A stretch of DNA of 64,000 nucleotides from a virus: the IMG/VR virus record IMGVR_UViG_3300023179_000054, positions 1-64,000 of that record; one strand, written 5' to 3'. The notes beneath the pieces are model-generated. The model made no database searches and was not told the origin of the DNA. It saw only the letters and a list, made by a program, of their open reading frames with translations. Shown piece by piece: positions 1 to 64,000 of the stretch (positions are counted from its first letter, which is position 1; the number at the start of each line of letters is the position of its first letter). Both the position numbers and the translations under genes were made by a program.

Positions 1-439
1 TCTTTTGTGTATTAAAAGAATCCCAAAGGGCAACAAATCTTACTCGTTGATTGCCTAAGGTCGGTGCTTCAAACTTTGTGGAAGCAATAGAATCAATCTG
101 ACAAGGAGCATTAAACTCATCACCTATATTATGAATACCACCCCACAATATTTCTTTACCAGCCTTAAATGCTGTTGTTCTATAACTAACCCACCACTGA
201 TATGAATACTTTGGATATTCATCGGCGGTTTCTATGATGCCTGCTGGTGAATAATGATCGAGATGCCATGTTGATTGCCATTTATTGTCATGGTAATCTT
301 CTTGGTAAAAACGCCGGTTATCACCAGAATTCCAGTAAATAAAAGAATATGGTTTGCCATCAGCACCTTTGTCAAAGTCAAATATACTCAAATAACCTGG
401 TGCTGGATTAGGCCAATAATTTCGGAAGTCAAAGGTCAT
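1..439 (-). CDS. Hypothetical protein, C-terminus cut by window edge
   Basis: An open frame begins with ATG at 439 and runs off the left edge, giving at least 146 residues. The start overlaps the stop of the upstream zinc-ribbon gene as ATGA, which supports it by translational coupling. The product is rich in Trp, Tyr, Phe and Asp with short polar stretches, as in all-beta carbohydrate-binding or virion proteins. I do not recognise a family, and the missing C-terminus prevents a better call. Confidence 0.6.
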   Translation of the reverse strand, partial: MTFDFRNYWPNPAPGYLSIFDFDKGADGKPYSFIYWNSGDNRRFYQEDYHDNKWQSTWHLDHYSPAGIIETADEYPKYSYQWWVSYRTTAFKAGKEILWGGIHNIGDEFNAPCQIDSIASTKFEAPTLGNQRVRFVALWDSFNTQK

Positions 440-645
440 TTTTCTTCTCTTTTTTCAAATCTAATCCATTTGGATATAGGACAGCTCGCATTAGGTATAA
501 AAGTTTTCACGGGCATGAAACACCCACATATATCACAAGTTCTCATTTTTGTCAAATGTTCACAAGTACCACAAATACTTTTTCTTTCTTCTATTTTATT
601 ATATACTTCTTCCAGTGAATATCCTGCTATCTTGGGTAATTCCAT
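436..645 (-). CDS. Small zinc-ribbon-like protein (copy 2 of tandem pair)
   Basis: A 69-residue protein with a C-x2-C...C-x2-C-G-C-F-M...C-P-x2-K-W pattern (CGTC near residue 26, CDICGCFM near 38, CP near 56), as expected for a small zinc-binding fold. The start at 645 is fixed by an AAGGAG Shine-Dalgarno 8 bases upstream, although it lies 47 bases inside the preceding gene. The same cysteine spacing and the CGCFM/K-T/CP-x2-KW blocks recur in that upstream gene, so the two are tandem paralogues. The role is unknown; transcription or nucleic-acid binding are possibilities only. Confidence 0.7.
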   Translation of the reverse strand: MELPKIAGYSLEEVYNKIEERKSICGTCEHLTKMRTCDICGCFMPVKTFIPNASCPISKWIRFEKREEK

Positions 646-844
646 TTTTGTCTCCTTCGTGTTTACCCCATTTATCTAAAGGACACTTAGAATCCATAAA
701 TAATGTTTTGCCCTTCATAAAGCATCCACACATTTTACATCTTGCCAGTTCCGGTTCTAATTCCGGGCACTCTCGACAAATACTCATTCTCTCTTCGGCC
801 ACTTTACGGCGTTTGGCGCCGATAGTATTTAGTTCTAATCTCAA
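599..844 (-). CDS. Small zinc-ribbon-like protein (copy 1 of tandem pair)
   Basis: An 81-residue protein with the same cysteine framework as its downstream neighbour (ICREC, CKMCGCFM, CPLDKW). The start is a TTG overlapping the ClpP-like stop as TTGA, implying translational coupling; an internal ATG at the MSIC segment would be too short to keep the first helix. The last 15 residues overlap the next gene in another frame. Family resemblance is to small Cys-rich phage proteins; function unknown. Confidence 0.65.
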   Translation of the reverse strand: MRLELNTIGAKRRKVAEERMSICRECPELEPELARCKMCGCFMKGKTLFMDSKCPLDKWGKHEGDKNGITQDSRIFTGRSI

Positions 845-1416
845 TAAAATTCAACAATCTCATCGGCAAGACCATACTTGATTGCCTCTTTTGGAGTTAA
901 CCACACATCTTCTGGTGGTAATAGATACTTCTTGATTGTTGACTCGGTCTGTCCGGTACATTTCTTATAATGCTCTATAATACGGGCACTTGTGTTCTCA
1001 TACTCTTTAACTGAAGCCATAAGTTCATGCTCTTTACCAACTGTTCCCCACGAGAATTGGTGAGAGAGAATGGCCGTATTGCGAGTGATGAAACGTTTAC
1101 CCTTGGCACCTGCCATGAAGGTCAATAGACCACACGAAGCAATCTCACCAAGACCATATGTATAGACAGGGATTTTAGAACCCTTCATGGTGTCGATAAG
1201 AGCAAATGCGGAAGGAACATTACCACCCGGTGAGTTAATAATAAACTTCATAAACTTTGGACGGTCTTTGCCGTTCATAAGATTACGAGCAATAATAAAA
1301 CTCATAGCATCGGATGAAGAGGAGTTATCAAAGTCGGATGAAAAAATATAATAGTGGTGGTCTTCTAAACTTGGAATATTAGGTGAATTCTTTTCTTCTT
1401 TTTCTACTATAGCCAC
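841..1416 (-). CDS. clpP: ClpP-like serine protease
   Basis: A 191-residue ClpP-fold protease. Aligned with E. coli ClpP, the catalytic triad is intact: Ser94 in GEIASCG, His119 in ILSHQ and Asp170 in EDVWLTP. The INSPGG oxyanion-region motif (residues 60-65) and GAKGKRF are also present. The start is GTG at 1416 with GGAG 7 bases upstream. It is separated from the M15-like gene by a terminator hairpin. In tailed phages such proteins usually act as prohead proteases or as ClpP homologues; no capsid genes are visible here. A peptidase rather than an enoyl-CoA hydratase is supported by the triad. Confidence 0.88.
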   Translation of the reverse strand: MAIVEKEEKNSPNIPSLEDHHYYIFSSDFDNSSSSDAMSFIIARNLMNGKDRPKFMKFIINSPGGNVPSAFALIDTMKGSKIPVYTYGLGEIASCGLLTFMAGAKGKRFITRNTAILSHQFSWGTVGKEHELMASVKEYENTSARIIEHYKKCTGQTESTIKKYLLPPEDVWLTPKEAIKYGLADEIVEFY

Positions 1417-1435
1417 TTTATTTCTCCATATTTGT

Positions 1436-1463
1436 AAGAGAAAGGCGGGAATTTCTCCCCGCC
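1436..1463 (-). terminator. Intrinsic terminator
   Basis: On the minus strand GGCGGG and CCCGCC form a six-pair GC stem around an eight-base loop, followed by TTTCTCTT. It sits directly after the M15-like peptidase gene and before the ClpP-like gene. A TAATAAATA late-promoter-like string overlaps the stop codon just before the stem (1466-1474). Confidence 0.7.
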
Positions 1464-1471
1464 CCTATTTA

Positions 1472-1996
1472 TTATTGCTGAATATGAATGTGGTTGTAAT
1501 GACCAGGAACCCGCCATAGGACGGTGTATCCAGCCGCTCTGGCATCGGCGGCCAGCTGGTCAAAACTATGAGCATATCCAGAACGTGCTTCTACAACGCC
1601 GCGCCCCACATTTACGTCAATGGCTCGGCCAGCGTAGTGGGCCCAACCGTGATGGACACGATGAACTCCACCAAATGCGGGATGTTCCGAAACACGGAAT
1701 CCCTGTCGCTGTAATTGGTGCCCGTAAGCAACCAGAGAAGTAGAAGCAGAGGCGAAACCCCAGTTTTCTTCCTGTTGTTCTTGGTACTTACGTGCCTGTC
1801 TCTTATCCTTATAACGTGGTTGAGGTGAGACGCTCCAACCATCTCCACCGAAAATAGAGGAAAGAGGGTCGGATTCCTCAGACACGGATTGGTCTGAATA
1901 TTGACTATGTTTGCCGTAATGGACTCTGGCTTCTGCCATGCCGCATAACGCAAACATAACAGATGCCGCCGTTGCGGCTAGAATAATCTTCTTCAT
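1472..1996 (-). CDS. Secreted LAS/M15-type metallopeptidase (putative endolysin)
   Basis: A 174-residue precursor with a clear Sec signal peptide (KK, then a hydrophobic core, cleavage near AEA-R at about residue 23). A low-complexity linker leads to a C-terminal LAS-fold zinc peptidase domain. Predicted zinc ligands are His120 and Asp127 in the HxxGxAxD motif and His171 in the terminal HIH, with His169 as likely catalytic histidine. Such domains cleave peptide stems of peptidoglycan. Export would put the enzyme in the host periplasm without a holin, or as a cell-wall remodelling factor. AAAGG precedes the ATG. Confidence 0.75.
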   Translation of the reverse strand: MKKIILAATAASVMFALCGMAEARVHYGKHSQYSDQSVSEESDPLSSIFGGDGWSVSPQPRYKDKRQARKYQEQQEENWGFASASTSLVAYGHQLQRQGFRVSEHPAFGGVHRVHHGWAHYAGRAIDVNVGRGVVEARSGYAHSFDQLAADARAAGYTVLWRVPGHYNHIHIQQ

Positions 1997-2010
1997 ATAT
2001 TTACCTTTCT

Positions 2011-2022
2011 GTTATGCATAAC
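2011..2022. promoter_or_regulatory. Perfect 12-bp palindrome in peptidase leader
   Basis: GTTATGCATAAC is a perfect palindrome just upstream of the Shine-Dalgarno of the secreted peptidase gene. It could be an operator or a small RNA hairpin. The rest of the leader (2023-2166) contains only short inverted repeats such as GTGGT/ACCAC and no gene. Confidence 0.35.
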
Positions 2023-2166
2023 CGCACACAAGACTCCACACAGGGTTGAAAAGAATTAAATTGTGGGGAGTTGTTTGCCGACGAGGGCTGCGAGGTTATG
2101 AGTTAATGCCACCGTCCAGTACCTTCGTGGTCCAGTGGCTACCACATTCCGAGGAATATGGAATAC

Positions 2167-2174
2167 CTATTTAG
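2167..2174 (-). promoter_or_regulatory. CTAAATAG late-promoter-like motif
   Basis: CTAAATAG on the minus strand overlaps the stop of the halogenase-like gene and opens the 170-base gap before the secreted peptidase. It matches the CTAAATA element used as late promoter in marine T4-like phages, and the same string recurs in other gaps of this window. Confidence 0.35.
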
Positions 2175-3444
2175 TCACCGAGTATTCTCCATTTACAAAT
2201 TTTTCAGGATCAACATTTAAACCTTCAAGATATTGTCTTATGACAGCATTAGGATGTGGTACATAATGTGGATAATCACCTTTACCATTTTTATAATTAA
2301 CATATTGATTACAAAAATCTATCCAATCTGGTTTTTTTAATAAATATTTTATAGATTTATTTTTCGTTATCTTCCAAAAATCACTATACATCATATTACC
2401 AACATAGTTTAATACAATAAGATCAAATAATCTTGAAGAAAGACCGCTATGTAAAGTATTGAGCATTTCTTCAAAAGGTAAATTAACGTTCGTGAATTTA
2501 TTTATAAGTAGATCACTTTCATATTCATGTGTAATGTTATATAATTTTAATAATATATGTCTTGTGAAATAAAAATAATTATGTAATGGTATACCTTGGA
2601 TAGGTTCATAGAAATATAATTTATTACCCATACTTATTATACGGCCGTTGATTGGTTTTTTCACACTATAAGAAGGCCAATATAGTTCTTTAACATTATC
2701 TATTGGTATATCTTTATTTAATTCTTTAAAATGTTTTAAAGCCTCTTCTTTATCGGTTATATCTTTATTATACAGATATCCAAACGCTTTTCTGTTTCTA
2801 GTGTTTATACCAAATTGCCATCCATTTTTATGGAAAAGCACTTCTGTATATGGGTGATTATATTGTTGATGATGTTGGAATAATAATACTGAATTAACAG
2901 TCTCAAACTCTGGAAAATTATACTTACCTGAATTTAATTCTTCTTTTGTCGGAAACCCTCTACAATCAAATAGATAGTCAAATGAATATGTAGCATTTTC
3001 TCCATGCGCTGTAGCAACATTATCGGTTTGAGAGATATGTTTAATATTGTCATGTATTTCTAGTAATCTGTTATCATATATTTCATTAATCCTTTTAAAG
3101 ACAAAATCACTAAATTTTTCGCTACTCATATGCGCGCCTGTACCTACATAATTAATATCAAACATAGAATTTTCATTATTTTCCCATGAATGTCTGGCAC
3201 CTATTCTCAGTATTAGGTCGATTTGCTCATGTTCTTTGATACTATGTTTTAATTTTAAAGCAGTAGATAAACCTCTAAATATACCTGGGCTTAAACTTTC
3301 ACCTATCGACATTTTAGGAATATCAGGATTACTAATAATAGATACTCTTATATCTCTAGAATCCAAGAATTCATTTTCTACACCGAACATAACGGCCGCA
3401 CAAACTGCGGCCGCCGAACCCGTTCCAATAATTCCAATTTTCAT
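2167..3444 (-). CDS. Divergent tryptophan-halogenase-like flavoprotein
   Basis: A 425-residue FAD-binding protein of the tryptophan-halogenase superfamily. The N-terminal dinucleotide motif is G7-T-G9-S-A-A, an altered GxGxxG. It keeps the SIGESLSP segment (halogenase GEAT region), GWQFGI in the position of the WxWxIP motif, and an FYEPIQG segment equivalent to IEPLESNG. Where halogenases carry the catalytic lysine, the best alignment here places arginine or a non-lysine residue, so classic chlorination is doubtful. It follows a small secreted protein gene with a TGATG overlap. It could be a monooxygenase or a halogenase with altered chemistry. Confidence 0.7.
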   Translation of the reverse strand: MKIGIIGTGSAAAVCAAVMFGVENEFLDSRDIRVSIISNPDIPKMSIGESLSPGIFRGLSTALKLKHSIKEHEQIDLILRIGARHSWENNENSMFDINYVGTGAHMSSEKFSDFVFKRINEIYDNRLLEIHDNIKHISQTDNVATAHGENATYSFDYLFDCRGFPTKEELNSGKYNFPEFETVNSVLLFQHHQQYNHPYTEVLFHKNGWQFGINTRNRKAFGYLYNKDITDKEEALKHFKELNKDIPIDNVKELYWPSYSVKKPINGRIISMGNKLYFYEPIQGIPLHNYFYFTRHILLKLYNITHEYESDLLINKFTNVNLPFEEMLNTLHSGLSSRLFDLIVLNYVGNMMYSDFWKITKNKSIKYLLKKPDWIDFCNQYVNYKNGKGDYPHYVPHPNAVIRQYLEGLNVDPEKFVNGEYSVTK

Positions 3445-3809
3445 CAGATACCTTTTTCTTTATTTAATTGTGCCTCAAATACTTTATGTAGACCTTCAAC
3501 CGTATCCGAATTATAGACCACATCGGTCATCATGGCAAGTAAACAGATTGTATCCTCATTAGGAACGCTGGCAGTAAGAGCAATAGATGTGCCGGAAATC
3601 CAAATAGTTTCAACCACTTTCTCTTTATTCGTCATATTGAGAAGAGGGAAAAACTTAGCATCACCAAAGGTCTTGATAACAGTTTCTTTCTTATCACAGA
3701 CTAATTTTTCTTCCTGTTTAGCAGGTGCTTTTGTCGCAGCATGTCCTACCGAATGAAAGTAAGCATAGGTTAAAAAGAAGGATGTTATTAGTGCCGAAAT
3801 ATACTTCAT
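3444..3809 (-). CDS. Small secreted protein
   Basis: A 121-residue protein with a Sec signal peptide (MKYISALITSFF core, cleavage after the HAA region near residue 24). The mature part is mixed and contains a pair of cysteines (CDK and CLL) that could form a disulfide in the periplasm. The start at 3809 is chosen because GGAG lies upstream and the ATGA overlap couples it to the preceding YkgJ-like gene; an upstream ATG has no signal peptide. No known family. Confidence 0.7.
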   Translation of the reverse strand: MKYISALITSFFLTYAYFHSVGHAATKAPAKQEEKLVCDKKETVIKTFGDAKFFPLLNMTNKEKVVETIWISGTSIALTASVPNEDTICLLAMMTDVVYNSDTVEGLHKVFEAQLNKEKGI

Positions 3810-4234
3810 CCTGTTTCTCCAATATCTCTCACAAATTCTGGTGTGCCGATAAAAGTCCAACCACCATCTATTTGATACTTTAAGTTAATTATTCCACCAT
3901 TTATGTGTTCGAGAAAGAACCAAGAAAGAACTCTTGGATCCATTCTTTGGCCTAATTCTACCAGTTGTAGATAGGAATGGCCTTTTTCTTCTCTTTTGGT
4001 GATTAGAACTTTGATAACATCTGGTTTCATCCACGCAGGTATATCATCATTACTTAACCACTGACACTTGAAAACCTTACATGGGTCTTCCGGTCTGTTT
4101 TCATATATGGTACATCCTTTATGCCCCATAAAATGACAAGGGCGGCCTGGTGAGAAATGTTTACCATGAGCCTCACCAAATAGCCACCCTTCACAACATA
4201 CCGTGCAACCATCACAATTTCTATTCATTCTCAT
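3806..4234 (-). CDS. YkgJ-like cysteine cluster protein
   Basis: A 142-residue protein of the YkgJ family, proposed zinc- or Fe-S-binding proteins. It has CDGCTVCC at residues 8-15, then PCHF, GCTIYENRP and CKVFKCQW, giving eight cysteines in the family arrangement. The C-terminal half is not conserved. A second ATG two codons in is an alternative start. YkgJ-like genes occur in many T4-like marine phages; function unknown. Confidence 0.75.
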   Translation of the reverse strand: MRMNRNCDGCTVCCEGWLFGEAHGKHFSPGRPCHFMGHKGCTIYENRPEDPCKVFKCQWLSNDDIPAWMKPDVIKVLITKREEKGHSYLQLVELGQRMDPRVLSWFFLEHINGGIINLKYQIDGGWTFIGTPEFVRDIGETG

Positions 4235-4505
4235 ACTTTATATGGACTCGATTACTATAACTAACAAGAGGAAGGTCAGACCTGCCGCTTGCGTGTTTAT
4301 ATAAAACCTTTTTAATAGGTTCAGTTAGCAGGCCGGCAAAACCATCTGGTATACGAATACCCTCTATAACATTATATTCATAAAGTTTAAAGGTCTTGAT
4401 ATACTCTCGTTTAGCCATTTCTTCATCCTCAGCATCAATAATCATGATTGCCTGGAGATGACCTTCTTTATTATCTACATTAGTTGTAATTGTATAGTAG
4501 CACAT
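4221..4505 (-). CDS. Hypothetical protein
   Basis: A 94-residue soluble protein with no recognised family. AGAGG lies upstream of the ATG, and the stop overlaps the next gene by 14 bases. The beta-alpha pattern with an acidic helix (DAEDEEMAKREY) recalls small phage regulatory folds, but nothing specific can be said. Confidence 0.65.
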   Translation of the reverse strand: MCYYTITTNVDNKEGHLQAIMIIDAEDEEMAKREYIKTFKLYEYNVIEGIRIPDGFAGLLTEPIKKVLYKHASGRSDLPLVSYSNRVHIKYENE

Positions 4506-4514
4506 GTTTACCTC

Positions 4515-4856
4515 TTACCAGCCGATATCATCCTCTTCAACAACCGTTGCGCCTGGACTATTCTTAATAATTACATTTTTACGGACCGGTGCCTGACGAG
4601 GATAAGCATACACAGGAGCACCGTAAACTGGAGCACCATAAACGTAAGGATAAGAGTAAGTTTGAGCAGCAAGGGCGCCGCCGATAAGACCACCAACTAA
4701 TCCGGCACCGAGCATAGCACCGCCATAACCCCAACCGTATCCACCGTATCCCCATCCACCATAACCATATCCACCCCAAAACTGTGCCTTTGCTGGAGCA
4801 GCAGCGGCCATACTAATTCCGATAGCAGCAACAATTGCGATAACCTGCTTTTTCAT
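4515..4856 (-). CDS. Secreted glycine/tyrosine-rich protein
   Basis: A 113-residue precursor with a classical signal peptide (cleavage at AKA-Q, about residue 24). It is followed by GYGG/GWGYGG repeats, a hydrophobic GAGLVGGLIGG stretch, and repeated YGAPVY units, ending acidic (EEDD). The composition resembles bacterial glycine-rich outer-membrane or surface proteins and is unusual for a phage. It is first after a strong TTGACA promoter at 4891-4919, so it should be expressed early as a single gene. Confidence 0.75.
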   Translation of the reverse strand: MKKQVIAIVAAIGISMAAAAPAKAQFWGGYGYGGWGYGGYGWGYGGAMLGAGLVGGLIGGALAAQTYSYPYVYGAPVYGAPVYAYPRQAPVRKNVIIKNSPGATVVEEDDIGW

Positions 4857-4890
4857 GTTCGATTCCTTTTCTATTCCGAACTATACATAC

Positions 4891-4919
4891 ATCCTATCAC
4901 AAGGAAAAGATAATGTCAA
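4891..4919 (-). promoter_or_regulatory. Sigma70-type promoter
   Basis: TTGACA (4914-4919), 17-base spacer, TAGGAT (4891-4896) on the minus strand, about 35 bases upstream of the secreted Gly/Tyr-rich gene. The -35 box is perfect. Confidence 0.7.
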
Positions 4920-4922
4920 TAG

Positions 4923-5831
4923 TTATTCCAAGAATTCCTTAAATGTCAAAGGAACTCTGTTTTCCGTTATTGCGGTTTGGAATTCTTCGCCGCCATTAAG
5001 GACTTTAATTTTAGAAAAATGCCTCACAAGACCATTATATATTTTTTTAATTGGTTCATTATCAAGCATTTTTACCGTAAGACCTTTATGGGAAACTTTC
5101 AGTTTCATTCTCGTCTGTATTGGTCTAATGATTGCTGTTTTATCGGATGGAACTAAGGCCCACTGGAAAATGGTTCTCATCTGTCTCGGTTTTGTTTCTA
5201 CACGAAAACAATTCATCTGTAAATCTTTTGTCATTCTTGAAGCAAGAGCATCCAACATTTCTTCTGGTGTATTGGCCTTAGCAAGCGCCTTTTCTGCCAA
5301 CTCTTTTCTACACTCGCTGGATTTTCTCCACATATCCTGTGTGTCGGTTATACCAGTTTGAAATCCAGCCCATGGAAAATCTACACCATGATTTGTTCTG
5401 ACAATAGTTTCGCTGGTAGGTATTGAGCGGATTCTGGATTTATATTCACCTTTACCACCATCTTTTCTTGCTGCTTCAATAACTAATAACTTTTGTGGAG
5501 TTGCGAGAAAGATGTATCCTGTCATCTGCTGTTGAACGATATAATTGGCAGCATCTCTTTGTTTCATATGGAGTGCTTTATAGATTGTATCACCGTCTTT
5601 TTTATTTGTTTCAGCATTTAATGATGGAGTTAGGCTGGTAGATATGATAACGAGACCGTCATGGTTCATACCTTCTTGGTATTTAATTTCATGGTCATAC
5701 ATAACAAGTATTTCACCGACCTTATCATTTTCCTCATCTCGAAAAGATACATCGGAAACATAATCTTGGTCTCTATTTTTTGCTAAAATCCAGCCTTTGT
5801 CTTCGAAATACTTTGCTGCTATGATACACAT
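4923..5831 (-). CDS. Ntn-hydrolase-like protein with N-terminal Cys
   Basis: A 302-residue protein starting Met-Cys, followed by GWILAKNRDQDY. Removal of Met would expose Cys2 as an N-terminal nucleophile, as in C45 acyltransferases, bile-salt hydrolases and the TANGO2/NRDE family, whose NRD(E/Y) motif is matched here by NRDQ. A GLVIISTSLTP strand and an RTNH segment near residue 146 fit the NTN fold. It probably hydrolyses an amide bond; the substrate is unknown. The gene lies between two early promoter units. Confidence 0.6.
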   Translation of the reverse strand: MCIIAAKYFEDKGWILAKNRDQDYVSDVSFRDEENDKVGEILVMYDHEIKYQEGMNHDGLVIISTSLTPSLNAETNKKDGDTIYKALHMKQRDAANYIVQQQMTGYIFLATPQKLLVIEAARKDGGKGEYKSRIRSIPTSETIVRTNHGVDFPWAGFQTGITDTQDMWRKSSECRKELAEKALAKANTPEEMLDALASRMTKDLQMNCFRVETKPRQMRTIFQWALVPSDKTAIIRPIQTRMKLKVSHKGLTVKMLDNEPIKKIYNGLVRHFSKIKVLNGGEEFQTAITENRVPLTFKEFLE

Positions 5832-5832
5832 G

Positions 5833-6033
5833 TTATCTTAACCTATTGATTTTATCAACAATAGTTTCCGGTTCTATTAACTCTTTCAAACGTTTAACTT
5901 CGGAATGACAAATTGCCCTAGACGGGTCCTTCCAATCAAATTCGTAGGCCAGTCTAAGGCGTTCTTGCCATTCTTTTAGTTCTGCTTGGAGTTTTTGCTT
6001 CTCTTTTAGAACAGTAAAATCTACAACGGACAT
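5833..6033 (-). CDS. Small coiled-coil protein
   Basis: A 66-residue, mostly helical protein with heptad-like charged repeats (residues 8-30 and 45-60). GGGGGTG precedes the ATG, and a CTAAATA motif lies 19 bases upstream of the start. No family recognised. Confidence 0.6.
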   Translation of the reverse strand: MSVVDFTVLKEKQKLQAELKEWQERLRLAYEFDWKDPSRAICHSEVKRLKELIEPETIVDKINRLR

Positions 6034-6052
6034 ATAATCACCCCCGTTGTAG

Positions 6053-6059
6053 TATTTAG
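6053..6059 (-). promoter_or_regulatory. CTAAATA late-promoter-like motif
   Basis: CTAAATA on the minus strand, 19 bases before the ATG of the coiled-coil gene at 6033. This spacing would give a short leader that contains only the ribosome binding site. Confidence 0.4.
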
Positions 6060-6060
6060 T

Positions 6061-6291
6061 TTACTTGTCCTCTTTTGTAGGAGCAGCAAAATATCCAGGA
6101 TAATAGGAGTTTTCTGTGTGATGGTTAGCGGCAACGTGTGCGCCTCTAAGTCCACCTTTTAAACCACTTGACGGCATGGTTGAGGCACCGGCCGCATAAC
6201 CATAGTTTTCATAAGTTTCACTCTTATACTCGGTAGCAAGTGCTGGTGTGGTGAGTAGCGAAACTGTTAGTAAGGCAATAAACTTATTCAT
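6061..6291 (-). CDS. Small secreted protein
   Basis: A 76-residue precursor with a signal peptide (cleavage at ALA-T, about residue 19). The mature part is a short, Gly/Ser/Tyr/His-rich tail without recognisable domain. It stands behind its own sigma70-like promoter at 6361-6390. Together with other secreted proteins in the first 10 kb it suggests early modification of the host envelope or periplasm. Confidence 0.65.
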   Translation of the reverse strand: MNKFIALLTVSLLTTPALATEYKSETYENYGYAAGASTMPSSGLKGGLRGAHVAANHHTENSYYPGYFAAPTKEDK

Positions 6292-6360
6292 TTGCTTTCC
6301 TTTCAGTTGTTTGTCTCCTAAAATAGCGAGACATTCCTATGCTGCGATGCAACATATACT

Positions 6361-6390
6361 ATTATATAGGCACCGAAAGGGTCTTGGCAA
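6361..6390 (-). promoter_or_regulatory. Sigma70-type promoter
   Basis: TTGCCA (6385-6390), 18-base spacer, TATAAT (6361-6366). The -10 box is perfect and the -35 has one mismatch. It is placed about 70 bases upstream of the small secreted gene. Confidence 0.6.
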
Positions 6391-6398
6391 GTGATTTT

Positions 6399-7052
6399 TT
6401 AAGGAATTCTAATCCATTCTCTTTCTTGAGGAGAACTTTCGACTTTGGTACAGCTAGGAAAACTTACAGATAATCTTTTTGTAAGTGATTTCACCTCATG
6501 GCAGTAATGAGCCGGCGCATAACAAACATCACCAGGTTCCATTATTATATCAAATATAGGTTCTTCATCAAGGTGTTTTATTTTAAATTCTCTAGGATAA
6601 TCCTTAATATTCCACACTCTCATATTTGATATACCTTCAACCTGAATCATTAAATTATGTGAGTAATCTAGATGAATTCCAAAACCGGAGTTTTGTTCTT
6701 CTGTCAAATCGAAATATATATGTGCATCTGTAGGAAAACCAGTTATTACATCTAATTCTTCACATATAGTATTAATTTTCTCATTAACTCTTGATGCGTC
6801 TGTGATATGACAATGATATTTTTTTATTATTTCTTTGATGATAGAAGGTGGAAAACAATTTATATCTGATACCCAGGCTTGGTAAGGCCATTCGTATATT
6901 TCTTTAAAATTAGCTCTAAATCTATCTTGATTATTAAAAGGTCTTAGATTAAACAAATTTTCCAATTCTTTCCATGAGAAAATATCCTTGACGGCGTTTC
7001 TCGCATAAAAAGGTTTTAGTTCTTTAATTCTTTCTTTAATATTTTCCAACAT
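6399..7052 (-). CDS. JmjC/cupin-type 2-oxoglutarate oxygenase
   Basis: A 217-residue protein of the cupin_4/JmjC hydroxylase group, related to ribosomal oxygenases. The iron triad is H127-x-D129 in GIHLDYSH and a distal histidine in APAHYCHEV (H185, alternatively H182). The MRVWNI strand between them fits the double-stranded beta helix. It starts directly after the FkbM-like gene and ends the modification cluster 6.4-9.5 kb. Likely protein or small-molecule hydroxylase. Confidence 0.7.
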   Translation of the reverse strand: MLENIKERIKELKPFYARNAVKDIFSWKELENLFNLRPFNNQDRFRANFKEIYEWPYQAWVSDINCFPPSIIKEIIKKYHCHITDASRVNEKINTICEELDVITGFPTDAHIYFDLTEEQNSGFGIHLDYSHNLMIQVEGISNMRVWNIKDYPREFKIKHLDEEPIFDIIMEPGDVCYAPAHYCHEVKSLTKRLSVSFPSCTKVESSPQEREWIRIP

Positions 7053-7856
7053 TTAGATATATTCCCCTACTCCTGGCGGATGACCGACATGCCAGTAATG
7101 GTCGTAAATCAACCAATACCGTGGAGGATTGTAAAGGTATTCTGGTGTCTTATCATCGGAGAAATTATTACCAGTCAAATCTTTTCTTACAAAGAAGGCA
7201 TTAGCACCTGTAACGTTAGTTCCAACAAGATCATAACCTTTTCTATCAGCAAGTTCGGTTATGGCCTTTAGACTTGAACCCATGTAATCTGTACCATCCC
7301 ATCTATATTCGGTGTTATAAACAGGAACTCTAACTATATTGGCAGGCCACTTGGCATTATACTCGATACAGATAACTTTTGGTTTAATCTCTAAAGCATC
7401 AAGTAAGTGAATATCCATACCATCAATATCGATAGAAAGAAAATCTAGGTCTTGTGGTACTCCAAGAGAGTTAAAGTTTCTGTTGATATTATCTTTTGTA
7501 ATTTGACCAATAGCAACTCTTAATTTATCTTTATTGATAAAAGACTTAAAGTTATTCTCTATTGTGGAGGCCTTTGAAACATCGGACTCGAACCAATAAC
7601 CAACCCAGTTCTTGTGTAGAAGGTAATGCGTATTACACTCAATACCATTTTCCAAACCAATTTCAGCAAATGTACCGCTGTATATTCCAAGGCGATAAAA
7701 GATTTCTTCGATAATTCCATCTTCGTCACCTTGACTATAGACCTTATTACCATATGGTTCAAGGCGTTTAGAGTTTTCTTGAAACCAATAAGATTTTACA
7801 GCATCGATTTCTTGACGGGCCAAATAAGCATTATTTCTTTGTAGATAATCACTCAT
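7053..7856 (-). CDS. FkbM-like methyltransferase family protein
   Basis: A 267-residue protein with a GTFAEIGLENGIECNTHYLL segment, the glycine-rich loop typical of FkbM-related SAM methyltransferases, preceded by the SQGDEDGIIEEIF motif common to this subgroup. An acidic DIDGMD follows near residue 143. AAGGTGA precedes the ATG. It lies between two oxygenases and the sulfation genes, so a joint role in modifying a sugar or metabolite is plausible. The methylated group is usually a sugar hydroxyl in FkbM relatives. Confidence 0.6.
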   Translation of the reverse strand: MSDYLQRNNAYLARQEIDAVKSYWFQENSKRLEPYGNKVYSQGDEDGIIEEIFYRLGIYSGTFAEIGLENGIECNTHYLLHKNWVGYWFESDVSKASTIENNFKSFINKDKLRVAIGQITKDNINRNFNSLGVPQDLDFLSIDIDGMDIHLLDALEIKPKVICIEYNAKWPANIVRVPVYNTEYRWDGTDYMGSSLKAITELADRKGYDLVGTNVTGANAFFVRKDLTGNNFSDDKTPEYLYNPPRYWLIYDHYWHVGHPPGVGEYI

Positions 7857-7868
7857 AATATCACCTTT

Positions 7869-8369
7869 TTATTTTAAAAATGTTAAATTCTCGTTTTTTA
7901 CAAGTATACCTAAACTTGGAACAATTCTTCTTTTAGAACCTATTACAGGATTGGTTTTATGCAATTGTTGTGATGCTATACATAACCAACAACCTTTTTC
8001 TTCTATATCAACTATATTATCATCGATAATAGGATCACCACCAATTTCCGGTTTAGAAATCATAATGTTAAATCTTATATGTGTATATCCAGGAAGAGTA
8101 GAATCTGTATGTGGATGAACAAAAGCACCTTCGAAATTACATCCTATAAAATTACCAAATCTAGGTTCTGGTTTCCATTCATGTATACCAAATTTATGAG
8201 CCAATTTTATTTTTTCTTGTTCTATTACTTCATCTTGAACATGAGACATAAAAAAACGACCAGGCCCGGAACTATTCGGTTTAAACATATTGAAATTATC
8301 ATCAACGAATTTTAATACATAATTTCTGAAATTATCATCAACAGCATTTTCTATTTTGTAAGGATACAT
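7869..8369 (-). CDS. 2OG-Fe(II) oxygenase
   Basis: A 166-residue protein with a complete iron triad: H87-T-D89 in HPHTDST, and H137 in QQLHKTN, with R147/R148 for 2-oxoglutarate binding. Family resemblance is to small phage aspartyl/prolyl-hydroxylase-like enzymes. AAGGA lies upstream of the ATG, and the start overlaps the kinase gene by 19 bases. Substrate unknown. Confidence 0.75.
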   Translation of the reverse strand: MYPYKIENAVDDNFRNYVLKFVDDNFNMFKPNSSGPGRFFMSHVQDEVIEQEKIKLAHKFGIHEWKPEPRFGNFIGCNFEGAFVHPHTDSTLPGYTHIRFNIMISKPEIGGDPIIDDNIVDIEEKGCWLCIASQQLHKTNPVIGSKRRIVPSLGILVKNENLTFLK

Positions 8370-8767
8370 ATCAATTCCTTTATGATATTATCTTCCTGAT
8401 TATAGTCGGTTATTCTATAGTCGTATTTAGAAGGCACCTCAAACAACTTGTTAGTATCTTCAAATCTACCTTCTTTAATAGTATCTATCCATACTGTGAT
8501 ATCAGCATCAAATATTTTTCTTGTTTCTTCTGTAGGGCAAACGAAATCACACACAGCGGTAAAATGAGATGACTTAGCAAAGTTTGCCATTCTATATGCT
8601 TGTCTCAATCTACCTTTATCAGAGAAATCCCAATCATCAAAAATTGTTCTTATGAAATCTGCGTTATATATATTTATAGAAAAAGGACAAGATTTAACTA
8701 ATTTCTCAGTAAATGTGGTCTTACCGGCCCCAGGTAAACCCATTACTAAGATTTTAAGTTTTTCCAT
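8351..8767 (-). CDS. APS-kinase-like P-loop kinase
   Basis: A 138-residue protein with Walker A GLPGAGKT (residues 10-17) and a CysC-like middle: an R-x-AYRMANF segment, CDFVCPTEETR (the APS-kinase F-(I/V)-(S/C)-P-x2-x2-R motif) and an acidic V-W-I-D-T strand. APS kinase makes PAPS, the sulfate donor. The gene overlaps the sulfotransferase by 22 bases, which supports a shared sulfation role. It is shorter than cellular CysC (about 200), so another small-metabolite kinase remains possible. Confidence 0.7.
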   Translation of the reverse strand: MEKLKILVMGLPGAGKTTFTEKLVKSCPFSINIYNADFIRTIFDDWDFSDKGRLRQAYRMANFAKSSHFTAVCDFVCPTEETRKIFDADITVWIDTIKEGRFEDTNKLFEVPSKYDYRITDYNQEDNIIKELICILTK

Positions 8768-9531
8768 ATTTCAAGTCCACTATATTTTTCCCAAATGTCA
8801 GGTGGCAGTATGGTTTTTCTGTTTGGCGGAGTAATTATTTTTTTAACATCATGTAGCCCTGGTGTATTGACACTTTTATCAAATATTTCAGAACCAATAA
8901 TATTTTTTATGTCGTTAAAATTATGCTCAAAATAAGGCTCTTCAATATGTTCATATATCATTCTCATTACAGGTTCTGGATGAAGCACCAGAATATCATA
9001 TTCAATTATTAAACAGTTTTTAAAATTAGGATTAGAATAAATCAACTCTTTCAATCCATTATAAGGATTTTTTATAAGATTTTCCATATATTGTTCACAT
9101 CTATTATATATAGATGAACTAGATTGACTAGAAGAATAATTAGGTTTCGAATACAAATTCTTTCTGGATAAATTTTCCAGAGAATCTAATATCCAACATA
9201 TATCTCTAACGGTTATTATCATTTTATGATCAGGATATAACCTGTTTAACAGTTCTTTACGAGCCGTCCATGTTCTATTGTGGTCGAAATACACATTTTC
9301 ATTACCATCATATAAAGTTTCTAAGAATGACCTTAGAATTTCATCCATTTTATCCCCAAAAAAACAACTTTTATAATTTCCTGGGCCATTTATACTTTCA
9401 ATAATATTATCAAAAATATGCCTAACAGGAGATGTTATATCAGCTCTAAATCTTGGATTCTGATTAAGTATTGCGGATAATAGAGTGCTTCCGGACCTTG
9501 GCAGTCCGGAAGTAAATACTATCTTTTTCAA
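8746..9531 (-). CDS. PAPS-dependent sulfotransferase
   Basis: A 261-residue protein with the 5'-phosphosulfate-binding loop GLPRSGSTLL at residues 9-18, the hallmark of P-loop sulfotransferases. A KMIITVRD strand follows near residue 100, as in the 3'-phosphate-binding region. The start is TTG overlapping the RlpA-like stop (TTGA), with GGAGAG upstream. Adjacent to an APS-kinase-like gene, it probably moves sulfate from PAPS to a sugar, lipid or small metabolite. Confidence 0.8.
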   Translation of the reverse strand: MKKIVFTSGLPRSGSTLLSAILNQNPRFRADITSPVRHIFDNIIESINGPGNYKSCFFGDKMDEILRSFLETLYDGNENVYFDHNRTWTARKELLNRLYPDHKMIITVRDICWILDSLENLSRKNLYSKPNYSSSQSSSSIYNRCEQYMENLIKNPYNGLKELIYSNPNFKNCLIIEYDILVLHPEPVMRMIYEHIEEPYFEHNFNDIKNIIGSEIFDKSVNTPGLHDVKKIITPPNRKTILPPDIWEKYSGLEIWKNLKS

Positions 9532-10010
9532 TTTAATCTCTCCACGGTTACCGATGATGTCGATCCCATACCGATAGCCCGAGCAGCACCGTAAGACAAA
9601 TCAAGATGACGGCCGCGGACAAAGGGTCCTCTATCATTAACCGTGACATTTACGCAACCTCTGTGACAGACACGAAGGACTGTGCCAAATGGATATGTCC
9701 GGTGGGCGCATGTGTGAGCATTAGGGTTGAAGACGGCACCCGATGCGGTGTGCCTCGAAAGTCGTTCACCATGCCCGTAGAAAGAAGCAACCATGCGACT
9801 CCCTCCATGATCATGATTACCCCAACTAGCAGTCCAATCATTAGTATCGTCGCTTTGAACGCTGCGGCCATGTTTACCTCTTGTCACTTTCTGCTGTTGC
9901 TGTGGTTGTTGCCCGCCAAAGGCACCATCGAAAAAATCAGATAACGGATCGGCAGCGGCCGAAGTTGTTAGTGTAATGAAAATGGCCGCAGCCGATAGAT
10001 ACTTATTCAT
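9528..10010 (-). CDS. Secreted RlpA-like double-psi beta-barrel protein
   Basis: A 160-residue precursor: signal peptide (cleavage near AAA-D, residue 20), a Gln-rich linker, and a C-terminal RlpA-like domain (about residues 74-158) with ASFYGHG, HRTYPFGT and NDRGPF. RlpA cleaves naked peptidoglycan strands at septa. The catalytic Asp (D126 in NDRGPF) is present, but the Glu of the TASGE motif is Ala92 here, so lytic activity may be lost or the protein may only bind peptidoglycan. AAGGA precedes the ATG. Confidence 0.78.
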   Translation of the reverse strand: MNKYLSAAAIFITLTTSAAADPLSDFFDGAFGGQQPQQQQKVTRGKHGRSVQSDDTNDWTASWGNHDHGGSRMVASFYGHGERLSRHTASGAVFNPNAHTCAHRTYPFGTVLRVCHRGCVNVTVNDRGPFVRGRHLDLSYGAARAIGMGSTSSVTVERLN

Positions 10011-10026
10011 AATAAATCCTTATTGT

Positions 10027-10103
10027 TGGTCGGGGTAGCAGGATTTGAACCTACGACATCTTGCTCCCAAAGCAAGCACTCTACCAGTCTGAGCTACACC
10101 CCG
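10027..10103 (-). tRNA. tRNA-Pro (UGG)
   Basis: A 77-base cloverleaf with acceptor CGGGGTG/TACCCCG-type pairing, anticodon stem CTTGC/GCAAG around a seven-base loop with TGG, TTCAAAT T-loop and an encoded CCA. It lies between small early genes and the RlpA-like gene. Confidence 0.93.
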
Positions 10104-10109
10104 TATTAA

Positions 10110-10250
10110 TTACATACCAAATTGCTTCTTAACGATAGCAACAGCTTCTTCAAATGCCGCCTCTACACTTTCATCAGATACACCTTCACCAAGGATAACC
10201 TTCATAGCGGCAACAGCTTCTGCTTTTGTTTGTTCTGAAATCTGAAACAT
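10110..10250 (-). CDS. Small acidic helical protein
   Basis: A 46-residue protein (MFQISEQTK...KKQFGM), predicted all-helical and rich in Ala, Glu and Val. GGAGATAATC gives a strong ribosome binding site at the right spacing. It is the last gene of the run transcribed from the promoter at 10717-10745, just before the tRNA. No homologue recognised. Confidence 0.65.
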   Translation of the reverse strand: MFQISEQTKAEAVAAMKVILGEGVSDESVEAAFEEAVAIVKKQFGM

Positions 10251-10259
10251 GATTATCTC

Positions 10260-10382
10260 CTATTGACTTGATAACATATTAATATCACTGGCGACAAAAC
10301 CAATAATAATCGTAATAGCAAAAAATATAGCCATACGAAAATAAGCTTGTCGTTTAAGTTGTTCTGGTGTTAAATCACTCAT
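10260..10382 (-). CDS. Small single-pass membrane protein
   Basis: A 40-residue protein with a charged N-terminus (residues 1-15) and one hydrophobic segment (about residues 17-31). AAAGGA precedes the ATG. It is spaced two bases from the upstream gene stop. Early expression of tiny membrane proteins is common in T4-like phages; function unknown. Confidence 0.6.
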   Translation of the reverse strand: MSDLTPEQLKRQAYFRMAIFFAITIIIGFVASDINMLSSQ

Positions 10383-10383
10383 A

Positions 10384-10521
10384 TTAAAAATCCTTTGGTG
10401 CTCGTTTTCTTAACCATTCGGCAAAACCATCATCATTCTTTATGTGTTCTTGCCATTGCTTTTCATTCATTTGTCCTGACATATAACATTCCCAAAGGAG
10501 TTGAAATTGTTCCTCGTTCAT
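10384..10521 (-). CDS. Small hypothetical protein
   Basis: A 45-residue acidic protein rich in Gln, Glu and Trp (MNEEQFQLLW start). Its ATG overlaps the upstream stop as ATGA, which supports coupled translation. No family recognised. Confidence 0.6.
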   Translation of the reverse strand: MNEEQFQLLWECYMSGQMNEKQWQEHIKNDDGFAEWLRKRAPKDF

Positions 10522-10688
10522 GCTGCTTTCCACTTTCTCTGTATAGAAACTGTGCCTTTTGTCTTTAAGGAATTATAGACACGAAAGGCCTTTCCTTCCT
10601 TATCATGATACTCTTTACGGAAAATTACTTTATTACCTTCAGTAGCCTCAACTACCCAATAATATTTTATATTCTCTTGTTCCTTCAT
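10518..10688 (-). CDS. Small early protein behind a perfect promoter
   Basis: A 56-residue basic protein with a beta-rich centre (YYWVVEATEG...VIFRKEY). The start at 10688 is chosen because GGAG lies 8 bases upstream and the transcription start of the promoter at 10717-10745 falls just before it; the longer frame would begin inside the -35 box. It resembles small phage proteins of unknown function. Confidence 0.65.
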   Translation of the reverse strand: MKEQENIKYYWVVEATEGNKVIFRKEYHDKEGKAFRVYNSLKTKGTVSIQRKWKAA

Positions 10689-10716
10689 AGCAAATCTCCA
10701 TATTATATATGATAGT

Positions 10717-10745
10717 ATTATAATGGTATAAGAAAGGAATGTCAA
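10717..10745 (-). promoter_or_regulatory. Perfect consensus sigma70 promoter
   Basis: TTGACA (10740-10745), 17-base spacer, TATAAT (10717-10722) on the minus strand. It overlaps the stop of the oxygenase gene by the -35 box and drives four tiny genes and probably tRNA-Pro. Confidence 0.85.
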
Positions 10746-11341
10746 GTGCTATATACAATATTTAATACTATTCTATATTTACTATTAATAGGACAAGAAC
10801 TTGTATGATATGTAGAAGAATCAAAAAATGCTACTCTACCCATTTTAGGAGAAATAGTTATATCTTTATTAAATGTACCTTTATATGTGTGTAAATTTTC
10901 TTCAAATATTATAGTGTCTCCATCACTATCATTTACATAATATAAAACTGTATCAGTTTCATAAAATCCATCTGTATGAGGAATATTACATTTATTTTCA
11001 AATGTAGGTCTTGAAGGTGTTAATAAATTAGCCTTTATTCTTTGTAATTTTTTCTTATCGGAATTTTTAATATCAAATTTGTCTTCTATTATCTCTATCA
11101 ATGGTTTTAAAAGATTAAACTTCATTTCATCGGATTTAATCGTTCCATCTAAAAAAAATATATGTGAGAACTGAGGATTTTCTGAATAAGTATCAAATAT
11201 ATTATAATTCTCACTCATAATGTTTTTATACTCAATGTCAATATTTGATTTATTAAAAAACCAAGGAAAATTGAATGAAGTGAACATATTTTTTATTTGT
11301 TGTTGATATTTTAAAGATATCAAGTTATCAACTATTTGCAT
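10742..11341 (-). CDS. 2OG-Fe(II) oxygenase, prolyl-4-hydroxylase-like
   Basis: A 199-residue protein with the full iron and cosubstrate set: H122-T-D124 in PHTDG, H179 in STYHTSS, and R190 in KYRIVLN. The YYVNDSDGDTIIFEE segment matches the prolyl-4-hydroxylase pattern in which a short loop precedes G-E/D-T. AT-rich relative to the helicase. It ends on the -35 box of the downstream early promoter. Confidence 0.78.
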   Translation of the reverse strand: MQIVDNLISLKYQQQIKNMFTSFNFPWFFNKSNIDIEYKNIMSENYNIFDTYSENPQFSHIFFLDGTIKSDEMKFNLLKPLIEIIEDKFDIKNSDKKKLQRIKANLLTPSRPTFENKCNIPHTDGFYETDTVLYYVNDSDGDTIIFEENLHTYKGTFNKDITISPKMGRVAFFDSSTYHTSSCPINSKYRIVLNIVYST

Positions 11342-11365
11342 CTATACTCCTTGATGTAATAAAAT

Positions 11366-11442
11366 TGGTGATTCCGTGTGGACTCGAACCACAAACCTAC
11401 TGCTTAGAAGGCAGTTGCTCTATCCGGTTGAGCTACGGAACC
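11366..11442 (-). tRNA. tRNA-Arg (UCU)
   Basis: A 77-base cloverleaf with acceptor GGTTCCG pairing CGGAATC (one G-U), anticodon loop CTTCTAA (TCT), TTCGAGT T-loop and encoded CCA. The end of the upstream protein gene runs into it and stops in the anticodon loop. UCU reads AGA, common in AT-rich phage genes. Confidence 0.92.
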
Positions 11443-11874
11443 TTTTGCTAGTTCTAATATATTATTATACCTTTGATGATAACCAACAGGTGTTTGTTCT
11501 ATTATGTTGGCGTATAAGATATATAATAAATCTTTCCACATTTTTTCATTCAAATTTAATTCATTATTTAATATAATTCTATCTCTTCCTTCCATACAAA
11601 ATACTTTTACCAAAAAATTGGAATAACTACCAATCAGGTTTATAACTTCATTTTCATCCAAATTTAAATTGGCTTTAAAAAATTCAGTATCATAAACAGA
11701 ATGAAATAATCCTGCTAAATAAACATCTTGAGACATATTCAAATCTTTAAGGATTTTATATGTACCAAATAAATGTTCATAAAAAGTTTTTCCTGAATGT
11801 TTTATATTTTTGGTTTTTTCAAAAATAAATTCTACGGCCTGTTTTTCTTTAAGCAAATTCTGCGGCAAAGGCAT
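11404..11874 (-). CDS. DUF6817-like HD-type domain protein
   Basis: A 156-residue protein with H-S-G...H-L-F-G-T-Y-x-I-L and CLAGLFHS-type motif (here YLAGLFHSVYDTEFF), as in DUF6817 proteins, a helical HD-like metal-binding fold. The start at 11874 (ATG) overlaps the upstream gene by 26 bases; no strong Shine-Dalgarno is seen. The stop codon is the TAA within the tRNA-Arg anticodon loop, so the last 12 residues are encoded by tRNA sequence. The original C-terminus may have been cut when the tRNA arrived. Confidence 0.6.
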   Translation of the reverse strand: MPLPQNLLKEKQAVEFIFEKTKNIKHSGKTFYEHLFGTYKILKDLNMSQDVYLAGLFHSVYDTEFFKANLNLDENEVINLIGSYSNFLVKVFCMEGRDRIILNNELNLNEKMWKDLLYILYANIIEQTPVGYHQRYNNILELAKGSVAQPDRATAF

Positions 11875-12085
11875 CGTTGATATCCGTTGGAACTTTCCTA
11901 AGAATAAAAGAAGGAGTATATCCAGCAAATGCGAATCCATTCTCAAGTTTTTCCATATATTCTTGAGCCTCATCCTCAAAGACGAATTCAGCAACAACTT
12001 GGTTGGTCATCGTCTCATAAACCTTCCATAGTAAGAAATCATTTTCATCGAATTCTGGATAGTATGTATATAGTCGCTTTGTCAT
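11849..12085 (-). CDS. Hypothetical protein
   Basis: A 78-residue protein with beta-alpha-beta pattern and aromatic N-terminus (MTKRLYTYY). The ATG overlaps the gp41 stop as ATGA, so it is translated with the helicase. Not recognised. Confidence 0.65.
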   Translation of the reverse strand: MTKRLYTYYPEFDENDFLLWKVYETMTNQVVAEFVFEDEAQEYMEKLENGFAFAGYTPSFILRKVPTDINDAFAAEFA

Positions 12086-13458
12086 ACTTTTAACCCCTTG
12101 AACTTATTCTTACCACCATCAAACTGCCGAGGAATAGGTTTCACTTCTTCCTGTCCCGAGTCAACTATATCTTGGGCCGATTGTTCTACATCATACAACT
12201 TCATTTTACTTTTGTCAACACCAATCACAAATCTTTTATTCTGTGATGGATCATTATAACGGTTCTTTAACTGTTTTACTTGAACCTGTTTCAATTGTTC
12301 CATCGTTTCATTTGTGATAAGGGCCAAGAATAAATCGGCAGTCGCAGGCAAACCAAAGGACTCTGAGGTATCGGTCATGTCTGGATCGGATGATCCATAA
12401 CCGCCTCTGGTCAACTGTGTAGCAGACCAAAGAGGCACATTAAACTCAACCGCAAGACCTCTCAACTCTTCGGCGATTGCCTTGATGTAAGTATAACTAT
12501 TTGCTACACCTGGTTTGATACGTGAAGAGGAACAAATATTAAGATAGTCAATCATAATGGCATCAGGCACAAAGTTCTTTTTCAAGTTCAACTCATTTAA
12601 CAAAGAACGGAAATGTGTAGCAGATGCCGAAGATGTTGGATACTCTTTGACAATTAATTTGCCAGTGGTTTTAGATTTAAGGTTTTCAATCTTCTTTTGA
12701 TATATATCCTTTGGTAAAATCATCAAATCATTAATAGCAATATTCAAAAGATTAGCGTCAATACGTTCTGCTATTCTTTCTTCCGCCAACTCAAGAGTTA
12801 TGTAGAGAACATTTTTTCCTTGATTGAGATAAGAAGAAGCAAGATGGCACAGAAAGAGAGACTTGCCAACGCCAACACCTGCCATAACCACATTAAGAGT
12901 TTTTCGAGGAACGCCGTTCTTGGTGATTTTATTGAAAAAGTCCAGATCAAATGGCAACTTTTCTTGAACTCTGTGATAATACTCATAACGATCTTCAAAT
13001 TGCTCTAAATAATCATGTCCAACATTAGGATCAAAAGAGATGGAAAGAGCATCAGAAAGTAGGGAAGGTATTGCGCCTTTATCGAGTTTTCCTTTTCCAT
13101 TCATAATCTCCAAAGAATGTGTGATAGCATTATATATGGCCTTTTCTTGGCAAAACTTTTCAGTATTGTCTAAAAGCCAATCTGCGTTTGTCGAAACTGT
13201 GTCATTCTCAAGTTCTTTTAGTGTTTCTCTAATATTCTTGACCGTATCATCGGTCGTGCCACGTAGATTATCAACCTCGATGTTGAGAGCATCGAAGGTT
13301 GGTTGTTGATTATACTTCAACACAAAACTAGCCACCTCTTTAAAAAGCAGCCGGTCTTCTGTGTTAGAAAAGTATTCTTCTTTTAGGAATGGAAGTACCT
13401 TGCGAGTATATACTTCATTCTTAATTAAGTTCTTCAGTATCGTTTGTTCTAATCTCAC
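12082..13458 (-). CDS. 41: Replicative DNA helicase (T4 gp41-like, DnaB family)
   Basis: A 458-residue hexameric 5'-3' helicase that unwinds the fork and partners the primase. Walker A GVGVGKS is at about residues 194-200, followed by the gp41-like VLYITLELAEERIAERIDAN segment; the Walker B strand is AIMIDYL, and a SATQLTR sensor segment lies further on. I choose the GTG at 13458, with GGAAGG five bases upstream and an N-terminus aligning to T4 gp41; an ATG at 13482 lacks a ribosome site. It overlaps the upstream gene. T4 gp41 is 475 residues. Confidence 0.93.
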   Translation of the reverse strand: MRLEQTILKNLIKNEVYTRKVLPFLKEEYFSNTEDRLLFKEVASFVLKYNQQPTFDALNIEVDNLRGTTDDTVKNIRETLKELENDTVSTNADWLLDNTEKFCQEKAIYNAITHSLEIMNGKGKLDKGAIPSLLSDALSISFDPNVGHDYLEQFEDRYEYYHRVQEKLPFDLDFFNKITKNGVPRKTLNVVMAGVGVGKSLFLCHLASSYLNQGKNVLYITLELAEERIAERIDANLLNIAINDLMILPKDIYQKKIENLKSKTTGKLIVKEYPTSSASATHFRSLLNELNLKKNFVPDAIMIDYLNICSSSRIKPGVANSYTYIKAIAEELRGLAVEFNVPLWSATQLTRGGYGSSDPDMTDTSESFGLPATADLFLALITNETMEQLKQVQVKQLKNRYNDPSQNKRFVIGVDKSKMKLYDVEQSAQDIVDSGQEEVKPIPRQFDGGKNKFKGLKV

Positions 13459-13753
13459 TATCACCTTCCAATTCTGATACATCTAACAACAAGGCATTTA
13501 AAATAAGTCCTAACATAGTATTGAACTTATCATTCTTACGTAAGGTTATCATAGACAGGTCATTTGTCTTGATAATCTCATAGTCATATTGCATCCTAGG
13601 AATATTATCCTCACCCATCTTGAATGTTACAGTTGTATAACGATACACTATCCCGGCGAACGGGTCAACCATTATTTCAATAGGAACAGTTGTTCCTTCT
13701 TCTTTTAGATTAAAGAGGTCATCCCTAAACTTATAATCAATCCCCACTTCCAT
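13421..13753 (-). CDS. Hypothetical protein between uvsX and gp41
   Basis: A 110-residue protein, beta-rich at the N-terminus, with an acidic C-terminal tail that overlaps the helicase start. Position between recombinase and helicase genes is that of T4 gene 40, but I see no sequence similarity to it. Translation is likely coupled to gp41. Confidence 0.65.
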   Translation of the reverse strand: MEVGIDYKFRDDLFNLKEEGTTVPIEIMVDPFAGIVYRYTTVTFKMGEDNIPRMQYDYEIIKTNDLSMITLRKNDKFNTMLGLILNALLLDVSELEGDSEIRTNDTEELN

Positions 13754-13754
13754 C

Positions 13755-14264
13755 TTACATACTCACCTTTCTTGTGTTATATTTTGATTTAAGTAGTGAT
13801 GCAATCCATTCATCTATAGGAAATTTAGAATATATTTTATAAGAAGGATCTTTTTTACAAACATCACTTATTATCTTATTAACAGATTCCATAGGAAAAA
13901 ATTTCATCTTAGTATTATGTAAAGTTTTTAAACCATCTTTTCTTGCTTTAGCGGCAGCAGGATGGTTTTCATCACCACGAGATTTACCTTTTAATTCTTT
14001 TTGAAATCTATAAATTCTGTTATATACACTATAGTTTGTCATTCCAACATATAGGCATTTCTTACCTTTATAGATGGCATAAAGTCCTGGTGTATCGAAG
14101 AAAGATACTTGTTGGTGAGTTCCAAAAAAGTTTTTTTCAAAGAAAGTAACACCTTTGTCAGTCTCTTTGATGGTTATAAAATCTTCTTTAATTGCAGCAA
14201 GAACAATTTTATTTGCAATATCTCTAGGTTCATAGTGCCAATCATCAAAAAGGTCTTTATACAT
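13755..14264 (-). CDS. GIY-YIG domain nuclease-like protein
   Basis: A 169-residue protein with a central GIY-YIG motif: GLYAIYKG followed by CLYVGMTN (residues about 60-78), then an R in the RIYRFQKE helix that corresponds to the catalytic Arg. GAGG six bases before the ATG at 14264 fixes the start, eight bases inside UvsX. It could be a freestanding homing endonuclease, as is common next to T4 replication genes, or a repair nuclease. Confidence 0.7.
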
Positions 14265-15300
14265 TTTCAACCTCATCTGTTAAGTTTGTTTTACCATACA
14301 TAAACTCTGCCTGACAAAACTCATCAATCTTCATAAGGATTTCAGGTGTAAAGTATTTCACCGGATCATTTTCAATCTGACTTTCAAATGCTTTTGAACC
14401 ATCAGGTAGTTCAATACGAGTTGATACTTTCTTAAATACACCAAACTTAATCGCAAGGTCAAGAAGGCCATAATATGGGTCAAGGCCATGTGAATAGTTA
14501 AGGCGAGTTTCTACTTTCTTATTCTCAATAGTCATACGGGACTTTTTAAGGTTGGCTGTAATGATGGCACCTGAAATAGAACCATCTTTATCCTTATCTT
14601 TCTTTTTACCAAGGAAGATAATTGTAGATGCGGCATATTCAAGTCCTGAACCACCACCCATCTTCTTAACAGGCACATATGAACCAACAACATCATAAAC
14701 GTGGTTCGTTACAATTAGTGGCACCTTCGCTTTACCTAATTTGAGAGTAAGCACACGGAAGGCACCACGAACCAACTGTGCCCGTGTCATATCTCTTGTG
14801 TCTTTTCCATCGGCAATATCTTGCATCTCTTTATCGGTTGAGAGATTACCAAGAGAGTCGAGGACAAACAGCATTGGAGGTTTATCCTTTTGTGCGAGAT
14901 ACTTGTCGAGGATCTTTACTGCCTGTGTCCGAAATTCTTGAACAGTTGCCACAGGAACAATAGCAATCCGCTTAGTATCAATCCCCCTGTCTGATAGAAA
15001 AGACTTTGAGATAGCGGACTCGGATTCAAAATAAAATACAAATCCATTTGGATTATCCTCTAAGAATTGATAACAAACATTAAGAGCATAGAAAGTTTTA
15101 CCAACTGATGGTTCACCAGCAAAGGCAGTCACTTTGTTTTGTGGAAGGCCGCCAAAGATAGAACCGGATAACAAGGCGTTCATGGCGTATGAACCAGTGC
15201 CAATAAATCCTGAAACGTCGCCGGCTTCTACACCCTCTTCGGCAATACCAGCGTATTCGTTGTTGGTTTCTTCCAACAACTGATTAAAAATGTCTGACAT
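14257..15300 (-). CDS. uvsX: Recombinase UvsX (RecA-like)
   Basis: A 347-residue RecA-family strand-exchange protein. Walker A GEPSVGKT is at residues 62-69; the Walker B-like strand FVLDSLGN and the L2-region DNA-binding segment near [10 protein letters not shown] are visible. It promotes homologous pairing and recombination-dependent replication in T4-like phages. AAGGAG precedes the ATG. T4 UvsX is 391 residues, so this one is somewhat short. Confidence 0.93.
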
Positions 15301-15323
15301 AAGTTTCTCCTTAGTTATTGCTA

Positions 15324-16106
15324 TTAGGCAGTCTCGCCTAAAGCATCTTTATCTAAATCACCACGATTAACATAATTTTGTTTAAACCAATCCTGTAAAT
15401 CCTTAAATCTACCAGGTTCCCATGTTCCCATGTTTTCTATATTAGCATCAATATAATCCTTACCCCATGTATTGGTAAGCATATGTTTTGTCTTATGTGA
15501 AGGACAATAAGTATTACAAGTTGGATTATACTGCTCTTTTGGTAAAATGGCAACCGGTCTATTGTATCTTAAAGTAAATCTTGTTAGCATGTAACAGGCC
15601 GTAGTGTCCTTTATATAGAAATCCTGTGCTAATGCTTTTCCTTGTTTTACATCAGGTGTATCAGGATAATTATAAAATGTCCTTTTGATTTCATCCATCA
15701 AATCAATCCAAAAAGGATCACCAGCCTTTGAGGCCATCATACAATTCTGGATGAACTCATCATTCATACAGGATTCTAATACAACGAAGTCTTGATCTTT
15801 AATATCATCATAAAAGTTCTGATAGCAATACATATCAAGATCATGATAGATTCCACCATACTTATGTAATAAACAGTATTCAGCAAAATCAATCTTCATA
15901 ATATGAAATGGAAATGATTGATATAGATCCCAATATTGTGAATAATCTTCTTTAACCAATTCTTCCAGTTCTTCATCAGTCCAATTGAAATGAAAATATT
16001 CTCTTTCTGAAAATTGTTTTTTCCATGATTCAATACAGTGGTTCCAAACAGGATGCCATTTTGATTTGTCTGTAGGTCCTGTAGAGTGAATAAGTTTAGG
16101 TATCAT
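15324..16106 (-). CDS. GT32-type glycosyltransferase
   Basis: A 260-residue protein of the DXD-sugar (Och1-like, GT32) family. It starts IPKLIHSTG, has the [21 protein letters not shown] block near residues 92-112 with the metal-binding DLD, and a C-terminal Trp/Asp-rich part. It transfers a sugar from a nucleotide donor, with the acceptor unknown. It is placed between UvsX and the halogenase, away from the main glycan locus. Confidence 0.8.
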
Positions 16107-16288
16107 TATGCCACTTCCTTAAAATGCTGTTGTAATTCTGGAGATAATTTCTCTAATATGTGTCCTGGAATACCAACTCTTACTATATTGGCCAATTCTA
16201 CGATGTTATTAGGAGTAATAATATTTTCATCAGGAACAAATTCATATAAACGAGCTGGTGAATGTTTATGTTTATTATCCTTCTTCAT
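16106..16288 (-). CDS. Small hypothetical protein
   Basis: A 60-residue protein beginning with a basic stretch (KKDNKHKH). AAAGGAG lies upstream at a long spacing of about 11. The start overlaps the halogenase stop by 14 bases, and the stop overlaps the GT32 start. Not recognised. Confidence 0.55.
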   Translation of the reverse strand: MKKDNKHKHSPARLYEFVPDENIITPNNIVELANIVRVGIPGHILEKLSPELQQHFKEVA

Positions 16289-17846
16289 AATATATTTTCT
16301 CCTTTAGAATATCAATATGTTCTGGTTCATTCTTAACTAATTCGGCCCAGTAGTCTCTTTTTTTATTCAATCTATTTGCTGCTTTTAAAGCATTTTTATA
16401 AAAATCATTATTGAGTGAAAAAGTATCTAGCAACTGTCTATCTGTTGGGAAAAAATTTGTTCCTGTTGCAACAGCATTTATTCCCGAATCATCAAATTGG
16501 TAATTATTAAATTTCATTTCCGAAACATTTTTAAACGCATCAACATGTGAGACAACATTTAAATTACACATAAATTCTGAATATTCTCTTCTACCTACAT
16601 CTCTCCAATATTCTGTATCATCTCGGTGTGATAAAGCATAATGTAAGGCCACAAATTCCGAAAATCCTTTAAATTGTGTCCTACATGCCAAACTATAAGC
16701 ATCTTTATCAAACTGGCTAACATAACCTTCTGGTTCTCTATCTAATACTCTAATAAGTTTAACTAAAAACATATGGACGCTATAAAGACCATTACTTTCT
16801 AATGGTTCAATAAAACCACCCGAAAGGCCGATAGGTACAACGTTTTTATACCAAAGTCTTTCATAACAACCTACTCTAAACTTTAATTTACGAAAGTTGA
16901 GTTCTCCGTTAAGTAGACCTTTGGATTGTAAATGATCTTTAAATTCTTCCAGAGCGACATCATCATCAATATACTTATCTGAATAAACGTATCCGGTTCC
17001 CATTCTACTCCAAACAGGAGTATTCCACACCCACCCATTACCTATAGCATGACAATCGGTGTATGTTACGAGTTGCTTTCTTTTATCTGTATATGGAACT
17101 TGGACGGCCCATGCCGAATTATTTGGTAGAATTTTTGTTAGTGAAATAAAAGGAACATCCAACTTACTATATAAAACCGATCTGAAACCGGTACAATCAA
17201 TATATAAATCAGCGATAACTTCTTCACCATTATCTAATATAAGTTTTTTAATACCATCTTCGTCTGTATGAATATCTTTAACCTCAGCAAGGATATTTTT
17301 AACACCTTTTGGCATAGCATAATGTGATTTCAACCATAAAGCAAACTGTACCGCATTAAAATGATAAGCACAATCATTATCAAAACTATAGTTAGGAAGT
17401 ATATTATTTTTATCAGAAATTTTATTTTGATTAACAAGTGCCATAATAGGATAAACACAATCAGCATAATCGCTAATAGGTGTTTCCGGATAAAACATCT
17501 TTTTTAAATACCAGTCATTTTTATTATTAAGATTGCCATCAACATTAGTGCCACCAAAAGGATAATGGAATGAACCAGCACCTTTTTTATAGAAATCTGT
17601 AAATCTAATGGAGAGTTTATATGTGGCATCACAATGCTTCATGAAATCTTCATCTTTAATCTCTAACAGTCGTAGCCATTCGTTAATGAAACCTAAGGTA
17701 GCTTCACCAACACCAACTGTAGGAATATTAGGACTTTCTATGAGTGTGATATCTCGACCTTTAAGACGGGCAATAAGAGTAGCAGCAGTCATCCATCCAG
17801 CAGAACCTCCACCAACGATAACAATCTTTTTAATCTGCTTACTCAT
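16275..17846 (-). CDS. FAD-dependent tryptophan halogenase
   Basis: A 523-residue flavin-dependent halogenase of the PrnA/RebH family, which uses FADH2, oxygen and halide to halogenate an electron-rich ring. Visible are GxGxxG (G12-G-G-S-A-G17), GEAT (48-51), the catalytic lysine K77 in ATYKLSI (PrnA K79), the WxWxIP-like motif W272-V-W-N-T-P277, and GFIEPLESNGL. The start at 17846 has GAGG upstream and an ATGA overlap with gp43. A reduced-flavin supply protein is not evident. Marine phage VirX1 is a precedent for halogenation of varied substrates. Confidence 0.88.
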   Translation of the reverse strand: MSKQIKKIVIVGGGSAGWMTAATLIARLKGRDITLIESPNIPTVGVGEATLGFINEWLRLLEIKDEDFMKHCDATYKLSIRFTDFYKKGAGSFHYPFGGTNVDGNLNNKNDWYLKKMFYPETPISDYADCVYPIMALVNQNKISDKNNILPNYSFDNDCAYHFNAVQFALWLKSHYAMPKGVKNILAEVKDIHTDEDGIKKLILDNGEEVIADLYIDCTGFRSVLYSKLDVPFISLTKILPNNSAWAVQVPYTDKRKQLVTYTDCHAIGNGWVWNTPVWSRMGTGYVYSDKYIDDDVALEEFKDHLQSKGLLNGELNFRKLKFRVGCYERLWYKNVVPIGLSGGFIEPLESNGLYSVHMFLVKLIRVLDREPEGYVSQFDKDAYSLACRTQFKGFSEFVALHYALSHRDDTEYWRDVGRREYSEFMCNLNVVSHVDAFKNVSEMKFNNYQFDDSGINAVATGTNFFPTDRQLLDTFSLNNDFYKNALKAANRLNKKRDYWAELVKNEPEHIDILKEKIYYEEG

Positions 17847-20401
17847 GAAAAGAAATCCTCTAAACTTGAGACCTTCTCGGTCTTCCACCCAATACTATCA
17901 AGGATTATTTCGAGAGGGTAAAGAAAGGCCTTCTCGAACTGTGTATCATAATCGATATATTTAGTTAAGGCAAATTCTTCTGGTATGCCGCCTTGAGGGA
18001 AAGAAATAACATTAGATTGAATAGTATTTGGTTCTTTGAGGAAGATAAACTTCAGTTTTTCACCATTCTGAATTAGAGGATACTTTGATGTTAGTCCATT
18101 AGTATTAAGGAAATGGTTATACATGAGAGCACCTCTAACGTGAATGGGAGTACCGCTGCCATAGATGGATCGTTTGTCAGCATACTTAACCAGACCATTA
18201 AGACCACGGGGGAAAGAAATATCAGCAAGTGGTAAAGTTTCGAACTCTTGACGAAATTCTTGTATAAATTGCTGAATAGCATTTTCATCTTTGTCAAAAA
18301 TAACATCAACAGCCTCTCTTAGTTTGTCTCTACATGCTGATGGTGTCGAGGACTTAACCATCTCAAGGCCCATAACTTTCTTTTTAGGTTGAGCATATTG
18401 CACACCTTCTGAGTTATGAACGTTTAGAATATATCTTTTCTTGGCAGTCCAGATTGCCTTATCTGCCAAGACCTCTCGCTTCATTACTATCTTTTGCTGG
18501 AAGACGTTAGTATATTCCCCAAGTTCTCGGCAAGCATTATCAATAACAGGTTGAATTTTATTCTCACAGACCTTATCAAGGAAGGAGATGATGCCTGATG
18601 AATTCCTAACTGCACCGTCTGCGTTAATAGTTTTGTCCACAAGAGGGCCAAGGCGTAGATACACCGAGTCTGTATCGACCGCAATAACATAATCATCCTC
18701 CGTTTTTAATATTTTGTTGAGATACTTATTAATCTCTCCTTCGATCCACCGTATTGACAATTGGCCAGTAGTCGTGACCGCAATCGCATTCCGTAGGTCG
18801 AAGAACCGAAAATACTTAGAACCCAGTGCCCCGTATAACGAGTTGAGCGATACTTTTTTAGAGAGTTGCAAGTTGTTATACCTTGCAATTCGGTTTTTGA
18901 TTTCTTTTCTTTTTTCTTTATCACCTTTTTCTTTTTCATATTCCTGTTCCGCTTCTAACATCTTTTTCTTATAAACTTTACGGTCAGCGAACATCTTCTC
19001 GACCATTTCAGGCATAAACCCTTGTTTATCACGGCGATAGAATTGTCCGTTGGCGGTTAAACAAACATCTTTATTTTTTAACCCAGATAGATCCAACTTA
19101 CGGGCCAATAGGCGATCAACACTAACACCGTCTGAAATAATGCTACGCATAGCATCATCGTAATCAACAGGCTCAATAATTGTTTCAGGAGATATATTGG
19201 ATCCCATAATGACACTAGGATACTCACTATTAACGTCAAAAGAAGCAACCCAATTATGAAATCCATTAATGGTATCCTTAACATAGGCACCCACATATGC
19301 GGCCTCCTTTTCGTGGCGTTCAATTGGTGGAACAACTACATTCTTACCTTTGAGATGATGGAAACAAATAACGTCCCACATTCTAACTTGTGCGAACACA
19401 TCCTCATAATTACATTTGTTATCATAAGATAAGGTAAGGGCCAATTCAATCAACTTATTTTTATCATCAATCTTGTCAACAAGGTCAACGTCTTTAATGT
19501 TATAGTCGATGAACTTTTGATAGTCCTCCTTATACAAGTTCAACAAAGAACCGTATTCTTCATAGGATAGTTTGCGTTCACCAAGTTCAACGTGTGCGAT
19601 ACTATCCAACTTATAGGACTCTTGTGATTTTCCGTCTTTAGCATATCGCTGGTACAAATCAAGCAAATCAAGTGTGGCAATACCTAAAATAGAATAGGAC
19701 TTAATCTTTCTATTCATACCAAGGTCAACCATCTTATCGTTGATTACACCCCACGGAGAAAGTTTCTTGGCCTCATTCTCTCCCATTAGTTTGCGAATAC
19801 GATTGACCAAATATGGTATATCGAAGTTCTGGACATTCCAACCTGTAATGATGTCAGGATATTCTGATTGCCACCAACCAAGAAACTTACGAATAAGATC
19901 AAACTCATCCGCACATTTCATATACGTAACATCATCTCTGCTATTAGAATAATCACCACAACCAAGTGTAGTGAATTGTCCGTCCATTTTAATTGTGATT
20001 GCTGTTAGTGGGCCGTTAGCATGTTCTGGTTCAGGGAATCCACCTTCTGGCGGTTCACCAACCTCGATATCGATGTTGGCCACTTTGATAAGGGACATAT
20101 CCCAATCAACAACACCTTTAAACTCATCGGCAATAAAGCAATATTGATAACGAGTATTACCATAAACTTTAAAGTTCTCAACATTATCATATTGAGAAAC
20201 GAAATCCCGGGCATCTCTAATGTTGCCAGGTTTTACCTTACCAACATAGTCGCCATGAATAGTTTTATATTTTGTGGGGGTCTGTGAAGGCACGAAAAGA
20301 GAAGGGTGATACTCGACTTTATGTCGCACCCTTCTCCCTTCTTCAACACCTCGATATAGAATTCTTCCGCCCCATACCTCAACGTTTGTGTAAAATTTCA
20401 T
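17843..20401 (-). CDS. 43: DNA polymerase gp43 (family B)
   Basis: An 852-residue replicative polymerase with 3'-5' exonuclease. The exonuclease motifs are D111-I-E113, WNVQNFDIPYL, and the YNIKDVDLV motif. The polymerase motifs are DVNSEYPS (A), the NSLYGALG helix (B) and VDTDSVYL (C), with a KKRY segment near the thumb. T4 gp43 is 898 residues. The ATG overlaps the stop of the upstream small gene by one base. Confidence 0.96.
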   Translation of the reverse strand: MKFYTNVEVWGGRILYRGVEEGRRVRHKVEYHPSLFVPSQTPTKYKTIHGDYVGKVKPGNIRDARDFVSQYDNVENFKVYGNTRYQYCFIADEFKGVVDWDMSLIKVANIDIEVGEPPEGGFPEPEHANGPLTAITIKMDGQFTTLGCGDYSNSRDDVTYMKCADEFDLIRKFLGWWQSEYPDIITGWNVQNFDIPYLVNRIRKLMGENEAKKLSPWGVINDKMVDLGMNRKIKSYSILGIATLDLLDLYQRYAKDGKSQESYKLDSIAHVELGERKLSYEEYGSLLNLYKEDYQKFIDYNIKDVDLVDKIDDKNKLIELALTLSYDNKCNYEDVFAQVRMWDVICFHHLKGKNVVVPPIERHEKEAAYVGAYVKDTINGFHNWVASFDVNSEYPSVIMGSNISPETIIEPVDYDDAMRSIISDGVSVDRLLARKLDLSGLKNKDVCLTANGQFYRRDKQGFMPEMVEKMFADRKVYKKKMLEAEQEYEKEKGDKEKRKEIKNRIARYNNLQLSKKVSLNSLYGALGSKYFRFFDLRNAIAVTTTGQLSIRWIEGEINKYLNKILKTEDDYVIAVDTDSVYLRLGPLVDKTINADGAVRNSSGIISFLDKVCENKIQPVIDNACRELGEYTNVFQQKIVMKREVLADKAIWTAKKRYILNVHNSEGVQYAQPKKKVMGLEMVKSSTPSACRDKLREAVDVIFDKDENAIQQFIQEFRQEFETLPLADISFPRGLNGLVKYADKRSIYGSGTPIHVRGALMYNHFLNTNGLTSKYPLIQNGEKLKFIFLKEPNTIQSNVISFPQGGIPEEFALTKYIDYDTQFEKAFLYPLEIILDSIGWKTEKVSSLEDFFS

Positions 20402-20715
20402 TATTTTCCTGGGATAATAAGTTTGCTGTCTGGTACCATAACGCCACCGAATACGGCATTATATTGATTAATGAACTCAGAAATAGGATTCATCTTTGCT
20501 AACACATGTGCCGCATTAATCTCAACTTCTTTGTCTTCTGACCATTCACAATATGGTGCGAAACCAACTGATGGTTCTTTTGGATTCATCTGGCTCGGCA
20601 CGACCATAACACGAACAGGATTTTTTAGTGTGATAGTATCCTTGGTCTCTTTAACAATTTCACCGAGGATATCTTGCCCATTTAGTAGGCGTAGGTTTTT
20701 AATATTTGTAGCCAT
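20401..20715 (-). CDS. Conserved phage protein, possible LSm-like fold
   Basis: A 104-residue beta-rich protein beginning KNLRLLNGQDILGEI, a pattern of strand-turn-strand reminiscent of Sm-like proteins, followed by V-R-V-M-V-V-P and a helical C-terminus (NPISEFINQY). This short gene type is common next to polymerase in marine T4-like phages; function is unknown. It is coupled both ways by single-base overlaps. Confidence 0.65.
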   Translation of the reverse strand: MATNIKNLRLLNGQDILGEIVKETKDTITLKNPVRVMVVPSQMNPKEPSVGFAPYCEWSEDKEVEINAAHVLAKMNPISEFINQYNAVFGGVMVPDSKLIIPGK

Positions 20716-20924
20716 TAGTCTGCAATCTCCATTAAATAATCATAAACTCCAACCGTCACCCATTTCTCAGGAATGTGAGTGGTTCGGTTTCCATTCTCAC
20801 CCATAAATGAGTAAGAGTTATCAAGATCCATAATCTTGACAATTCGCTCCCACTTGCCATCAAAGGCACGCTGCTTAAAAGCAGTCTCTAAAACATGCAT
20901 CTTACTTTCATGAAAAGGTACCAT
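20715..20924 (-). CDS. Small hypothetical protein
   Basis: A 69-residue protein. I start it at 20924, where AAGGAG is followed by 7 bases and ATG; the longer frame begins inside the upstream gap. It joins the next gene by TAATG. Mixed alpha-beta, not recognised. Confidence 0.6.
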   Translation of the reverse strand: MVPFHESKMHVLETAFKQRAFDGKWERIVKIMDLDNSYSFMGENGNRTTHIPEKWVTVGVYDYLMEIAD

Positions 20925-20934
20925 AGTAATCTCC

Positions 20935-21552
20935 TTAGTCCCATAGGCCACGATAATACTTACCAAACAATCTAAATCCGTTATTTATTCTATCATTATA
21001 CTCTTTTATACCCTCTCTGTCAACCCAATAATCTGGGTTTGTTTGTGTCATTTGAACTCTTTGATACGGAACACCGTCATCATCTTCCCATTTGTTCCAA
21101 TCATACACAGGTGTTCCGTGAACAAACTTATCTTCCCAACTATCATCAAGTTCCTGCTCGAAGGCCCAGATCATTTCATTAAGAACCCATTCCCACTTGT
21201 AATGAACCCAGTTATCATCATCTCCACCATGGCGCATATGTTCTGGTAAGTCCTCATCATCAACAATAGGAGAACCTTGCTTGGTTGCTTTGAGTTGTTT
21301 AAGCATAGGAAGAATGATATGTGCGAGTGTATTGTCCATAGACCAAGTATCATAATCATCAATATGAACTTTGACTTTTCGACCACCTTTTAGTTCATGA
21401 ATCCAGTTAAAGAAATCTTCGGCAGGAGTATTTTCACAAATCCAATCGCCAATATCTTCACAGGTTTTTTCACTAACACCTACTTTTTGTAGCAGGTCAA
21501 CGGTTTGATAAACACCCCACCACTTATAATATGGGCCTATGTAAACTTTCAT
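20935..21552 (-). CDS. Conserved hypothetical protein of marine T4-like phages
   Basis: A 205-residue acidic, Trp-rich protein (MKVYIGPY start; DYDTWSMDNTLAHIILPML block at residues 66-84; VDDEDLP). I recall this block as conserved across cyanophage and pelagiphage hypotheticals. No catalytic motif is evident. High Asp/Trp content suggests a soluble binding protein. Confidence 0.65.
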   Translation of the reverse strand: MKVYIGPYYKWWGVYQTVDLLQKVGVSEKTCEDIGDWICENTPAEDFFNWIHELKGGRKVKVHIDDYDTWSMDNTLAHIILPMLKQLKATKQGSPIVDDEDLPEHMRHGGDDDNWVHYKWEWVLNEMIWAFEQELDDSWEDKFVHGTPVYDWNKWEDDDGVPYQRVQMTQTNPDYWVDREGIKEYNDRINNGFRLFGKYYRGLWD

Positions 21553-21563
21553 AATTTAATCCT

Positions 21564-22244
21564 TTATGATTTAACACTAATACTAGACGCTACTACAACT
21601 CTTAATTTATTACTATGTGGTTTTTTAGACATCGCTACTTTATGATTAATAAAAGAAGGAAAAATTATTAAATCATCTTCTTTTGAATTTATATAATTAT
21701 TAACTCGGTACATGGAGTTTTCTTTTTTACTTTTATCTAAATTAATTCCAATTTTCATATAATCAATAAATGGACCTATACTGAGTGGATTTTCAAATTT
21801 TGTGTGTTCGTGAAAATTTGAATCGAATGATAAATAATGTATCATGACAAATTGATTGGAATATCCATCGGCATACTGAGATAGGTGATTATGGCATTCC
21901 ATATGTCCGTTTATACCAACATTAATGTTATCAATACTCCACCTATATAAAATATTATTAATATTTGTTCCATAAATAGATGTCATATAATTTTTTATTA
22001 TGTTATCATATACTAAACCGAGTTGAGTAAAATTTATTTTTTTATATTTTGGATTATCAAAATTACCATAATAATTATGAAAAGAAATATCAGGAGAATT
22101 TTTTAGAGTAGATTCTCTATTGGGGTTTTTTTCATAATTGTAGATAATTGTATCCATTATTTCTTTTTTATTATAAGAATTTGGGTCTATTGCTGTTTTA
22201 TAATAATTAACTTCAAATAGTGTATTTTTTTCCAATAGTGTCAT
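21564..22244 (-). CDS. 2OG-Fe(II) oxygenase-like protein (HxH type)
   Basis: A 226-residue protein related to the 2OG-FeII_Oxy_5 group. It shows MECHNH (H118, H120) in the metal region, IHYLSF, and the EDDLIIFPSFINHKV block typical of the C-terminal half, ending in an Arg-containing strand (RVVVASS). Very AT-rich. It overlaps the ferredoxin gene by 32 bases. Substrate unknown. Confidence 0.65.
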   Translation of the reverse strand: MTLLEKNTLFEVNYYKTAIDPNSYNKKEIMDTIIYNYEKNPNRESTLKNSPDISFHNYYGNFDNPKYKKINFTQLGLVYDNIIKNYMTSIYGTNINNILYRWSIDNINVGINGHMECHNHLSQYADGYSNQFVMIHYLSFDSNFHEHTKFENPLSIGPFIDYMKIGINLDKSKKENSMYRVNNYINSKEDDLIIFPSFINHKVAMSKKPHSNKLRVVVASSISVKS

Positions 22245-22407
22245 ATTGTTCTCTCACTATCTTCACGATGTTGTTGGAGCAGCTGCCGCACACTTGCGAA
22301 CAACCAAGTTCTTTTAGTATGGTGCCAACCGACGGTTGACGTTCCTTACCGTTAATACATTCCTTGACTTTATCTTCGGTAATCAAATTACAGGAGCAGA
22401 TAATCAT
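22213..22407 (-). CDS. Bfd-like [2Fe-2S] ferredoxin
   Basis: A 64-residue protein with C4-x-C6 and C40-x2-C43, the pattern of the BFD-like [2Fe-2S] domain; spacing between pairs is 33 rather than the usual 31-32. In bacteria Bfd reduces bacterioferritin to release iron, and similar domains serve in nitrite reductases and NifU. It is driven by a perfect TTGACA-N17-TATAAT promoter at 22427-22455, so it is an early gene, just before an iron-dependent oxygenase. Confidence 0.75.
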   Translation of the reverse strand: MIICSCNLITEDKVKECINGKERQPSVGTILKELGCSQVCGSCSNNIVKIVREQYDTIGKKYTI

Positions 22408-22426
22408 TCCTCACCTCTACCTATAT

Positions 22427-22455
22427 ATTATAGTATAAAATGGAGTATATGTCAA
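22427..22455 (-). promoter_or_regulatory. Perfect consensus sigma70 promoter
   Basis: TTGACA (22450-22455), 17-base spacer, TATAAT (22427-22432) on the minus strand, ahead of the Bfd-like gene. The -35 end touches the ribosome-binding region of the divergent plus-strand halogenase-like gene at 22457. Confidence 0.85.
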
Positions 22456-22456
22456 T

Positions 22457-23632
22457 ATGAAAAAACTTGCTATTATCGGTCGAGGAACAGCTGGATCTTT
22501 GGCCGCTGCACATTTCCTTAGACATACTGATTGGGAAATAGACTGGTATTTTGATAATGATATTAAACCTCAGGCCGTTGGTGAAGGTTCTAATTTAATT
22601 CTTCCTAATTTTTTAAAAAATTGTTTGAATTTTGAACACCATGATTTATCAAAAATTGATGGTTCTTTTAAAGCATCTATATATAAAGAAGGTTGGGGAA
22701 AAGGTCAAGGATTTCATCATACTTTTGCTCCGCCACTTTTATCATACCATTTTAATGCTAACAAATTACAAGATTATATATTATCTTTAGTTAGAAGTAA
22801 TCCAAAACTAACAATCAAAGAGCAAAATATAATTCATGATAATATAGACTCCGATTTTATTTTAGATAGTTCAGGTCGTCCAAAATCTTACGAAGAATTT
22901 CATTTATCAAAATATATTCCGGTAAATTCAGTCCATGTAAACCAGTGTTATTGGGAATATCCAAGATTTCAATATACTTTAACAATTGCCAGACCATATG
23001 GGTGGGTCTTTGGCATACCTTTACAAAATAGGTGTAGTATTGGATATATGTATAATAATAACATAAACACTCTCGAAGAAGTTAAAGAAGATATAAAACA
23101 TATTTTCACTCAGTTTAACCTTGTACCTAGCGACCAAACAAATACTTTTAGTTTTAAAAATTATTATAGGAAACAAAATTATAGCGAAAGAATATGTTAT
23201 AATGGTAATGCATCTTTTTTCTTAGAACCTATGGAAGCAACATCAATAGGAATGATGCAAGTTATAAATAAATGGTCTCTTGACTTATTTAACGATATCT
23301 CAAATATTGATATTATCAATTATAGATATTATACAGTTAACAAAGAAATTGAATCTGTAATTATGCTACATTATTTTGCCGGATCTATTTACGATACAGA
23401 TTTTTGGAAATTTGCCAAAGAGAGAGGTGAAAAGTGTATGTTGGATTCTTTAACACAAAAAAAATATAAACTTGATAGATCATTTCATGAAATGTTAAAT
23501 GATGTTGATAATAATAAAAGGTTTGAAGGATTTGGAACTTGGAATAAAGAATCATTTAAGCAAAATATAGTAGGTCTTGATGTTAGAGAAAATCTTGATA
23601 ACTTAATTAATAATACAATTATAGGAGAATAA
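22457..23632 (+). CDS. Tryptophan-halogenase-like flavoprotein
   Basis: A 391-residue flavoprotein on the plus strand. It has the dinucleotide motif G8-R-G10-T-A-G13, VGEGSN (halogenase GEAT region), a conserved lysine K72 in GSFKASI aligned with the PrnA catalytic lysine, WVFGIP near residue 182 as the WxWxIP motif, and FLEPMEATSIG as the C-terminal binding motif. It is shorter than PrnA-type enzymes and nearer to the small halogenase-like phage proteins. It leads the only plus-strand block, followed by the spanin pair. Confidence 0.8.
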   Translation: MKKLAIIGRGTAGSLAAAHFLRHTDWEIDWYFDNDIKPQAVGEGSNLILPNFLKNCLNFEHHDLSKIDGSFKASIYKEGWGKGQGFHHTFAPPLLSYHFNANKLQDYILSLVRSNPKLTIKEQNIIHDNIDSDFILDSSGRPKSYEEFHLSKYIPVNSVHVNQCYWEYPRFQYTLTIARPYGWVFGIPLQNRCSIGYMYNNNINTLEEVKEDIKHIFTQFNLVPSDQTNTFSFKNYYRKQNYSERICYNGNASFFLEPMEATSIGMMQVINKWSLDLFNDISNIDIINYRYYTVNKEIESVIMLHYFAGSIYDTDFWKFAKERGEKCMLDSLTQKKYKLDRSFHEMLNDVDNNKRFEGFGTWNKESFKQNIVGLDVRENLDNLINNTIIGE

Positions 23633-23633
23633 T

Positions 23634-23972
23634 ATGCCAATTAATAGTTGGACAATCAATCTCGTCTTAGGAGTAGTTCTATCTATCATTGTTGGTGGCG
23701 GAATCTACGTCTGGAAAGAATCCATAGCGACACAAGCATTGGTTGAATATAAGTCACAAGAATACTTAAAACAGTTAGAGGAACAAAAGAAGGCCATGGA
23801 AGATACGGCGGCTATCCTAAAAGAAAGCACCGAGATTGTGGCCGACCTTAAAGACAAGACCATTCAAATGAATGAGAAGGTTAAAAATTTGGAATCATAT
23901 CTAGATACTCACAAAGATGAAAAGGAATCTTCTGAGGTTCTTAAAAGAACATTTAAGGAACTATCACAATGA
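23634..23972 (+). CDS. i-spanin (Rz-like)
   Basis: A 112-residue protein with one N-terminal transmembrane segment (about residues 8-26) and a long periplasmic coiled coil (about 30-110, rich in Lys, Glu and Leu), as in Rz-type inner-membrane spanins. Its stop overlaps the start of a lipoprotein gene by ATGA, the classical spanin arrangement. It would fuse inner and outer membranes with its partner at the last step of lysis in a Gram-negative host. Confidence 0.82.
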   Translation: MPINSWTINLVLGVVLSIIVGGGIYVWKESIATQALVEYKSQEYLKQLEEQKKAMEDTAAILKESTEIVADLKDKTIQMNEKVKNLESYLDTHKDEKESSEVLKRTFKELSQ

Positions 23973-24229
23973 AGAAACTAATTCTCCTTTCACTATTACT
24001 AGCTGGCTGTCAATCAACAGTACCAACAACTAAACTACAAGTCATTACACCTCCAGATGAAATGTATGACTGTCCAATCAAGACAAAGTGGCCGAACTGG
24101 AAAACGCTAAACGACACCGACGTTGCTAAAACGATTGTTGAACTCTATAAGAACAATCATCGTTGTAAGAACTCCGTCGATGCCATTCGTAAATATCTAA
24201 CGGACGCTAAGGCCCAGATAGAAGATTAA
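23969..24229 (+). CDS. o-spanin lipoprotein (Rz1-like)
   Basis: An 86-residue lipoprotein: signal peptide ending in the lipobox LLAGC with lipid-modified Cys near residue 14, then a Pro/Thr-rich start and a helical, Cys-containing mature part. It pairs with the i-spanin upstream (ATGA overlap). It is longer than typical Rz1 but fits embedded or overlapping Rz1 proteins. It ends four bases into a convergent minus-strand gene. Confidence 0.78.
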   Translation: MKKLILLSLLLAGCQSTVPTTKLQVITPPDEMYDCPIKTKWPNWKTLNDTDVAKTIVELYKNNHRCKNSVDAIRKYLTDAKAQIED

Positions 24230-24414
24230 CTGGAAGAACCTGAGTCCTTAGCAGCCACACCAATACCAAGAAGTGATAGGACAAAAGGCCATGACTGGTC
24301 GAGAGGTGGCAGAGGAATGCTTTCAGGCCATACGCCAGCATATTTTAGTCCATAAGCAATCAAAGGGATTAGTGCCATAAGTGTTGTGCGCCAATCTTTA
24401 AGAATACTAGGCAT
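24226..24414 (-). CDS. Holin candidate (two membrane segments)
   Basis: A 62-residue protein with two hydrophobic stretches (about residues 11-26 and 41-54) and Ser/Gly-rich C-terminus, matching small class II holins. It converges with the spanin genes by a four-base overlap, and a CTAAATAG late-promoter-like motif lies 38 bases upstream with GGAG before the ATG, so late expression is likely. Position next to the spanins supports a lysis role, but the call is by shape and context only. Confidence 0.5.
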   Translation of the reverse strand: MPSILKDWRTTLMALIPLIAYGLKYAGVWPESIPLPPLDQSWPFVLSLLGIGVAAKDSGSSS

Positions 24415-24452
24415 ATTATTACTCCATATTGATAAACCCAGAATTGGGCGGA

Positions 24453-24460
24453 CTATTTAG
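24453..24460 (-). promoter_or_regulatory. CTAAATAG late-promoter-like motif
   Basis: CTAAATAG, 38 bases upstream of the holin-candidate ATG and immediately after tRNA-Gly. This is the best placed of the CTAAATA sites in this window. Confidence 0.5.
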
Positions 24461-24466
24461 GAGAAT

Positions 24467-24541
24467 TGGAGCGGAGAGTGGGAGTCGAACACCACATTCT
24501 GAGGTGGGAACCTCAGGTAATAACCATTATACGACCTCCGC
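24467..24541 (-). tRNA. tRNA-Gly-like gene with irregular arms
   Basis: A 75-base tRNA-shaped sequence with acceptor GCGGAGG/TCTCCGC, a Gly-type D-arm (TCGTATAATGG), T-loop TTCGACT and encoded CCA. The anticodon arm is odd: TGAGG/CCTCA pair perfectly, leaving only a six-base loop TTCCCA, and the T-stem GTGG-T-G/CCCAC has a bulged T. The anticodon is TCC or CCC, both Gly. It may be a tRNA with an unusual fold or a decaying gene. Confidence 0.7.
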
Positions 24542-24638
24542 AAGAAGGTGGGGACATTTAACGTCGGCCCCATGGACGTAGCACTTGTCTGGGAGACAAT
24601 ACTATTTAGCGTATTTGGTAACAAAAACTATTTGTTAC
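24542..24638 (-). ncRNA. Structured RNA with possible H-type pseudoknot
   Basis: In the gap before tRNA-Gly, the minus strand can form, in order: an 8-bp hairpin GTAACAAA/TTTGTTAC (24618-24638), a CTAAATAG motif (24602-24609), a 6-bp hairpin TTGTCT-CCC-AGACAA (24585-24599), and an H-type pseudoknot in which ACGTC/GACGT (24561-24579) encloses GGGG that pairs downstream CCCC (24550-24553). Loop lengths of 3, 2 and 7 suit such a fold. If the motif is a promoter, a short RNA leading into the tRNA would result. Nature unknown. Confidence 0.45.
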
Positions 24639-24811
24639 GCACCATCAAGTTGAGCCCAATATCCAACACTATACCAAACTGTTAAGGTATCTTGTGTAAA
24701 TTGGACTAAGACAAGGTCATCTTTTTCTTTTAAAATCTGAGGTTGATAACCTTTGTCCTTCATCAGACTCTCATATGATTTCTGGTTGGTTTTCTTGATC
24801 CAATAATGCAT
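24635..24811 (-). CDS. Small hypothetical protein
   Basis: A 58-residue basic protein (MHYWIKKTNQ start, C-terminus YWAQLDGA) with beta-strand character. The ATG overlaps the preceding stop as TAATG. Its stop lies within the first hairpin of the structured RNA region. Not recognised. Confidence 0.6.
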   Translation of the reverse strand: MHYWIKKTNQKSYESLMKDKGYQPQILKEKDDLVLVQFTQDTLTVWYSVGYWAQLDGA

Positions 24812-25089
24812 TAGAGACCTAAAAATCCAACGCCGAGAAGGCCACGGGTCTTTGGTGAGACATCAATCTCAATATCATTACCATCGACATCGACATCAAC
24901 ATCTGAACCAACTGGAGCAGTAGCAACTACACCGTGTGGTGTTACCTGTGCCGCTGGGGCAAATACACCACGACTCTTTGTAGCACCAGGAACAGCAACG
25001 GTCTTACCATTGTGTGTCTCATCCTGAAATGCCGAAGCAGAAACAGTTAGACCAAGAACGATTGCTGCTGTTAGAAATACCTTATTCAT
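24811..25089 (-). CDS. Small secreted protein with Asp/Val repeat
   Basis: A 92-residue precursor with a Sec signal peptide (MNKVFL start; cleavage at ASA-F, about residue 20). The mature part contains a DVDVDVDGNDIEIDV stretch of alternating acidic and hydrophobic residues, suggesting a calcium-binding or beta-forming segment, and a hydrophobic GLLGVGFLGL end. The start at 25089 has AAAGG upstream. No family recognised. Confidence 0.65.
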   Translation of the reverse strand: MNKVFLTAAIVLGLTVSASAFQDETHNGKTVAVPGATKSRGVFAPAAQVTPHGVVATAPVGSDVDVDVDGNDIEIDVSPKTRGLLGVGFLGL

Positions 25090-25105
25090 TATTATCACCT
25101 TTCTT

Positions 25106-25363
25106 CTATGCTAAACCTAATCCGTCATGTTCGCCGGCATCAGGCAATTTAAGGGAACCATCTGCGTGACGTTCCTTTTTCTTGCGATCCACACCACTAA
25201 AGTTTTCTGGGTGTTTCAAAATATCTGCGAGGAATTTAACAAACTCTGCTAAATCTTCCTTATTATATTTGGCACCAACTTTACCATCTTCTCTAAGATA
25301 AGCAGAAAGAAGGCAGTATGCCTCATTACATGCAGGGTAGGATACCTTTTCATCTACTACCAT
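25106..25363 (-). CDS. Hypothetical protein
   Basis: An 85-residue soluble protein starting at 25363, where AAGGAG precedes the ATG; the earlier ATG pair lacks one. The middle is helical (DLAEFVKFLADIL) and the C-terminus His/Asp/Gly-rich. It is alone behind a TTGACA-N17-TATACT promoter. Confidence 0.6.
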   Translation of the reverse strand: MVVDEKVSYPACNEAYCLLSAYLREDGKVGAKYNKEDLAEFVKFLADILKHPENFSGVDRKKKERHADGSLKLPDAGEHDGLGLA

Positions 25364-25404
25364 AAAATTCTCCTTAATAAATATATTGCGCTGCATCATT
25401 TATA

Positions 25405-25433
25405 AGTATATAGGTTGTTTTGAGGATTGTCAA
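25405..25433 (-). promoter_or_regulatory. Sigma70-type promoter
   Basis: TTGACA (25428-25433), 17-base spacer, TATACT (25405-25410), about 40 bases upstream of the gene starting at 25363. Confidence 0.75.
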
Positions 25434-25441
25434 GTGTTATT

Positions 25442-25606
25442 TTAACACTTAAAAGTTACCGTAGCATCCTTCCACTCACCGAACATATGAACCTGAGCCT
25501 GCGATGATTTAAGATGGCAAACTTTAGGTTCAATTTTAACTTCGTGCTTCTCACATTCGCCTGAGTGAAGGCAAATGGAAATAACGGCAAATACTAACTC
25601 TTTCAT
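25442..25606 (-). CDS. Small Cys-rich secreted-type protein
   Basis: A 54-residue protein with a short hydrophobic N-terminus (LVFAVISICLHS) and four cysteines, two of which could form a disulfide after export. The ATG overlaps the upstream stop as ATGA. Its stop lies eight bases before the next promoter. Confidence 0.55.
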   Translation of the reverse strand: MKELVFAVISICLHSGECEKHEVKIEPKVCHLKSSQAQVHMFGEWKDATVTFKC

Positions 25607-25803
25607 TTAATAACCTTTCCTACAAGATAAAATAGAGTAAACATGATTGTGGTTCCAATAATAGAACCAGTTAGTTCAATCCAGTATTTACTCTCCTTGA
25701 GACTGGGAGACTGCTCGGTGGTAATACCTTTCGAAGATGCTGAGTCGATCTTCTTCTGAGTAGCAGTCGGGAATTGGATAACCTTTGACTTTTTGCCAGA
25801 CAT
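25603..25803 (-). CDS. Small membrane protein, overlapping gene
   Basis: A 66-residue protein starting MSGKKSKV, with a soluble N-terminal half and one transmembrane segment (about residues 43-63). The start at 25803 is supported by GGAG at 10 bases. The first 116 bases are read in a second frame by the neighbouring gene, yet both have plausible protein composition and ribosome sites. Confidence 0.55.
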   Translation of the reverse strand: MSGKKSKVIQFPTATQKKIDSASSKGITTEQSPSLKESKYWIELTGSIIGTTIMFTLFYLVGKVIK

Positions 25804-25870
25804 GTTCTGCCATCTCCAATGTAAATTCACGATCTTTCTTTTGTTCTTTTTCAATATCATTCATTTTCAT
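25688..25870 (-). CDS. Small charged protein, overlapping gene
   Basis: A 60-residue protein (MKMNDIEKEQ start), charged helix at the N-terminus, coupled to the oxygenase stop by ATGA. It overlaps the membrane protein gene out of frame by 116 bases. Not recognised. Confidence 0.55.
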   Translation of the reverse strand: MKMNDIEKEQKKDREFTLEMAEHVWQKVKGYPIPDCYSEEDRLSIFERYYHRAVSQSQGE

Positions 25871-26478
25871 TCCAATTCTAATAAATGAAGTCCTGAAAGA
25901 GATAATTCATTTCCAACATTACCTAAAGGAAATGTATTAAATGCAATACTAATTCTCGTTTCAATCCCTACTACAGGTTCAACACTATGCTTTAGATAAG
26001 AAGGAAATAAAATTAAATTTCCAGTTTCTATTGGAAACCACCATTTATCAGAATTATATATATTCCATTCAATTGGTTCAATTTTTATTAAATCGCATTT
26101 TTCTTTATGAAAAAATATTTTATCTGTTTTTTTATCGGCGTTCACATAAAAACAACCGGAAATAAAAGAATTAGGATGACTATGTAAATGATGCCATTCT
26201 CCAGGTTTATTCCAATTTAACCAAGATTGTGTTATTTTCATTCTAACATCATATTTAGGTTGATACGTAGTAATAAAATATTCGTGTAAAGATTTTTCAA
26301 TATATTGTTTCAGACTAGACAAACATTTATTTCTTAAAATATGTGTTTCTTCGCTTCTAGTATTTCCTAAATTTTTAGATTCTTTTAATTCTGAAATATA
26401 TCTCAGAGATTCATCTGATAGCATTTGATCATATTTAAAAAAACCAATAGGTATAGGAAATAAGTTTTCGATAATCAT
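25867..26478 (-). CDS. 2OG-Fe(II) oxygenase (2OG-FeII_Oxy_5 type)
   Basis: A 203-residue protein with WLNWNKPG, then HHLHSHPNSFISG (H97, H99, H101), and the GNLILFPSYLKHSVEP block followed by ETRISIAFN. This is the characteristic series of the PF13759-like 2OG oxygenase family, in which HxH(S/N) replaces the usual HxD. Related family members here are at 36169 and 37362. The substrate is unknown; the next gene is a carbamoyltransferase. Confidence 0.78.
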   Translation of the reverse strand: MIIENLFPIPIGFFKYDQMLSDESLRYISELKESKNLGNTRSEETHILRNKCLSSLKQYIEKSLHEYFITTYQPKYDVRMKITQSWLNWNKPGEWHHLHSHPNSFISGCFYVNADKKTDKIFFHKEKCDLIKIEPIEWNIYNSDKWWFPIETGNLILFPSYLKHSVEPVVGIETRISIAFNTFPLGNVGNELSLSGLHLLELE

Positions 26479-26486
26479 ATTTTACC

Positions 26487-26702
26487 TCACAGGATTGCGT
26501 AAAGTCCAATTGCGACTCCTAATGTAAATGGTATAAGATTACTTATTATAACAACACCAAAGGCCGTTAGGAATAAACCAGTAGAAGGACCGTCTTCCGT
26601 TTCTTCATGGTCTGCTACGTTGCTGTAAACAACACCTCTGATGAAGGTATTAATTGATACACTAAGTATAAGACATCCGATTATTAAAAATGCAAGTAGC
26701 AT
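26487..26702 (-). CDS. Small membrane protein
   Basis: A 71-residue protein with hydrophobic segments at about residues 2-24 and 46-68, joined by an acidic loop (DHEETEDG). It lies two bases after the carbamoyltransferase reading region. Not recognised; a membrane anchor or antiholin are only possibilities. Confidence 0.55.
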   Translation of the reverse strand: MLLAFLIIGCLILSVSINTFIRGVVYSNVADHEETEDGPSTGLFLTAFGVVIISNLIPFTLGVAIGLYAIL

Positions 26703-26703
26703 T

Positions 26704-28146
26704 TTATTCTCCGTTCTTTAGATATATATGATTGCCTATAACAGCACAATCTAAACTTGTAGTTTTAAGTAATTCTACTACCGTTTCAGGATGACCTGCT
26801 ATAGGTTTGCCCGCTAAGTTTAAACTGGTATTTAATAACACAGGACATCCAGTTAATTTATAAAATTCCTCCAACAGTTTTCTAAAAATAGGATTTTTAT
26901 CACCAACCGTCTGCACTCTACAAGTTCCGTCTATATGAGTTATTGAAGGTAGTATATCAGATTTTAATCGACATGTAAAGAGCATATATTCGTCTTCCCA
27001 TTCCATATCGAAATAATCTTTTGCATATTCTACCAAAACGGAGGCACCAAAAGGTCTGTAGTTTTCCCTATTTTTTATTCTATTAATTATTTCTTTACCA
27101 TTAGGAATTCTTGGGTCCATAAGTATAGAACGATTTCCTAATGCCCTTGGGCCTATTTCTCCATGACCTTGATACCAGGCCACAGTTTGTCCTTCTGATA
27201 ATTTTTTAGCAATAAGTGATATAGTTTCATCTGTAGGAATATCGGAAGGAGAAATATCATTTTGCATATATGGAAATTGCGACATATCAAACATAGAAAG
27301 ATTATGTTTTTGTCTCAAATATTCAAGACATCCTAAACTCAAACCTTCATCACAAGAATGTGGTGCAATATATAAATTTTTAAAATGTTTTTTCAAAGTG
27401 GTATTCCACACTACATTTTGTGCTACACCTCCGGAATAACCAATAACATCATCTGGAGAGGCGAATTTTGAGAAAAGTTCTAATAATAATTCTTCAATTC
27501 TAAGGTGAATAGTCCTCAACCAATTGATTTTGGTGAGTTCGGAAACAAGATTATCACCTTTATAATTTATCCAACTATTATAGTTAAATATGTCGTTTAT
27601 ATTATACATATCATATTTTCTTAAAATATTCAAATATTCTTGATCAATAGTTCCATAAGATTGCAATCCCATCGCCTTACTGGCAACATCTACATTCAGA
27701 AGAGATTTAATATTTAAAGTTGTTCCGGCATTCATCATTCCCCATCCTATAGATCCGTTTTCTTTATTACCATGACTTATAAATTTCCATTTATTTTTTT
27801 TATCGAAAACAGACCATGTTTTATGATCACCTATACCATCTATAACAAAAGACACATCAGGAATTTTACCTATTAATGGATAAACACTTAAAGCATGTGC
27901 ATAATGATGATGTATGATTTGACAATTTAATTCTAATAAAGGACCATTACATGTTGCAATATCATCCATTTCATTAAATGAAATGTTCCAAAGGTCTTTA
28001 AGTTCATTTTCAAAATCACTAAAGGTTTTGAAACTGAACCTTTTTATATCTTTTGTTCTTTCAAATTTATGAAATCTTACAAATTTACCATCATAATAGG
28101 AGACACTATGATCATGATGAGTTAAACTAATACCTAATAATTTCAT
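26704..28146 (-). CDS. NodU/CmcH-type carbamoyltransferase
   Basis: A 480-residue protein of the carbamoyltransferase family that adds a carbamoyl group to a sugar or other alcohol using carbamoyl phosphate and ATP. It begins LLGISLTHHDHS, has the HHHYAHAL metal-binding block near residue 79, FVIDGIGDH, the CDEGLSLG and GEIGPRALGNRSIL motifs and ENYRPFGASV. Typical NodU proteins are 550-600 residues, so this is compact. Such genes occur in cyanophages. Target could be a glycan made by the locus at 33-44 kb. Confidence 0.87.
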   Translation of the reverse strand: MKLLGISLTHHDHSVSYYDGKFVRFHKFERTKDIKRFSFKTFSDFENELKDLWNISFNEMDDIATCNGPLLELNCQIIHHHYAHALSVYPLIGKIPDVSFVIDGIGDHKTWSVFDKKNKWKFISHGNKENGSIGWGMMNAGTTLNIKSLLNVDVASKAMGLQSYGTIDQEYLNILRKYDMYNINDIFNYNSWINYKGDNLVSELTKINWLRTIHLRIEELLLELFSKFASPDDVIGYSGGVAQNVVWNTTLKKHFKNLYIAPHSCDEGLSLGCLEYLRQKHNLSMFDMSQFPYMQNDISPSDIPTDETISLIAKKLSEGQTVAWYQGHGEIGPRALGNRSILMDPRIPNGKEIINRIKNRENYRPFGASVLVEYAKDYFDMEWEDEYMLFTCRLKSDILPSITHIDGTCRVQTVGDKNPIFRKLLEEFYKLTGCPVLLNTSLNLAGKPIAGHPETVVELLKTTSLDCAVIGNHIYLKNGE

Positions 28147-28331
28147 TTACTCTCTTTCACCCGTTCATAATAATAGCACAAAAGATGACATAGTTCAACT
28201 GTTTTTTCTATATCACCACTTCTTATCTGGTTCTCGCCCAAAAGACTCCAACGTTCGGAGCCATTCGCTGTCTGCATCCTTCTCAAAATATCTATTGCTT
28301 CCTCGAGGTCGTCGTTGAGTAATTCGAACAT
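28143..28331 (-). CDS. Small helical protein
   Basis: A 62-residue acidic helical protein (MFELLNDDLEEAIDIL start). AAGGA eight bases before the ATG at 28331 fixes the start; its TGA overlaps the carbamoyltransferase ATG. The first 119 bases overlap the upstream gene out of frame. Not recognised. Confidence 0.55.
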   Translation of the reverse strand: MFELLNDDLEEAIDILRRMQTANGSERWSLLGENQIRSGDIEKTVELCHLLCYYYERVKESK

Positions 28332-28524
28332 CTGATTGTTCCTTATTGTTGACCTTTTTGATCCACCCGGAACATGCTCTAACTTGTTTGTCTGATATTT
28401 CTCCATTACATATCGGCCTCATGGATGGAATAAACCATCGAGCATCAGCAACATCTAATGCCGCATATAGGAAGAGAAACACAATACCAAAGGTAAAAGG
28501 TTTCTCCTCGTGCCACTTTTTCAT
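28213..28524 (-). CDS. Small secreted or membrane-anchored protein
   Basis: A 103-residue protein with an N-terminal hydrophobic segment (FGIVFLFLYAAL, residues 12-23) and a Cys-containing body (PICNGEISDKQVRACSGW). The C-terminal third overlaps the next gene out of frame. The ATG is coupled to the upstream stop by ATGA. Role unknown. Confidence 0.5.
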   Translation of the reverse strand: MKKWHEEKPFTFGIVFLFLYAALDVADARWFIPSMRPICNGEISDKQVRACSGWIKKVNNKEQSDVRITQRRPRGSNRYFEKDADSEWLRTLESFGREPDKKW

Positions 28525-28658
28525 TTAAACATATCCGCGAGTGCTTCAAACGCGCCGTTGTGCCTTAAAATCTTTAAAGACCAATTCATCGGCACATATC
28601 CGCAGAATAGTAAAAACATAGCAAGTCTAATTAATTTTTGAATGTGAGGATCTACCAT
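28521..28658 (-). CDS. Small membrane-type protein
   Basis: A 45-residue protein with a hydrophobic segment (LAMFLLFCGYVPM, residues 12-24). A CTAAATA motif at 28667-28673 ends only eight bases upstream of the ATG, so transcription could start very near the start codon. No clear Shine-Dalgarno is seen. Confidence 0.45.
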   Translation of the reverse strand: MVDPHIQKLIRLAMFLLFCGYVPMNWSLKILRHNGAFEALADMFK

Positions 28659-28669
28659 AGTTTTTTTAT

Positions 28670-28957
28670 TTAGGCTTTGTGTATAAACTGCTTTTTCTGT
28701 TCAACAGTCCACTCTTTGAGATAGTCGTTCTCCTTATCAAACATTTTTAGGTATTCTTCTTCGGTAATCTCACGATGAGAGAATGTATCCTCTGCGATAT
28801 GATGTTGTGCGAACTCTTGCAATCCATTTTCTATACCACCAGTAGCATGACAAACTATATCATCAAGGGCATACTCAATAGGATCTTCATCTCTTAACTC
28901 TATGGCATACATATGACGAAAAGTGGATACGGTTTCTACTAATACAATCTTAGGCAT
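28670..28957 (-). CDS. Hypothetical protein
   Basis: A 95-residue acidic protein (MPKIVLVETVS start) with beta-alpha pattern and C-terminal helix. Similar short acidic proteins are common in T4-like phages. Not identified further. Confidence 0.65.
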   Translation of the reverse strand: MPKIVLVETVSTFRHMYAIELRDEDPIEYALDDIVCHATGGIENGLQEFAQHHIAEDTFSHREITEEEYLKMFDKENDYLKEWTVEQKKQFIHKA

Positions 28958-28958
28958 T

Positions 28959-29738
28959 TTATATCTCCGCTATTAGAACAGGATCAACCAAACTTCTTTC
29001 ATTAGGATATCCAAACGGATTACACACAACTCTTGTATTGAATATCTTGTAATCAAAAGCATTATGTGTATGCCCATGTATCCATAGTTTTACATTATCG
29101 GTCATCATATGCTCCAGATCAGAAGCATATAGTGTATTCAGTTCTTTATCATTCGCATACTTTTCATGAATACTTTGCCATGAGGGAGCATGATGTGTTA
29201 CGACTACACAAGGTTCAGTTATCTCCTTTTCTAGGTACATTCTAGAAAGGACGTGTTCAATATAAGCGTCCTCCGGAGTAAACTTACGATAGTTGTCTTT
29301 AGCATCACAATACTTGATGACATTAAAATCATTCATGGCAAACCTTAGTTTGTTGATCGTCAATGGATTTTCAATATCAACCTCTGTCCAAAGCGAACAA
29401 CCAACAAACTTTACACCATCAATAACGATACTTTCTTTATCAAGAAAATGTAGGTTCTTATATTCCGACAATCCTTCACGAAGAATAGAGGCAGTCTTGT
29501 TGAATGTACCTTTATAGTGTTCATGGTTGCCCATAATATAGATTACATTCTTGAAGTTGGTACAGACCTCATCAAAGAACCTGTAATATCCAACATTGTT
29601 TATATTACGTTCTTTATTTTTGAATGCCTTAGCAATACAAATATCACCAGCCAACACCAGCACATCTGCACCAGCATTAGGAATATGGACGTCATGACCA
29701 AACTCAAGATGAAGGTCTGATGCGATCTGTATCTTCAT
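28959..29738 (-). CDS. Calcineurin-like metallophosphoesterase
   Basis: A 259-residue phosphoesterase with the family's metal motifs in order: SDLHLEF (DxH), LAGDI (GD), MGNHEHY (GNHE), VTHHAPS and HGHTHNAFDY (GHTH). These bind two metals for hydrolysing phosphomono- or diesters. The start at 29738 has GAGG six bases upstream. It is distinct from gp47 (62884) and the LpxH-like protein (34426). The substrate is unknown; a nucleic acid or nucleotide end group is possible. Confidence 0.85.
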   Translation of the reverse strand: MKIQIASDLHLEFGHDVHIPNAGADVLVLAGDICIAKAFKNKERNINNVGYYRFFDEVCTNFKNVIYIMGNHEHYKGTFNKTASILREGLSEYKNLHFLDKESIVIDGVKFVGCSLWTEVDIENPLTINKLRFAMNDFNVIKYCDAKDNYRKFTPEDAYIEHVLSRMYLEKEITEPCVVVTHHAPSWQSIHEKYANDKELNTLYASDLEHMMTDNVKLWIHGHTHNAFDYKIFNTRVVCNPFGYPNERSLVDPVLIAEI

Positions 29739-30105
29739 AATATTCCTCAATTAGTTTCTTACAGCGTTTCTTCCAGTCGTTTCGCTGCCATGATGCTTTG
29801 TCGTGCGATAGTTCATGGTAATCGTTGGCGATAAACTCCACGAGTTTTTTAAACTTTTCTAACTCTGCGATGCGCTCATACGGGTCTTGCTTAAACAACT
29901 CATCAGCAGCAACGACAGCACGACCATTTTCCGACTGCCAACATCCCTCCTCTGCCATAATGCCTATAGTGCGTTGGCCGATACACAGCGGCACTTCCAA
30001 CTCCGCAATCCGTTTTGCTTGAGCCTCAATAGCGTCGGCTGCTTCTATCATAGTATGACTTTGACTAGATCGTAAAAGATCAATCAACTCTTTGTGATCA
30101 GTCAT
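29704..30105 (-). CDS. Ea22-like coiled-coil protein
   Basis: A 133-residue helical protein with the A-A-D-A-I-E-A-Q-A-K-R-I-A-E-L-E block (residues about 22-37) and a second RIAELEKF block, shared with several neighbours to 31.9 kb. It resembles Ead/Ea22-type phage proteins, which assist phage takeover but lack a firm function. The start at 30105 overlaps the upstream gene by 8 bases. It is the leftmost member of the cassette array. Confidence 0.65.
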   Translation of the reverse strand: MTDHKELIDLLRSSQSHTMIEAADAIEAQAKRIAELEVPLCIGQRTIGIMAEEGCWQSENGRAVVAADELFKQDPYERIAELEKFKKLVEFIANDYHELSHDKASWQRNDWKKRCKKLIEEYYEDTDRIRPSS

Positions 30106-30301
30106 TCTCTTTACCCTTTGGATCATACACACTTTTATACCAGTTTGTGTAATCTGGTTTGGTCATATAGTCTCGTAACACTATCTCAATAGCCGCACAG
30201 ACACCATCCTCTTCTGGGTTGTTTAGCATAATCTCATAATATCCTTGTAAGTCCTGAACAACTATTCCAGATAGCATAGCATCATCTAGTTCTATTTTCA
30301 T
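30098..30301 (-). CDS. Small conserved phage protein
   Basis: A 67-residue acidic protein. The C-terminal part (AIEIVLRDYMTKPDYTNWY) matches the pattern of the gene at 31075 (AIDLLINYYSTNDQFQEW), so they are paralogues. Its Shine-Dalgarno GGAGAG is part of the relic of an Ea22-like C-terminus just upstream. Confidence 0.65.
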   Translation of the reverse strand: MKIELDDAMLSGIVVQDLQGYYEIMLNNPEEDGVCAAIEIVLRDYMTKPDYTNWYKSVYDPKGKEND

Positions 30302-30363
30302 TTTTTCTCTCCTAATACCTTACGGGCGGTGTTAGCAGCCCCAAATGATAAATCGTATGGCGG
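30298..30363 (-). pseudogene. Relic of an Ea22-like gene end
   Basis: A 21-codon open tail after an in-frame TAG reads ...ARKVLGEKK and stop, identical in its end to the gene at 30710. The rest of that gene is absent. It is a remnant of a duplicated cassette and now supplies the ribosome binding site for the gene at 30301. Confidence 0.6.
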
Positions 30364-30445
30364 CTAACCATATTGTGAAATAGAAAATTGTCGGGACTAT
30401 CCCAAGATAAAACAAAGTTTCAACTAGCCAGTTAAGCATAAACAT
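30332..30445 (-). CDS. Tiny membrane protein, tentative
   Basis: A 37-residue mostly hydrophobic frame (MFMLNWLVETLF start) beginning inside the end of the preceding Ea22-like gene and overlapping the relic. It may be a real membrane peptide or just the filler left by cassette loss. Confidence 0.35.
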   Translation of the reverse strand: MFMLNWLVETLFYLGIVPTIFYFTIWLAAIRFIIWGC

Positions 30446-30713
30446 CTTTTTTCTCCAATACTTTACGGACGGAACATATAACACTGGCAATTTGTGGACT
30501 TACATACAGCGTATTTATTGCCATTAACGGCTTTAGTGCCGCTTCTAACTCTGCGATGCGGGAGCATAGATGTAAGTTTTCTTTACCCAACTTGTCTGCT
30601 TTTATTGCTGTTTCTGCGGCAAATCTTGAAAGCCATGCAGGGTTAGACATGGCAATGGATATGGAGGATTTACTCGTAATGTCGTCAAGAAACTTTTCAA
30701 TCTCATCAGTCAT
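30432..30713 (-). CDS. Ea22-like coiled-coil protein
   Basis: A 93-residue protein with a unique N-terminal half (MTDEIEKFLDD start) and the shared SRIAELEAALKPLM block and V-R-K-V-L-E end. The ATGACTGA start overlaps the upstream stop, and the GGAGAG ribosome site lies within the VLGEKK codons of the upstream gene. Confidence 0.65.
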   Translation of the reverse strand: MTDEIEKFLDDITSKSSISIAMSNPAWLSRFAAETAIKADKLGKENLHLCSRIAELEAALKPLMAINTLYVSPQIASVICSVRKVLEKKDVYA

Positions 30714-31078
30714 TTCTTCTCTCCTAATACTTTACGGGCTTGATTAAAATACATTAGCTCAAACATAACAACATCATCTTCTTCTGCTCTCGGCTTACAA
30801 TAAGCATATCTTTCTGCCACCTCAGCAAGCGGATTTAACGCTGCTTCTAGCTCTGCGATGCGGGCGTCAAGTCGTCCGGCTTCTTTGATGTATTCATCAA
30901 CGAATTGGGCTGTCACTTCCAACTCCGCAATCCGCTTTGCTTGCGCCTTAATAGCATCAGCGGCTTCAAGCGCATCGTTTGGATCAACCGTGGGTGCACA
31001 TTCCGCACACTCCAGTGTATCTCGGGCGGCAATACCATCACGGCGCAATCGTTCCACAAGGTCTGTATATTCTTTCAT
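30710..31078 (-). CDS. Ea22-like coiled-coil protein
   Basis: A 122-residue protein. It starts MKEYTDLVERLRRDG and has the longest version of the shared architecture: L-V-E-R-L-R, a Cys-containing loop, ALEAADAIKAQAKRIAELE, a second RIAELEAALNPLAE and the ARKVLGEKK end. The start at 31078 has GAGGG and an ATGA overlap. It is the best reference copy of the array. Confidence 0.7.
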   Translation of the reverse strand: MKEYTDLVERLRRDGIAARDTLECAECAPTVDPNDALEAADAIKAQAKRIAELEVTAQFVDEYIKEAGRLDARIAELEAALNPLAEVAERYAYCKPRAEEDDVVMFELMYFNQARKVLGEKK

Positions 31079-31320
31079 TTCTTTTCCCTCAAGTTCATCT
31101 TCTCTACTATCCACTCTTGGAATTGGTCATTAGTAGAATAGTAGTTTATCAAAAGGTCAATAGCATTTAGCAGTTCATCATCCGGAGGAATCGTCTCATC
31201 CGAGCAATCATACTTATCAGGCATACAGTTGAGACGATAGGCGTCTTTTAGTGACTCCAATGTGATTTCATCTTTTTGGTCGGTGTTTAGTTCAATATTC
31301 AGATCAACGGTCACTTTCAT
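31075..31320 (-). CDS. Small conserved phage protein, paralogue of 30098
   Basis: An 81-residue acidic protein (MKVTVDLNIEL start) with a C-terminal helix pair ending in W-I-V-E-K. GAGG is upstream of the ATG at 31320. It is interleaved with Ea22-like genes and is related to the gene at 30098 by the D/N-YY/M-x-Q/Y-W pattern. Confidence 0.6.
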   Translation of the reverse strand: MKVTVDLNIELNTDQKDEITLESLKDAYRLNCMPDKYDCSDETIPPDDELLNAIDLLINYYSTNDQFQEWIVEKMNLREKK

Positions 31321-31321
31321 C

Positions 31322-31600
31322 TTATTCATCCTCATCTTGGAATGGTATTGGTCTTAGAGTGTCCTGTGCCTTCATTAGTATCTCAGAAAGGGCCATACGG
31401 TATTTAAAACCATCATCCTCTAACTTAGCAATATGGTCGTTATTTTCTCTTATCGTTTTGAGTGCTTCACGCATACGGCCTTTCCAAAAATCTATTTCTG
31501 CTGCTTGTGTCTCAATAGTGTCGGCGGCTTCTCCAAGCATTTTCATTCCGCTTGTAGTATGTCCAAGGCGCAGTCGTTCAAGCAATGGTATGTCAGTCAT
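31322..31600 (-). CDS. Ea22-like coiled-coil protein
   Basis: A 92-residue protein starting MTDIPLLERLRLG, with EAADTIETQAAEID replacing the canonical ADAIEAQAKRIAE block. It begins with ATGACTGA overlapping the upstream ARKVLGDKE stop. Its C-terminus is unrelated to the other copies. Confidence 0.65.
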   Translation of the reverse strand: MTDIPLLERLRLGHTTSGMKMLGEAADTIETQAAEIDFWKGRMREALKTIRENNDHIAKLEDDGFKYRMALSEILMKAQDTLRPIPFQDEDE

Positions 31601-31854
31601 TCCTTGTCTCCCAATACCTTACGGGCGGCGCGTATGTCATCGCAGTTCAACGCCCACTCATAAATAACGCCATGGTCATCCTCTTGAAGAACAGGAGTTA
31701 CATTTGCAAACGGTTTCAGCGCCGCCTCTAGTTCAGCGATGCGGTTACGGCAATCAATCAGCAATTCCCGCACAGCTTCATGGTTAGCCAGTTCTGGATT
31801 GAACAGGCCGCCGCTGGAGAGATAACCCGATATGCGTTCTAGTTCGTCAGTCAT
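31597..31854 (-). CDS. Ea22-like coiled-coil protein
   Basis: An 85-residue protein (MTDELERISGYL start) with RIAELEAALKPFANV and the ARKVLGDKE end. The start at 31854 is set by GGTGGG and an ATGA overlap. It heads the Ea22-like run. Confidence 0.65.
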   Translation of the reverse strand: MTDELERISGYLSSGGLFNPELANHEAVRELLIDCRNRIAELEAALKPFANVTPVLQEDDHGVIYEWALNCDDIRAARKVLGDKE

Positions 31855-32129
31855 TTCTTTTCCCACCATGTTATCTTTGGATTATGAAACTCGTATGCCT
31901 GAACCAACTGCTCTGTCGTCCATATTTCAGGAGTAGTGAAGTTTCCTTCAAGCCATCTTGTAAATCTAATCCAATCTTTGTTTTTCATCATACCCAGATT
32001 CAATTCGGTATATTCTGGAACATCATCACCATATACATCAATACGACCAGCACACCAGTCTTTACCATTTTCTTTGATCCATTCAGAATTGACTGGACCC
32101 ATCCAGTTTGTGCTATAATGAACTTTCAT
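31851..32129 (-). CDS. Conserved phage protein
   Basis: A 92-residue, Trp-rich protein (HYSTNWMGPV start, WCAGRIDVYGD block, ending in the NPKITWW segment). I recall similar short proteins in many enterobacterial and marine phages as conserved hypotheticals. AAGGTGG precedes the ATG. Confidence 0.65.
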   Translation of the reverse strand: MKVHYSTNWMGPVNSEWIKENGKDWCAGRIDVYGDDVPEYTELNLGMMKNKDWIRFTRWLEGNFTTPEIWTTEQLVQAYEFHNPKITWWEKK

Positions 32130-32140
32130 CGTGCCACCTT

Positions 32141-32533
32141 TTACTTTTTCTTACCAACATCTTCAAGATTTGTGCCGTCGGTAATATACTGATATGGACC
32201 CTTAGAATAAAGAGGGGCAGTCCTGGCCGCTTTGGCCAAGATCGCTTCCTGGACATGCTGAGGTTCTTTGTGTAGATTGGCCATAACACCACGTTTGGCA
32301 CAGGCATACTTAGTACCTTTAATACCTGTGGAAACATAATCTGACCGATCTACCTTTAGAACCTCAGCACATTCTTTTATACTATTAACCGCTTTACGCT
32401 TTTTAGGCAATTGTGATATATGAAGGCCAATGGACTTTAACCACGCCTCATGTTCTCTCGCAGACTTGGAAGGCTTGCGGGCCTTCCGTTTACGCAAGTT
32501 AGTTGTGGTATAATAAACAGGCAATAAAGGCAT
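32141..32533 (-). CDS. Basic conserved phage protein
   Basis: A 130-residue strongly basic protein with N-terminal LRKRKARKPSKSAREHEAWLKSIG, then a CAEVL and a GIKGTKYACAKRGVMANLH segment. The Lys/Arg content suggests nucleic-acid binding. The start at 32533 (GAGG upstream) gives a TAATG overlap with the Api92-like gene. Confidence 0.65.
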   Translation of the reverse strand: MPLLPVYYTTTNLRKRKARKPSKSAREHEAWLKSIGLHISQLPKKRKAVNSIKECAEVLKVDRSDYVSTGIKGTKYACAKRGVMANLHKEPQHVQEAILAKAARTAPLYSKGPYQYITDGTNLEDVGKKK

Positions 32534-33078
32534 TATTGTTCCTCTGTGTTTTCTTCCTGATATTCTTTCCAAAACTCATATTCACTTTCCAATTCCTCGG
32601 CAAGGTGCTCTGGTAAATGATCTCGCCATTCATCATCGGCAAAATCATAATCATAACATTCATCAACACCGTCGGAATACTCACCGATAAAACCCATACC
32701 TTCTTCACGGTAATCGGCAGATATAGAAAAACCCAACTCTTCCATCTTTTTATAGAAAGCAACAGGTGGGTTCCATGCGGTATCAAAACCTAGGTCAAGT
32801 TCCTTAGGAGCATCAAGGTTGATAAACCCGTTTGAAACATCCCACTTGGTACCCCAGTTTTCGAGGCAGAAGCTATACCAATCAGTATAACCGTGTTTCT
32901 TTACGTTGTCAATTTGTTCCGGCGTATCACCACCAACATCGGCATTAATACACAAATCCTTAGGAATAGGAACAAACTCGTCAAATAAACGGCCATCCTC
33001 AAATGCCTTTTTGGCACGGGAAATCATGGCCGGATCTTTATGTGATAGGGAGAGATTATTAGAACACCAATTAGGCAT
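32533..33078 (-). CDS. Api92-like / DUF1281 family protein
   Basis: A 181-residue protein starting MPNWCSNNLSLS, the signature of the DUF1281/Api92-like phage family with a ferredoxin-like fold. It has an FVPIPKDL strand, LENWGTKWD and a very acidic C-terminus. Known from many phages and prophages without assigned role. It is the first gene after the promoter at 33104-33132. Confidence 0.8.
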   Translation of the reverse strand: MPNWCSNNLSLSHKDPAMISRAKKAFEDGRLFDEFVPIPKDLCINADVGGDTPEQIDNVKKHGYTDWYSFCLENWGTKWDVSNGFINLDAPKELDLGFDTAWNPPVAFYKKMEELGFSISADYREEGMGFIGEYSDGVDECYDYDFADDEWRDHLPEHLAEELESEYEFWKEYQEENTEEQ

Positions 33079-33103
33079 AGCACATTCCTTTCATTATGAT
33101 TAC

Positions 33104-33132
33104 ATTATAACACAAGGAATATGCGGTGTAAA
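33104..33132 (-). promoter_or_regulatory. Sigma70-type promoter
   Basis: TTTACA (33127-33132), 17-base spacer, TATAAT (33104-33109), upstream of the Api92-like gene. Confidence 0.7.
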
Positions 33133-33149
33133 TGCGACATATTGTCGCA
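33133..33149. repeat. Perfect inverted repeat next to -35 box
   Basis: TGCGACA-TAT-TGTCGCA, a 7-bp inverted repeat with a three-base centre, directly upstream of the -35 box of the Api92-like promoter. It could be an operator or the stem of a terminator for the gene to the right. Confidence 0.45.
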
Positions 33150-33166
33150 CCTTGTTTACAATCAAA

Positions 33167-33215
33167 TGATCTATAAATGGGTCAGGAGACGGTCATATGA
33201 TCTGTTTATAGATCA
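33167..33215. repeat. 11-bp inverted repeat with 27-base spacer
   Basis: TGATCTATAAA (33167-33177) and TTTATAGATCA (33205-33215) are exact inverted copies. The right arm covers the stop codon of the gene ending at 33213. A long hairpin at the 3' end of that transcript is likely, without a clear U-run. Confidence 0.5.
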
Positions 33216-33440
33216 ATCCATATTTCCGAAGTCATTATTCAGGCGAGAAGCAGGAACGGAACCTCCACCACCGCTTGCGGATGATGAAGGACCGGAAGTA
33301 GGAAAGTTATGATGACTGGCATTAAAGGATGTAGAACCTTCACTCCAACCAGGATTTTGCCATGAATAGGCCGGTATATCATGTACCGGTTCTCCACTTA
33401 AAGAATGAAACTGTGCCAGTATAATCAAAGTCTTTATCAT
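33213..33440 (-). CDS. Small Ser/Gly-rich protein
   Basis: A 75-residue protein with a short hydrophobic start (MIKTLIILAQF) and a Ser, Gly and Pro-rich low-complexity body (SSSASGGGGSVP). It overlaps the glycosyltransferase stop as ATGA. It may be exported. Not recognised. Confidence 0.5.
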   Translation of the reverse strand: MIKTLIILAQFHSLSGEPVHDIPAYSWQNPGWSEGSTSFNASHHNFPTSGPSSSASGGGGSVPASRLNNDFGNMD

Positions 33441-34429
33441 ACTAAATTATTCACAAATTGGTCAGTTGCGGATTCCCATGAAAATTGTTTTGCTCTTGCT
33501 ACGGCATCTTCTCTTTTTAGTTTAGATGCCTTTACAATTGCTTCTTCATAGTGATAACTATCGGTTAGAATACCAGATTTACCATCTTCAATAATATATC
33601 GGTTCACCTCGTTGTCTAATCCAGCAACAGGTAATCCACATGCCATGGCCTCTAACACAACAAGTCCAAATGTGTCTGTTAGAGAAGGCCAAGCAAACAC
33701 ATCATATGCTGGTAAAAGGTCGGCAATCTCTTGTTGTGTTTTACGACCGAGAAAATAAGCATCTGTGTATCTTGCTTTGTATTCATCTAATTGTGGGCCA
33801 TCACCAATAACATATTTACTGATGTTAGGATTGCTTATCTCAAGGTATTCAATTAGATTCTTTTCTGCTGATACCCTACCGACATAAATGGCACGGATAG
33901 TACCTGTGTTGGTCCAAGGTGATGGTTTGAATAGGTCTGTATCAACTCCACGGGACCATATCTTTACGTTCCGTATACCCATTTTAGAACAGTAATCAAC
34001 CATGGCGGGGGTAGGTACCATAACACAATCGCTGTTTCTATGGAACCAACGAAAATACCTACCAGTAATTCTTGGTGGTATATAAGCGTGTTCATATAGG
34101 TATTCTGGATATCGAGTATGAAAGGATGTTGTGTAATGTCTTTTATATTTTTTACAATAATATCTTGCGGCAAGGCCTATACTTCCTTCTGTTGCTATGT
34201 GTATGTGTTCGGCATTCTTCACATATTCATCAGCAAGTCCCATAGGCATAATCGGCATATAAATGCCAGTTGATGGTTGTAATGGTACAGTTAGTTTGAA
34301 GAGGCCGGGGTGAACCACCTTGACCTCAAACCCTCGTTTCTCAAGGTGTTTAATAGTTGTCTTTAATGTCGTGACAACTCCGTTTATTTGGGGTTCCCAC
34401 GCATCTGTAAAAATAGTAATGTTACTCAT
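33437..34429 (-). CDS. GT4-family glycosyltransferase (MgtA/PimB-like)
   Basis: A 330-residue GT-B glycosyltransferase. It has the N-terminal FTDAWEPQINGVVTTL loop typical of the alpha-mannosyl/glucosyl MgtA-SqdX group, TSFHTRYPEYL, and the donor-site block AWPSLTDTFGLVVLEAMACGLPV with the EX7E pair. It overlaps the LpxH-like gene by ATGA. Such pairs occur in bacterial genomes, so both may have been acquired together. Acceptor likely a lipid or surface glycan. Confidence 0.83.
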   Translation of the reverse strand: MSNITIFTDAWEPQINGVVTTLKTTIKHLEKRGFEVKVVHPGLFKLTVPLQPSTGIYMPIMPMGLADEYVKNAEHIHIATEGSIGLAARYYCKKYKRHYTTSFHTRYPEYLYEHAYIPPRITGRYFRWFHRNSDCVMVPTPAMVDYCSKMGIRNVKIWSRGVDTDLFKPSPWTNTGTIRAIYVGRVSAEKNLIEYLEISNPNISKYVIGDGPQLDEYKARYTDAYFLGRKTQQEIADLLPAYDVFAWPSLTDTFGLVVLEAMACGLPVAGLDNEVNRYIIEDGKSGILTDSYHYEEAIVKASKLKREDAVARAKQFSWESATDQFVNNLV

Positions 34430-35166
34430 CGTCTTATTATCTCAAACTTTCCATTATGGTGTTCAACAATAGCGGTACAGGATTCTACCCAGTCGCCGCA
34501 GTTTAAGTATTCAATATTATCAAAAGAACATATATTAGCATGATGAATATGGCCGCAAACCACCCCATCGACGCATCTCCTTCTGGCAGCATCAGCAACT
34601 ACCTTTTCGTAATCACCGATAAAGTTTACCGCTTCTTTGACACTCGATTTTGCCCATGCTGAGAGGGAAAAACCACGAATGCCTAATATATGGTATATAT
34701 TCTGCAAATACCTATTAAGGTCTATCATCCTATCATACAACCATCCACCTATTAAGGCAAGCCATTTGGCGTTCATCGTAACAAGGTCAAACTGGTCTCC
34801 ATGAATAATAAGGTATTTCTTACCGTTTTCTCCATAGTGTATAGCATCATTCACCAGTTTTATACTACCCATTTCTATTCCATTATACTCTCTAAGGAAT
34901 TCATCATGATTACCTGTAACGTATATAACCGGAATATCTTTCTTAGATTGTTTTAGGAAGAATTGAATAACGTTATTGTGCGCCTGAGGCCAATAGACTT
35001 TCTTTCTCATCATCCATCCGTCTATGATATCTCCAATCAAGTAATATCTGTCGGCTTCGGTTTCTTTGAGGAACTCTAAGAGTTTTTCTGCGTTTGAATA
35101 TTTGGTGCCAAGATGAACATCGGATATAAAGATACTTCTATACTTTTTCTTATCTTTACTTTTCAA
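34426..35166 (-). CDS. LpxH-like UDP-2,3-diacylglucosamine diphosphatase family phosphoesterase
   Basis: A 246-residue metallophosphoesterase with SDVHLGTK, LIGDIIDGW, VTGNHDEF, IHGDQFD and CGHIHHANI, the order and loops of the LpxH family, which cleaves UDP-2,3-diacylglucosamine in lipid A synthesis. No lipid A gene accompanies it except the overlapping glycosyltransferase, so the substrate may be another nucleotide-linked sugar or lipid. A GATAAATA late-like motif lies 27 bases upstream. Confidence 0.78.
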   Translation of the reverse strand: MKSKDKKKYRSIFISDVHLGTKYSNAEKLLEFLKETEADRYYLIGDIIDGWMMRKKVYWPQAHNNVIQFFLKQSKKDIPVIYVTGNHDEFLREYNGIEMGSIKLVNDAIHYGENGKKYLIIHGDQFDLVTMNAKWLALIGGWLYDRMIDLNRYLQNIYHILGIRGFSLSAWAKSSVKEAVNFIGDYEKVVADAARRRCVDGVVCGHIHHANICSFDNIEYLNCGDWVESCTAIVEHHNGKFEIIRR

Positions 35167-35193
35167 GGCCGCTCCTTTGGTTAGAAGGCCTAT

Positions 35194-35201
35194 TATTTAT
35201 C
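35194..35201 (-). promoter_or_regulatory. GATAAATA late-promoter-like motif
   Basis: GATAAATA on the minus strand, close to T4 TATAAATA, 27 bases before the LpxH-like ATG in the 55-base gap after GalE. It marks a possible new transcription unit inside the glycan locus. Confidence 0.35.
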
Positions 35202-35221
35202 GCACCGCAACATTAACCGTT

Positions 35222-36169
35222 TTATGACGATTTCATACTTTCCATAATATCGTCTAACGTGTATAGAGGTGTATAATCTAATAGTTCTTTTAATTTGGTA
35301 TTATCAGCGACCAGATAAGGAACGTCTCCTTTCCTTTTGCCTGTATAAACTATAGTCATTTCACCATTATGAATGATTTGATTTGCCTTGTCAACCACTT
35401 CTTTTACGGAGTATCCGTTAGATGAACCGATATTGACGGCAAAGTTTGCTTTCTCTTGTTTTTCGAGATAACGATAGGCATGTATATGGGCACGGCAAAT
35501 ATCTACCACATGGACATAATCACGAACACAAGTTCCATCATCAGTTTGGTAATCATCACCATATATTGTTGCTGTTTTATTTTTAGCAAGTATAGGAATT
35601 AAATGTGTTTCTGGGTCATGTTCTTCATATAGATTTGCTTTTACATTACGACCACAGGCATTAAAGTATCTAAGTCTTGCCACATTTATATCATCAAGGC
35701 CTTCTAATATGGTTTCACACATAGCCTTTGATTTACCATAAACTGATGTAGGATTTACTGGTTGAGTTTCAAGTATATTACCACCAAAGATATAATCTCT
35801 ACTACAATCACCATAAACTGCGGCTGTGGAAGAAAAGATAAAGTTCTTTACTCCGTATTTCTTTGCTGCGGAGATTGCTCCAAGTGTTGCCCCGATGTTG
35901 TTTCGGTAATATGAGAATGGGTTTCGTTCACCTTCTTCCACAGAAATGTATGCGGCAAAGTGGAATATGCAGTCGATACGCCCCTTTGTGGAATAAAAGG
36001 TATCGCTGACAAGATCAGCATGGATAAAATCATCATAAAGATGCCTAAGATGCGGTTTAACATCTTTATCTACTCCTATTATATGGCAGTCAGGATAAAA
36101 TGTGCCAAGTTCATGACACATATGGCTGCCGATATAACCGTTACAACCTGTGACTACGAATGTTTTCAT
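35222..36169 (-). CDS. galE: UDP-glucose 4-epimerase-like (GalE)
   Basis: A 315-residue extended short-chain dehydrogenase. NAD-binding GCNGYIG is at residues 8-14; FHFAAYISV, SSTAAVYG, and catalytic YGKSK (Y-x3-K) follow, then RYFNACG and GTCVRDYVHV, which are GalE hallmarks. It interconverts UDP-Glc and UDP-Gal or N-acetyl forms, supplying donors for the neighbouring transferases. TAATG overlap with the oxygenase upstream. Confidence 0.87.
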   Translation of the reverse strand: MKTFVVTGCNGYIGSHMCHELGTFYPDCHIIGVDKDVKPHLRHLYDDFIHADLVSDTFYSTKGRIDCIFHFAAYISVEEGERNPFSYYRNNIGATLGAISAAKKYGVKNFIFSSTAAVYGDCSRDYIFGGNILETQPVNPTSVYGKSKAMCETILEGLDDINVARLRYFNACGRNVKANLYEEHDPETHLIPILAKNKTATIYGDDYQTDDGTCVRDYVHVVDICRAHIHAYRYLEKQEKANFAVNIGSSNGYSVKEVVDKANQIIHNGEMTIVYTGKRKGDVPYLVADNTKLKELLDYTPLYTLDDIMESMKSS

Positions 36170-36804
36170 TATGAAACCTTATATTTAATATTACCAGAAA
36201 CACTTATTCTATATTCATCACTTGTATAAAATGGACATACAGAATGATTTAAAACACTAGGAAAAAACAAACCTTTACCTTCATAACTTTTATCGGTAAA
36301 TATAGGATAATTACGAATCATACCTAAAATATTGCTATAATGAAAAACAAAAGATGATGTTAAATTTTTTTTCTCATTCATTTCATTATATACTTTTTTT
36401 TCTTCTATTACATCATATGGAATTTTTATCCATATAACAAATGAAAAAATTCCAGAATGGTCATGTAAAGGATTAAATTCATGTTTTTTTTGAAAGTTGA
36501 CCCAGCAATTTTGTAAAATAAGAGGAACACCAGATGTCAGTATATTGTCACAATATTCTAAGGAACCAAAATTATAAAAATATTTTTCAACTAAAGGATA
36601 TATAATATTTCCAATATGTTCTCGACATTCAATTAATTTATATTCTTTATCAATATGTCCAGCTAAACTTTTATTACATTTAATAGATTTATCAAAATTA
36701 TTTTGTATTCCATTAACTTCATTTTTTATTGGTAATAACTGTTCTTCATCTAATTCAAATTGTAAAAATCCTAAATTAGGAAATGTAAAAGGAGTTATAT
36801 TCAT
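36169..36804 (-). CDS. 2OG-Fe(II) oxygenase (2OG-FeII_Oxy_5 type), copy A
   Basis: A 211-residue protein with CWVNFQKKHEFNPLHDHSG (HxH) and an FFPSVLNHSVCPFYTSDEYRISVSGN C-terminal half. It shares most blocks with the gene at 37362, and the two paralogues flank a methyltransferase. They may hydroxylate a sugar or lipid of the glycan locus. Confidence 0.75.
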   Translation of the reverse strand: MNITPFTFPNLGFLQFELDEEQLLPIKNEVNGIQNNFDKSIKCNKSLAGHIDKEYKLIECREHIGNIIYPLVEKYFYNFGSLEYCDNILTSGVPLILQNCWVNFQKKHEFNPLHDHSGIFSFVIWIKIPYDVIEEKKVYNEMNEKKNLTSSFVFHYSNILGMIRNYPIFTDKSYEGKGLFFPSVLNHSVCPFYTSDEYRISVSGNIKYKVS

Positions 36805-37352
36805 TTGGATGCCGTCATCAATAGAACCGCACCACGGGCAGGTTCAGGATTACGTAAATCAGGAACACGTTTGATATCTTTAAATCCTGCTTCACTCAAA
36901 TGTTTGTGTAAGATTACCTCACAGAAACCATTAATATGTCCCATACCTGGTATTTTGTGTTCTTCTGGATGACGCCAACCACCGAACAAATAATCCATGG
37001 CATTATCCCAAGGGTTTTCATGCTGTCTTAACCAATCAACGTTGGCCTTTTCATTCCAATCCCTCTTCACAATACGTTCCATAATCCACAAAACATCAGG
37101 ACAGGAAATCTCAAAGATACCACCTGGTTTCAAAACACGATTGATTTCTTTTAATACCAAAGGAGCATCAAACTTGGTTAGGTGTTCAATAACATCACCA
37201 AGATAAATCTTGTCAGCAAAGTTATCTTCAAATGGATATGGATAATGTGTGAGGTTGTGGACGTGTGTGACGCCGGCCCACTGGTGTAAATCCATTCTTA
37301 TCGTAGCATCGGCCTTTGGATGTGGGCCTGAACCAATATCAATAATTACCAT
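36801..37352 (-). CDS. SAM-dependent methyltransferase (type 11)
   Basis: A 183-residue class I methyltransferase. Motif I is IDIGSGPHPKAD, then LGDVIEHL and RVLKPGGIFEISCPD. This is the layout of methyltransferase-11/UbiE-like enzymes in glycan loci. The ATG is in a short gap, and the stop overlaps the downstream oxygenase ATG. Confidence 0.82.
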   Translation of the reverse strand: MVIIDIGSGPHPKADATIRMDLHQWAGVTHVHNLTHYPYPFEDNFADKIYLGDVIEHLTKFDAPLVLKEINRVLKPGGIFEISCPDVLWIMERIVKRDWNEKANVDWLRQHENPWDNAMDYLFGGWRHPEEHKIPGMGHINGFCEVILHKHLSEAGFKDIKRVPDLRNPEPARGAVLLMTASK

Positions 37353-37361
37353 GTTATATCC

Positions 37362-37967
37362 TTATGCAAAGTTACCAGAAACACTTATTCTATATTCATC
37401 ACTTGTATAAAATGGATTCACAAAATGCCGCATTTTAGCAGGAAAGAATATAAGTTTATTTTCATATGTTTTATCAGCAGGAATAGGATGCCTTTGTATT
37501 TCACCTAAAGCATCTGTATATTGAAAGCAAAAGTTAGCAGTAATGTTTTCACCTGGATTAATGTGAGGGAATGTTTTATATTCTTCTTGTATATAGTATG
37601 GCACTCTTAACCATAAAGCAAAACTAAAAACACCTAAATGATGATGTACCGGATTAAACTCATGTTTCTTTTGATAGTTAACCCAAACATTCTCTAAAAA
37701 ATATCCATCATCTTTACAAATAAGATGTGGAAATATTTTCTTATATTCATATACTAATGGAAGTAAAAGATTTTCTATATGAGATTTACATTTAAATAAG
37801 TAATACTCATTATTGAGATGGCCAGCCAGACCTTGATTAAATCTGGCGGCCTTATCAAAATTTTTATATACTTCCTTAACCTCTTCAACAATTGGTTTAA
37901 CATCATCGTCATATAAATCAACAGATAGAAAACCTAAATTGCTAAAGTGTTGACTACTTACTTCCAT
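37362..37967 (-). CDS. 2OG-Fe(II) oxygenase (2OG-FeII_Oxy_5 type), copy B
   Basis: A 201-residue paralogue of the gene at 36169: NVWVNYQKKHEFNPVHHHLG and the IFFPAKMRHFVNPFYTSDEYRISVSGN block are shared. The last 15 residues are nearly identical between the two. It overlaps the epimerase gene by 14 bases. Confidence 0.76.
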   Translation of the reverse strand: MEVSSQHFSNLGFLSVDLYDDDVKPIVEEVKEVYKNFDKAARFNQGLAGHLNNEYYLFKCKSHIENLLLPLVYEYKKIFPHLICKDDGYFLENVWVNYQKKHEFNPVHHHLGVFSFALWLRVPYYIQEEYKTFPHINPGENITANFCFQYTDALGEIQRHPIPADKTYENKLIFFPAKMRHFVNPFYTSDEYRISVSGNFA

Positions 37968-38937
37968 TCAAAGCATCCCTAATACAAAGACGGAGACTAT
38001 CATCAACCTTCATCTTTGCTTCCCAACCAAGGAGTTCTTTAGCCTTATCAACATTAGGAACACGATAGCGAACATCGTTCTTATATGCTGGTTTATGAGC
38101 AAAGGTCATAGCAGCATCAAAGGTACAACCAAACTCATTAGCAGCAATCGATCTAATCTTCCTTGCTAACTCAAGCATAGTAATCGGTTCATGATTACCT
38201 AGATTAAACGCATGACCGTTTGTCTTAGAGGAAAATGAATGTGTAGCAATTGCCTCTGCTACCTCGTCAATCCATGTGAAGCAACGGATTTGTTCACCAT
38301 CACCTAACATAGGAATAACATTAGAACGTTTAACAATAATCTCGTTCATAAAGTCAGCAAAAACATGAGAAACACCTTGTGTACCTTCTGACTTTTCATA
38401 TGGAGTTAGAATGTTAAATGGACGCCAAATGGTATAAGCAACACCATATTGCTTCTCAAAAGCAATAGACATCTTTTCACCAACATACTTTGATAAACCA
38501 TATTCCGTGTAAGGAGCAATTACAGTATCAACATCATCTTCCTTAACTTCACCTTGGCAGTTCTCATATACCATAGATGATGATGTATAAACAACCTTAG
38601 GTACATGGTTATCAACTGCGGCCTTGAGGACATTATTGTGTAGTGCTAAATCTTCACCAAGGATATCGGCACAATACATATTGAAACCACCAACACCATA
38701 AATACGTGCCGCAGCCTGAATGATTAGGTCTGGTTTAACATCCTTCACAAGAGCATTAACTGATGGACGATCTGTGAGGTCGGCCTTGCGAAACTCATAT
38801 CCTTGTCCGGCAATACCAAGACGTTCACCATAACGGCAAAGATTATCCACACCATATACAGCATGGCCATCTCTAAGCAGTTTTGGAATAACTGCCTGCA
38901 TCAAAGAACCTTCGCTTCCGCATACTAATACTTTCAT
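37954..38937 (-). CDS. NAD-dependent sugar epimerase/dehydratase
   Basis: A 327-residue extended short-chain dehydrogenase: the glycine-rich start is GSEGSLMQ rather than the common GxxGxxG, then SSSMVYEN, and catalytic YGLSK (Y-x3-K), RPFNILTPYE, and a C-terminal substrate domain. It is likely an NDP-sugar epimerase or GDP-fucose-synthase-like enzyme, which would suit the GT10 fucosyltransferase nearby. Confidence 0.78.
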   Translation of the reverse strand: MKVLVCGSEGSLMQAVIPKLLRDGHAVYGVDNLCRYGERLGIAGQGYEFRKADLTDRPSVNALVKDVKPDLIIQAAARIYGVGGFNMYCADILGEDLALHNNVLKAAVDNHVPKVVYTSSSMVYENCQGEVKEDDVDTVIAPYTEYGLSKYVGEKMSIAFEKQYGVAYTIWRPFNILTPYEKSEGTQGVSHVFADFMNEIIVKRSNVIPMLGDGEQIRCFTWIDEVAEAIATHSFSSKTNGHAFNLGNHEPITMLELARKIRSIAANEFGCTFDAAMTFAHKPAYKNDVRYRVPNVDKAKELLGWEAKMKVDDSLRLCIRDALNGSK

Positions 38938-40169
38938 TTCACATCTCCAACTTTATAAATCCCTGTATTACTTAGTTTGCTTTCTGGGAACATCTTCCAG
39001 AGGTCAGCAACAATACATCCTTCTCTAAACATATCTAATTTACAATAATCAGCAAATACTGTATGTGGTGTCATAACAATAACCGCATCATAGTCCTGAA
39101 ATGCTGGTGGGGTTTCTCCAGCAATATAATAAGGGTCAACCATCCATGCTTTTACACCATGCTTCTTACAAACCTTTTTCATTTTAAAGGCGAGAGAGTT
39201 GCGAGTATCATCACAATCCTTCTTAAATGTGGCACCAAGAATAAGGACTTTCTTTATACTTTTATTAATAACTTTAATACGATTAAAGATATAGTCAGGC
39301 ATACCTTCGTTAATAAGAAAGCTAGTGTTAATAAGATCGCCAAAGGGAATGTCAGACAACAAGAAACGGCCGTCTTTGAAGAGGCAAGGACCTCCAACAT
39401 TAGGTCCTGGATGAGGCACATCCATTCGTGGATAATCGTAATTACATGCATCGATAACTTTGTCAATATTAATGCCATGTTTTTCTCCAATCATCCAAAA
39501 CTCATTAGCAAAGGCAAATGAAACATAACGATACATATTAGTCATTAGTTTACCAATCTCAACCTCTCTTGGTGTAAGATGAAATACTTTATTACTAATG
39601 AATGTATTAAAGAATAGTGAGGCCTGTAAATAGGAATCATCAGAAAAGGCACCAACTAATTGTGGCAGACTGGAGATTTCTGTAATACTTTTACCTTGAA
39701 CGACACGTTCTGGTGCAAATACAAGATGATAATCTTTACCTTCTATCCAACCATGATTATCTTCAATATGGTCTCTAATAACCTCTGTTGTTCCTGGTGA
39801 TACTGTAGAACGAAGGACAATTAATTGTCCTTTCTTCATACGAGGAATAAGAGTATCGTCAACAAAATTAAAAAGATCATCCAATCGGGCATTACCTTCT
39901 CCATCTACTGGCGTGCCAATCATAATGGCAATAACATCAGAGTCCTTAATAGGATCGAATCCAGTAGTGAATATAACTGATTTATTGCCAAGGCACTTAT
40001 CTAATAGTCCTTTAGCATCTTCTTCAACATAAGGCACGTTGCCTTCATTTAGTTGTCTTACAATATCTTCATTAACATCAATACCATAAACTGTATGTCC
40101 GGCATTCGCAATAACTAATGAAAGAGGGAATCCAACGTGGCCGCCGGCACCAATAACAGAAACAATCAT
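38934..40169 (-). CDS. Nucleotide-sugar dehydrogenase (UDP-sugar 6-dehydrogenase family)
   Basis: A 411-residue NAD-dependent enzyme oxidising a nucleotide hexose to the uronic acid. It shows IGAGGHVG at the N-terminus, RSTVSPGTTE, APERVVQG, EIGKLMTNMYRYVSFAFANE, and the catalytic cysteine in GGPCLFKD. The WecC/UDP-ManNAc dehydrogenase group fits best (APERxxxG). Coupled by ATGA to both neighbours. Confidence 0.86.
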   Translation of the reverse strand: MIVSVIGAGGHVGFPLSLVIANAGHTVYGIDVNEDIVRQLNEGNVPYVEEDAKGLLDKCLGNKSVIFTTGFDPIKDSDVIAIMIGTPVDGEGNARLDDLFNFVDDTLIPRMKKGQLIVLRSTVSPGTTEVIRDHIEDNHGWIEGKDYHLVFAPERVVQGKSITEISSLPQLVGAFSDDSYLQASLFFNTFISNKVFHLTPREVEIGKLMTNMYRYVSFAFANEFWMIGEKHGINIDKVIDACNYDYPRMDVPHPGPNVGGPCLFKDGRFLLSDIPFGDLINTSFLINEGMPDYIFNRIKVINKSIKKVLILGATFKKDCDDTRNSLAFKMKKVCKKHGVKAWMVDPYYIAGETPPAFQDYDAVIVMTPHTVFADYCKLDMFREGCIVADLWKMFPESKLSNTGIYKVGDVK

Positions 40170-41107
40170 CTTAAAGTCTCCAATAAAACATCTTCTATAT
40201 CATTACAAGTATCTTGTATAGTATGATTACACATAACATAATTATAAGCATCATCAATCTTTTTATCATTCCGTTTATGTTTACGGAGCAATTCCATTAA
40301 TTCTTCTTCGTCATTATATGTGGTGCCATAATAGCACATATCTTTCGCACCGGCAATATCTCTTGCGTACCAAGGCACTTTATTCATCATAGATTCTAAA
40401 AGGACAAGTCCGAAACCTTCCTCATAAGAGTTCATAATATAAGCATCTGCGGCACTAATAGAAAGTAATACCTCTGTCTTGTCTTTACCAAAGAAACATT
40501 TTACATTATTTGTTTCCTTTGGCATCAAATGTTCTTCACCATATCCATATAAATGAAGTTCGGCATTAGAAATCTTTGCTTTTGTAAATGCGTCTGCTAA
40601 CGGTGCCATAGCCTTGTGCGGCCAAAATCCACCTGCGGAAACAAATATTTTTTTGCCTGTTAAGTTTGCTCTTTGATATTTGTGAGGAACAATACCATGT
40701 CGAACACGGCGACCTTTATCAATAACATTCCATTTTTTAAGGTGTTCGATATCCATAGATGTAGAATAACCAAGATAAGGATGATACTGTAGTCCTAATT
40801 TACAAACATCACTATCACTTGGTTTGATTATTAGATAAAGAACAGGAGACCTAATCTTATTACCATTAAAATGAATAATGTTTTGATAATAGACATCACC
40901 ACCATGGACGATAATAAGATCCCACTTTTCATTTAGTATCTGATAATCTTTATTGACCTTTACACCATTATAATCACCTTGGTGCGTCTCTGCCAATACG
41001 GTAATGTCATGACCTCTTTTAAGCATCTCTTCGGCCATGTTCTGCACATAATACTCACTACCGCCAGGATAAGGTGCGTAGCGGTGAACCACAAACAATA
41101 ATCTCAT
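40166..41107 (-). CDS. GT4-family glycosyltransferase
   Basis: A 313-residue GT-B glycosyltransferase: N-terminal YAPYPGGSEYYVQNMAEEM, the acceptor domain, then SAGGFWPHKAM and the donor-site NSYEEGFGLVLLESMMNKVP with E-x7-E. It has no counterpart elsewhere in the window. It is coupled to the GT10 gene by TAATG-like overlap. Confidence 0.83.
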   Translation of the reverse strand: MRLLFVVHRYAPYPGGSEYYVQNMAEEMLKRGHDITVLAETHQGDYNGVKVNKDYQILNEKWDLIIVHGGDVYYQNIIHFNGNKIRSPVLYLIIKPSDSDVCKLGLQYHPYLGYSTSMDIEHLKKWNVIDKGRRVRHGIVPHKYQRANLTGKKIFVSAGGFWPHKAMAPLADAFTKAKISNAELHLYGYGEEHLMPKETNNVKCFFGKDKTEVLLSISAADAYIMNSYEEGFGLVLLESMMNKVPWYARDIAGAKDMCYYGTTYNDEEELMELLRKHKRNDKKIDDAYNYVMCNHTIQDTCNDIEDVLLETLR

Positions 41108-41991
41108 TATCCCTCCATAACAAACTTATCCCACCATTCATAAAGGTTGTGTAAGTCCGTATATTCATTAGGTATATCATTTTTAAAAGCAGGACGTTCT
41201 ATAATATCCAAGTATTCCTGTTTACCAGCAGGTGAATCCAGATGTTCTACATATTTAACAACATCATTTAGTGTCTTAAAATTATGGCAATTGATGAAGG
41301 CACTTGTATTGAAATCACGGTCAACCGTTGGTGATCCCCAATATATAGGCATCGTTTTTACTTGTAAAGCATTAAACAATTTTTCGGTTGTATAACCAGG
41401 ATAAGAACCATTCTCAAAACAAATATTAAAACGATAGTTATTAAGGAAGTCTAACTTATATTGTAGTTTATCCCTAGGAAGAACCTCACCCATATTGTTT
41501 AGATGTGGACCAGCCGAGTCAACATGTTTATATGTGTTAGTTAATCCAAACATGGCGTTTCGCATTTCTTGTCGAGGATTAGAAACAACAAAGGAACAAA
41601 ACTTTCTTGTATCATAATCCTTTTCATAATCATGTTTAAGACCAACTAATTGGTAATAATTGTCCGTCCATTTTTCCACTACTGCACCATACATATCGAT
41701 AACATATAGTGGCAAACGGTAATGCTTTGGACTATTCTCATGGTCGAATGTCATGGCAGCAAAACATTCATCATAGTTTGGCCTTACATTCTCACCTGTA
41801 TAGAAAATCTTTTTAACATTACTACCATACTGGCGATGTGATTGACCGAAGTTTCCATCACCATATATAAGATACTCTGGGTTATCATTTGTTATAATGA
41901 TGTCGTAATACTTACCCAGAGTATGTGTAAAGAAATTTATTGCCGTTGTGAATGTATCGGCAAAACCAATACGAAGGTTCTTGCGGGTCAT
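41107..41991 (-). CDS. GT10-like alpha-1,3-fucosyltransferase
   Basis: A 294-residue glycosyltransferase. The C-terminal half carries the GT10 block FNICFENGSYPGYTTEKLFNAL, followed by PIYWGSP and FINCHNF. These residues bind GDP-fucose. The presence of a GDP-sugar epimerase-like neighbour would give the donor. A fucosylated glycan in phage or host is implied. Confidence 0.83.
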   Translation of the reverse strand: MTRKNLRIGFADTFTTAINFFTHTLGKYYDIIITNDNPEYLIYGDGNFGQSHRQYGSNVKKIFYTGENVRPNYDECFAAMTFDHENSPKHYRLPLYVIDMYGAVVEKWTDNYYQLVGLKHDYEKDYDTRKFCSFVVSNPRQEMRNAMFGLTNTYKHVDSAGPHLNNMGEVLPRDKLQYKLDFLNNYRFNICFENGSYPGYTTEKLFNALQVKTMPIYWGSPTVDRDFNTSAFINCHNFKTLNDVVKYVEHLDSPAGKQEYLDIIERPAFKNDIPNEYTDLHNLYEWWDKFVMEG

Positions 41992-42587
41992 TACTTATAC
42001 CAGAAGAAAGCGGAATTTGTAGATAGATTAATTGGTGCTGTGATACTATAATCATTACGAAATTCATTTACAGCCCGACTTACTGCCTCGATAGAAGAAT
42101 AATCATGGCCACAGAATAGTCCACCCTTCTTCAATAAAGGATAATACTTTTCACAGTCCATATATGTTGCTCCATATGAATGGTCGCCATCAACAAAGAT
42201 AAAATCAAACTCTTCTTTATCGGTAATAGACTTAATCTTATCAGCAGCATCCTCGGATGTTTCTCTAATCATCTCTACTCGATCACCATATTGTTTTAGG
42301 TTCTCTTGTGCGATCATCATAAACTTATCAATAACTTTTTGTGTAATCTCACCATTCCAATCATCATAAGCCTTGTATGGGTCAATCGTGTATAGTTTAA
42401 TAATGTTAGGGCATTTATCTAATAGAAATGCGGTTGACTCGGCACGGCAAGTGCCAATCTCTAAACCTACAACATTCTCACCAAGTCTTTTAACATAAGG
42501 TGCCAGTCCTTTTACTGATACCCAATCATAAGGCCATTTATCACCAAGTTCTTTAATCGTCATAAAATCTTCATCAGTCAAAGCCAT
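41991..42587 (-). CDS. Class I SAM methyltransferase
   Basis: A 198-residue methyltransferase of the Methyltransf_24 kind. Motif I is VGLEIGTCRAEST, then YTIDPYKAYDDW and FDFIFVDGDHSY, with KKGGLFCGHDY. These O-methyltransferase-like enzymes are frequent in glycan loci. The stop overlaps the GT10 start. Confidence 0.8.
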   Translation of the reverse strand: MALTDEDFMTIKELGDKWPYDWVSVKGLAPYVKRLGENVVGLEIGTCRAESTAFLLDKCPNIIKLYTIDPYKAYDDWNGEITQKVIDKFMMIAQENLKQYGDRVEMIRETSEDAADKIKSITDKEEFDFIFVDGDHSYGATYMDCEKYYPLLKKGGLFCGHDYSSIEAVSRAVNEFRNDYSITAPINLSTNSAFFWYK

Positions 42588-42589
42588 CT

Positions 42590-43489
42590 TTAATCTCCAA
42601 ACTTATTTGTAAATAATTCTTTCCACTCAGGCACACGGTCCCACTGGTGTATTACCGATACTTTATTTCCGTTTGCGTAAACTTCATTATTGATTACATT
42701 ATATTCTATTTTACTCACAAATGGCAAGTCAATATTAGGATTTGCTCTATATGCTTCACCAATACCACCTGAACCGGCCTGAATAGCAGGCAGAGATGTG
42801 CCAGCATGAACAACCCAAGCATCGGAAGGATTTGTAAATTTAGTTGATAATGAATATACTTCCGATTGTAGAAGGACATTTAGTGCGGCTTGGTCTGGAC
42901 CACCGCCGCCTGGAACATGTGGATTTAGTCCACGACAAATCAACCAGACATTAAGTGCCAAGTCTTTCATAGCATTTCTTGAACCGGCAATAACACCAGC
43001 ACAATAGATTTCATTATCACCATATGTTTCAAGGAAATACTGACCGAAAGCCTGCTGTAAATTATTTCTTCCCCATGGTTCATCTTTATACTTTAGATTT
43101 TCCGAACCAACAAGAATATTTCCAAAAAAGTTTTTGTCTAACCATTTAGATGGATCGTCCTGAAAGATAACATCTCTAACATCGGTCATAATAACATTTT
43201 TGACCGGTTCACTTAATAGATTTAGAAAACTATAAAGATGGAAGAAGCGGTCAACCATAACAGAACCACGAGAATTATCATGAGAGAATCCAGTTTTTTC
43301 ATCATATTGATTACAACCAATCAACATAAATCCTTCGGCAGTAAGTTTTCTTACCGTCTCGGCATCCATGTTATAAACAATAAGTGCCTTGTGTCCAGTA
43401 AAACCAGACTTTTTGATAGAGTTGGCCCAGTGTTGTATCTGTTCCCATCTATATCTATCAACTACACCTACAACTATATCTTTGTCCAT
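42590..43489 (-). CDS. Glycosyltransferase-like protein with D-x-x-D motif
   Basis: A 299-residue protein with FHLYSFLNLL, NVIMTDVRDVIFQDDP and a GGGGPDQAALN segment. The TDVRD acidic site after a beta-strand and the GPDQAALN block are typical of GT-A fold transferases related to DUF616/GT8-like proteins. Its position among transferases supports the assignment. Donor and acceptor unknown. Confidence 0.68.
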   Translation of the reverse strand: MDKDIVVGVVDRYRWEQIQHWANSIKKSGFTGHKALIVYNMDAETVRKLTAEGFMLIGCNQYDEKTGFSHDNSRGSVMVDRFFHLYSFLNLLSEPVKNVIMTDVRDVIFQDDPSKWLDKNFFGNILVGSENLKYKDEPWGRNNLQQAFGQYFLETYGDNEIYCAGVIAGSRNAMKDLALNVWLICRGLNPHVPGGGGPDQAALNVLLQSEVYSLSTKFTNPSDAWVVHAGTSLPAIQAGSGGIGEAYRANPNIDLPFVSKIEYNVINNEVYANGNKVSVIHQWDRVPEWKELFTNKFGD

Positions 43490-44241
43490 GGATATTTCCC
43501 TTCATAATATTGTTCTTGTGTTCTATTACCTGCCTCGAAAAACTCTTTTGTTACTGAATTAGGATTACCATCTAAACGGTAGCAAAGTGTATGCTTACCA
43601 TTTGTATCATACTTAGCATATTGTTTAACAGAATAAAAATACTGGCGATCACCACCCCAACCGGCGTGCCAGAAATGGCATGTCTTTTGTATGAACTCTC
43701 TCTTCCAACAAAATGATGATGTGTCAATTAAGAACTGTTCACCATGAGGAGAGCGGCGTGACATGAATATTGGCCATTTGCCGAGGCTTTCACAATTATC
43801 ATCGGTAATATACTTTCCTTCTGGCGAGTATATCTTACGGAGTGAGAAAGAGAAATCCAAGTTTTTACTCTCGGCAGTCTGCACAAGGGTCTCAACGTGA
43901 TCACTTTCATACCAATTGTCCTCATCAAGAAACATAATATAATCGGAATTTAATAGATGTGGCATAGCAGCATAGATACGATGACCATAAAAATCACCGC
44001 CTGTTTTGCCTGTATTTTCTGGAAGAATAAGAACTTTTACTTTATCTTTTGGTGGTAAACCAACTTGTTCAAATACACCGTTGACAAATTCTTTACCATC
44101 AACTACAATAAGGTGTTTAATGTGTTTATAGGTTTGTTTCTCAACACTATCTAAGGCATCTTTTAGTTTTGGTGAACCAATAGTGGGGGTTATGACCGTG
44201 ACGGTCTTAGGTTTGGAAGTATCTTCAATCACAAGTTTCAT
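43474..44241 (-). CDS. GT2-family glycosyltransferase
   Basis: A 255-residue GT-A glycosyltransferase: TVITPTIGSPKLKDALDSVEKQTY at the N-terminus, then VVDGKE and IMFLDEDNWYE as the metal site, and a Trp-containing acceptor domain (FWHAGWGGD). It heads the glycan operon on the minus strand, after a strong terminator and near a CTAAATA motif. Confidence 0.85.
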   Translation of the reverse strand: MKLVIEDTSKPKTVTVITPTIGSPKLKDALDSVEKQTYKHIKHLIVVDGKEFVNGVFEQVGLPPKDKVKVLILPENTGKTGGDFYGHRIYAAMPHLLNSDYIMFLDEDNWYESDHVETLVQTAESKNLDFSFSLRKIYSPEGKYITDDNCESLGKWPIFMSRRSPHGEQFLIDTSSFCWKREFIQKTCHFWHAGWGGDRQYFYSVKQYAKYDTNGKHTLCYRLDGNPNSVTKEFFEAGNRTQEQYYEGKYPWTKI

Positions 44242-44250
44242 GATATAATC

Positions 44251-44286
44251 CTAAAGAGGAGCGGGGCTTGATATCAGAGGCCCCGC
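44251..44286 (-). terminator. Intrinsic terminator after Hsp20
   Basis: GCGGGGC and GCCCCGC form a seven-pair GC stem around a 12-base loop, followed by TCCTCTTT on the minus strand. It separates Hsp20 from the glycan operon. A CTAAATA motif (44299-44305) lies before it. Confidence 0.75.
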
Positions 44287-44297
44287 CCATGTTATGT

Positions 44298-44837
44298 TTA
44301 TTTAGGTGTCATAGTATCAGCGATTTTCTGTAGTCCCTGAGTCCACGCTTTTGTGCCCTCCGTGAGGAGTTGCTTGGTCGTTTCCTGAACACCGAACGGA
44401 TCCAAGATGTCGATTTTCTTGGCCTTCTTTTCTTCCGGAATAAAACGTTCAAGAGCGATTTTAAGTAGACCATTTGCCAACTCCGCGTTCTTTACAACTA
44501 CAGTATCCGCAAGGGTAAACTTTCGTGTAAAGGCACGGTTAGCAATACCTTGATAGAGATAATCTTTCTCATCGGCATCTAAACTACCAGAAATTGAAAG
44601 AGTATCGTCCTTTATTTCAATATCAAGATTATGCTTGCCGAAACCAGCAACAGCCATCTCAATAACGAAATGCTCATCGTCAATCTTTTTAATATTATAT
44701 GGAGGATAAGATGGAATCTTTGGCATGGTCTCTGCTGCTTCACGGATTCTCTCCAGAACGGTGTCGAATCCAATTAGTTGTTTAGCAAGACCTGTAGGAA
44801 TACCAAAGTTATCTGTGTTAAATTTATAGCTTGTCAT
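44298..44837 (-). CDS. hsp20: Small heat shock protein Hsp20/IbpA-like
   Basis: A 179-residue alpha-crystallin-domain chaperone. Conserved parts: Y-P-P-Y-N-I, FVIEMAVAGFGKHNLDIEIKDD, LSISG, GIANRAFTRKF, ANGLLKIALERF, with a C-terminal IDIL I-x-I-like motif. Hsp20 genes are almost universal in cyanobacterial T4-like phages, where they may help head assembly or protect the host. AAGGAG precedes the ATG. It stands alone between promoter and terminator. Confidence 0.92.
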   Translation of the reverse strand: MTSYKFNTDNFGIPTGLAKQLIGFDTVLERIREAAETMPKIPSYPPYNIKKIDDEHFVIEMAVAGFGKHNLDIEIKDDTLSISGSLDADEKDYLYQGIANRAFTRKFTLADTVVVKNAELANGLLKIALERFIPEEKKAKKIDILDPFGVQETTKQLLTEGTKAWTQGLQKIADTMTPK

Positions 44838-44893
44838 GTTTGTCTCCTTTTAAGCGAGATATAAAAACGATACCTTTCGGCTATCGTCATAAC

Positions 44894-44923
44894 ATTATAT
44901 AGTAATTGTCATACGTTTGTCAA
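44894..44923 (-). promoter_or_regulatory. Sigma70-type promoter for hsp20
   Basis: TTGACA (44918-44923), 18-base spacer, TATAAT (44894-44899), about 57 bases upstream of hsp20. It overlaps the stop codon of the preceding structural-like gene. Confidence 0.8.
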
Positions 44924-45324
44924 CCTATTCTCCAGTTTGTACCATCAGAATATACAGGTGTTGAACCACCTCCACCACCGGATACGATACCTCCGTAATT
45001 ACTGGAAATATTTCCATTAGCATCCGCTACAGTCATGTTAGAACAATCTACAATAAATGCCCTTGTTCCTCGACCAACGCCAGATGCGGAAGGTAATCCT
45101 GATGCCAAATAATTATTGGTATAAAGTGTATTAGTATTTAATGAAACACAATAAACTTTACCATTAGCATCAACACTAAATTCGGAAGTTCCATTTACAC
45201 TAAGATTAATAAGTCTTGAATTTGTATTAGCACCAAAAGGAGCAGCCACATTCATTCCAATACCTGTATAGGCATTACCTGTGTCAACCCATGATGCTGT
45301 TAGATTTGCTATTGATACTGTCAT
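44920..45324 (-). CDS. Tail-fibre-like virion protein
   Basis: A 134-residue beta-rich protein. The N-terminus has Thr/Ser/Asn strands (VSLNTNTLYTNNYL), then VDCSNMTVADANG and a terminal GGGGGS-T-P-V-Y-S-D-G-T-N-W-R, which is the hallmark of phage fibre C-termini that carry a Y-x-D-G-x-x-W motif. It is coupled to the PAAR-like gene by ATGA. Likely tail fibre or fibre tip. Confidence 0.65.
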   Translation of the reverse strand: MTVSIANLTASWVDTGNAYTGIGMNVAAPFGANTNSRLINLSVNGTSEFSVDANGKVYCVSLNTNTLYTNNYLASGLPSASGVGRGTRAFIVDCSNMTVADANGNISSNYGGIVSGGGGGSTPVYSDGTNWRIG

Positions 45325-46016
45325 AATGTCACCACTGATGCTGTTAGGTTCATAGTTGGATAATAATCTTCGTATGTTTGTAAAGTAATATAATCACCTG
45401 TATCCGTTACAATAGCATTAGTAACATCGGATAATGCTGGATAAGCATCCAATCGGCTATCAACATACACAACGGTTGTATATGTATATCCTGATGTTTG
45501 TCCTACTAATGTTTGACCCGGTGATACAGAAACTCCTGATGTTAGATTGCCGATAGTTGCTACTGCGGCACCTCCACCAACTTGAGTGAAACTCATTACG
45601 GTGCCCATAATCTGTTGTCCTATGGCAACCAACTCACCAACTTGTAAAGCACCAAATCCACCACCCATTAAGTTTTGCATGATACCAAGTCCGGCAGCCA
45701 TACTACCTTGACCTATTCTAACATTAGGTGAACCACCAATTGGAATAGGAAACCCTTGAACATGAGGTATAATACCTAAAACGTCAGGTGCTGCTTGACT
45801 TATAATAGCAGGAATGGCAGGTATGCCACCAATCATTACATTATGAGATAAAACATTAATAAGCATACCCAAAAGATTATGGGTATCTCTATCACCTTCT
45901 AATGCTGGTACCAGATTATTGATAAGAACTTTTGTCGGTACACCTAATCCAGGCACGGTGATACCACCACACATTCTTAATCCAAATTGTGCTACAAGGT
46001 GAATTGGAAAAGTCAT
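45321..46016 (-). CDS. PAAR-like spike tip protein (gp5.4-like), putative
   Basis: A 231-residue Gly/Pro/Ile-rich protein. The pattern P-G-L-G-V-P-T...ALEGDRDTHNLLG...LSHNVMIGGIPAIPA...GGSPNVRIG is that of PAAR-repeat proteins, which cap the tail spike with a His-bound metal tip. It is longer than T4 gp5.4 (97 residues), with a C-terminal domain of unknown role after residue 150. A virion gene in a replication region is unusual but known in cyanophages. Confidence 0.55.
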   Translation of the reverse strand: MTFPIHLVAQFGLRMCGGITVPGLGVPTKVLINNLVPALEGDRDTHNLLGMLINVLSHNVMIGGIPAIPAIISQAAPDVLGIIPHVQGFPIPIGGSPNVRIGQGSMAAGLGIMQNLMGGGFGALQVGELVAIGQQIMGTVMSFTQVGGGAAVATIGNLTSGVSVSPGQTLVGQTSGYTYTTVVYVDSRLDAYPALSDVTNAIVTDTGDYITLQTYEDYYPTMNLTASVVTL

Positions 46017-46675
46017 GCTTTACTTTTTCCTGTTTTCTTAGTTGGCACCTTAGGCGGCGCCTTTGGTGGAAGTTTAGGTGGCAATTTAGCAGAAGGTTTA
46101 GTCTTACGATATGAAACCATCTCTTTCATATCTTTATTCTCTGGTACATTAATAATAATGGTTGAACCTTCGGAAGAAACACCTGTTGAACCCATACCAC
46201 CTGTGCGGTTAGTCTTTACACCAGGTCTTGCTGCGGATTCTACGATAGAATACTTAACGTACTCGACCAATTCGGCCTGTGCGATACGGTCACCACTACT
46301 GATAACAATCTGGTTCTGTGAGATGTTATGAACCAGAACCATTACCTCTTGAACGTAATCGGAATCAATAACACCTTCAGCATTAGCAAGAACGAGGCCT
46401 TGCTTTAAAGACATGCCTGAGCGGGCGTGGAGGCGCACGGAGTATCCCTCCGGAATATCCATGATGATACCAGTAGGAACAGCAATACGGTCTCCAGGTT
46501 GAATAACAATCTGGTTATTCATAGGTCTTTTAAAGGGCTTATTAGTTGCTGTAAAACCTTCGTATGTGTTATTATTATAACCTTGGAAGGACAAGTCGAA
46601 GCAAGCCGATTGTGCGGTTTGTTTTACAGGAAGTTTAACCTGAGGATGTAATCTAAAAAGTTTCAACGTAGTCAT
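46013..46675 (-). CDS. dut: dUTPase with C-terminal Lys/Pro tail
   Basis: A 220-residue trimeric-type dUTP pyrophosphatase, which hydrolyses dUTP to dUMP. The five motifs are visible: ACFDLSF, ARSGMS, GVIDSDY, GDRIAQAEL and RTGGMGSTG. The last is followed by about 50 extra residues, ending in a repeat of P-P-K and a Lys-rich tail that is not part of the fold. Overlaps the PAAR-like gene by ATGA. It may have a further DNA-binding role. Confidence 0.92.
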   Translation of the reverse strand: MTTLKLFRLHPQVKLPVKQTAQSACFDLSFQGYNNNTYEGFTATNKPFKRPMNNQIVIQPGDRIAVPTGIIMDIPEGYSVRLHARSGMSLKQGLVLANAEGVIDSDYVQEVMVLVHNISQNQIVISSGDRIAQAELVEYVKYSIVESAARPGVKTNRTGGMGSTGVSSEGSTIIINVPENKDMKEMVSYRKTKPSAKLPPKLPPKAPPKVPTKKTGKSKA

Positions 46676-46689
46676 AATATACTCACTTT

Positions 46690-47100
46690 CTATTCTTCTG
46701 GATATCTCTTCTTACCTAATGAATACTTGGCAACCAAGTTCCATTCATTCTTTTCGGAATAAGAAATAATTTTAATCCTATTTAGAGGTGTAAGTGGTTC
46801 AGCACTCTTGTTCTTATCAACAAGATTAACTAATCCCCACTCCGCTAATAGATTGGCAATAGTATTTCGACGGCCCCTATCTTCCTCCGAGAAGTCAGTA
46901 GGTTTACCGTCGAGCATAAACATTTCTTTGAAATGTACCAAATAATAATGACCTTGTTTGTGTAGAATGTGACATGACTGATAGAGTGTTTTATCCTTTT
47001 TGGATGCCACACCTATTCGCGTCAGTGTCTCTTTTACCTTTAAGAAGGCCTGTGGATCAGGTAATTTTACCTCCACGAAGTCGTCTAGGTTTACTGTCAT
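46690..47100 (-). CDS. regA: RegA translational repressor
   Basis: A 136-residue RNA-binding repressor of early phage mRNAs. The block FLKVKETLTRIGVASKKDKTLYQSCHILHKQGHYYLVHFKEMFMLDGK matches T4 RegA almost residue for residue in pattern, followed by the RRNTIANLLAEWGLV helix and KIISYSEKNEWNLVAKYSLG. I start at 47100 with GGTGGG before the ATG. It overlaps gp62 by 44 bases, longer than in T4. Confidence 0.93.
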   Translation of the reverse strand: MTVNLDDFVEVKLPDPQAFLKVKETLTRIGVASKKDKTLYQSCHILHKQGHYYLVHFKEMFMLDGKPTDFSEEDRGRRNTIANLLAEWGLVNLVDKNKSAEPLTPLNRIKIISYSEKNEWNLVAKYSLGKKRYPEE

Positions 47101-47473
47101 TTGTCCCACCTTTATGAATTCGTTTTTTTATTTCTTCTAATTGGGCATCGTTCAGTAAAACCAGTACCTGTTTCGCTTTATCATAAGAATAACCATAATA
47201 TTCCTTGACGGCCTCCAAGTTATCTGAGGTTTCACGTTTTACCCATTTACTATATGGTCTTTTATACCCACGGATAGTATTTAGGAGATATTGATATTGA
47301 AGAGTTCCAGGAAGATTGGGATACAAATTCATCTGGTTGGCTTGTAAAGCACAATCGTAATGGAACGACAACGCTTTATTTATGATATATCCCTGGTAGT
47401 CCTTTTCATCCTCCAGAACGTATTGCTTGTTCTGGAGGATTGAAGGTATAATATCTTTGAATAGGTCAGCCAT
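47057..47473 (-). CDS. 62: Clamp loader small subunit gp62
   Basis: A 138-residue protein. The order regA-62 on one strand and the LPGTLQYQYLLNTIRGYKRPYSKWVKRE block identify it as the small subunit of the T4-type clamp loader, which forms a 4:1 complex with gp44. It is shorter than T4 gp62 (187 residues), as in marine relatives. The TAATG overlap with the methyltransferase shows close coupling. The Lys/Arg C-terminus runs into RegA. Confidence 0.85.
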   Translation of the reverse strand: MADLFKDIIPSILQNKQYVLEDEKDYQGYIINKALSFHYDCALQANQMNLYPNLPGTLQYQYLLNTIRGYKRPYSKWVKRETSDNLEAVKEYYGYSYDKAKQVLVLLNDAQLEEIKKRIHKGGTNDSKPRRLRGGKIT

Positions 47474-48279
47474 TAGAATAATGTTCCTGAGTTTTCTGTT
47501 TTAGCGTTAGCACTATCAATACGCTCTTTGGCAATTTTGAAATATTGTTCTTCAAACTCAATACCGATAAAATTTCTATTACAGTTAACCGCAGCAACAC
47601 CTGTGGTACCTGAACCCATGGTATTATCTAGAACCGTTTCACCTTCATTAGAAAAAGTTCGGATAAGATATTCACAAAGAGCAACAGGTTTCTGAGTGGG
47701 ATGTATGGTGTTATTCTCACCTTTAAATTCCAATATCTCATTAGGATAGTTGGTATATTCCTGTGTATAGGACGCATCCGTTAAAAGTTTGTTATTCTCT
47801 CCTAGATTGTGTCTTTGTCCTATAATTTTACCTAGACGTTTCTCATTATTCTTTTTTTCTACACGTTTTGGAATTAGACCTTGAGGATTGTAAGTTATAT
47901 TTCCTTTATTTCTACTGGCCGCCGCAGCACCACCAGGAGAAAACACCAAAATATCTTCGGTGCATTTCATAGGTCTATAGTTGGCAAGGAGAAATCCTGT
48001 TGTCTTATCTTTCTTCCATATAAATTCAAACTTGAACCATTCAACGTTTGAAGCAACAAGTAAAGAAGAAAAAGGTTGGTCGGCAAACAATACAATTGCA
48101 CCGGTTTTTGTGATAATTCTTTTATATTGTTCCCATAAAGGAGCAAATGGGATAACTGAATCCCATTTGCATCTTGTAGTGCCGTAAGGTAAGTCACATA
48201 AAATGAGTTCTACCGAATTGTCCGGTATCTTCTCCATTTCATGCAAACAATCTCCGTGGTACAGCATCACTTGTTTCAT
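47473..48279 (-). CDS. N4/N6-DNA methyltransferase
   Basis: A 268-residue beta-class-like DNA methyltransferase of the PF01555 type. The catalytic motif IV is DLPYGT (D-P-P-Y-like) near residue 32, and the SAM motif I is DNTMGSGTTGVAA near residue 220; in beta-type order IV precedes I. HPTQKPVALCEYLIRTFS lies before motif I. It would methylate adenine or cytosine exocyclic nitrogens. I start at 48279, with AAGG eight bases upstream; it overlaps the next gene by 41 bases. Confidence 0.85.
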   Translation of the reverse strand: MKQVMLYHGDCLHEMEKIPDNSVELILCDLPYGTTRCKWDSVIPFAPLWEQYKRIITKTGAIVLFADQPFSSLLVASNVEWFKFEFIWKKDKTTGFLLANYRPMKCTEDILVFSPGGAAAASRNKGNITYNPQGLIPKRVEKKNNEKRLGKIIGQRHNLGENNKLLTDASYTQEYTNYPNEILEFKGENNTIHPTQKPVALCEYLIRTFSNEGETVLDNTMGSGTTGVAAVNCNRNFIGIEFEEQYFKIAKERIDSANAKTENSGTLF

Positions 48280-48904
48280 TAATAGCACCTTCTAGTGTTT
48301 TATATACATAGTTCACATAGTTGGCAATCATATCTTTATCATATCCTGTTTCATACCAATTCACAGATTTTCCGTTAACTTTTTTACCTCGACGGCGACC
48401 TGTGATGGAAAACATATTGATACGATCTCCATACCCTTGCGTATAGTCACAAGTATTAACAATTTCTGGTTTGATATCGATACAGTAACCTACAAGACAA
48501 AATTGCACGTTTTTAGACAACTTGGATGGGCAAGACAACATAATGTTACGAATAACTGCCCTCTTTAAAGTATAAAAAGGTTTGTCTACCCAAGCACGAT
48601 CTTCTTGAAGAAAGGCTAACTTTCCGTTTACGCAAATGTGTTGATCTAATCTCTCATCACTAAAACCAATATGGTCAGACTTAATATAAGATTTACTCCA
48701 AACGATATTTGAGTCTGGATATTTTTCTTCAAGGAGTTTTATAACAGATTTAAGAATATATTCGGAGGTGTGTTCGAGAGATGGCCCCGAAAAACCTTTA
48801 AGTTCAGTTTTAGTAAGTCCCTTACCTTTGGTAAATTCATTAGAAAGGAACTTTTCACTCTCAGTTACGATCTTGGAAAGATCATTTTGGAATGTATTTG
48901 TCAT
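48239..48904 (-). CDS. Unknown protein paired with DNA methyltransferase (restriction enzyme candidate)
   Basis: A 221-residue protein without recognised family. Residues 80-110 have LDQHICVNGKLAFLQEDRAW, an acidic pair separated by about 13 residues and followed by E-D-R, which could be a divergent PD-(D/E)xK core but is not diagnostic. It overlaps the methyltransferase by 41 bases and sits between clamp-loader genes. A Type II restriction endonuclease is one reading; a methylation-related or anti-restriction protein is another. Confidence 0.5.
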   Translation of the reverse strand: MTNTFQNDLSKIVTESEKFLSNEFTKGKGLTKTELKGFSGPSLEHTSEYILKSVIKLLEEKYPDSNIVWSKSYIKSDHIGFSDERLDQHICVNGKLAFLQEDRAWVDKPFYTLKRAVIRNIMLSCPSKLSKNVQFCLVGYCIDIKPEIVNTCDYTQGYGDRINMFSITGRRRGKKVNGKSVNWYETGYDKDMIANYVNYVYKTLEGAINETSDAVPRRLFA

Positions 48905-48905
48905 T

Positions 48906-49841
48906 TTACTTTACCTCACATTCAACCATCATTTCAGTTAGACAGGCCACTAGGTTGATTTCTTGGTCTGCCACAAATGCCGCTTGATACTGATATTTTC
49001 CTATAATCACAACAGCATATGGTATAGTATCAGGTTTTAGATACTCTGTCAACCCATCATATACATCTCGGAAGATTTTTGCTGGATCAACATCGGAATT
49101 ATTAACAACCCACTTACGCATAGCACCAAAGTCTTTTTCCTTTAATGCCTTGATAAGTTCTTCGAGTTTTCTTACATTGTCAACCTGAGCAAGAACGCCA
49201 GCATCAATAGTTCCGCCAGAAGAATAACGTTGTATCTCGTTGAGAGTTCTTCGGTAATCTGGGAAATACCTCGAAACAATCTTTCCCAATACGTTAGCAT
49301 CGTATTCAATTCCCTCTGTTACTAATATTGTTTTTAGTCTTTTAAACATCTCCATTGCCATCTTGGCCTTCTCATCACCTTTAAGTGAGAAGTCAACAAC
49401 GGCACAACGAGAATGTAGAGCATCAATCAATCTTGCCTTAAAATTACAAGTGAAGATAAAGGAGCAGTTCTCACTAAACTCCTCGATTGCTCCACGCAGG
49501 CCCGCCTGTGCCTCTGGTGTAAGATAGTCGGCCTCATCAAGTATGATAACCTTACGACCACCTGTAAGGGAGATAGTTGAGGCATATCCTTTGATCTTGG
49601 TTCGCAACATATCAATACCACGTTCATCAGAACTATTGATAAAGAGATGATTCAAACCAAGTTCTTCACACATAGCCTTGGCAATTGTAGTCTTGCCGCA
49701 ACCGGCAGGACCAGTTAGCATTAGGTTGGGTATATTACCCTCTTTCACATAATCCTGAAATACCTTTTTGATACGATACGGCAGGATGGTGTCCTCGACC
49801 TTATGAGGACGGTATTTCTCACATAATAAAAATTCACTCAT
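48906..49841 (-). CDS. 44: Clamp loader large subunit gp44 (AAA+)
   Basis: A 311-residue AAA+ ATPase that opens and loads the sliding clamp. It begins LCEKYRPHKVEDTILP, has Walker A GPAGCGKT (44-51), Walker B VIILDEADYL, sensor FIFTCNF and the SRC arginine-finger motif in LHSRCAVVDF. Length is close to T4 gp44 (319). The gene is separated from gp62 by the methyltransferase pair. Confidence 0.95.
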   Translation of the reverse strand: MSEFLLCEKYRPHKVEDTILPYRIKKVFQDYVKEGNIPNLMLTGPAGCGKTTIAKAMCEELGLNHLFINSSDERGIDMLRTKIKGYASTISLTGGRKVIILDEADYLTPEAQAGLRGAIEEFSENCSFIFTCNFKARLIDALHSRCAVVDFSLKGDEKAKMAMEMFKRLKTILVTEGIEYDANVLGKIVSRYFPDYRRTLNEIQRYSSGGTIDAGVLAQVDNVRKLEELIKALKEKDFGAMRKWVVNNSDVDPAKIFRDVYDGLTEYLKPDTIPYAVVIIGKYQYQAAFVADQEINLVACLTEMMVECEVK

Positions 49842-50137
49842 TAAGATGCCGTCTTTTCCATAATAGTGGTGTAAAACTCTTCAAAGTCCGTATTCTCTTG
49901 GACTTCTTCTTTAAAGTTAGCCTTGAAATAGGCCCGCGACATACGGCGGAATAATTTCTTATCAATACCGAGTTTGTCGGCAACCTCATTCGTGGTTTCT
50001 TTTTGTAGTTCTCTCTCAGCACCAACACGGGTCATGGAGTCATTCATTTCCAATACTGCCTTACGGAGGATTTTGCGGTCTTCATCTGTAAGACCTTGTA
50101 CCGACCTTTGCTGCTGATTATGTCCCATCATACTCAT
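49841..50137 (-). CDS. DsbA-like double-stranded DNA-binding protein
   Basis: A 98-residue protein. The C-terminal half LGIDKKLFRRMSRAYFKANF and an acidic FEEFYTTI end resemble T4 DsbA, which has the pattern LGVDGKMFNRL...YH...LYDT and stimulates late transcription by binding dsDNA near promoters. The N-terminus is Gln-rich. Placement next to gp45, itself a late transcription activator, suits this call. It is tentative. Confidence 0.55.
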   Translation of the reverse strand: MSMMGHNQQQRSVQGLTDEDRKILRKAVLEMNDSMTRVGAERELQKETTNEVADKLGIDKKLFRRMSRAYFKANFKEEVQENTDFEEFYTTIMEKTAS

Positions 50138-50319
50138 TAGTCCACCTCAATAATCATACCGGGGTTAATACATTCATACTTTAAGACACCTCTAACGGAT
50201 ACGCCGCCGGCGTCTTTACATTTACTTTGATGGTCTGTAGCAGAGAATATCATAAAGACAAACAAAGATACAGAACAACCAACAAAAAACATAACAACCA
50301 AATCGGTTATTCTACTCAT
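50137..50319 (-). CDS. Small membrane protein
   Basis: A 60-residue protein with one transmembrane segment (about residues 6-25) and two cysteines in the C-terminal part (SKCKDAGG and YECINPG), likely periplasmic and disulfide-linked. The ATG overlaps the gp45 stop as TGATG. Not recognised. Confidence 0.6.
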   Translation of the reverse strand: MSRITDLVVMFFVGCSVSLFVFMIFSATDHQSKCKDAGGVSVRGVLKYECINPGMIIEVD

Positions 50320-50975
50320 CACTTTGTTTCCTGAGCGATGAAATACTTTAGATTGCCGGCCTTATTAACAAACTTGGCAAAGGCACCAATCTGTAGTTCA
50401 ACATCATAATCATCAGGAATAAGTTTAAGGTTCTCGCTCTTGAATGTAGCAATAAAGTCCTTACCAGCATAATCACCGATCTTTGTAGAACCATGGTTGG
50501 ACGTGTCATTTGCTTTCTCATGGATCTGAAGCAATAGGGCACCATCCTTACCAACTACAGATAGATGTGGAAGGTTATTCATTCTCGCCAAAGTTAATAG
50601 ACGGGAAAGAGAAGCATTAGCCAAGGTAAATGAAACATCAACATTCTTGATTGTTAGTTCCTTATCGGCAGGCGGTGTGATAATAAGGTTAGGTGAACAA
50701 GCAAGGTAAGTCAATGTGAAATCACCCTCGGTCATAGATACAGAATCCTTACCGAATGAGATTTCAGGATTCTTTAGTGTAGTAATATTACCGAGAAACT
50801 GGTTCAGGTCATAGATACCGAACTGTTGTGGAATATCATCTTCAAGAGTTGCCTCAAGTAGAATGGAACGTTCCGATGACATGGTCTTTTGAACTTTGCC
50901 AGCATTAAGAACAACGCCACTATTAATGTTAGAAAAGTTTTTAAGAACCGTTAAGGTATTTTCACTAAATTTCAT
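50319..50975 (-). CDS. 45: Sliding clamp gp45
   Basis: A 218-residue trimeric processivity clamp of the T4 gp45 family (T4: 228). It starts KFSENTLTVLKNFSNIN, and has SILLEATLEDDIPQQFGIYDLNQFL and PADKELTIKNVDVSFTL, with a terminal KYFIAQE strand. In T4, gp45 also activates late promoters. It has its own TTGACA-N17-TAAAAT promoter at 51008-51036. Confidence 0.95.
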   Translation of the reverse strand: MKFSENTLTVLKNFSNINSGVVLNAGKVQKTMSSERSILLEATLEDDIPQQFGIYDLNQFLGNITTLKNPEISFGKDSVSMTEGDFTLTYLACSPNLIITPPADKELTIKNVDVSFTLANASLSRLLTLARMNNLPHLSVVGKDGALLLQIHEKANDTSNHGSTKIGDYAGKDFIATFKSENLKLIPDDYDVELQIGAFAKFVNKAGNLKYFIAQETK

Positions 50976-50991
50976 ATTATACTCCTTATAT

Positions 50992-51585
50992 TCACAGTGT
51001 ATGCATTATTTTATATTGTTTTTCATGTTGTGTCAAGATGATTTTTACATTCTCTTTTAGATCGTCTTTTGTTCCTTCGTTATGAATAACAAAATCTGGA
51101 TCATAATTGTTCCAAGCTGTCTCTGATATATGCATCTTAGAAATTTCTTCTGGAGAAGGATCATCACCTCGTTTTACACGAATGAGTATGCCGCCGGCAC
51201 TCCGAATAAAATCAATTTCATTAGGAAAACGGCAGTCGGTGATAACCACATCTTCATATCCGTGAATACGTTTTTCTAATGCCGCAATCCAGATGTTATC
51301 TGCGATTCCATGCCGACATGCTTCTGTGCCAAATTTTTGTAGGATTAATCTTGGTGTTACTTCATAACCGAGTTTATGTGACCACCAAACATCAACTCTC
51401 TCACGGAAGGCCCGTGAGGCATTCGTGTCACCTTCTAAAAGGCCTCGCGGCCACAGGAAGATACCTGCAACCGCGTCCTTTAGAGCATCAGCAAAGGCAA
51501 ACTTTTTATAACCATGTTCTCTTTCGAGAATATCACCTACTGTGCCTTTGCCGGATCCTATGAAACCGACAACGCCGATTATCAC
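50992..51585 (-). CDS. Deoxynucleoside monophosphate kinase (T4 gp1-like)
   Basis: A 197-residue P-loop kinase: IIGVVGFIGSGKGTVGDIL with Walker A GFIGSGKGT (7-15), then KKFAFADALKDAVAGIF, LQKFGTEACR and VITDCRFPNEIDFI. These are the T4 gp1 motifs for phosphorylating dNMPs, which supplies dNTPs for phage DNA. It starts with GTG overlapping the upstream stop. The clamp promoter lies in its 3' end. Confidence 0.85.
   Translation of the reverse strand: MIIGVVGFIGSGKGTVGDILEREHGYKKFAFADALKDAVAGIFLWPRGLLEGDTNASRAFRERVDVWWSHKLGYEVTPRLILQKFGTEACRHGIADNIWIAALEKRIHGYEDVVITDCRFPNEIDFIRSAGGILIRVKRGDDPSPEEISKMHISETAWNNYDPDFVIHNEGTKDDLKENVKIILTQHEKQYKIMHTL
51008..51036 (-). promoter_or_regulatory. Sigma70-type promoter for gp45
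   Basis: TTGACA (51031-51036), 17-base spacer, TAAAAT (51008-51013), inside the 3' end of the dNMP kinase gene and about 33 bases upstream of the clamp gene. Confidence 0.72.
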
Positions 51586-52388
51586 CGCAAATTACCGCTC
51601 AATGCTGCTACTGCGGGAAGATCGCCTTGGAATCCATATGTACCAACGTGGGTCGTCTTCATCCATGGGCACAACCAAACTTTCATACCAATTGCTCTGG
51701 CATTTTGACAGAACATATAATCTTCTGAAAGATAACGATGTGAGGCAGGATCAATTACCGTATCAAAGTAAGCATGAATATAACGTGTGCCATCAAAGTT
51801 GGCCTGACCAACGTGGTCTGGCTTATAATGAAGGTGTGGATATTCTTCAGCATATTTCTCGAATACTTCACGTTTTACCATCATGAAACCTGTGCCAATT
51901 TCCATAACCTCAACTGGTTCGGTTACCTTGAATGACTTTGTACCAGGAACAGGATTAAAAACGAAGTCGCCTGTAACACCATCAAGCATACCAGGATTAA
52001 ATTCAGGATTTTCAGCATTACGCTTAACGGCATTAACAATATTATTCCAGTTAATTGATTTCTTAGGATAAGGGCCGCCGATGATATCACGGTCAAGTGC
52101 CAATAATGCTAAAACATCTTGTGGATTAAATTGAATGTCGGCATCGATGAATAGTAGATGGGTACAACCAGAACGGAGGAACTCATCAACAAGATAATTT
52201 CGGGCGCGGGTAATTAGGGACTCATTAAAGATAAATGAGAAACGGCATTCCATGCCATATTGGATACATGTTGCTTGAAGGTCGAGGCAGGCTTTAGAAT
52301 ACAAACCGAAACACTGGCCTCCATAACAAGGTGTTGCTACAAATAATTTTTTTGTTCGCAATTCTTCGGTTGAAATTTTAATTTCCAT
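51582..52388 (-). CDS. GT-A fold glycosyltransferase
   Basis: A 268-residue protein. It has FVATPCYGG at the N-terminus, ARNYLVDEFL, and the metal site LLFIDADIQFNP (DAD), then HYKPD and SEDYMFCQNARAIGMKVW. These are features of phage GT-A transferases often found near T4-like DNA metabolism genes. It could glycosylate DNA or virion proteins. The start at 52388 has GGAG upstream. Confidence 0.78.
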   Translation of the reverse strand: MEIKISTEELRTKKLFVATPCYGGQCFGLYSKACLDLQATCIQYGMECRFSFIFNESLITRARNYLVDEFLRSGCTHLLFIDADIQFNPQDVLALLALDRDIIGGPYPKKSINWNNIVNAVKRNAENPEFNPGMLDGVTGDFVFNPVPGTKSFKVTEPVEVMEIGTGFMMVKREVFEKYAEEYPHLHYKPDHVGQANFDGTRYIHAYFDTVIDPASHRYLSEDYMFCQNARAIGMKVWLCPWMKTTHVGTYGFQGDLPAVAALSGNLR

Positions 52389-52400
52389 AATGTTCTCCAT

Positions 52401-52433
52401 AAACAAAAAGGGACGTGGCGAGAGCCACATCCC
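52401..52433 (-). terminator. Strong intrinsic terminator
   Basis: GGGATGTGGC-TCTC-GCCACGTCCC forms a ten-pair stem (one G-U) with a tetraloop, followed by TTTTTGTTT on the minus strand. It ends the winged-helix gene unit and precedes the glycosyltransferase. Confidence 0.9.
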
Positions 52434-52458
52434 TATATAGCATACTTTTTAGAAAGTA

Positions 52459-52680
52459 TTAGTTAGCAAGGCGGTAGAAAGCCGTGCGCTTACCATCAAC
52501 CATGCGGTAGTTGGTGTAGATGTTGTAATACTCACGGAGATCCGCAACACGCTTAGAAACGGACTCACGAGGAACGCGGGCAATACGAGCAACGGAATCA
52601 GCGGTGATACCAGCGCCTGTGTTATGCTTTAGAAGGACGTTCTCGATCTTTTCAATTTGTGTCTTACGAGCTGTAGCCAT
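52459..52680 (-). CDS. Winged-helix DNA-binding protein, single-gene unit
   Basis: A 73-residue protein with a helix-turn-helix: ITADSVARIARVPRESVSKRVADLREYY, then a beta wing (YTNYRMVDGKRTAFYRL). The start at 52680 has GGAG upstream. It is isolated between a perfect early promoter and the strongest terminator of the window, so it is produced as an abundant short mRNA. It is a candidate early transcription regulator of phage or host. Confidence 0.8.
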   Translation of the reverse strand: MATARKTQIEKIENVLLKHNTGAGITADSVARIARVPRESVSKRVADLREYYNIYTNYRMVDGKRTAFYRLAN

Positions 52681-52756
52681 TATATATTTCTCCATACATA
52701 GTTTAATTTCGTCGTTTAGTGGGATGATACCCTGCTATAATGCCGACGATTTATAC

Positions 52757-52785
52757 ATTATAGCAGGGTATTGGTGTAATGTCAA
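52757..52785 (-). promoter_or_regulatory. Perfect consensus sigma70 promoter
   Basis: TTGACA (52780-52785), 17-base spacer, TATAAT (52757-52762), 70 bases upstream of the winged-helix gene. Confidence 0.87.
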
Positions 52786-52793
52786 GCTCTATT

Positions 52794-53192
52794 TTAATCT
52801 ATCCAAACATCAGTGACACCTTTATATTCATCATCAGGAGCCCTTTGATGTCCGAACAATCCGGTTTTTTCAGATTTCTTTTTTCTTGGTAAGATAAACT
52901 CAATAGTATAAGTTTCCTCAAAATCAATAGCATATTCAGGAATAGGATCTTGTCCTGAATATGTTTCCATATCTTTGGCAATCCACTTCCTTGCTTCTTC
53001 GTAGCAAGTAAAATATGCTTTATTATCTCCATATCCATACCGAACAATATACTTATCTTTTTTACCGGTACAATACCTGTTTCGACGTTTTAGGTACCAT
53101 TCATCTTCTTGTTCGGTATTATTTTCATTTACCTGAGATTGGAGAGTTTCTACAACTTCTTCCAATTTAGAAATGATTTCACTTGTTTTCAT
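52794..53192 (-). CDS. Hypothetical protein
   Basis: A 132-residue protein with an N-terminal coiled coil (EIISKLEEVVETLQSQV) and a basic beta segment (KKDKYIVRYGYGDNKAYF). The start overlaps the GIY-YIG-like gene by 14 bases. Not recognised. Confidence 0.65.
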   Translation of the reverse strand: MKTSEIISKLEEVVETLQSQVNENNTEQEDEWYLKRRNRYCTGKKDKYIVRYGYGDNKAYFTCYEEARKWIAKDMETYSGQDPIPEYAIDFEETYTIEFILPRKKKSEKTGLFGHQRAPDDEYKGVTDVWID

Positions 53193-53745
53193 TACAACTT
53201 TCTCCGTGTTTCCATTTTACATAATTTGATACATCAATCATTCTATTACATACAGGACATAACTTTTTTTCTCTTTGTTTCAGTTTTCTTCCTTTTATTG
53301 GAGAAGGGCGACCTTTTAGGGCCGTTGTTCTGGCCGGTACTCGGTTAGCAAATCTATTTTTCACCCATTCTTCATTTTGAGGTCCTCTCGGTCCTCGCAT
53401 TTTATCTTTTGACTTTTCGGAATGTCCTTCACAAATAAACTTATAAGAACTTCCTTGTCTCTTATTTAACCAACGGTCTGACCTTATAACATCTAATTTG
53501 GTTAAGACTTTATCTTCCCATTCCCGACATTCTTTTTCTGTTAAGAATGTCTTTCGGATTTTTATAACATCAGGTTCGCCGTATTCTTGTCTAAACTTTT
53601 TTACCTCTGCGGAAGAAGTGAAGTAGGTATTCCAAAGATTGGAAGGGTTGGCAACTTTTACAACACTCCCGTATTCTGCTCCGTAATACCATTTATTGTG
53701 GATGGACCAACCGATAAGGTAGGTGTAAGGGGTATAAATAGACAT
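53179..53745 (-). CDS. GIY-YIG-like homing endonuclease
   Basis: A 188-residue protein beginning with a degenerate GIY-YIG unit (YTYLIGWSIHNKWYYGAEYG, with Y-L-I-G in place of G-I-Y), a central Lys-rich part with DNA-contact repeats (RGPRGPQNEEWVKNRFAN and PSPIKGRKL), and a C-terminal CPVCN...HGESCNE zinc-finger. This layout is that of freestanding phage homing endonucleases. A CTAAATAG motif and a hairpin lie in its leader. Confidence 0.75.
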   Translation of the reverse strand: MSIYTPYTYLIGWSIHNKWYYGAEYGSVVKVANPSNLWNTYFTSSAEVKKFRQEYGEPDVIKIRKTFLTEKECREWEDKVLTKLDVIRSDRWLNKRQGSSYKFICEGHSEKSKDKMRGPRGPQNEEWVKNRFANRVPARTTALKGRPSPIKGRKLKQREKKLCPVCNRMIDVSNYVKWKHGESCNENK

Positions 53746-53769
53746 GCTGGTCTCCTAGCCGAGATTAGA

Positions 53770-53809
53770 GTAGGTGGGATTGCCGTCCGTGACCTACATG
53801 TCTATTTAG
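53770..53809 (-). promoter_or_regulatory. Late-promoter-like motif plus leader hairpin
   Basis: CTAAATAG (53802-53809) is followed by GTAGGT/ACCTAC (53770-53797), a six-pair stem with a 16-base loop, then AGGAG and the endonuclease ATG. T4 homing endonucleases such as I-TevI also have late promoters and leader hairpins that limit early translation. Confidence 0.45.
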
Positions 53810-53822
53810 TATTCCTCATTTT

Positions 53823-55013
53823 TTAGAACGAAACTTCTGTTTCAGGAGTAGCAATAGGTGATGCCTCTGTCACAGGATCCACGGTCTCATCCACTTTACG
53901 GTACAACTCTAAAAAGGCATTCTTTGTATCAATATCAAAACGATTAAGGCACAACTCAATAGCCTTTACTTTATTTTGATTAAAGATAGCATATGCCTCG
54001 CAGATATGGACAAGACGGCGAGTTGAAATAATTTCACTCAAAGCACCTTCATAGAAGGATTTACGGATAACATCTGCCCAAGTAACCAACTTATCAACAA
54101 ACTCCGTGTTTTCAATACCAGATGCACCAAGGACATTATTAAGGATTTTAGACTCGATTTTAGCAGCAGGATATTCCTGTTCCATTGTAATAGAGAAACG
54201 CTCAAGGAACGCTTCATTCATAACGTTGGTGCCAATAAAGCGACCATCATCAGAACCTTTGCCTTTAGTATTAGCGGTGGCAACGATATTGAAACCTGCG
54301 GTTGGATGAACCACACGATTAGTCTTTTTTAGGTAAACTGCTTTACCTTCGAGGACTGGTTGAAGGCACATAAGTTTATTTGAACCGAGGTCAACTTCGT
54401 CCAAGAGTAGTAAGGCACCGCGTGACATAGCAGTAATAACAGGGCCATCCTGCCATACTGTTTCACCGTTGACAAGGCGGAAACCACCGATAAGATCATC
54501 TTCATCCGTCTCAATTGTAATATTAACACGAACCATTTCACGCTTTTCAGCGGCGCAGATTTGTTCAACCATCATAGTCTTACCATTACCAGAAAGTCCA
54601 GTAATATATGTTGGATAAAACTTTTTAGATTTAACAATAGAACGGACATCGGCAAAGTGTCCGAATGGAACATAACCAGTGGCCTTTTCAGGAACAAGTG
54701 AAAGTTCCGCATTTGTTGCAACAACTGAAGGCGCAACCATAGCAACGGCAGTTTCAGGAATTACAGGTGCAGGTGCAGCAACTTTTACCTTAGTTGTTTT
54801 AGTTGCAACTTTTGGAAGGTCGGCGCCATGCTCAGGAAGAGAATAGATACCACGGCCAAGTTTACGGGCAACATCATTTAGGATCCAGTTAGGTTTATCT
54901 AGACCATACTTGTCGCAGATTTGAAGAACCTGCGGACGGGTGATTGAGCGAATAGCACCGAACTCAAAACGAATTTTTTCGAGGAATTCGGTACGATCAA
55001 TCTTCTTAGCCAT
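53823..55013 (-). CDS. cobS: CobS-like MoxR-type AAA+ ATPase
   Basis: A 396-residue ATPase. An N-terminal domain (residues 1-55) and a Pro/Ala-rich linker lead to the AAA+ core: Walker A GLSGNGKT, ETDEDDLIGGFR, Walker B ALLLLDEVDLG, and FNIVATANTKGKG. This matches CobS of the aerobic cobaltochelatase and the phage CobS-like family. The nearby VWA protein is its partner by analogy. The start at 55013 has AAAGGA upstream of the TSS from the promoter at 55051. Confidence 0.85.
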   Translation of the reverse strand: MAKKIDRTEFLEKIRFEFGAIRSITRPQVLQICDKYGLDKPNWILNDVARKLGRGIYSLPEHGADLPKVATKTTKVKVAAPAPVIPETAVAMVAPSVVATNAELSLVPEKATGYVPFGHFADVRSIVKSKKFYPTYITGLSGNGKTMMVEQICAAEKREMVRVNITIETDEDDLIGGFRLVNGETVWQDGPVITAMSRGALLLLDEVDLGSNKLMCLQPVLEGKAVYLKKTNRVVHPTAGFNIVATANTKGKGSDDGRFIGTNVMNEAFLERFSITMEQEYPAAKIESKILNNVLGASGIENTEFVDKLVTWADVIRKSFYEGALSEIISTRRLVHICEAYAIFNQNKVKAIELCLNRFDIDTKNAFLELYRKVDETVDPVTEASPIATPETEVSF

Positions 55014-55050
55014 TACATCTTTTCCTTTCAAGATTTCTCATTATATATGG

Positions 55051-55079
55051 ATTATAGCACAAGGAACCGTCGGTGTCAA
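55051..55079 (-). promoter_or_regulatory. Perfect consensus sigma70 promoter
   Basis: TTGACA (55074-55079), 17-base spacer, TATAAT (55051-55056), 38 bases upstream of the CobS-like ATG. Confidence 0.87.
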
Positions 55080-55387
55080 CCTCTAAATGGTTTGTAAACA
55101 GACTTGTTTTCCTTCTTCTTCTTTTTATTGTAAGCCTTTTTGATTTCCTCAGGGTATGTAAACAAGCACAGGTCGGCACTCGTACCTTCCCAAGGTTCCC
55201 ACCGTTTTACAAGTGATCGACTAACCTGCCTATCATATGCGTCAGTACCATACGTTAGATAAAATAAACCAAACTTATTCATAGGATACCATATACGGCG
55301 AAAGCGCCAATAGTTGGTTTCATAGTTATCATCCAACCATCTGGCATACCGGCCATGGTCTCGATCAGGAGATTTATATTGTTTCAT
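55076..55387 (-). CDS. Hypothetical protein between CobS- and CobT-like genes
   Basis: A 103-residue Tyr/Trp/Arg-rich protein (HGRYARWLDDNYETNYWRFRR) with a Lys-rich C-terminus. It is coupled by TAATG to the VWA gene upstream and ends on the -35 box of the ATPase promoter. Its constant position between the pair suggests a common job. Confidence 0.65.
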   Translation of the reverse strand: MKQYKSPDRDHGRYARWLDDNYETNYWRFRRIWYPMNKFGLFYLTYGTDAYDRQVSRSLVKRWEPWEGTSADLCLFTYPEEIKKAYNKKKKKENKSVYKPFRG

Positions 55388-57585
55388 TATCCAACCTTCT
55401 TTGCTTGGCCTGCTACACGATCAACAAACTGGCGGAGCAGGACACGATTTACAGTTTTCTTTTGTGCGAATTTAGAGAATGCCTTAGCCATTTGTCGAGC
55501 GGTATTCTTTTTAGTATTATCAATAGCCAATTCATTCTTGGTATCTTTTAGTGCCTTAGAGTCAATAACATAATATTCATCATACCCGGCACTCTTGACA
55601 GGATAGAACTTGTTATCGTTCCAGAACTTTTGGATTTGTTTCAACTTGTCCCAATTATCTCTAAGATTAAATTGGGTAGCAAACTTATTGAAAGAATTTC
55701 CAAAGAGGAAGAAACCAACAAGATTACAACCGGTGCGATCTTTTAGGATACGCAATAGAGTGTTGGTGTTATCAGCATAATTACCATAACCCCAAGGATA
55801 CCAATCATATGTTTTACGTGTTACTTTATCAACATAGAAATAACGACGGTTTTCACGGAACTGGCGTGGTGTTGTTTCATTCTTTATACCTTCACTTGGA
55901 TTGGAGTCACCATCTGTAAGGAAGATAGTGTTCACGATTTCAAGTTTATTCTTAGCACGGAAGTCATCAACCAGTTTTGGCGCAATCATAATCGCATGAT
56001 TAAGTGGCGTGCCACCCATACCATCAGTTGCCAACCAGTTGCGATTAGCGGCACACCAAAGCATAGTCATAGCAAAGTTCAATTCCTGAATATTCATTCG
56101 TGAAGAAAGGAAGTTGCGTAGAACGAGGTTTGAAGCACCAATTACATTTTCTTGACCGATATATGTAAATGGATTATCACAACCGTTATCTTTGAAGGCA
56201 TACACCTCGAAAGGCACTCCGATTTGTTTACAGAACAAGCAAAGCGAAAACAGTTGCTTCATGGTATCTTTCAAGTTCCATTGCATAGAACCAGACCAAT
56301 CAAGGAACATAATAAAACCGTGGTTCTTACCTTTTGGAATATTAGTAAGACGACGGAAGATATCATCATTATACTTGTAAGAGTGGAGTTTATTTGTATC
56401 AATAACACCAGTCTTGGAGATATTGATACGGGCATATGTTTCAGCAGCCTTCTTAGCCTCAAACTCTTTTACAAGGAAAGAGATTGTTTCTTTCTCTTTC
56501 ATTTTCCATTCGGTCATTTGTTTACGGCAAAACTCAAAAACATCTTTTGTAATATAACCACGGCCAACCTCATGGTTGTGCCAATCTTCAAGGACTTTCT
56601 TATAGTCGTGAACAGCCTTGTCCCAGTTTACCTGAGGCATATTTACATAGACGTAGGTTGAATTTTCGTCTTTAACAATATCTTGGGATTTTTTCTGCCA
56701 TGTTTCATCAGTTTCAGAAACAGGAGCATTTTCAGGCATAAAGTCACCGGCACCAGCACCAACATCTGCCTGGTTGGATTGAATATCACCTTCGCCGTTT
56801 AGTGCGTCGGATTTTTCTTCACCTTCACCGGAATCGGTTTCATTTTCATCTGACGGTTCTTCGCTTTCACCGTCATCATTATTAAAATTACCGTCGTAAT
56901 TATCATCAACGTCGGAATCATTTTCTTCTCCTTCTTCGGACTCGATTAGATCAAGTTCCATTGTTTGTTGGTTTTCTAGTTTTTCTTTACAGTAGATATA
57001 GATTTCTTCTGTAAGACCAACAACTTCCTCAAATGTCTCAAGACCTTCAGCCCGTTTTAGGAACACTCGTTCTTCGGGTGAAAACTCCATTTTATAGTTA
57101 ATACTACCACCTTTGAAATAAATATTTAGGCGGTCAATAAAGTTCATGGTATTGATATCACGCTTGGCCGTGCCAAAGAAATCACGTTCTACTAATTCAC
57201 GGTATCCGATAAGATAGTTTTTACGTGAACCAGGATAGCGGCGCTTTTGGCGCTTATCGATACGGGCATCCTCGACACAGTTGAGAAAACCTTTAATTGT
57301 TGAAGCAAGTTGTTCGGAAATCTTTTCGTTAGGGAAAACACGGGCAGCAATACCTTCATATGCTTTTTTATATGTGTCGGCATCAGGAGTATCCAGAGCA
57401 TGGCCCGTCTCATGGACAATAAGGAGGTCTTGGAGATCATTTGAGATGCCTTGCCAAATAGGCAACATCAATACACGGCCTTTAAGGTCAAACATGGCGG
57501 TCTTAATGCCTGGTGTTTGCTGAACCGTAATATTTTCCGTAGCAAGTAGTTTTGCTAGGAGAGACGTTTGATTTCCGTTAGACAT
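55387..57585 (-). CDS. CobT-like VWA domain protein with HExxH motif
   Basis: A 732-residue protein. The N-terminal third has HETGHALDTPDAD, an HExxH-type zinc motif in a CobT-like domain; a very acidic central stretch (about residues 210-290, Asp/Glu/Ser repeats) follows, and the C-terminal VWA domain begins near residue 440 with the metal site DWSGS. CobT partners CobS in cobaltochelatase, and MoxR-VWA pairs remodel proteins generally. A phage chaperone or maturase role is as likely as cobalamin synthesis. Start set by AAAGG at 57585. Confidence 0.82.
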   Translation of the reverse strand: MSNGNQTSLLAKLLATENITVQQTPGIKTAMFDLKGRVLMLPIWQGISNDLQDLLIVHETGHALDTPDADTYKKAYEGIAARVFPNEKISEQLASTIKGFLNCVEDARIDKRQKRRYPGSRKNYLIGYRELVERDFFGTAKRDINTMNFIDRLNIYFKGGSINYKMEFSPEERVFLKRAEGLETFEEVVGLTEEIYIYCKEKLENQQTMELDLIESEEGEENDSDVDDNYDGNFNNDDGESEEPSDENETDSGEGEEKSDALNGEGDIQSNQADVGAGAGDFMPENAPVSETDETWQKKSQDIVKDENSTYVYVNMPQVNWDKAVHDYKKVLEDWHNHEVGRGYITKDVFEFCRKQMTEWKMKEKETISFLVKEFEAKKAAETYARINISKTGVIDTNKLHSYKYNDDIFRRLTNIPKGKNHGFIMFLDWSGSMQWNLKDTMKQLFSLCLFCKQIGVPFEVYAFKDNGCDNPFTYIGQENVIGASNLVLRNFLSSRMNIQELNFAMTMLWCAANRNWLATDGMGGTPLNHAIMIAPKLVDDFRAKNKLEIVNTIFLTDGDSNPSEGIKNETTPRQFRENRRYFYVDKVTRKTYDWYPWGYGNYADNTNTLLRILKDRTGCNLVGFFLFGNSFNKFATQFNLRDNWDKLKQIQKFWNDNKFYPVKSAGYDEYYVIDSKALKDTKNELAIDNTKKNTARQMAKAFSKFAQKKTVNRVLLRQFVDRVAGQAKKVG

Positions 57586-57609
57586 CTGATTCCTTTCTCG
57601 ATTTTCAGT

Positions 57610-57638
57610 ATTATAGCAAATCAAGGTGCATTTGTCAA
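57610..57638 (-). promoter_or_regulatory. Perfect consensus sigma70 promoter
   Basis: TTGACA (57633-57638), 17-base spacer, TATAAT (57610-57615), 25 bases before the CobT-like ATG. Confidence 0.87.
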
Positions 57639-57658
57639 GTTATAAGGGAATCAATAAG

Positions 57659-57784
57659 TTAGCGTGATAGTCGATTGTAAACCCACGCGGAAGTGAAGAT
57701 TATTGCATAGATTGTAAACACGATAAGGAATGGTTCAAGTAGATCCCAACGGTGTTCAAGTTTATGGAAATCAAAGTAATGCAT
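57659..57784 (-). CDS. Tiny membrane protein
   Basis: A 41-residue protein with a charged N-terminus and one hydrophobic segment (FLIVFTIYAIIFTSAWVY, about residues 19-36). The ATG overlaps the upstream stop (TAATG). Function unknown. Confidence 0.6.
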   Translation of the reverse strand: MHYFDFHKLEHRWDLLEPFLIVFTIYAIIFTSAWVYNRLSR

Positions 57785-59043
57785 TATCTTCCTACCTGTG
57801 TTAGATACTTGGCCTTTGTTTCTTCCCAATCCATATAGATTAGGTCATCATAGAAAAGAGTTTCCTTAGAAACACGGTCTTGTTCAATTAAAGACTTAAT
57901 CCGTTTTCCTGCATACTTATCTTTCCATAGATTTACCAGAGAATCATAACTGGAATCAAACGCCTTGGCAAGTTCTTTCTCGGAAATTTCCTTACGCAAG
58001 AATTCGTTGGTGTTGGTATACAAAGGACTAAAATAGATACCACGGGCATGTTCCGATCTAATCAATTCTTTAGGAACATTTAGTTGAGAATACATGAATG
58101 TATAAGAACGGTTCTTGTGGTCTCTCTTATAAGGCATACCATCAAGGTTCTTGGCGACATACCACTCAAAGTATTTTCTTGTATGGTTCTTTTTCAACCA
58201 ATCAAGCATAAGTTTTACAGTAGGTTTTCTTGCTTCATAAGAGACAGAGCCTGATGTGAAGCCCATTTTCTTCCAATGTTGTAGGCGATCATATTGCGAT
58301 AACTGGTTAGTTTTAGACTTACCGTATAATGATGTAGTAGTAACGCCAATGAGTGTATCACCATATTGTTTTTTCCAATCTTGTTGTACCTTATCACAGA
58401 GACAAAGTAATGCTAAAAGTTTACCGCCTGTATAGTTATAACCAAGTGGTTGTAATGGCACAATAGTAGAACCAATGGCCGTGTGATTGATCATACCTTG
58501 ATTAGTCTTTACCTCACGGGACCATCCAATATGGTTATCTCGTGGAGTCAAGTCTAGGAAGTCAGAAGAAATACAAATTACCCCTAGGTACTTTCCGGTA
58601 ACATCATCTTGCACAATATAAGATAGATTACGACCAATATTGGAGTTATTCTTCATAGTGGACGTAAAGTTGCGAATAGTATTCCAAGTGTCCTGCATAT
58701 CAAACTCAGGAGTATAAACAAGGACTGGTTTCAATTTCGCATAGTCCATTGGATCATTAGGAATCCAGATGTTATCTTTAATCTTATTGATAGCAAGTTC
58801 CTGTTCACCATCTTCAAGGCATGTACCAAAAAGTCCTTGGTGTGTAGGATACTTAATATGAATTTCTAACCACTTTTGATATAAAGTATATTCTTCAACC
58901 GACATCGCGGATACATTTGTGAGATCCTCAACGACGGCCTCTTTTAGTTGCTCATCGTTAAGGGCCTCAGGTGCGGTAAATGTTGATTGAAATTCATCCC
59001 ACTGGCGTTCAACATCCTTTAGTTCATCTTCACTTTTTGCCAA
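57784..59043 (-). CDS. DUF4338-like protein
   Basis: A 419-residue protein. The central part (residues about 130-230) has NLSYIVQDDVTGKYLGVICISSDFLDLTPRDNHIGW, TAIGSTIVPLQPLGYNYTGGKLLALLCL, and TTTSLYGKSKTNQLSQYDRLQHWKKMGF, matching in order the DUF4338 pattern (R/N-YLV..G..LG...S.A.....RD..IGW). DUF4338 is found in DruA of the Druantia defence system and in phage proteins. The phage version lacks obvious extra domains. Function unknown. Confidence 0.6.
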   Translation of the reverse strand: MAKSEDELKDVERQWDEFQSTFTAPEALNDEQLKEAVVEDLTNVSAMSVEEYTLYQKWLEIHIKYPTHQGLFGTCLEDGEQELAINKIKDNIWIPNDPMDYAKLKPVLVYTPEFDMQDTWNTIRNFTSTMKNNSNIGRNLSYIVQDDVTGKYLGVICISSDFLDLTPRDNHIGWSREVKTNQGMINHTAIGSTIVPLQPLGYNYTGGKLLALLCLCDKVQQDWKKQYGDTLIGVTTTSLYGKSKTNQLSQYDRLQHWKKMGFTSGSVSYEARKPTVKLMLDWLKKNHTRKYFEWYVAKNLDGMPYKRDHKNRSYTFMYSQLNVPKELIRSEHARGIYFSPLYTNTNEFLRKEISEKELAKAFDSSYDSLVNLWKDKYAGKRIKSLIEQDRVSKETLFYDDLIYMDWEETKAKYLTQVGR

Positions 59044-59058
59044 TTAATATCTCCATAA

Positions 59059-59616
59059 TTATTTAACATGTATTAATTCATTCGGTATTATATCTATAAT
59101 CAAATGAACCCTACCTTCATTTCCCAAATTGTTAACGCTATGTAGTTTGGAATTATCGATTTGATAACATTCACCTTCTTTCATATTGATAGTTTCATTA
59201 CCTACAGAAAATGAACATTCATAATTAGTTTTTATAGGTATATGATTTCTATAACAACTTTCTAAATAAAATCCTGTATCACCGTGAGGTGGTATTAATC
59301 CTTTAGGTTTAAGATAGGCTAACATAGAACGTCCTACTTTTCCATTTTGTATAATTTCCAACTCTATGATGATATTATAAATATTTTCTTTTATGATAAG
59401 AGGTAAATCATCACTATGTTCGATTTCATACTTTTTTGAACTGTTCCATTCTAATGGAATTAATGTGTTGAAAATGGATAAAGTATGTTTATGTGTACCA
59501 AAATCATTTCTTAAAACACCATTATAATTCCATTTTGATTCCTCTATTAAATGTAAGTTTTTTTTTATTTCACTAACATCAAAAGTTTTATAATAAATAA
59601 AATTAAAATTTTTCAT
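59059..59616 (-). CDS. Aspartyl/asparaginyl beta-hydroxylase-like oxygenase
   Basis: A 185-residue protein with the PF05118 pattern: LKPKGLIPPHGDTGFYLES (HxD), a CSFSV strand, and the EGECYQIDNSKLHSVNNLG segment with the second histidine, then an Arg in GRVHLIID. It hydroxylates Asp or Asn side chains, or a phage-specific target. I start at 59616 because ATGA couples it to the upstream small gene. AT-rich. Confidence 0.75.
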   Translation of the reverse strand: MKNFNFIYYKTFDVSEIKKNLHLIEESKWNYNGVLRNDFGTHKHTLSIFNTLIPLEWNSSKKYEIEHSDDLPLIIKENIYNIIIELEIIQNGKVGRSMLAYLKPKGLIPPHGDTGFYLESCYRNHIPIKTNYECSFSVGNETINMKEGECYQIDNSKLHSVNNLGNEGRVHLIIDIIPNELIHVK

Positions 59617-59789
59617 TTCCATCTATCTTTAATTTCTTTAACACGATTTCTTAAATATTCTTCAACTACAGGTGTTATATTATCATTATTTTTGCGAACT
59701 GTCAATCTATTAATTTCATGTTGAAATGCGATCATGGTATTATAATCTTGGGAATAACTGTAGTTTTTATGAGGATCAGTTTTTGCCAT
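59613..59789 (-). CDS. Small charged protein
   Basis: A 58-residue protein (MAKTDPHKNYSY start; C-terminal RNRVKEIKDRWK helix). GGAG eight bases upstream of the ATG. The stop overlaps the next ATG. Not recognised. Confidence 0.6.
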   Translation of the reverse strand: MAKTDPHKNYSYSQDYNTMIAFQHEINRLTVRKNNDNITPVVEEYLRNRVKEIKDRWK

Positions 59790-59886
59790 ATTGTTTGCTC
59801 CATAGGTAATTATTCACATTTACCATAAGTTTCGCAAAACAATTCATAATATGACTATTCCAGAACCAGTGATTATATCTTTTCAT
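59776..59886 (-). CDS. Tiny hypothetical protein
   Basis: A 36-residue aromatic protein (MKRYNHWFWN start). It has AGGAG seven bases before the ATG and overlaps the following gene by 14 bases. Very short, so tentative. Confidence 0.45.
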   Translation of the reverse strand: MKRYNHWFWNSHIMNCFAKLMVNVNNYLWSKQYGKN

Positions 59887-59896
59887 TTTGGTGCTC

Positions 59897-60124
59897 CTAA
59901 GTTAGTTCTTTCACCACACCAGCAATATAAATTAATATTATAACAAACTGAATTGTTATAAGCGACCACTTTCTCCATAACAAAGCGACCAATAACCATG
60001 CGAAATTACCGGCCAAAGAAACATAGATGTTTAATGGATATATGTTCCATGATGTAAGTGCTACACCAATAATAAGCAGTATGGTAGCGAACCACTCAAT
60101 AACAAATTCAACTCTCTTATTCAT
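59897..60124 (-). CDS. DUF6552-like membrane protein
   Basis: A 75-residue protein with three hydrophobic segments (about residues 8-27, 29-49 and 55-73) and NIYPLNIY and LLWRKWSL motifs like small phage and marine bacterial DUF6552 proteins. Function unknown. Confidence 0.6.
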   Translation of the reverse strand: MNKRVEFVIEWFATILLIIGVALTSWNIYPLNIYVSLAGNFAWLLVALLWRKWSLITIQFVIILIYIAGVVKELT

Positions 60125-60206
60125 TTATCCATCCCATTTGAGATAATCCCCATAACGCATCTACATTAACACGGACAAAATCTCCATCGGGTGTTTGAAT
60201 TATCAT
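60117..60206 (-). CDS. Very small protein, tentative
   Basis: A 29-residue frame (MIIQTPDGDFVRV start) between two genes, overlapping the membrane protein start by eight bases. The gap is otherwise empty and the reading is protein-like, but the ribosome site is weak. Confidence 0.3.
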   Translation of the reverse strand: MIIQTPDGDFVRVNVDALWGLSQMGWINE

Positions 60207-60208
60207 AA

Positions 60209-60505
60209 TCACTTATTCATCTCCTTACGAAAGTCAAAGTCATCTGTTAGGAACTGATCCTCAATACCTTGACGAATTTCATCTAATCTATCGGCAAGTA
60301 TCTTTATTGACCTTTCCGATATAGCATCTACAAGGATAGAATTAACTTTTTGGCCTTGTTTAAGACCAAACTCTTCCATAATAGTAGGTGCCACCGCAAG
60401 GCGTTCATAGACACCGTTGCGAGACGCCAATACAAATGGAATCTTACCTTCGTCCATTAATCGTTCGGACTCGGCAATATATCGTAATGTTTCCTTATCA
60501 AGCAT
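60209..60505 (-). CDS. Hypothetical early protein
   Basis: A 98-residue acidic protein (MLDKETLRYIAESERL start) with helical character. Its ATG lies only six bases after the -10 box of the promoter at 60512-60540, so the mRNA may be leaderless; no Shine-Dalgarno is seen. An ATG at codon 17 is the alternative start. It runs into no known family. Confidence 0.6.
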   Translation of the reverse strand: MLDKETLRYIAESERLMDEGKIPFVLASRNGVYERLAVAPTIMEEFGLKQGQKVNSILVDAISERSIKILADRLDEIRQGIEDQFLTDDFDFRKEMNK

Positions 60506-60511
60506 GGGTAT

Positions 60512-60540
60512 ATCTTACAAGGTTATTGGTCTTTTGTCAA
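60512..60540 (-). promoter_or_regulatory. Sigma70-type promoter
   Basis: TTGACA (60535-60540), 17-base spacer, TAAGAT (60512-60517), overlapping the end of gene 46. Confidence 0.65.
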
Positions 60541-62244
60541 GACAGAAAAGTTCTTTACCTTTTCAAATCTAATATTTCTTTGGAACCTATCAACCATGGC
60601 ATCCTTATGTGATATAACAAAGATGTTTGTTCCTTTATCGCCCATTTCCCACATAATCTTAATAAACTCATCCGTTCCTGTAGAATCCATAGCACGATCA
60701 AGGATTTCATCAAACACCAGAATGTTGACGTTGACCGAGTTCTTCATCTTGGCAATCTGTCTCCATGTAAGGAGGATGGCCAAATCAATTCTTAACTTTT
60801 CTCCTTCTGAGAAGTTGTGATATGAAAACTCGTCCCTATAGCGTGACTTAATGGATTCCTCGAATGATTCGTTGATGTTAAAGTTGACGAAAAACCCAAG
60901 CTTGGCAAGGTACTTGTTGATCTGTTTATTGATGATTGGTAGATATTGTTTGATAATCTTGGTCTTAATACCACCGTCTTTAAGCAAGGTTGTGGCCAGG
61001 TCAATATATTGTCTCTCATCTAAAAGGGCCTTCTTTTCTTCTTCGAGGGTGGAAATGTCATGTTGGACTTGGGTGAGTTGTCGTTCGCTATCTTGCGTAG
61101 TTTTGTCCGATGTAGCAAACGATTCAATCTGTTCAGCAATTTGTGAAAGATTATTAGAGATAGAGTTATAGGAAGTTTTAGAAGATGAAATAGATACTCT
61201 AAGGTCATTTATTTTCTTTAAAACCTCATCCACCTTTTCAATTTCACCTAAGCATTGGTCAATCTGTTCGGAAACCTTATTTAGTCCTTCGTTGATTTCA
61301 CCAATCTTGGAATTATTATCTTGTATTGCTTTTTCTTTATGGTCGGAAGCAATATCTTGTTTACATGTAGGACAACTATCATTATCGTGATAAAAGGCCA
61401 CCTCCTTCTGTAGCCTCTCTTGGTTGTTCTCCATCTTAGCACGGAAACCGACCAACTTACTATGCTTTGATTTGAGTGCTGAGGTATCTGCACCTTCTTC
61501 AATCAAGGCATCTCTTTTTGCTTCTAAGTCGGAAATAGTCGTTTGTTCGGAAACTAAACTATCTTTTAGTTCCTGTTCTTTCTCTCGTAAAAGTGAAAGT
61601 TTAGTTTCATTATTCGACTTTAAGGACTCTAAAGTCTGCTCAATATAAGTTTTATTTTCTTCTTTGCTGGTGAGTGTAATTCTATTCTTCTCAAGTCCTT
61701 CACGATTAATTTGTAATCGGTTCTTAACCACACCTGACATAGCAGAGAAAATTTGAATGTCTAATAAGTCCTCAATAACAGACCGACGGTCGCCAGGTGA
61801 TAGTTGCATAAAAGGAACAAACGATGCTGAACCAAGAATAACAACCTGTGTAAAGGACTTAAAGTTCATTTTTATAATATGCTTTTCAAGATATTCTTGG
61901 TAGTCTTTGACCGCTGCGTCTTGATTGACCATTTTACCTTCACAATATATTTCGAAGATATTTGGCTTTGCACCACGAATAACCTTGTATCGTCTATTCG
62001 AAATAGTGAACTCAATTTCCACCTCACAGTTCTTGCCGTTAATAGAGTTTACGACATTACCTTTGTTGACCTTACGAAAAGGTTTACCAAACAATACAAA
62101 CACAATAGCATCCAGAAAGGTTGACTTTCCAGCACCATTATGGCCCATGATAAGGGTATTCTTATGTTTGTCTAATTCTATTTCAGTCCAGGCATTACCG
62201 GACGAAAGAAAATTTTTATAGCGAATCGTATGGAATGTTATCAT
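60523..62244 (-). CDS. 46: Recombination nuclease subunit gp46 (Rad50/SbcC-like)
   Basis: A 573-residue SMC-like ATPase that with gp47 resects DNA ends for recombination-dependent replication and degrades host DNA. Walker A GHNGAGKS is at 34-41, the zinc hook CPTC at 291-294 within a long coiled coil (about 190-420), and the signature ...FSEGEKLRIDLAILLTW with Walker B VLVFDEILD near the end. Length is close to T4 gp46 (560). Confidence 0.95.
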   Translation of the reverse strand: MITFHTIRYKNFLSSGNAWTEIELDKHKNTLIMGHNGAGKSTFLDAIVFVLFGKPFRKVNKGNVVNSINGKNCEVEIEFTISNRRYKVIRGAKPNIFEIYCEGKMVNQDAAVKDYQEYLEKHIIKMNFKSFTQVVILGSASFVPFMQLSPGDRRSVIEDLLDIQIFSAMSGVVKNRLQINREGLEKNRITLTSKEENKTYIEQTLESLKSNNETKLSLLREKEQELKDSLVSEQTTISDLEAKRDALIEEGADTSALKSKHSKLVGFRAKMENNQERLQKEVAFYHDNDSCPTCKQDIASDHKEKAIQDNNSKIGEINEGLNKVSEQIDQCLGEIEKVDEVLKKINDLRVSISSSKTSYNSISNNLSQIAEQIESFATSDKTTQDSERQLTQVQHDISTLEEEKKALLDERQYIDLATTLLKDGGIKTKIIKQYLPIINKQINKYLAKLGFFVNFNINESFEESIKSRYRDEFSYHNFSEGEKLRIDLAILLTWRQIAKMKNSVNVNILVFDEILDRAMDSTGTDEFIKIMWEMGDKGTNIFVISHKDAMVDRFQRNIRFEKVKNFSVLTKDQ

Positions 62245-62887
62245 AATCTCTTATTCTTTGTAAAGGACTTGGTGTTGATGATTCTATGTTATGAACAAAA
62301 AAGACTTGTACCAATCTTGTTTCATTACCCATATAGTAATGACTTGGTGAATGAGGAATTTTACCGTCAAAACATATCAGTCGATTATATTGATTACTAA
62401 TTTTAGTAGTTTCTTCGAAAGAAGAATTATTCTTAGTTATATTATTATCAAAATTATCATCTATACCAGATGCATAAAATTTATGCATAGATTTACCATC
62501 AAAAGGTTCTTTATCTTTAATTTTTTTATATACTGTTGTTCCTAACTTATCATTAAAACCTGGCGTAAGATATACAACACCGGCCGCTAAACAACCATCT
62601 TCATGTATCCAACCCATATTTTTAGGAGATAATGGATTAGGATCAAGTGTTGAAACTTTCCAAAAAGAAGTTAACACATTCCATTTCATATCAGGAGAAT
62701 AATAAATTGAAAAGAGTTTAGAACAAAATCCAGTAAATAAATCTCTGTTCAATTCATATAAATGTTTTGTTCTTTTACCAGGATAATTACCTGGAGAATC
62801 CAAGTATTCTTGCTTTAAAGCGAACTCACGGATTTTATCCGGTTCTTTATAAAAATTATCAACAATAAGTGTAGGAAAGTTAATCAT
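62216..62887 (-). CDS. DUF6445-like oxygenase between genes 46 and 47
   Basis: A 223-residue protein with WIHEDGCLAAGVVYLTP (HxD), NRLICFDGKIPHSPSHYYMG and ETRLVQVFFVHN, the order of metal and Arg motifs in DUF6445, a family related to 2OG-Fe(II) oxygenases. It overlaps gp46 by 29 bases and gp47 by ATGA, so it was inserted between the two partners without breaking coupling. Substrate unknown. Confidence 0.7.
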   Translation of the reverse strand: MINFPTLIVDNFYKEPDKIREFALKQEYLDSPGNYPGKRTKHLYELNRDLFTGFCSKLFSIYYSPDMKWNVLTSFWKVSTLDPNPLSPKNMGWIHEDGCLAAGVVYLTPGFNDKLGTTVYKKIKDKEPFDGKSMHKFYASGIDDNFDNNITKNNSSFEETTKISNQYNRLICFDGKIPHSPSHYYMGNETRLVQVFFVHNIESSTPSPLQRIRDYDNIPYDSL

Positions 62888-63960
62888 ACTGTTTCTACCT
62901 GTAGTGCCTCTTGATAAACATCTAACATGAATGATTTCATTCTAGCAGATTCAATAGGTAATGTCAAGCTATCAATATACTTAGAAAGGATTGTGGATGT
63001 ATCTTCAGCCTCATCAACGGAATCGGAGTCTTCACCTTCTATTAGAACGGAAGCATCTTCAATTACGGTTATGTCTAATGGGCCTACCTTATATATGGAA
63101 TCAAATAAAAGGTCAAATGCGTAAGGATTGGATTTGTTTATAACAACCATTTTAACAAACGTATTTTTATACTTACTAAAATCCGTTTTTTGAATTTTTT
63201 CTACTATATTAGGATTAGCAACATCATCATACTTTGCTAGTCTAAACATCTTATAAGGGTTTTCTAAAAATTCAATTTGTCTGGTCTCCGTATCGAAAAC
63301 AGAAAATCCCCGAGGGTCGGAATAGTCATGCCAAGTATATTCAGCAAAGGCACCAATATAAGAAACATTACCAATAGTAGAGCGATGATGATAATGTCCT
63401 GAATAGACTTTATCAAACTTGTCGAAAACTTTACGATCCAATCCATGGTCTGATATCAATCCTTTATGCATAGTAAAACCGTTTAGTTCAAGGTGTCCCA
63501 TAAGAACTTCGGCTCGTGGGTGTTCTATAACATCCATAGCCACCTCTCTATTAGAGTTGGTGATCCATGGCATTATTTGAATATCGAGGCCATCAATATT
63601 GATAATATCAGGTAGGCCATAAGTAGAAATAAACCTATATCTTCCAGCGACAAGTTCATCTAACGCATTAACCTCATGTGTATCTTTATAATAAGAGTCA
63701 TGATTACCTTGAATGATATGTGTTTCTATACCACGATCTTCTAAAGGATCGAGGAGGTCTTCTCTACAACGTTTTGCGGATAAGAAGTTGATATATTTAC
63801 GTCGGTCGAATATGTCTCCCAAGTGTACCACATGCCTAATATTATTAGCATCAATGTAATTGAAAAACCAGTCATAACAACGTTTTTGATAATCGTGAAA
63901 CGCCGGGTTATCATTCCGGATCCCCGCATGGGTGTCCGTGATGAGTGCAATCTTTGCCAT
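62884..63960 (-). CDS. 47: Recombination nuclease subunit gp47 (Mre11/SbcD-like)
   Basis: A 358-residue phosphoesterase-type nuclease. Metal motifs in order: ITDTHAG (D9, H11), VHLGDIFDRRKY, IIQGNHDSY, VLMGHLELNGF and VYSGHYHHRST. It partners gp46. Length is near T4 gp47 (339). AAGGA precedes the ATG. It is the first gene at the right edge; nothing upstream to 64000 can be called. Confidence 0.95.
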   Translation of the reverse strand: MAKIALITDTHAGIRNDNPAFHDYQKRCYDWFFNYIDANNIRHVVHLGDIFDRRKYINFLSAKRCREDLLDPLEDRGIETHIIQGNHDSYYKDTHEVNALDELVAGRYRFISTYGLPDIINIDGLDIQIMPWITNSNREVAMDVIEHPRAEVLMGHLELNGFTMHKGLISDHGLDRKVFDKFDKVYSGHYHHRSTIGNVSYIGAFAEYTWHDYSDPRGFSVFDTETRQIEFLENPYKMFRLAKYDDVANPNIVEKIQKTDFSKYKNTFVKMVVINKSNPYAFDLLFDSIYKVGPLDITVIEDASVLIEGEDSDSVDEAEDTSTILSKYIDSLTLPIESARMKSFMLDVYQEALQVETV

Positions 63961-64000
63961 AATTTATCCTTACATAATAAAAAAGGTAGAAAAAGCAAAT

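What the first reader, a model, noticed from the sequence alone, without database searches (positions are those of the whole stretch)
33437..44241. Eleven-kb glycan synthesis locus in a T4-like phage
It includes GT4 (two), GT10, GT2 and a DUF616-like transferase, GalE, a second epimerase, a nucleotide-sugar dehydrogenase, two methyltransferases, two paralogous oxygenases and an LpxH-like enzyme. The set can build and decorate an oligosaccharide with uronic acid and fucose-like sugars. It may glycosylate virions or remodel the host surface against superinfection.
Basis: partly seen in the sequence, partly recalled or inferred. Interest (0 to 1): 0.72.

Follow-up and report, generated by a model that had tools for sequence, protein, structure and literature searches.

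The report
Phage-borne host lipid-remodelling gene pair
Two genes at the end of this phage's sugar-gene cluster look like a complete bacterial pathway for stripping phosphate from membrane lipids and putting sugar in its place, so the virus may use its host's membrane as a phosphate store while it replicates.

Summary
The 13-gene locus is real and under purifying selection, but it is two modules. (A) A conserved surface-glycan core, of a kind known from cyanophages and pelagimyophages. (B) The last two genes, the 'LpxH-like' enzyme (34426-35166) and the GT4 after it (33437-34429), match PlcP-Agt, the bacterial pathway that turns phospholipids into glycolipids under phosphate starvation. PlcP: 44 bits on the LpxH model against 232-337 for true LpxH; GNHD, not GNRD. 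Agt: 13 of 14 residues tested by mutation in SAR11 Agt have identical counterparts. The pair lies together in 27 of 29 viral clusters; 14 of 19 with enough flank show no glycan-core dehydrogenase nearby; 5 of 28 have phoH directly upstream. pmoC is in 14 of 27 hand-picked related records; the one tested is Methylocystis type. Nineteen of 20 pmoC-bearing genomes of one bacterial family have their own adjacent plcP-agt. Searches of one open-licence library found no phage PlcP-Agt in print. Activity and benefit to the phage are inferred; nothing was assayed.

The parts
33437..34429 (-). agt-like GT4 glycosyltransferase (GT4a), predicted diacylglycerol glucosyl/galactosyl/glucuronosyl transferase; overlaps plcP by 4 nt
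   Evidence: Pfam GT4; Agt motifs; 13 of 14 residues mutated in SAR11 Agt have identical counterparts, the 14th (T162) is Ser (placed by motif and spacing, the SAR11 sequence itself was not at hand); 33-43% identical to GT4 genes next to plcP in cells
34426..35166 (-). plcP-like metallophosphoesterase (phospholipase C type), TTG start
   Evidence: 49-56% identical to the 80 best cell relatives kept; not LpxH by HMM score, GNHD signature and tree
35207..35228 (-). 22-nt conserved upstream element of plcP, candidate PhoB-type site (unproven)
   Evidence: exact match only here in 92,407 bp (next best 6 mismatches); 1-4 mismatches upstream of plcP in 10 viral loci, 7 distinct clusters
35194..35201 (-). 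NATAAATA, late-promoter-like -10 of plcP
   Evidence: late-promoter consensus recalled
35222..36169 (-). GalE, UDP-glucose 4-epimerase
   Evidence: TIGR01179 268 vs cut-off 262 bits; PDB GalE
36169..36804 (-). 2OG-Fe(II) oxygenase 1
   Evidence: PF13759, phrog_81
36801..37352 (-). class I methyltransferase 1
   Evidence: PF08241
37362..37967 (-). 2OG-Fe(II) oxygenase 2, 47% identical to oxygenase 1
37954..38937 (-). SDR nucleotide-sugar epimerase/dehydratase, substrate unknown
   Evidence: PF01370; PDB matches are mixed
38934..40169 (-). nucleotide-sugar dehydrogenase (UDP-glucose or UDP-HexNAc type)
   Evidence: TIGR03026 above cut-off; best PDB match a hypothetical UDP-ManNAcA dehydrogenase
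40166..41107 (-). GT4 glycosyltransferase b
   Evidence: PF00534; only a 42-residue match to GT4a
41107..41991 (-). GT10 fucosyltransferase-like
   Evidence: PF18025 + PF00852
41991..42587 (-). methyltransferase 2
   Evidence: PF13578
42590..43489 (-). GT-A fold glycosyltransferase
   Evidence: AlphaFold pLDDT 93, Foldseek to alpha-1,3-GalT/ABO
43474..44241 (-). GT2 glycosyltransferase
   Evidence: PF00535
44298..44837 (-). HSP20, conserved upstream neighbour of the glycan core (13 of 13 clusters with room)
   Evidence: PF00011

Best explanation
The locus is a surface-glycan operon of known kind with a second, separable module at its 3' end: a virus-encoded PlcP-Agt lipid-remodelling pathway. 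PlcP (34426-35166) would cut the phosphate head group from host phospholipids, giving diacylglycerol and a phosphate-bearing head group. Agt (33437-34429) would then cap the diacylglycerol with glucose, galactose or glucuronic acid, giving a phosphorus-free glycolipid that keeps the membrane intact. The freed phosphate would feed phage DNA synthesis, and glycolipids would hold the membrane together until lysis. GalE, and possibly the sugar dehydrogenase, in the same operon could supply sugar donors. Shown here: family membership by sequence, conserved catalytic residues, close pairing, independence from the glycan genes, purifying selection, and linkage in relatives to phoH and pmoC. Inferred: enzyme activity, phosphate as the benefit, PhoB-type control, and a Methylocystis-type methanotroph host.
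For: PlcP not LpxH: in 5 gammaproteobacterial genomes true LpxH scores 232-337 bits on TIGR01854; the second copy seen in 4 of these 5 scores 42-50, the copies in 5 alphaproteobacterial genomes 42-56, the phage 44. GNHD in 50 of 50 viral and 79 of 80 cell sequences, GNRD in 5 of 5 LpxH. A 45-row tree splits LpxH from phage plus cell PlcP, 100/100. Agt: 13 residues whose mutation abolished or almost abolished SAR11 GTcp activity (PMC8231724) have identical counterparts in 47 of 47 viral GT4a of 300 aa or more; T162 is Ser in 45, Thr in 2. Pairing: same strand within 1 kb in 27 of 29 viral clusters, within 34 nt in 23; directly downstream in 51 of 80 best cell relatives and in 19 of 20 pmoC-bearing genomes of one family. 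Independence. P context: phoH directly upstream in 5 of 28 clusters; the Mosig homologue lies beside a PstS-family gene. Selection: dN/dS 0.08 for both genes. Host: pmoC in 14 of 27 related records; the L065 PmoC matches Methylocystis/Methylosinus-type PmoC best (organisms of the PDB entries recalled) and is 90-91% identical to genomes of one family. Methylosinus OB3b makes GADG through its own plcP-agt (PMC9239053).
Against: No activity, expression or lipid data. The window record (92,407 bp, possibly a fragment) has no pmoC, pstS or phoH match. pstS is found in 1 of 21 records, Mosig only. The upstream element scores only 9 of 14 against the Pho-box consensus, and the 92-kb genome holds 458 sites at least that good; clusters such as L042 and L048 lack it. 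Agt identity to cell homologues is 33-43%, below the 46-58% reported within the GTcp group. Four of the 27 pairs have 226-718 nt between the genes, with an HNH endonuclease gene in one (L083). Mosig and S-SRM01 carry the PlcP homologue without an annotated agt nearby, S-SRM01 lacks the GNxD motif, and L086 has no GT4a. The AlphaFold model of PlcP is only moderate (pLDDT 76, helical part poor). The pmoC records were hand-picked and several are near-identical, so 14 of 27 is not a frequency.
Confidence: 0.7

Rival explanations
1. One reading: all 13 genes form one oligosaccharide pathway that glycosylates virions or remodels the host surface against superinfection, with the LpxH-like gene touching lipid A.
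For: One strand, tight overlaps; pair and core dehydrogenase share a locus in 5 of 29 viral plcP clusters plus the window; a pelagimyophage paper reads such genes as O-chain modification.
Against: LpxH test failed; 14 of 19 clusters with room lack the core dehydrogenase upstream; plcP without the dehydrogenase in 162- and 147-kb records and the dehydrogenase without plcP in a 172-kb record.
Confidence: 0.12
2. PlcP-Agt is real but its benefit is a changed membrane (superinfection block, resistance to cationic peptides, lysis timing, or support of phage-encoded PmoC), not phosphate.
For: Glycolipids made by Agt raised polymyxin B resistance in E. coli (PMC8528852, passages); an aminolipid-deficient host mutant bound phage less (PMC9938194, passages); pmoC, a membrane protein gene, lies within 1 kb downstream of agt in 5 of 29 clusters.
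Against: phoH directly upstream in 5 of 28 clusters and a PstS-family gene beside the Mosig homologue; PlcP activity frees head-group phosphate if it works as in bacteria.
Confidence: 0.2
3. Agt makes the lipid anchor on which the other glycosyltransferases of the operon build a membrane glycolipid.
For: Shared locus in the window and 5 of 29 clusters; GalE and a sugar dehydrogenase are in the same operon.
Against: 14 of 19 clusters with room have the pair away from the core dehydrogenase; 12 of 18 IMG/VR records with plcP show no core dehydrogenase, although several are fragments.
Confidence: 0.06
4. The sugar genes modify phage DNA (hypermodified base), as in T4-type glucosylation or arabinosylation.
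For: Oxygenases, glycosyltransferases and sugar-nucleotide enzymes in a T4-like phage; Shewanella phage Thanatos has a pentose-modified cytosine (search listing only).
Against: No thymidylate synthase/hydroxymethylase family match in any of 11 records searched, several possibly incomplete; GT10, GT2 and methyltransferase families here are typical of glycans (families; reading recalled).
Confidence: 0.04

Closest known systems
PlcP-Agt (GTcp) lipid remodelling pathway of Alpha- and Gammaproteobacteria (PMC4796936, PMC8231724, PMC8528852, PMC9239053)
   Same: Same two families, same order (plcP then agt), same catalytic residues, tandem or overlapping genes
   Different: Encoded by T4-like phages; phage PlcP forms a group apart from the sampled cell PlcPs (isolates left out there); activity untested
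Phosphate-acquisition auxiliary genes of phages (pstS, phoA, phoH)
   Same: Expected benefit is phosphate for DNA synthesis; phoH or a PstS-family gene sits beside phage plcP in some relatives
   Different: Source would be the host's own membrane phospholipid, not uptake from outside
pmoC-phages of freshwater methanotrophs (Chen 2020, PMC7674155)
   Same: pmoC and HSP20 in related records, Methylocystis-type PmoC
   Different: A term search of that paper's main text found no occurrence of 'lipid', 'glycosyltransferase', 'phosphate' or 'UDP'; the window record has no pmoC match
LPS/O-chain gene sets of cyanophages and pelagimyophages (PMC3037559, PMC7029224)
   Same: Phage sets of glycosyltransferases and sugar-nucleotide enzymes, with a UDP-glucose dehydrogenase in pelagimyophages
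   Different: This core has a fixed order beside HSP20; in 50,697 GenBank phages its dehydrogenase and GT10 have only matches under 60% identity
LpxH (UDP-2,3-diacylglucosamine hydrolase)
   Same: Fold and metal-site motifs
   Different: 44 vs 190 bits cut-off, GNHD instead of GNRD, separate clade

Membership tests
PlcP | Groups with bacterial plcP rather than LpxH in score and phylogeny | tested here: met
PlcP | Metal-site residues of the LpxH/PlcP fold conserved (D16, H18, D46, N86, H122, H206, H208; ligand list recalled from LpxH) | tested here: met
   invariant in 12 of 12 aligned phage sequences
PlcP | agt or another non-P lipid gene next to it | tested here: met
   27 of 29 viral clusters within 1 kb, 23 within 34 nt; 4-nt overlap in the window
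PlcP | Pho-box control | tested here: inconclusive
   Cell plcP upstream regions are enriched for Pho boxes, 43 of 80 at >=11/14 vs 17 of 400 random pieces, 7 of 19 vs 15 of 380 in pmoC-bearing genomes; best phage sites score 8-11 in nine loci and 9 in the window
PlcP | Phospholipase C activity on PE/PG/PC | not testable with these tools
   needs enzyme assay
Agt (GTcp group of GT4) | His104-Asp256 dyad, GRVAxEKN and FPSxTDTFG motifs, DAG-site Arg163 and Trp320 | tested here: met
   residues in 47 of 47 viral sequences of 300 aa or more; motifs, allowing V/I/L and A/S and F/W/Y at single places, in 47 of 49, the other two truncated; GTcp itself was not aligned, positions follow the paper's motifs
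Agt (GTcp group of GT4) | 46-58% identity within the group | tested here: inconclusive
   Compared with cell neighbours of plcP, not with GTcp: 33-43%, 38-41% in pmoC-bearing genomes; OB3b Agt itself is 43% to the SAR11 one
Agt (GTcp group of GT4) | DAG glycosylation | not testable with these tools
   needs enzyme assay
LpxH | TIGR01854 curated cut-off 190 bits; GNRD motif (motif recalled, then seen in 5 of 5 controls) | tested here: not met
   44-45 bits; GNHD
pmoC-phage | pmoC present | tested here: not met
   0 in the 92,407-bp record, which may be incomplete; 14 of 27 records of the group have it
T4-like phage related to Kyanoviridae | T4 core genes closest to pelagi-/cyanomyophages | tested here: met
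   (two genes compared; one Stenotrophomonas phage also ranks high)
Phage LPS/surface-glycan cluster | Glycan product on host surface or virion | not testable with these tools
   gene content only

The most novel reading that the evidence does not exclude
A lineage of T4-like phages that infects Methylocystis-type methanotrophs carries its own two-enzyme lipid-remodelling pathway. During infection it converts the host's abundant phospholipid membranes into glycolipids, using the membrane as a phosphate bank for phage DNA while the membrane, and in relatives a phage-encoded PmoC in it, keeps working. The pathway is an old viral lineage of its own and is carried as a mobile cassette (phoH-plcP-agt, plcP-agt-pmoC, or at the end of a glycan operon).
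Probability: 0.45. Interest if true: 0.8.

Novelty: new variant of a known kind. Interest (0 to 1): 0.67.

Why it matters
Phage phosphate genes with a known role act on uptake or outside sources (pstS, phoA; PMC3037559). A phage that liquidates host phospholipids would tap a different source, inside the cell, and would mean that viruses change the lipid make-up of infected cells in nature. MGDG and GADG were found in phosphate-poor waters and tied to starved bacteria (PMC4796936), so infection could contribute to that signal. In methanotrophs the affected membrane is where methane oxidation takes place (recalled), so infection could alter methane turnover. It is directly testable: two genes, known assays, and a laboratory methanotroph whose plcP-agt knockout already exists (PMC9239053).

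Tried and rejected
LpxH/lipid A role for 34426-35166: rejected by score, motif and tree. One-pathway reading of all 13 genes: rejected because the pair is separable. DNA hypermodification: no thymidylate synthase/hydroxymethylase family match in 11 records. A proven Pho box: not claimed. The consensus alone does not single out the site in the phage genome (458 sites at >=9 of 14), and a Synechococcus phage study says such predictions are unreliable (PMC10976474, passages). A general phage promoter as the reason for the element: unlikely, since it occurs once in 92 kb. T4 late-promoter TATAAATA is not enriched in the window (5 seen, 10 expected). pstS in relatives: only Mosig, 1 of 21, so no general linkage to pstS is claimed. 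Recent acquisition from the methanotroph host: not supported, phage PlcPs are a separate group (98/91, Mosig and S-SRM01 left out). In the earlier tree with those isolates the phage rows were not one group (2 changes; 28% of bootstrap trees). pmoC next to agt is a minority arrangement (4 of 22 clusters with at least 2 kb of room, plus L025). In one search the pair counts as 2 of 7 core clusters with room; two more clusters that have it (L010, L025) fell short of my room limit and were not counted. Novelty in print: all ten searches were of the PMC open-licence library only. 'plcP' with 'phage' gave 18 papers: most judged from the listing, passages read of three (PMC9804370, PMC9938194, PMC9457565); none seen reports a phage-encoded PlcP. 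PMC10987575 on phage phosphorus genes has no hit for plcP, phospholipase or lipid in its main text. Supplements could not be read, and most subscription papers are absent. PMC6052262 on PlcP and manganese is not held.


Full report
WHAT IS THERE. The window is bases 1-64000 of a 92,407-bp virus record. Thirteen minus-strand ORFs fill 33437-44241 with ends that overlap or nearly touch. Two labels change: ORF 42590-43489 is a GT-A fold glycosyltransferase (pLDDT 93; nearest solved folds alpha-1,3-galactosyltransferase and ABO transferases, TM about 0.5), with no DUF616 match at E<=0.1, and the LpxH-like ORF is not an LpxH (below). dN/dS of all 13 genes, against one relative each, is 0.06-0.27, so they are maintained as proteins.

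THE PHAGE. T4 core genes are present (gp41-, gp46- and gp47-type; major head protein, scaffold, portal, sheath, terminase). The major head protein is 66% identical to Pelagibacter phage Mosig, 64% to Methylophilales phage Melnitz and a Stenotrophomonas phage, about 62% to the cyanophages listed; gp41 is 58-61% identical to the Melnitz and Synechococcus phages listed first. The tRNA-Pro(tgg) and tRNA-Arg(tct) of the window have the same anticodons as two of the three Mosig tRNAs seen. Megablast of the locus found no match among 50,697 GenBank phage records.

TWO MODULES. A scan for the dehydrogenase gave 37 viral loci, 23 distinct after merging near-identical ones. Counting only clusters with enough flanking sequence, the core is constant: HSP20 13 of 13, GT2 16 of 16, GT-A 16 of 16, methyltransferase 2 18 of 18, GT10 20 of 20, GT4b 18 of 22, second epimerase 14 of 14. 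The 3' part varies: oxygenase 2 in 2 of 11, methyltransferase 1 in 6 of 10, oxygenase 1 in 1 of 9, GalE in 7 of 9, plcP and agt in 2 of 7 (L010 and L025 have the pair but fell short of the room limit). A scan for the LpxH-like gene gave 48 viral loci. With three further loci already held, 51 loci fall into 29 clusters, of which 27 have GT4a on the same strand within 1 kb: 23 within 34 nt and 4 at 226-718 nt (in L083 an HNH endonuclease gene lies between). Of the other two, L060 ends at the contig edge and L086 shows no GT4a. Of 19 clusters with at least 5.2 kb upstream of plcP, 5 have the core dehydrogenase there and 14 do not. Among long records, G017 (162 kb) and G019 (147 kb) have plcP and no core dehydrogenase; G023 (172 kb) has the dehydrogenase and no plcP; G011 and G012 have both, at least 41 kb apart. 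Completeness of these records is unknown. The pair is therefore its own module.

WHY PlcP AND NOT LpxH. On the LpxH model TIGR01854 the five gammaproteobacterial genomes searched hold a true LpxH at 232-337 bits. Four of these five also show a second copy at 42-50 bits; the five alphaproteobacterial genomes hold one at 42-56 bits (and one of them a further 22-bit fragment); the phage protein has 44 bits against a cut-off of 190. LpxH carries GNRD in 5 of 5, the phage type GNHD in 50 of 50 viral and 79 of 80 cell sequences; the Mosig homologue has GNHD, the S-SRM01 one no GNxD. In a 45-row tree LpxH and the rest are separated with full support on a long branch (the tool warns that long branches limit such joins). 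In 51 of 80 a GT4a homologue lies directly downstream, the commonest arrangement described for plcP (PMC4796936, section read). Their upstream regions are enriched for Pho boxes: 43 of 80 score at least 11 of 14 against 17 of 400 random pieces from the same loci (many of the 80 are close relatives).

WHY Agt. GTcp, the SAR11 Agt, was dissected by mutation (PMC8231724, two sections read). Thirteen residues named there, whose mutants were inactive or nearly so (G16, G82, G85, H104, R163, R190, K195, D256, T257, F258, G259, E264, W320), have identical counterparts in 47 of 47 viral GT4a of at least 300 aa, window included; T162 is Ser in 45 and Thr in 2. I placed them by motif and spacing, because the GTcp sequence itself was not at hand. 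Both donor motifs are present in 47 of 49 viral sequences, the other two being truncated. Identity to cell homologues is 33-43% and 38-41% to pmoC-bearing genomes. That is below the 46-58% quoted for the GTcp group but near the 43% between Methylosinus OB3b and SAR11 Agt. The other GT4 of the locus gives only a 42-residue match to it.

HOST AND COMPANIONS. Genes next to the pair in relatives include phoH, directly upstream on the same strand in 5 of 28 clusters with at least 300 nt there (L044, L057, L060, L068-L074, L075/L076), a YkuD and a ribonucleotide reductase gene (L062), and AmoC/PmoC (L065). PF04896 matches 14 of 27 related records, in none of 14 control genomes, and not in the window's record. 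The records were hand-picked and the 14 make about nine distinct phages, so this is not a frequency. pmoC lies 348-938 nt downstream of agt in five clusters (L008, L025, L042, L058, L065 and copies) and upstream of the pair in a sixth, L059. In L008 the order is GalE-plcP-agt-pmoC-Api92-like; the window has the same order with a 358-nt gap where pmoC would be. The PmoC proteins seen are 89-95% identical to that of L065 or equal to it. The L065 PmoC scores 481-521 bits on the Methylocystis/Methylosinus group of solved PmoC, 333-353 on the next group, 211-220 on ammonia monooxygenases (organisms of the entries recalled). Among 199 genomes of the family of a Beijerinckiaceae MAG, 20 have a PmoC match at E<=1e-60, the best 90-91% identical. 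Of these 20, 19 hold both plcP and agt, by their coordinates in every case adjacent with agt downstream. So the likely host already has the pathway, and OB3b's was shown by knockout to make GADG. In a 52-row tree the phage PlcPs form one group apart from methanotroph and other cell PlcPs (98/91): not a recent host copy. That tree left out Mosig and S-SRM01; with them the phage rows were not one group. In GenBank phages 6 of 50,697 records have the PlcP homologue, among them Mosig (43%), beside a gene annotated as phosphate ABC transporter that matches PF12849, and S-SRM01 (37%), both without an annotated agt within 8 kb. GT4a has 10 matching records there, at 24-34% identity, none of them Mosig or S-SRM01. 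The L065 PmoC has no match there.

CONTROL REGION. The 22 nt at 35228-35207 occur exactly once in the 92-kb genome (next best 6 mismatches) and, with 1-4 mismatches, upstream of plcP in 10 of the 84 viral loci scanned (7 distinct clusters), although the preceding gene differs. In the window the element overlaps the GalE stop codon. It begins like a Pho box (CTGTCATAAAAC in L041 and L062) but its second half is degenerate: 9 of 14 in the window, 11 in L041. The plcP genes of pmoC-bearing genomes have a TGTCAT half-site within 250 nt upstream in 18 of 19 (40 of 950 random pieces), mostly with a degenerate partner: 7 of 19 reach 11 of 14, against 15 of 380 random pieces. Other phage clusters lack the element. 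I treat it as a candidate operator of a host regulator, not as a shown Pho box.

MECHANISM AND LIMITS. Established for bacteria: PlcP turns PG and PE to diacylglycerol, Agt glycosylates it. Inferred for the phage: the same reactions during infection. A rough budget from recalled numbers: about 2e7 phospholipids per E. coli-sized cell equal the phosphorus of some 60 genomes of 160 kb, so the pool is large enough to matter. GalE, and possibly the dehydrogenase, could supply donors, but the dehydrogenase is nearest to a UDP-ManNAcA dehydrogenase among solved structures, so a UDP-GlcA supply is not shown. The product of the glycan core is unknown; GT10 suggests a fucose-like sugar, but no GDP-mannose dehydratase is among the 13 genes.

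COMPARISON AND VERDICT. The glycan core belongs to a known kind: LPS-type genes in cyanophages (PMC3037559, passages) and pelagimyophages (PMC7029224, passages). The PlcP-Agt pathway is known in bacteria. Its presence as a phage module, linked to phoH or pmoC, was not found in the ten PMC searches. A term search of the pmoC-phage paper's main text found no lipid, phosphate or glycosyltransferase. I rate it a new variant of a known kind, interest 0.67.

Noticed in passing
2167-3444 (-), 16275-17888 (-), 22457-23632 (+): Three ORFs with tryptophan-halogenase domains in one phage (PF04820; 63, 341 and 95 bits); function in the phage unknown.
   Followed up: no
26704-28146 (-): Carbamoyltransferase (PF16861 + PF02543), another possible glycan or small-molecule decorating enzyme near the locus.
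   Followed up: no
57784-59043 (-): DruA domain (PF14236), named after the Druantia defence system, in a phage.
   Followed up: no
28959-29750 (-): Second calcineurin-like phosphoesterase, kept at 81% identity downstream of the locus in L081 and L082.
   Followed up: partly
L065 7854-8621, L008 16406-17173, L042 12636-13400 and others: pmoC within 1 kb downstream of agt in five clusters of related viral contigs, followed by HSP20 in several.
   Followed up: yes
L044, L057, L060, L068-L074, L075, L076: phoH directly upstream of plcP on the same strand in five clusters.
   Followed up: yes
L168 6906-8741 (Pelagibacter phage Mosig): A plcP homologue annotated as UDP-2,3-diacylglucosamine hydrolase lies divergently beside a PstS-family gene, a likely misannotation.
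   Followed up: partly
L085 7942-11696: A 58%-identical plcP with an agt-like gene lies downstream of a CHASE2-guanylate cyclase gene; this contig may be cellular or an odd virus.
   Followed up: no
33079-33436: Gap between agt and the Api92-like ORF, at the place where L008 carries pmoC; loss or never gained is not resolved.
   Followed up: partly
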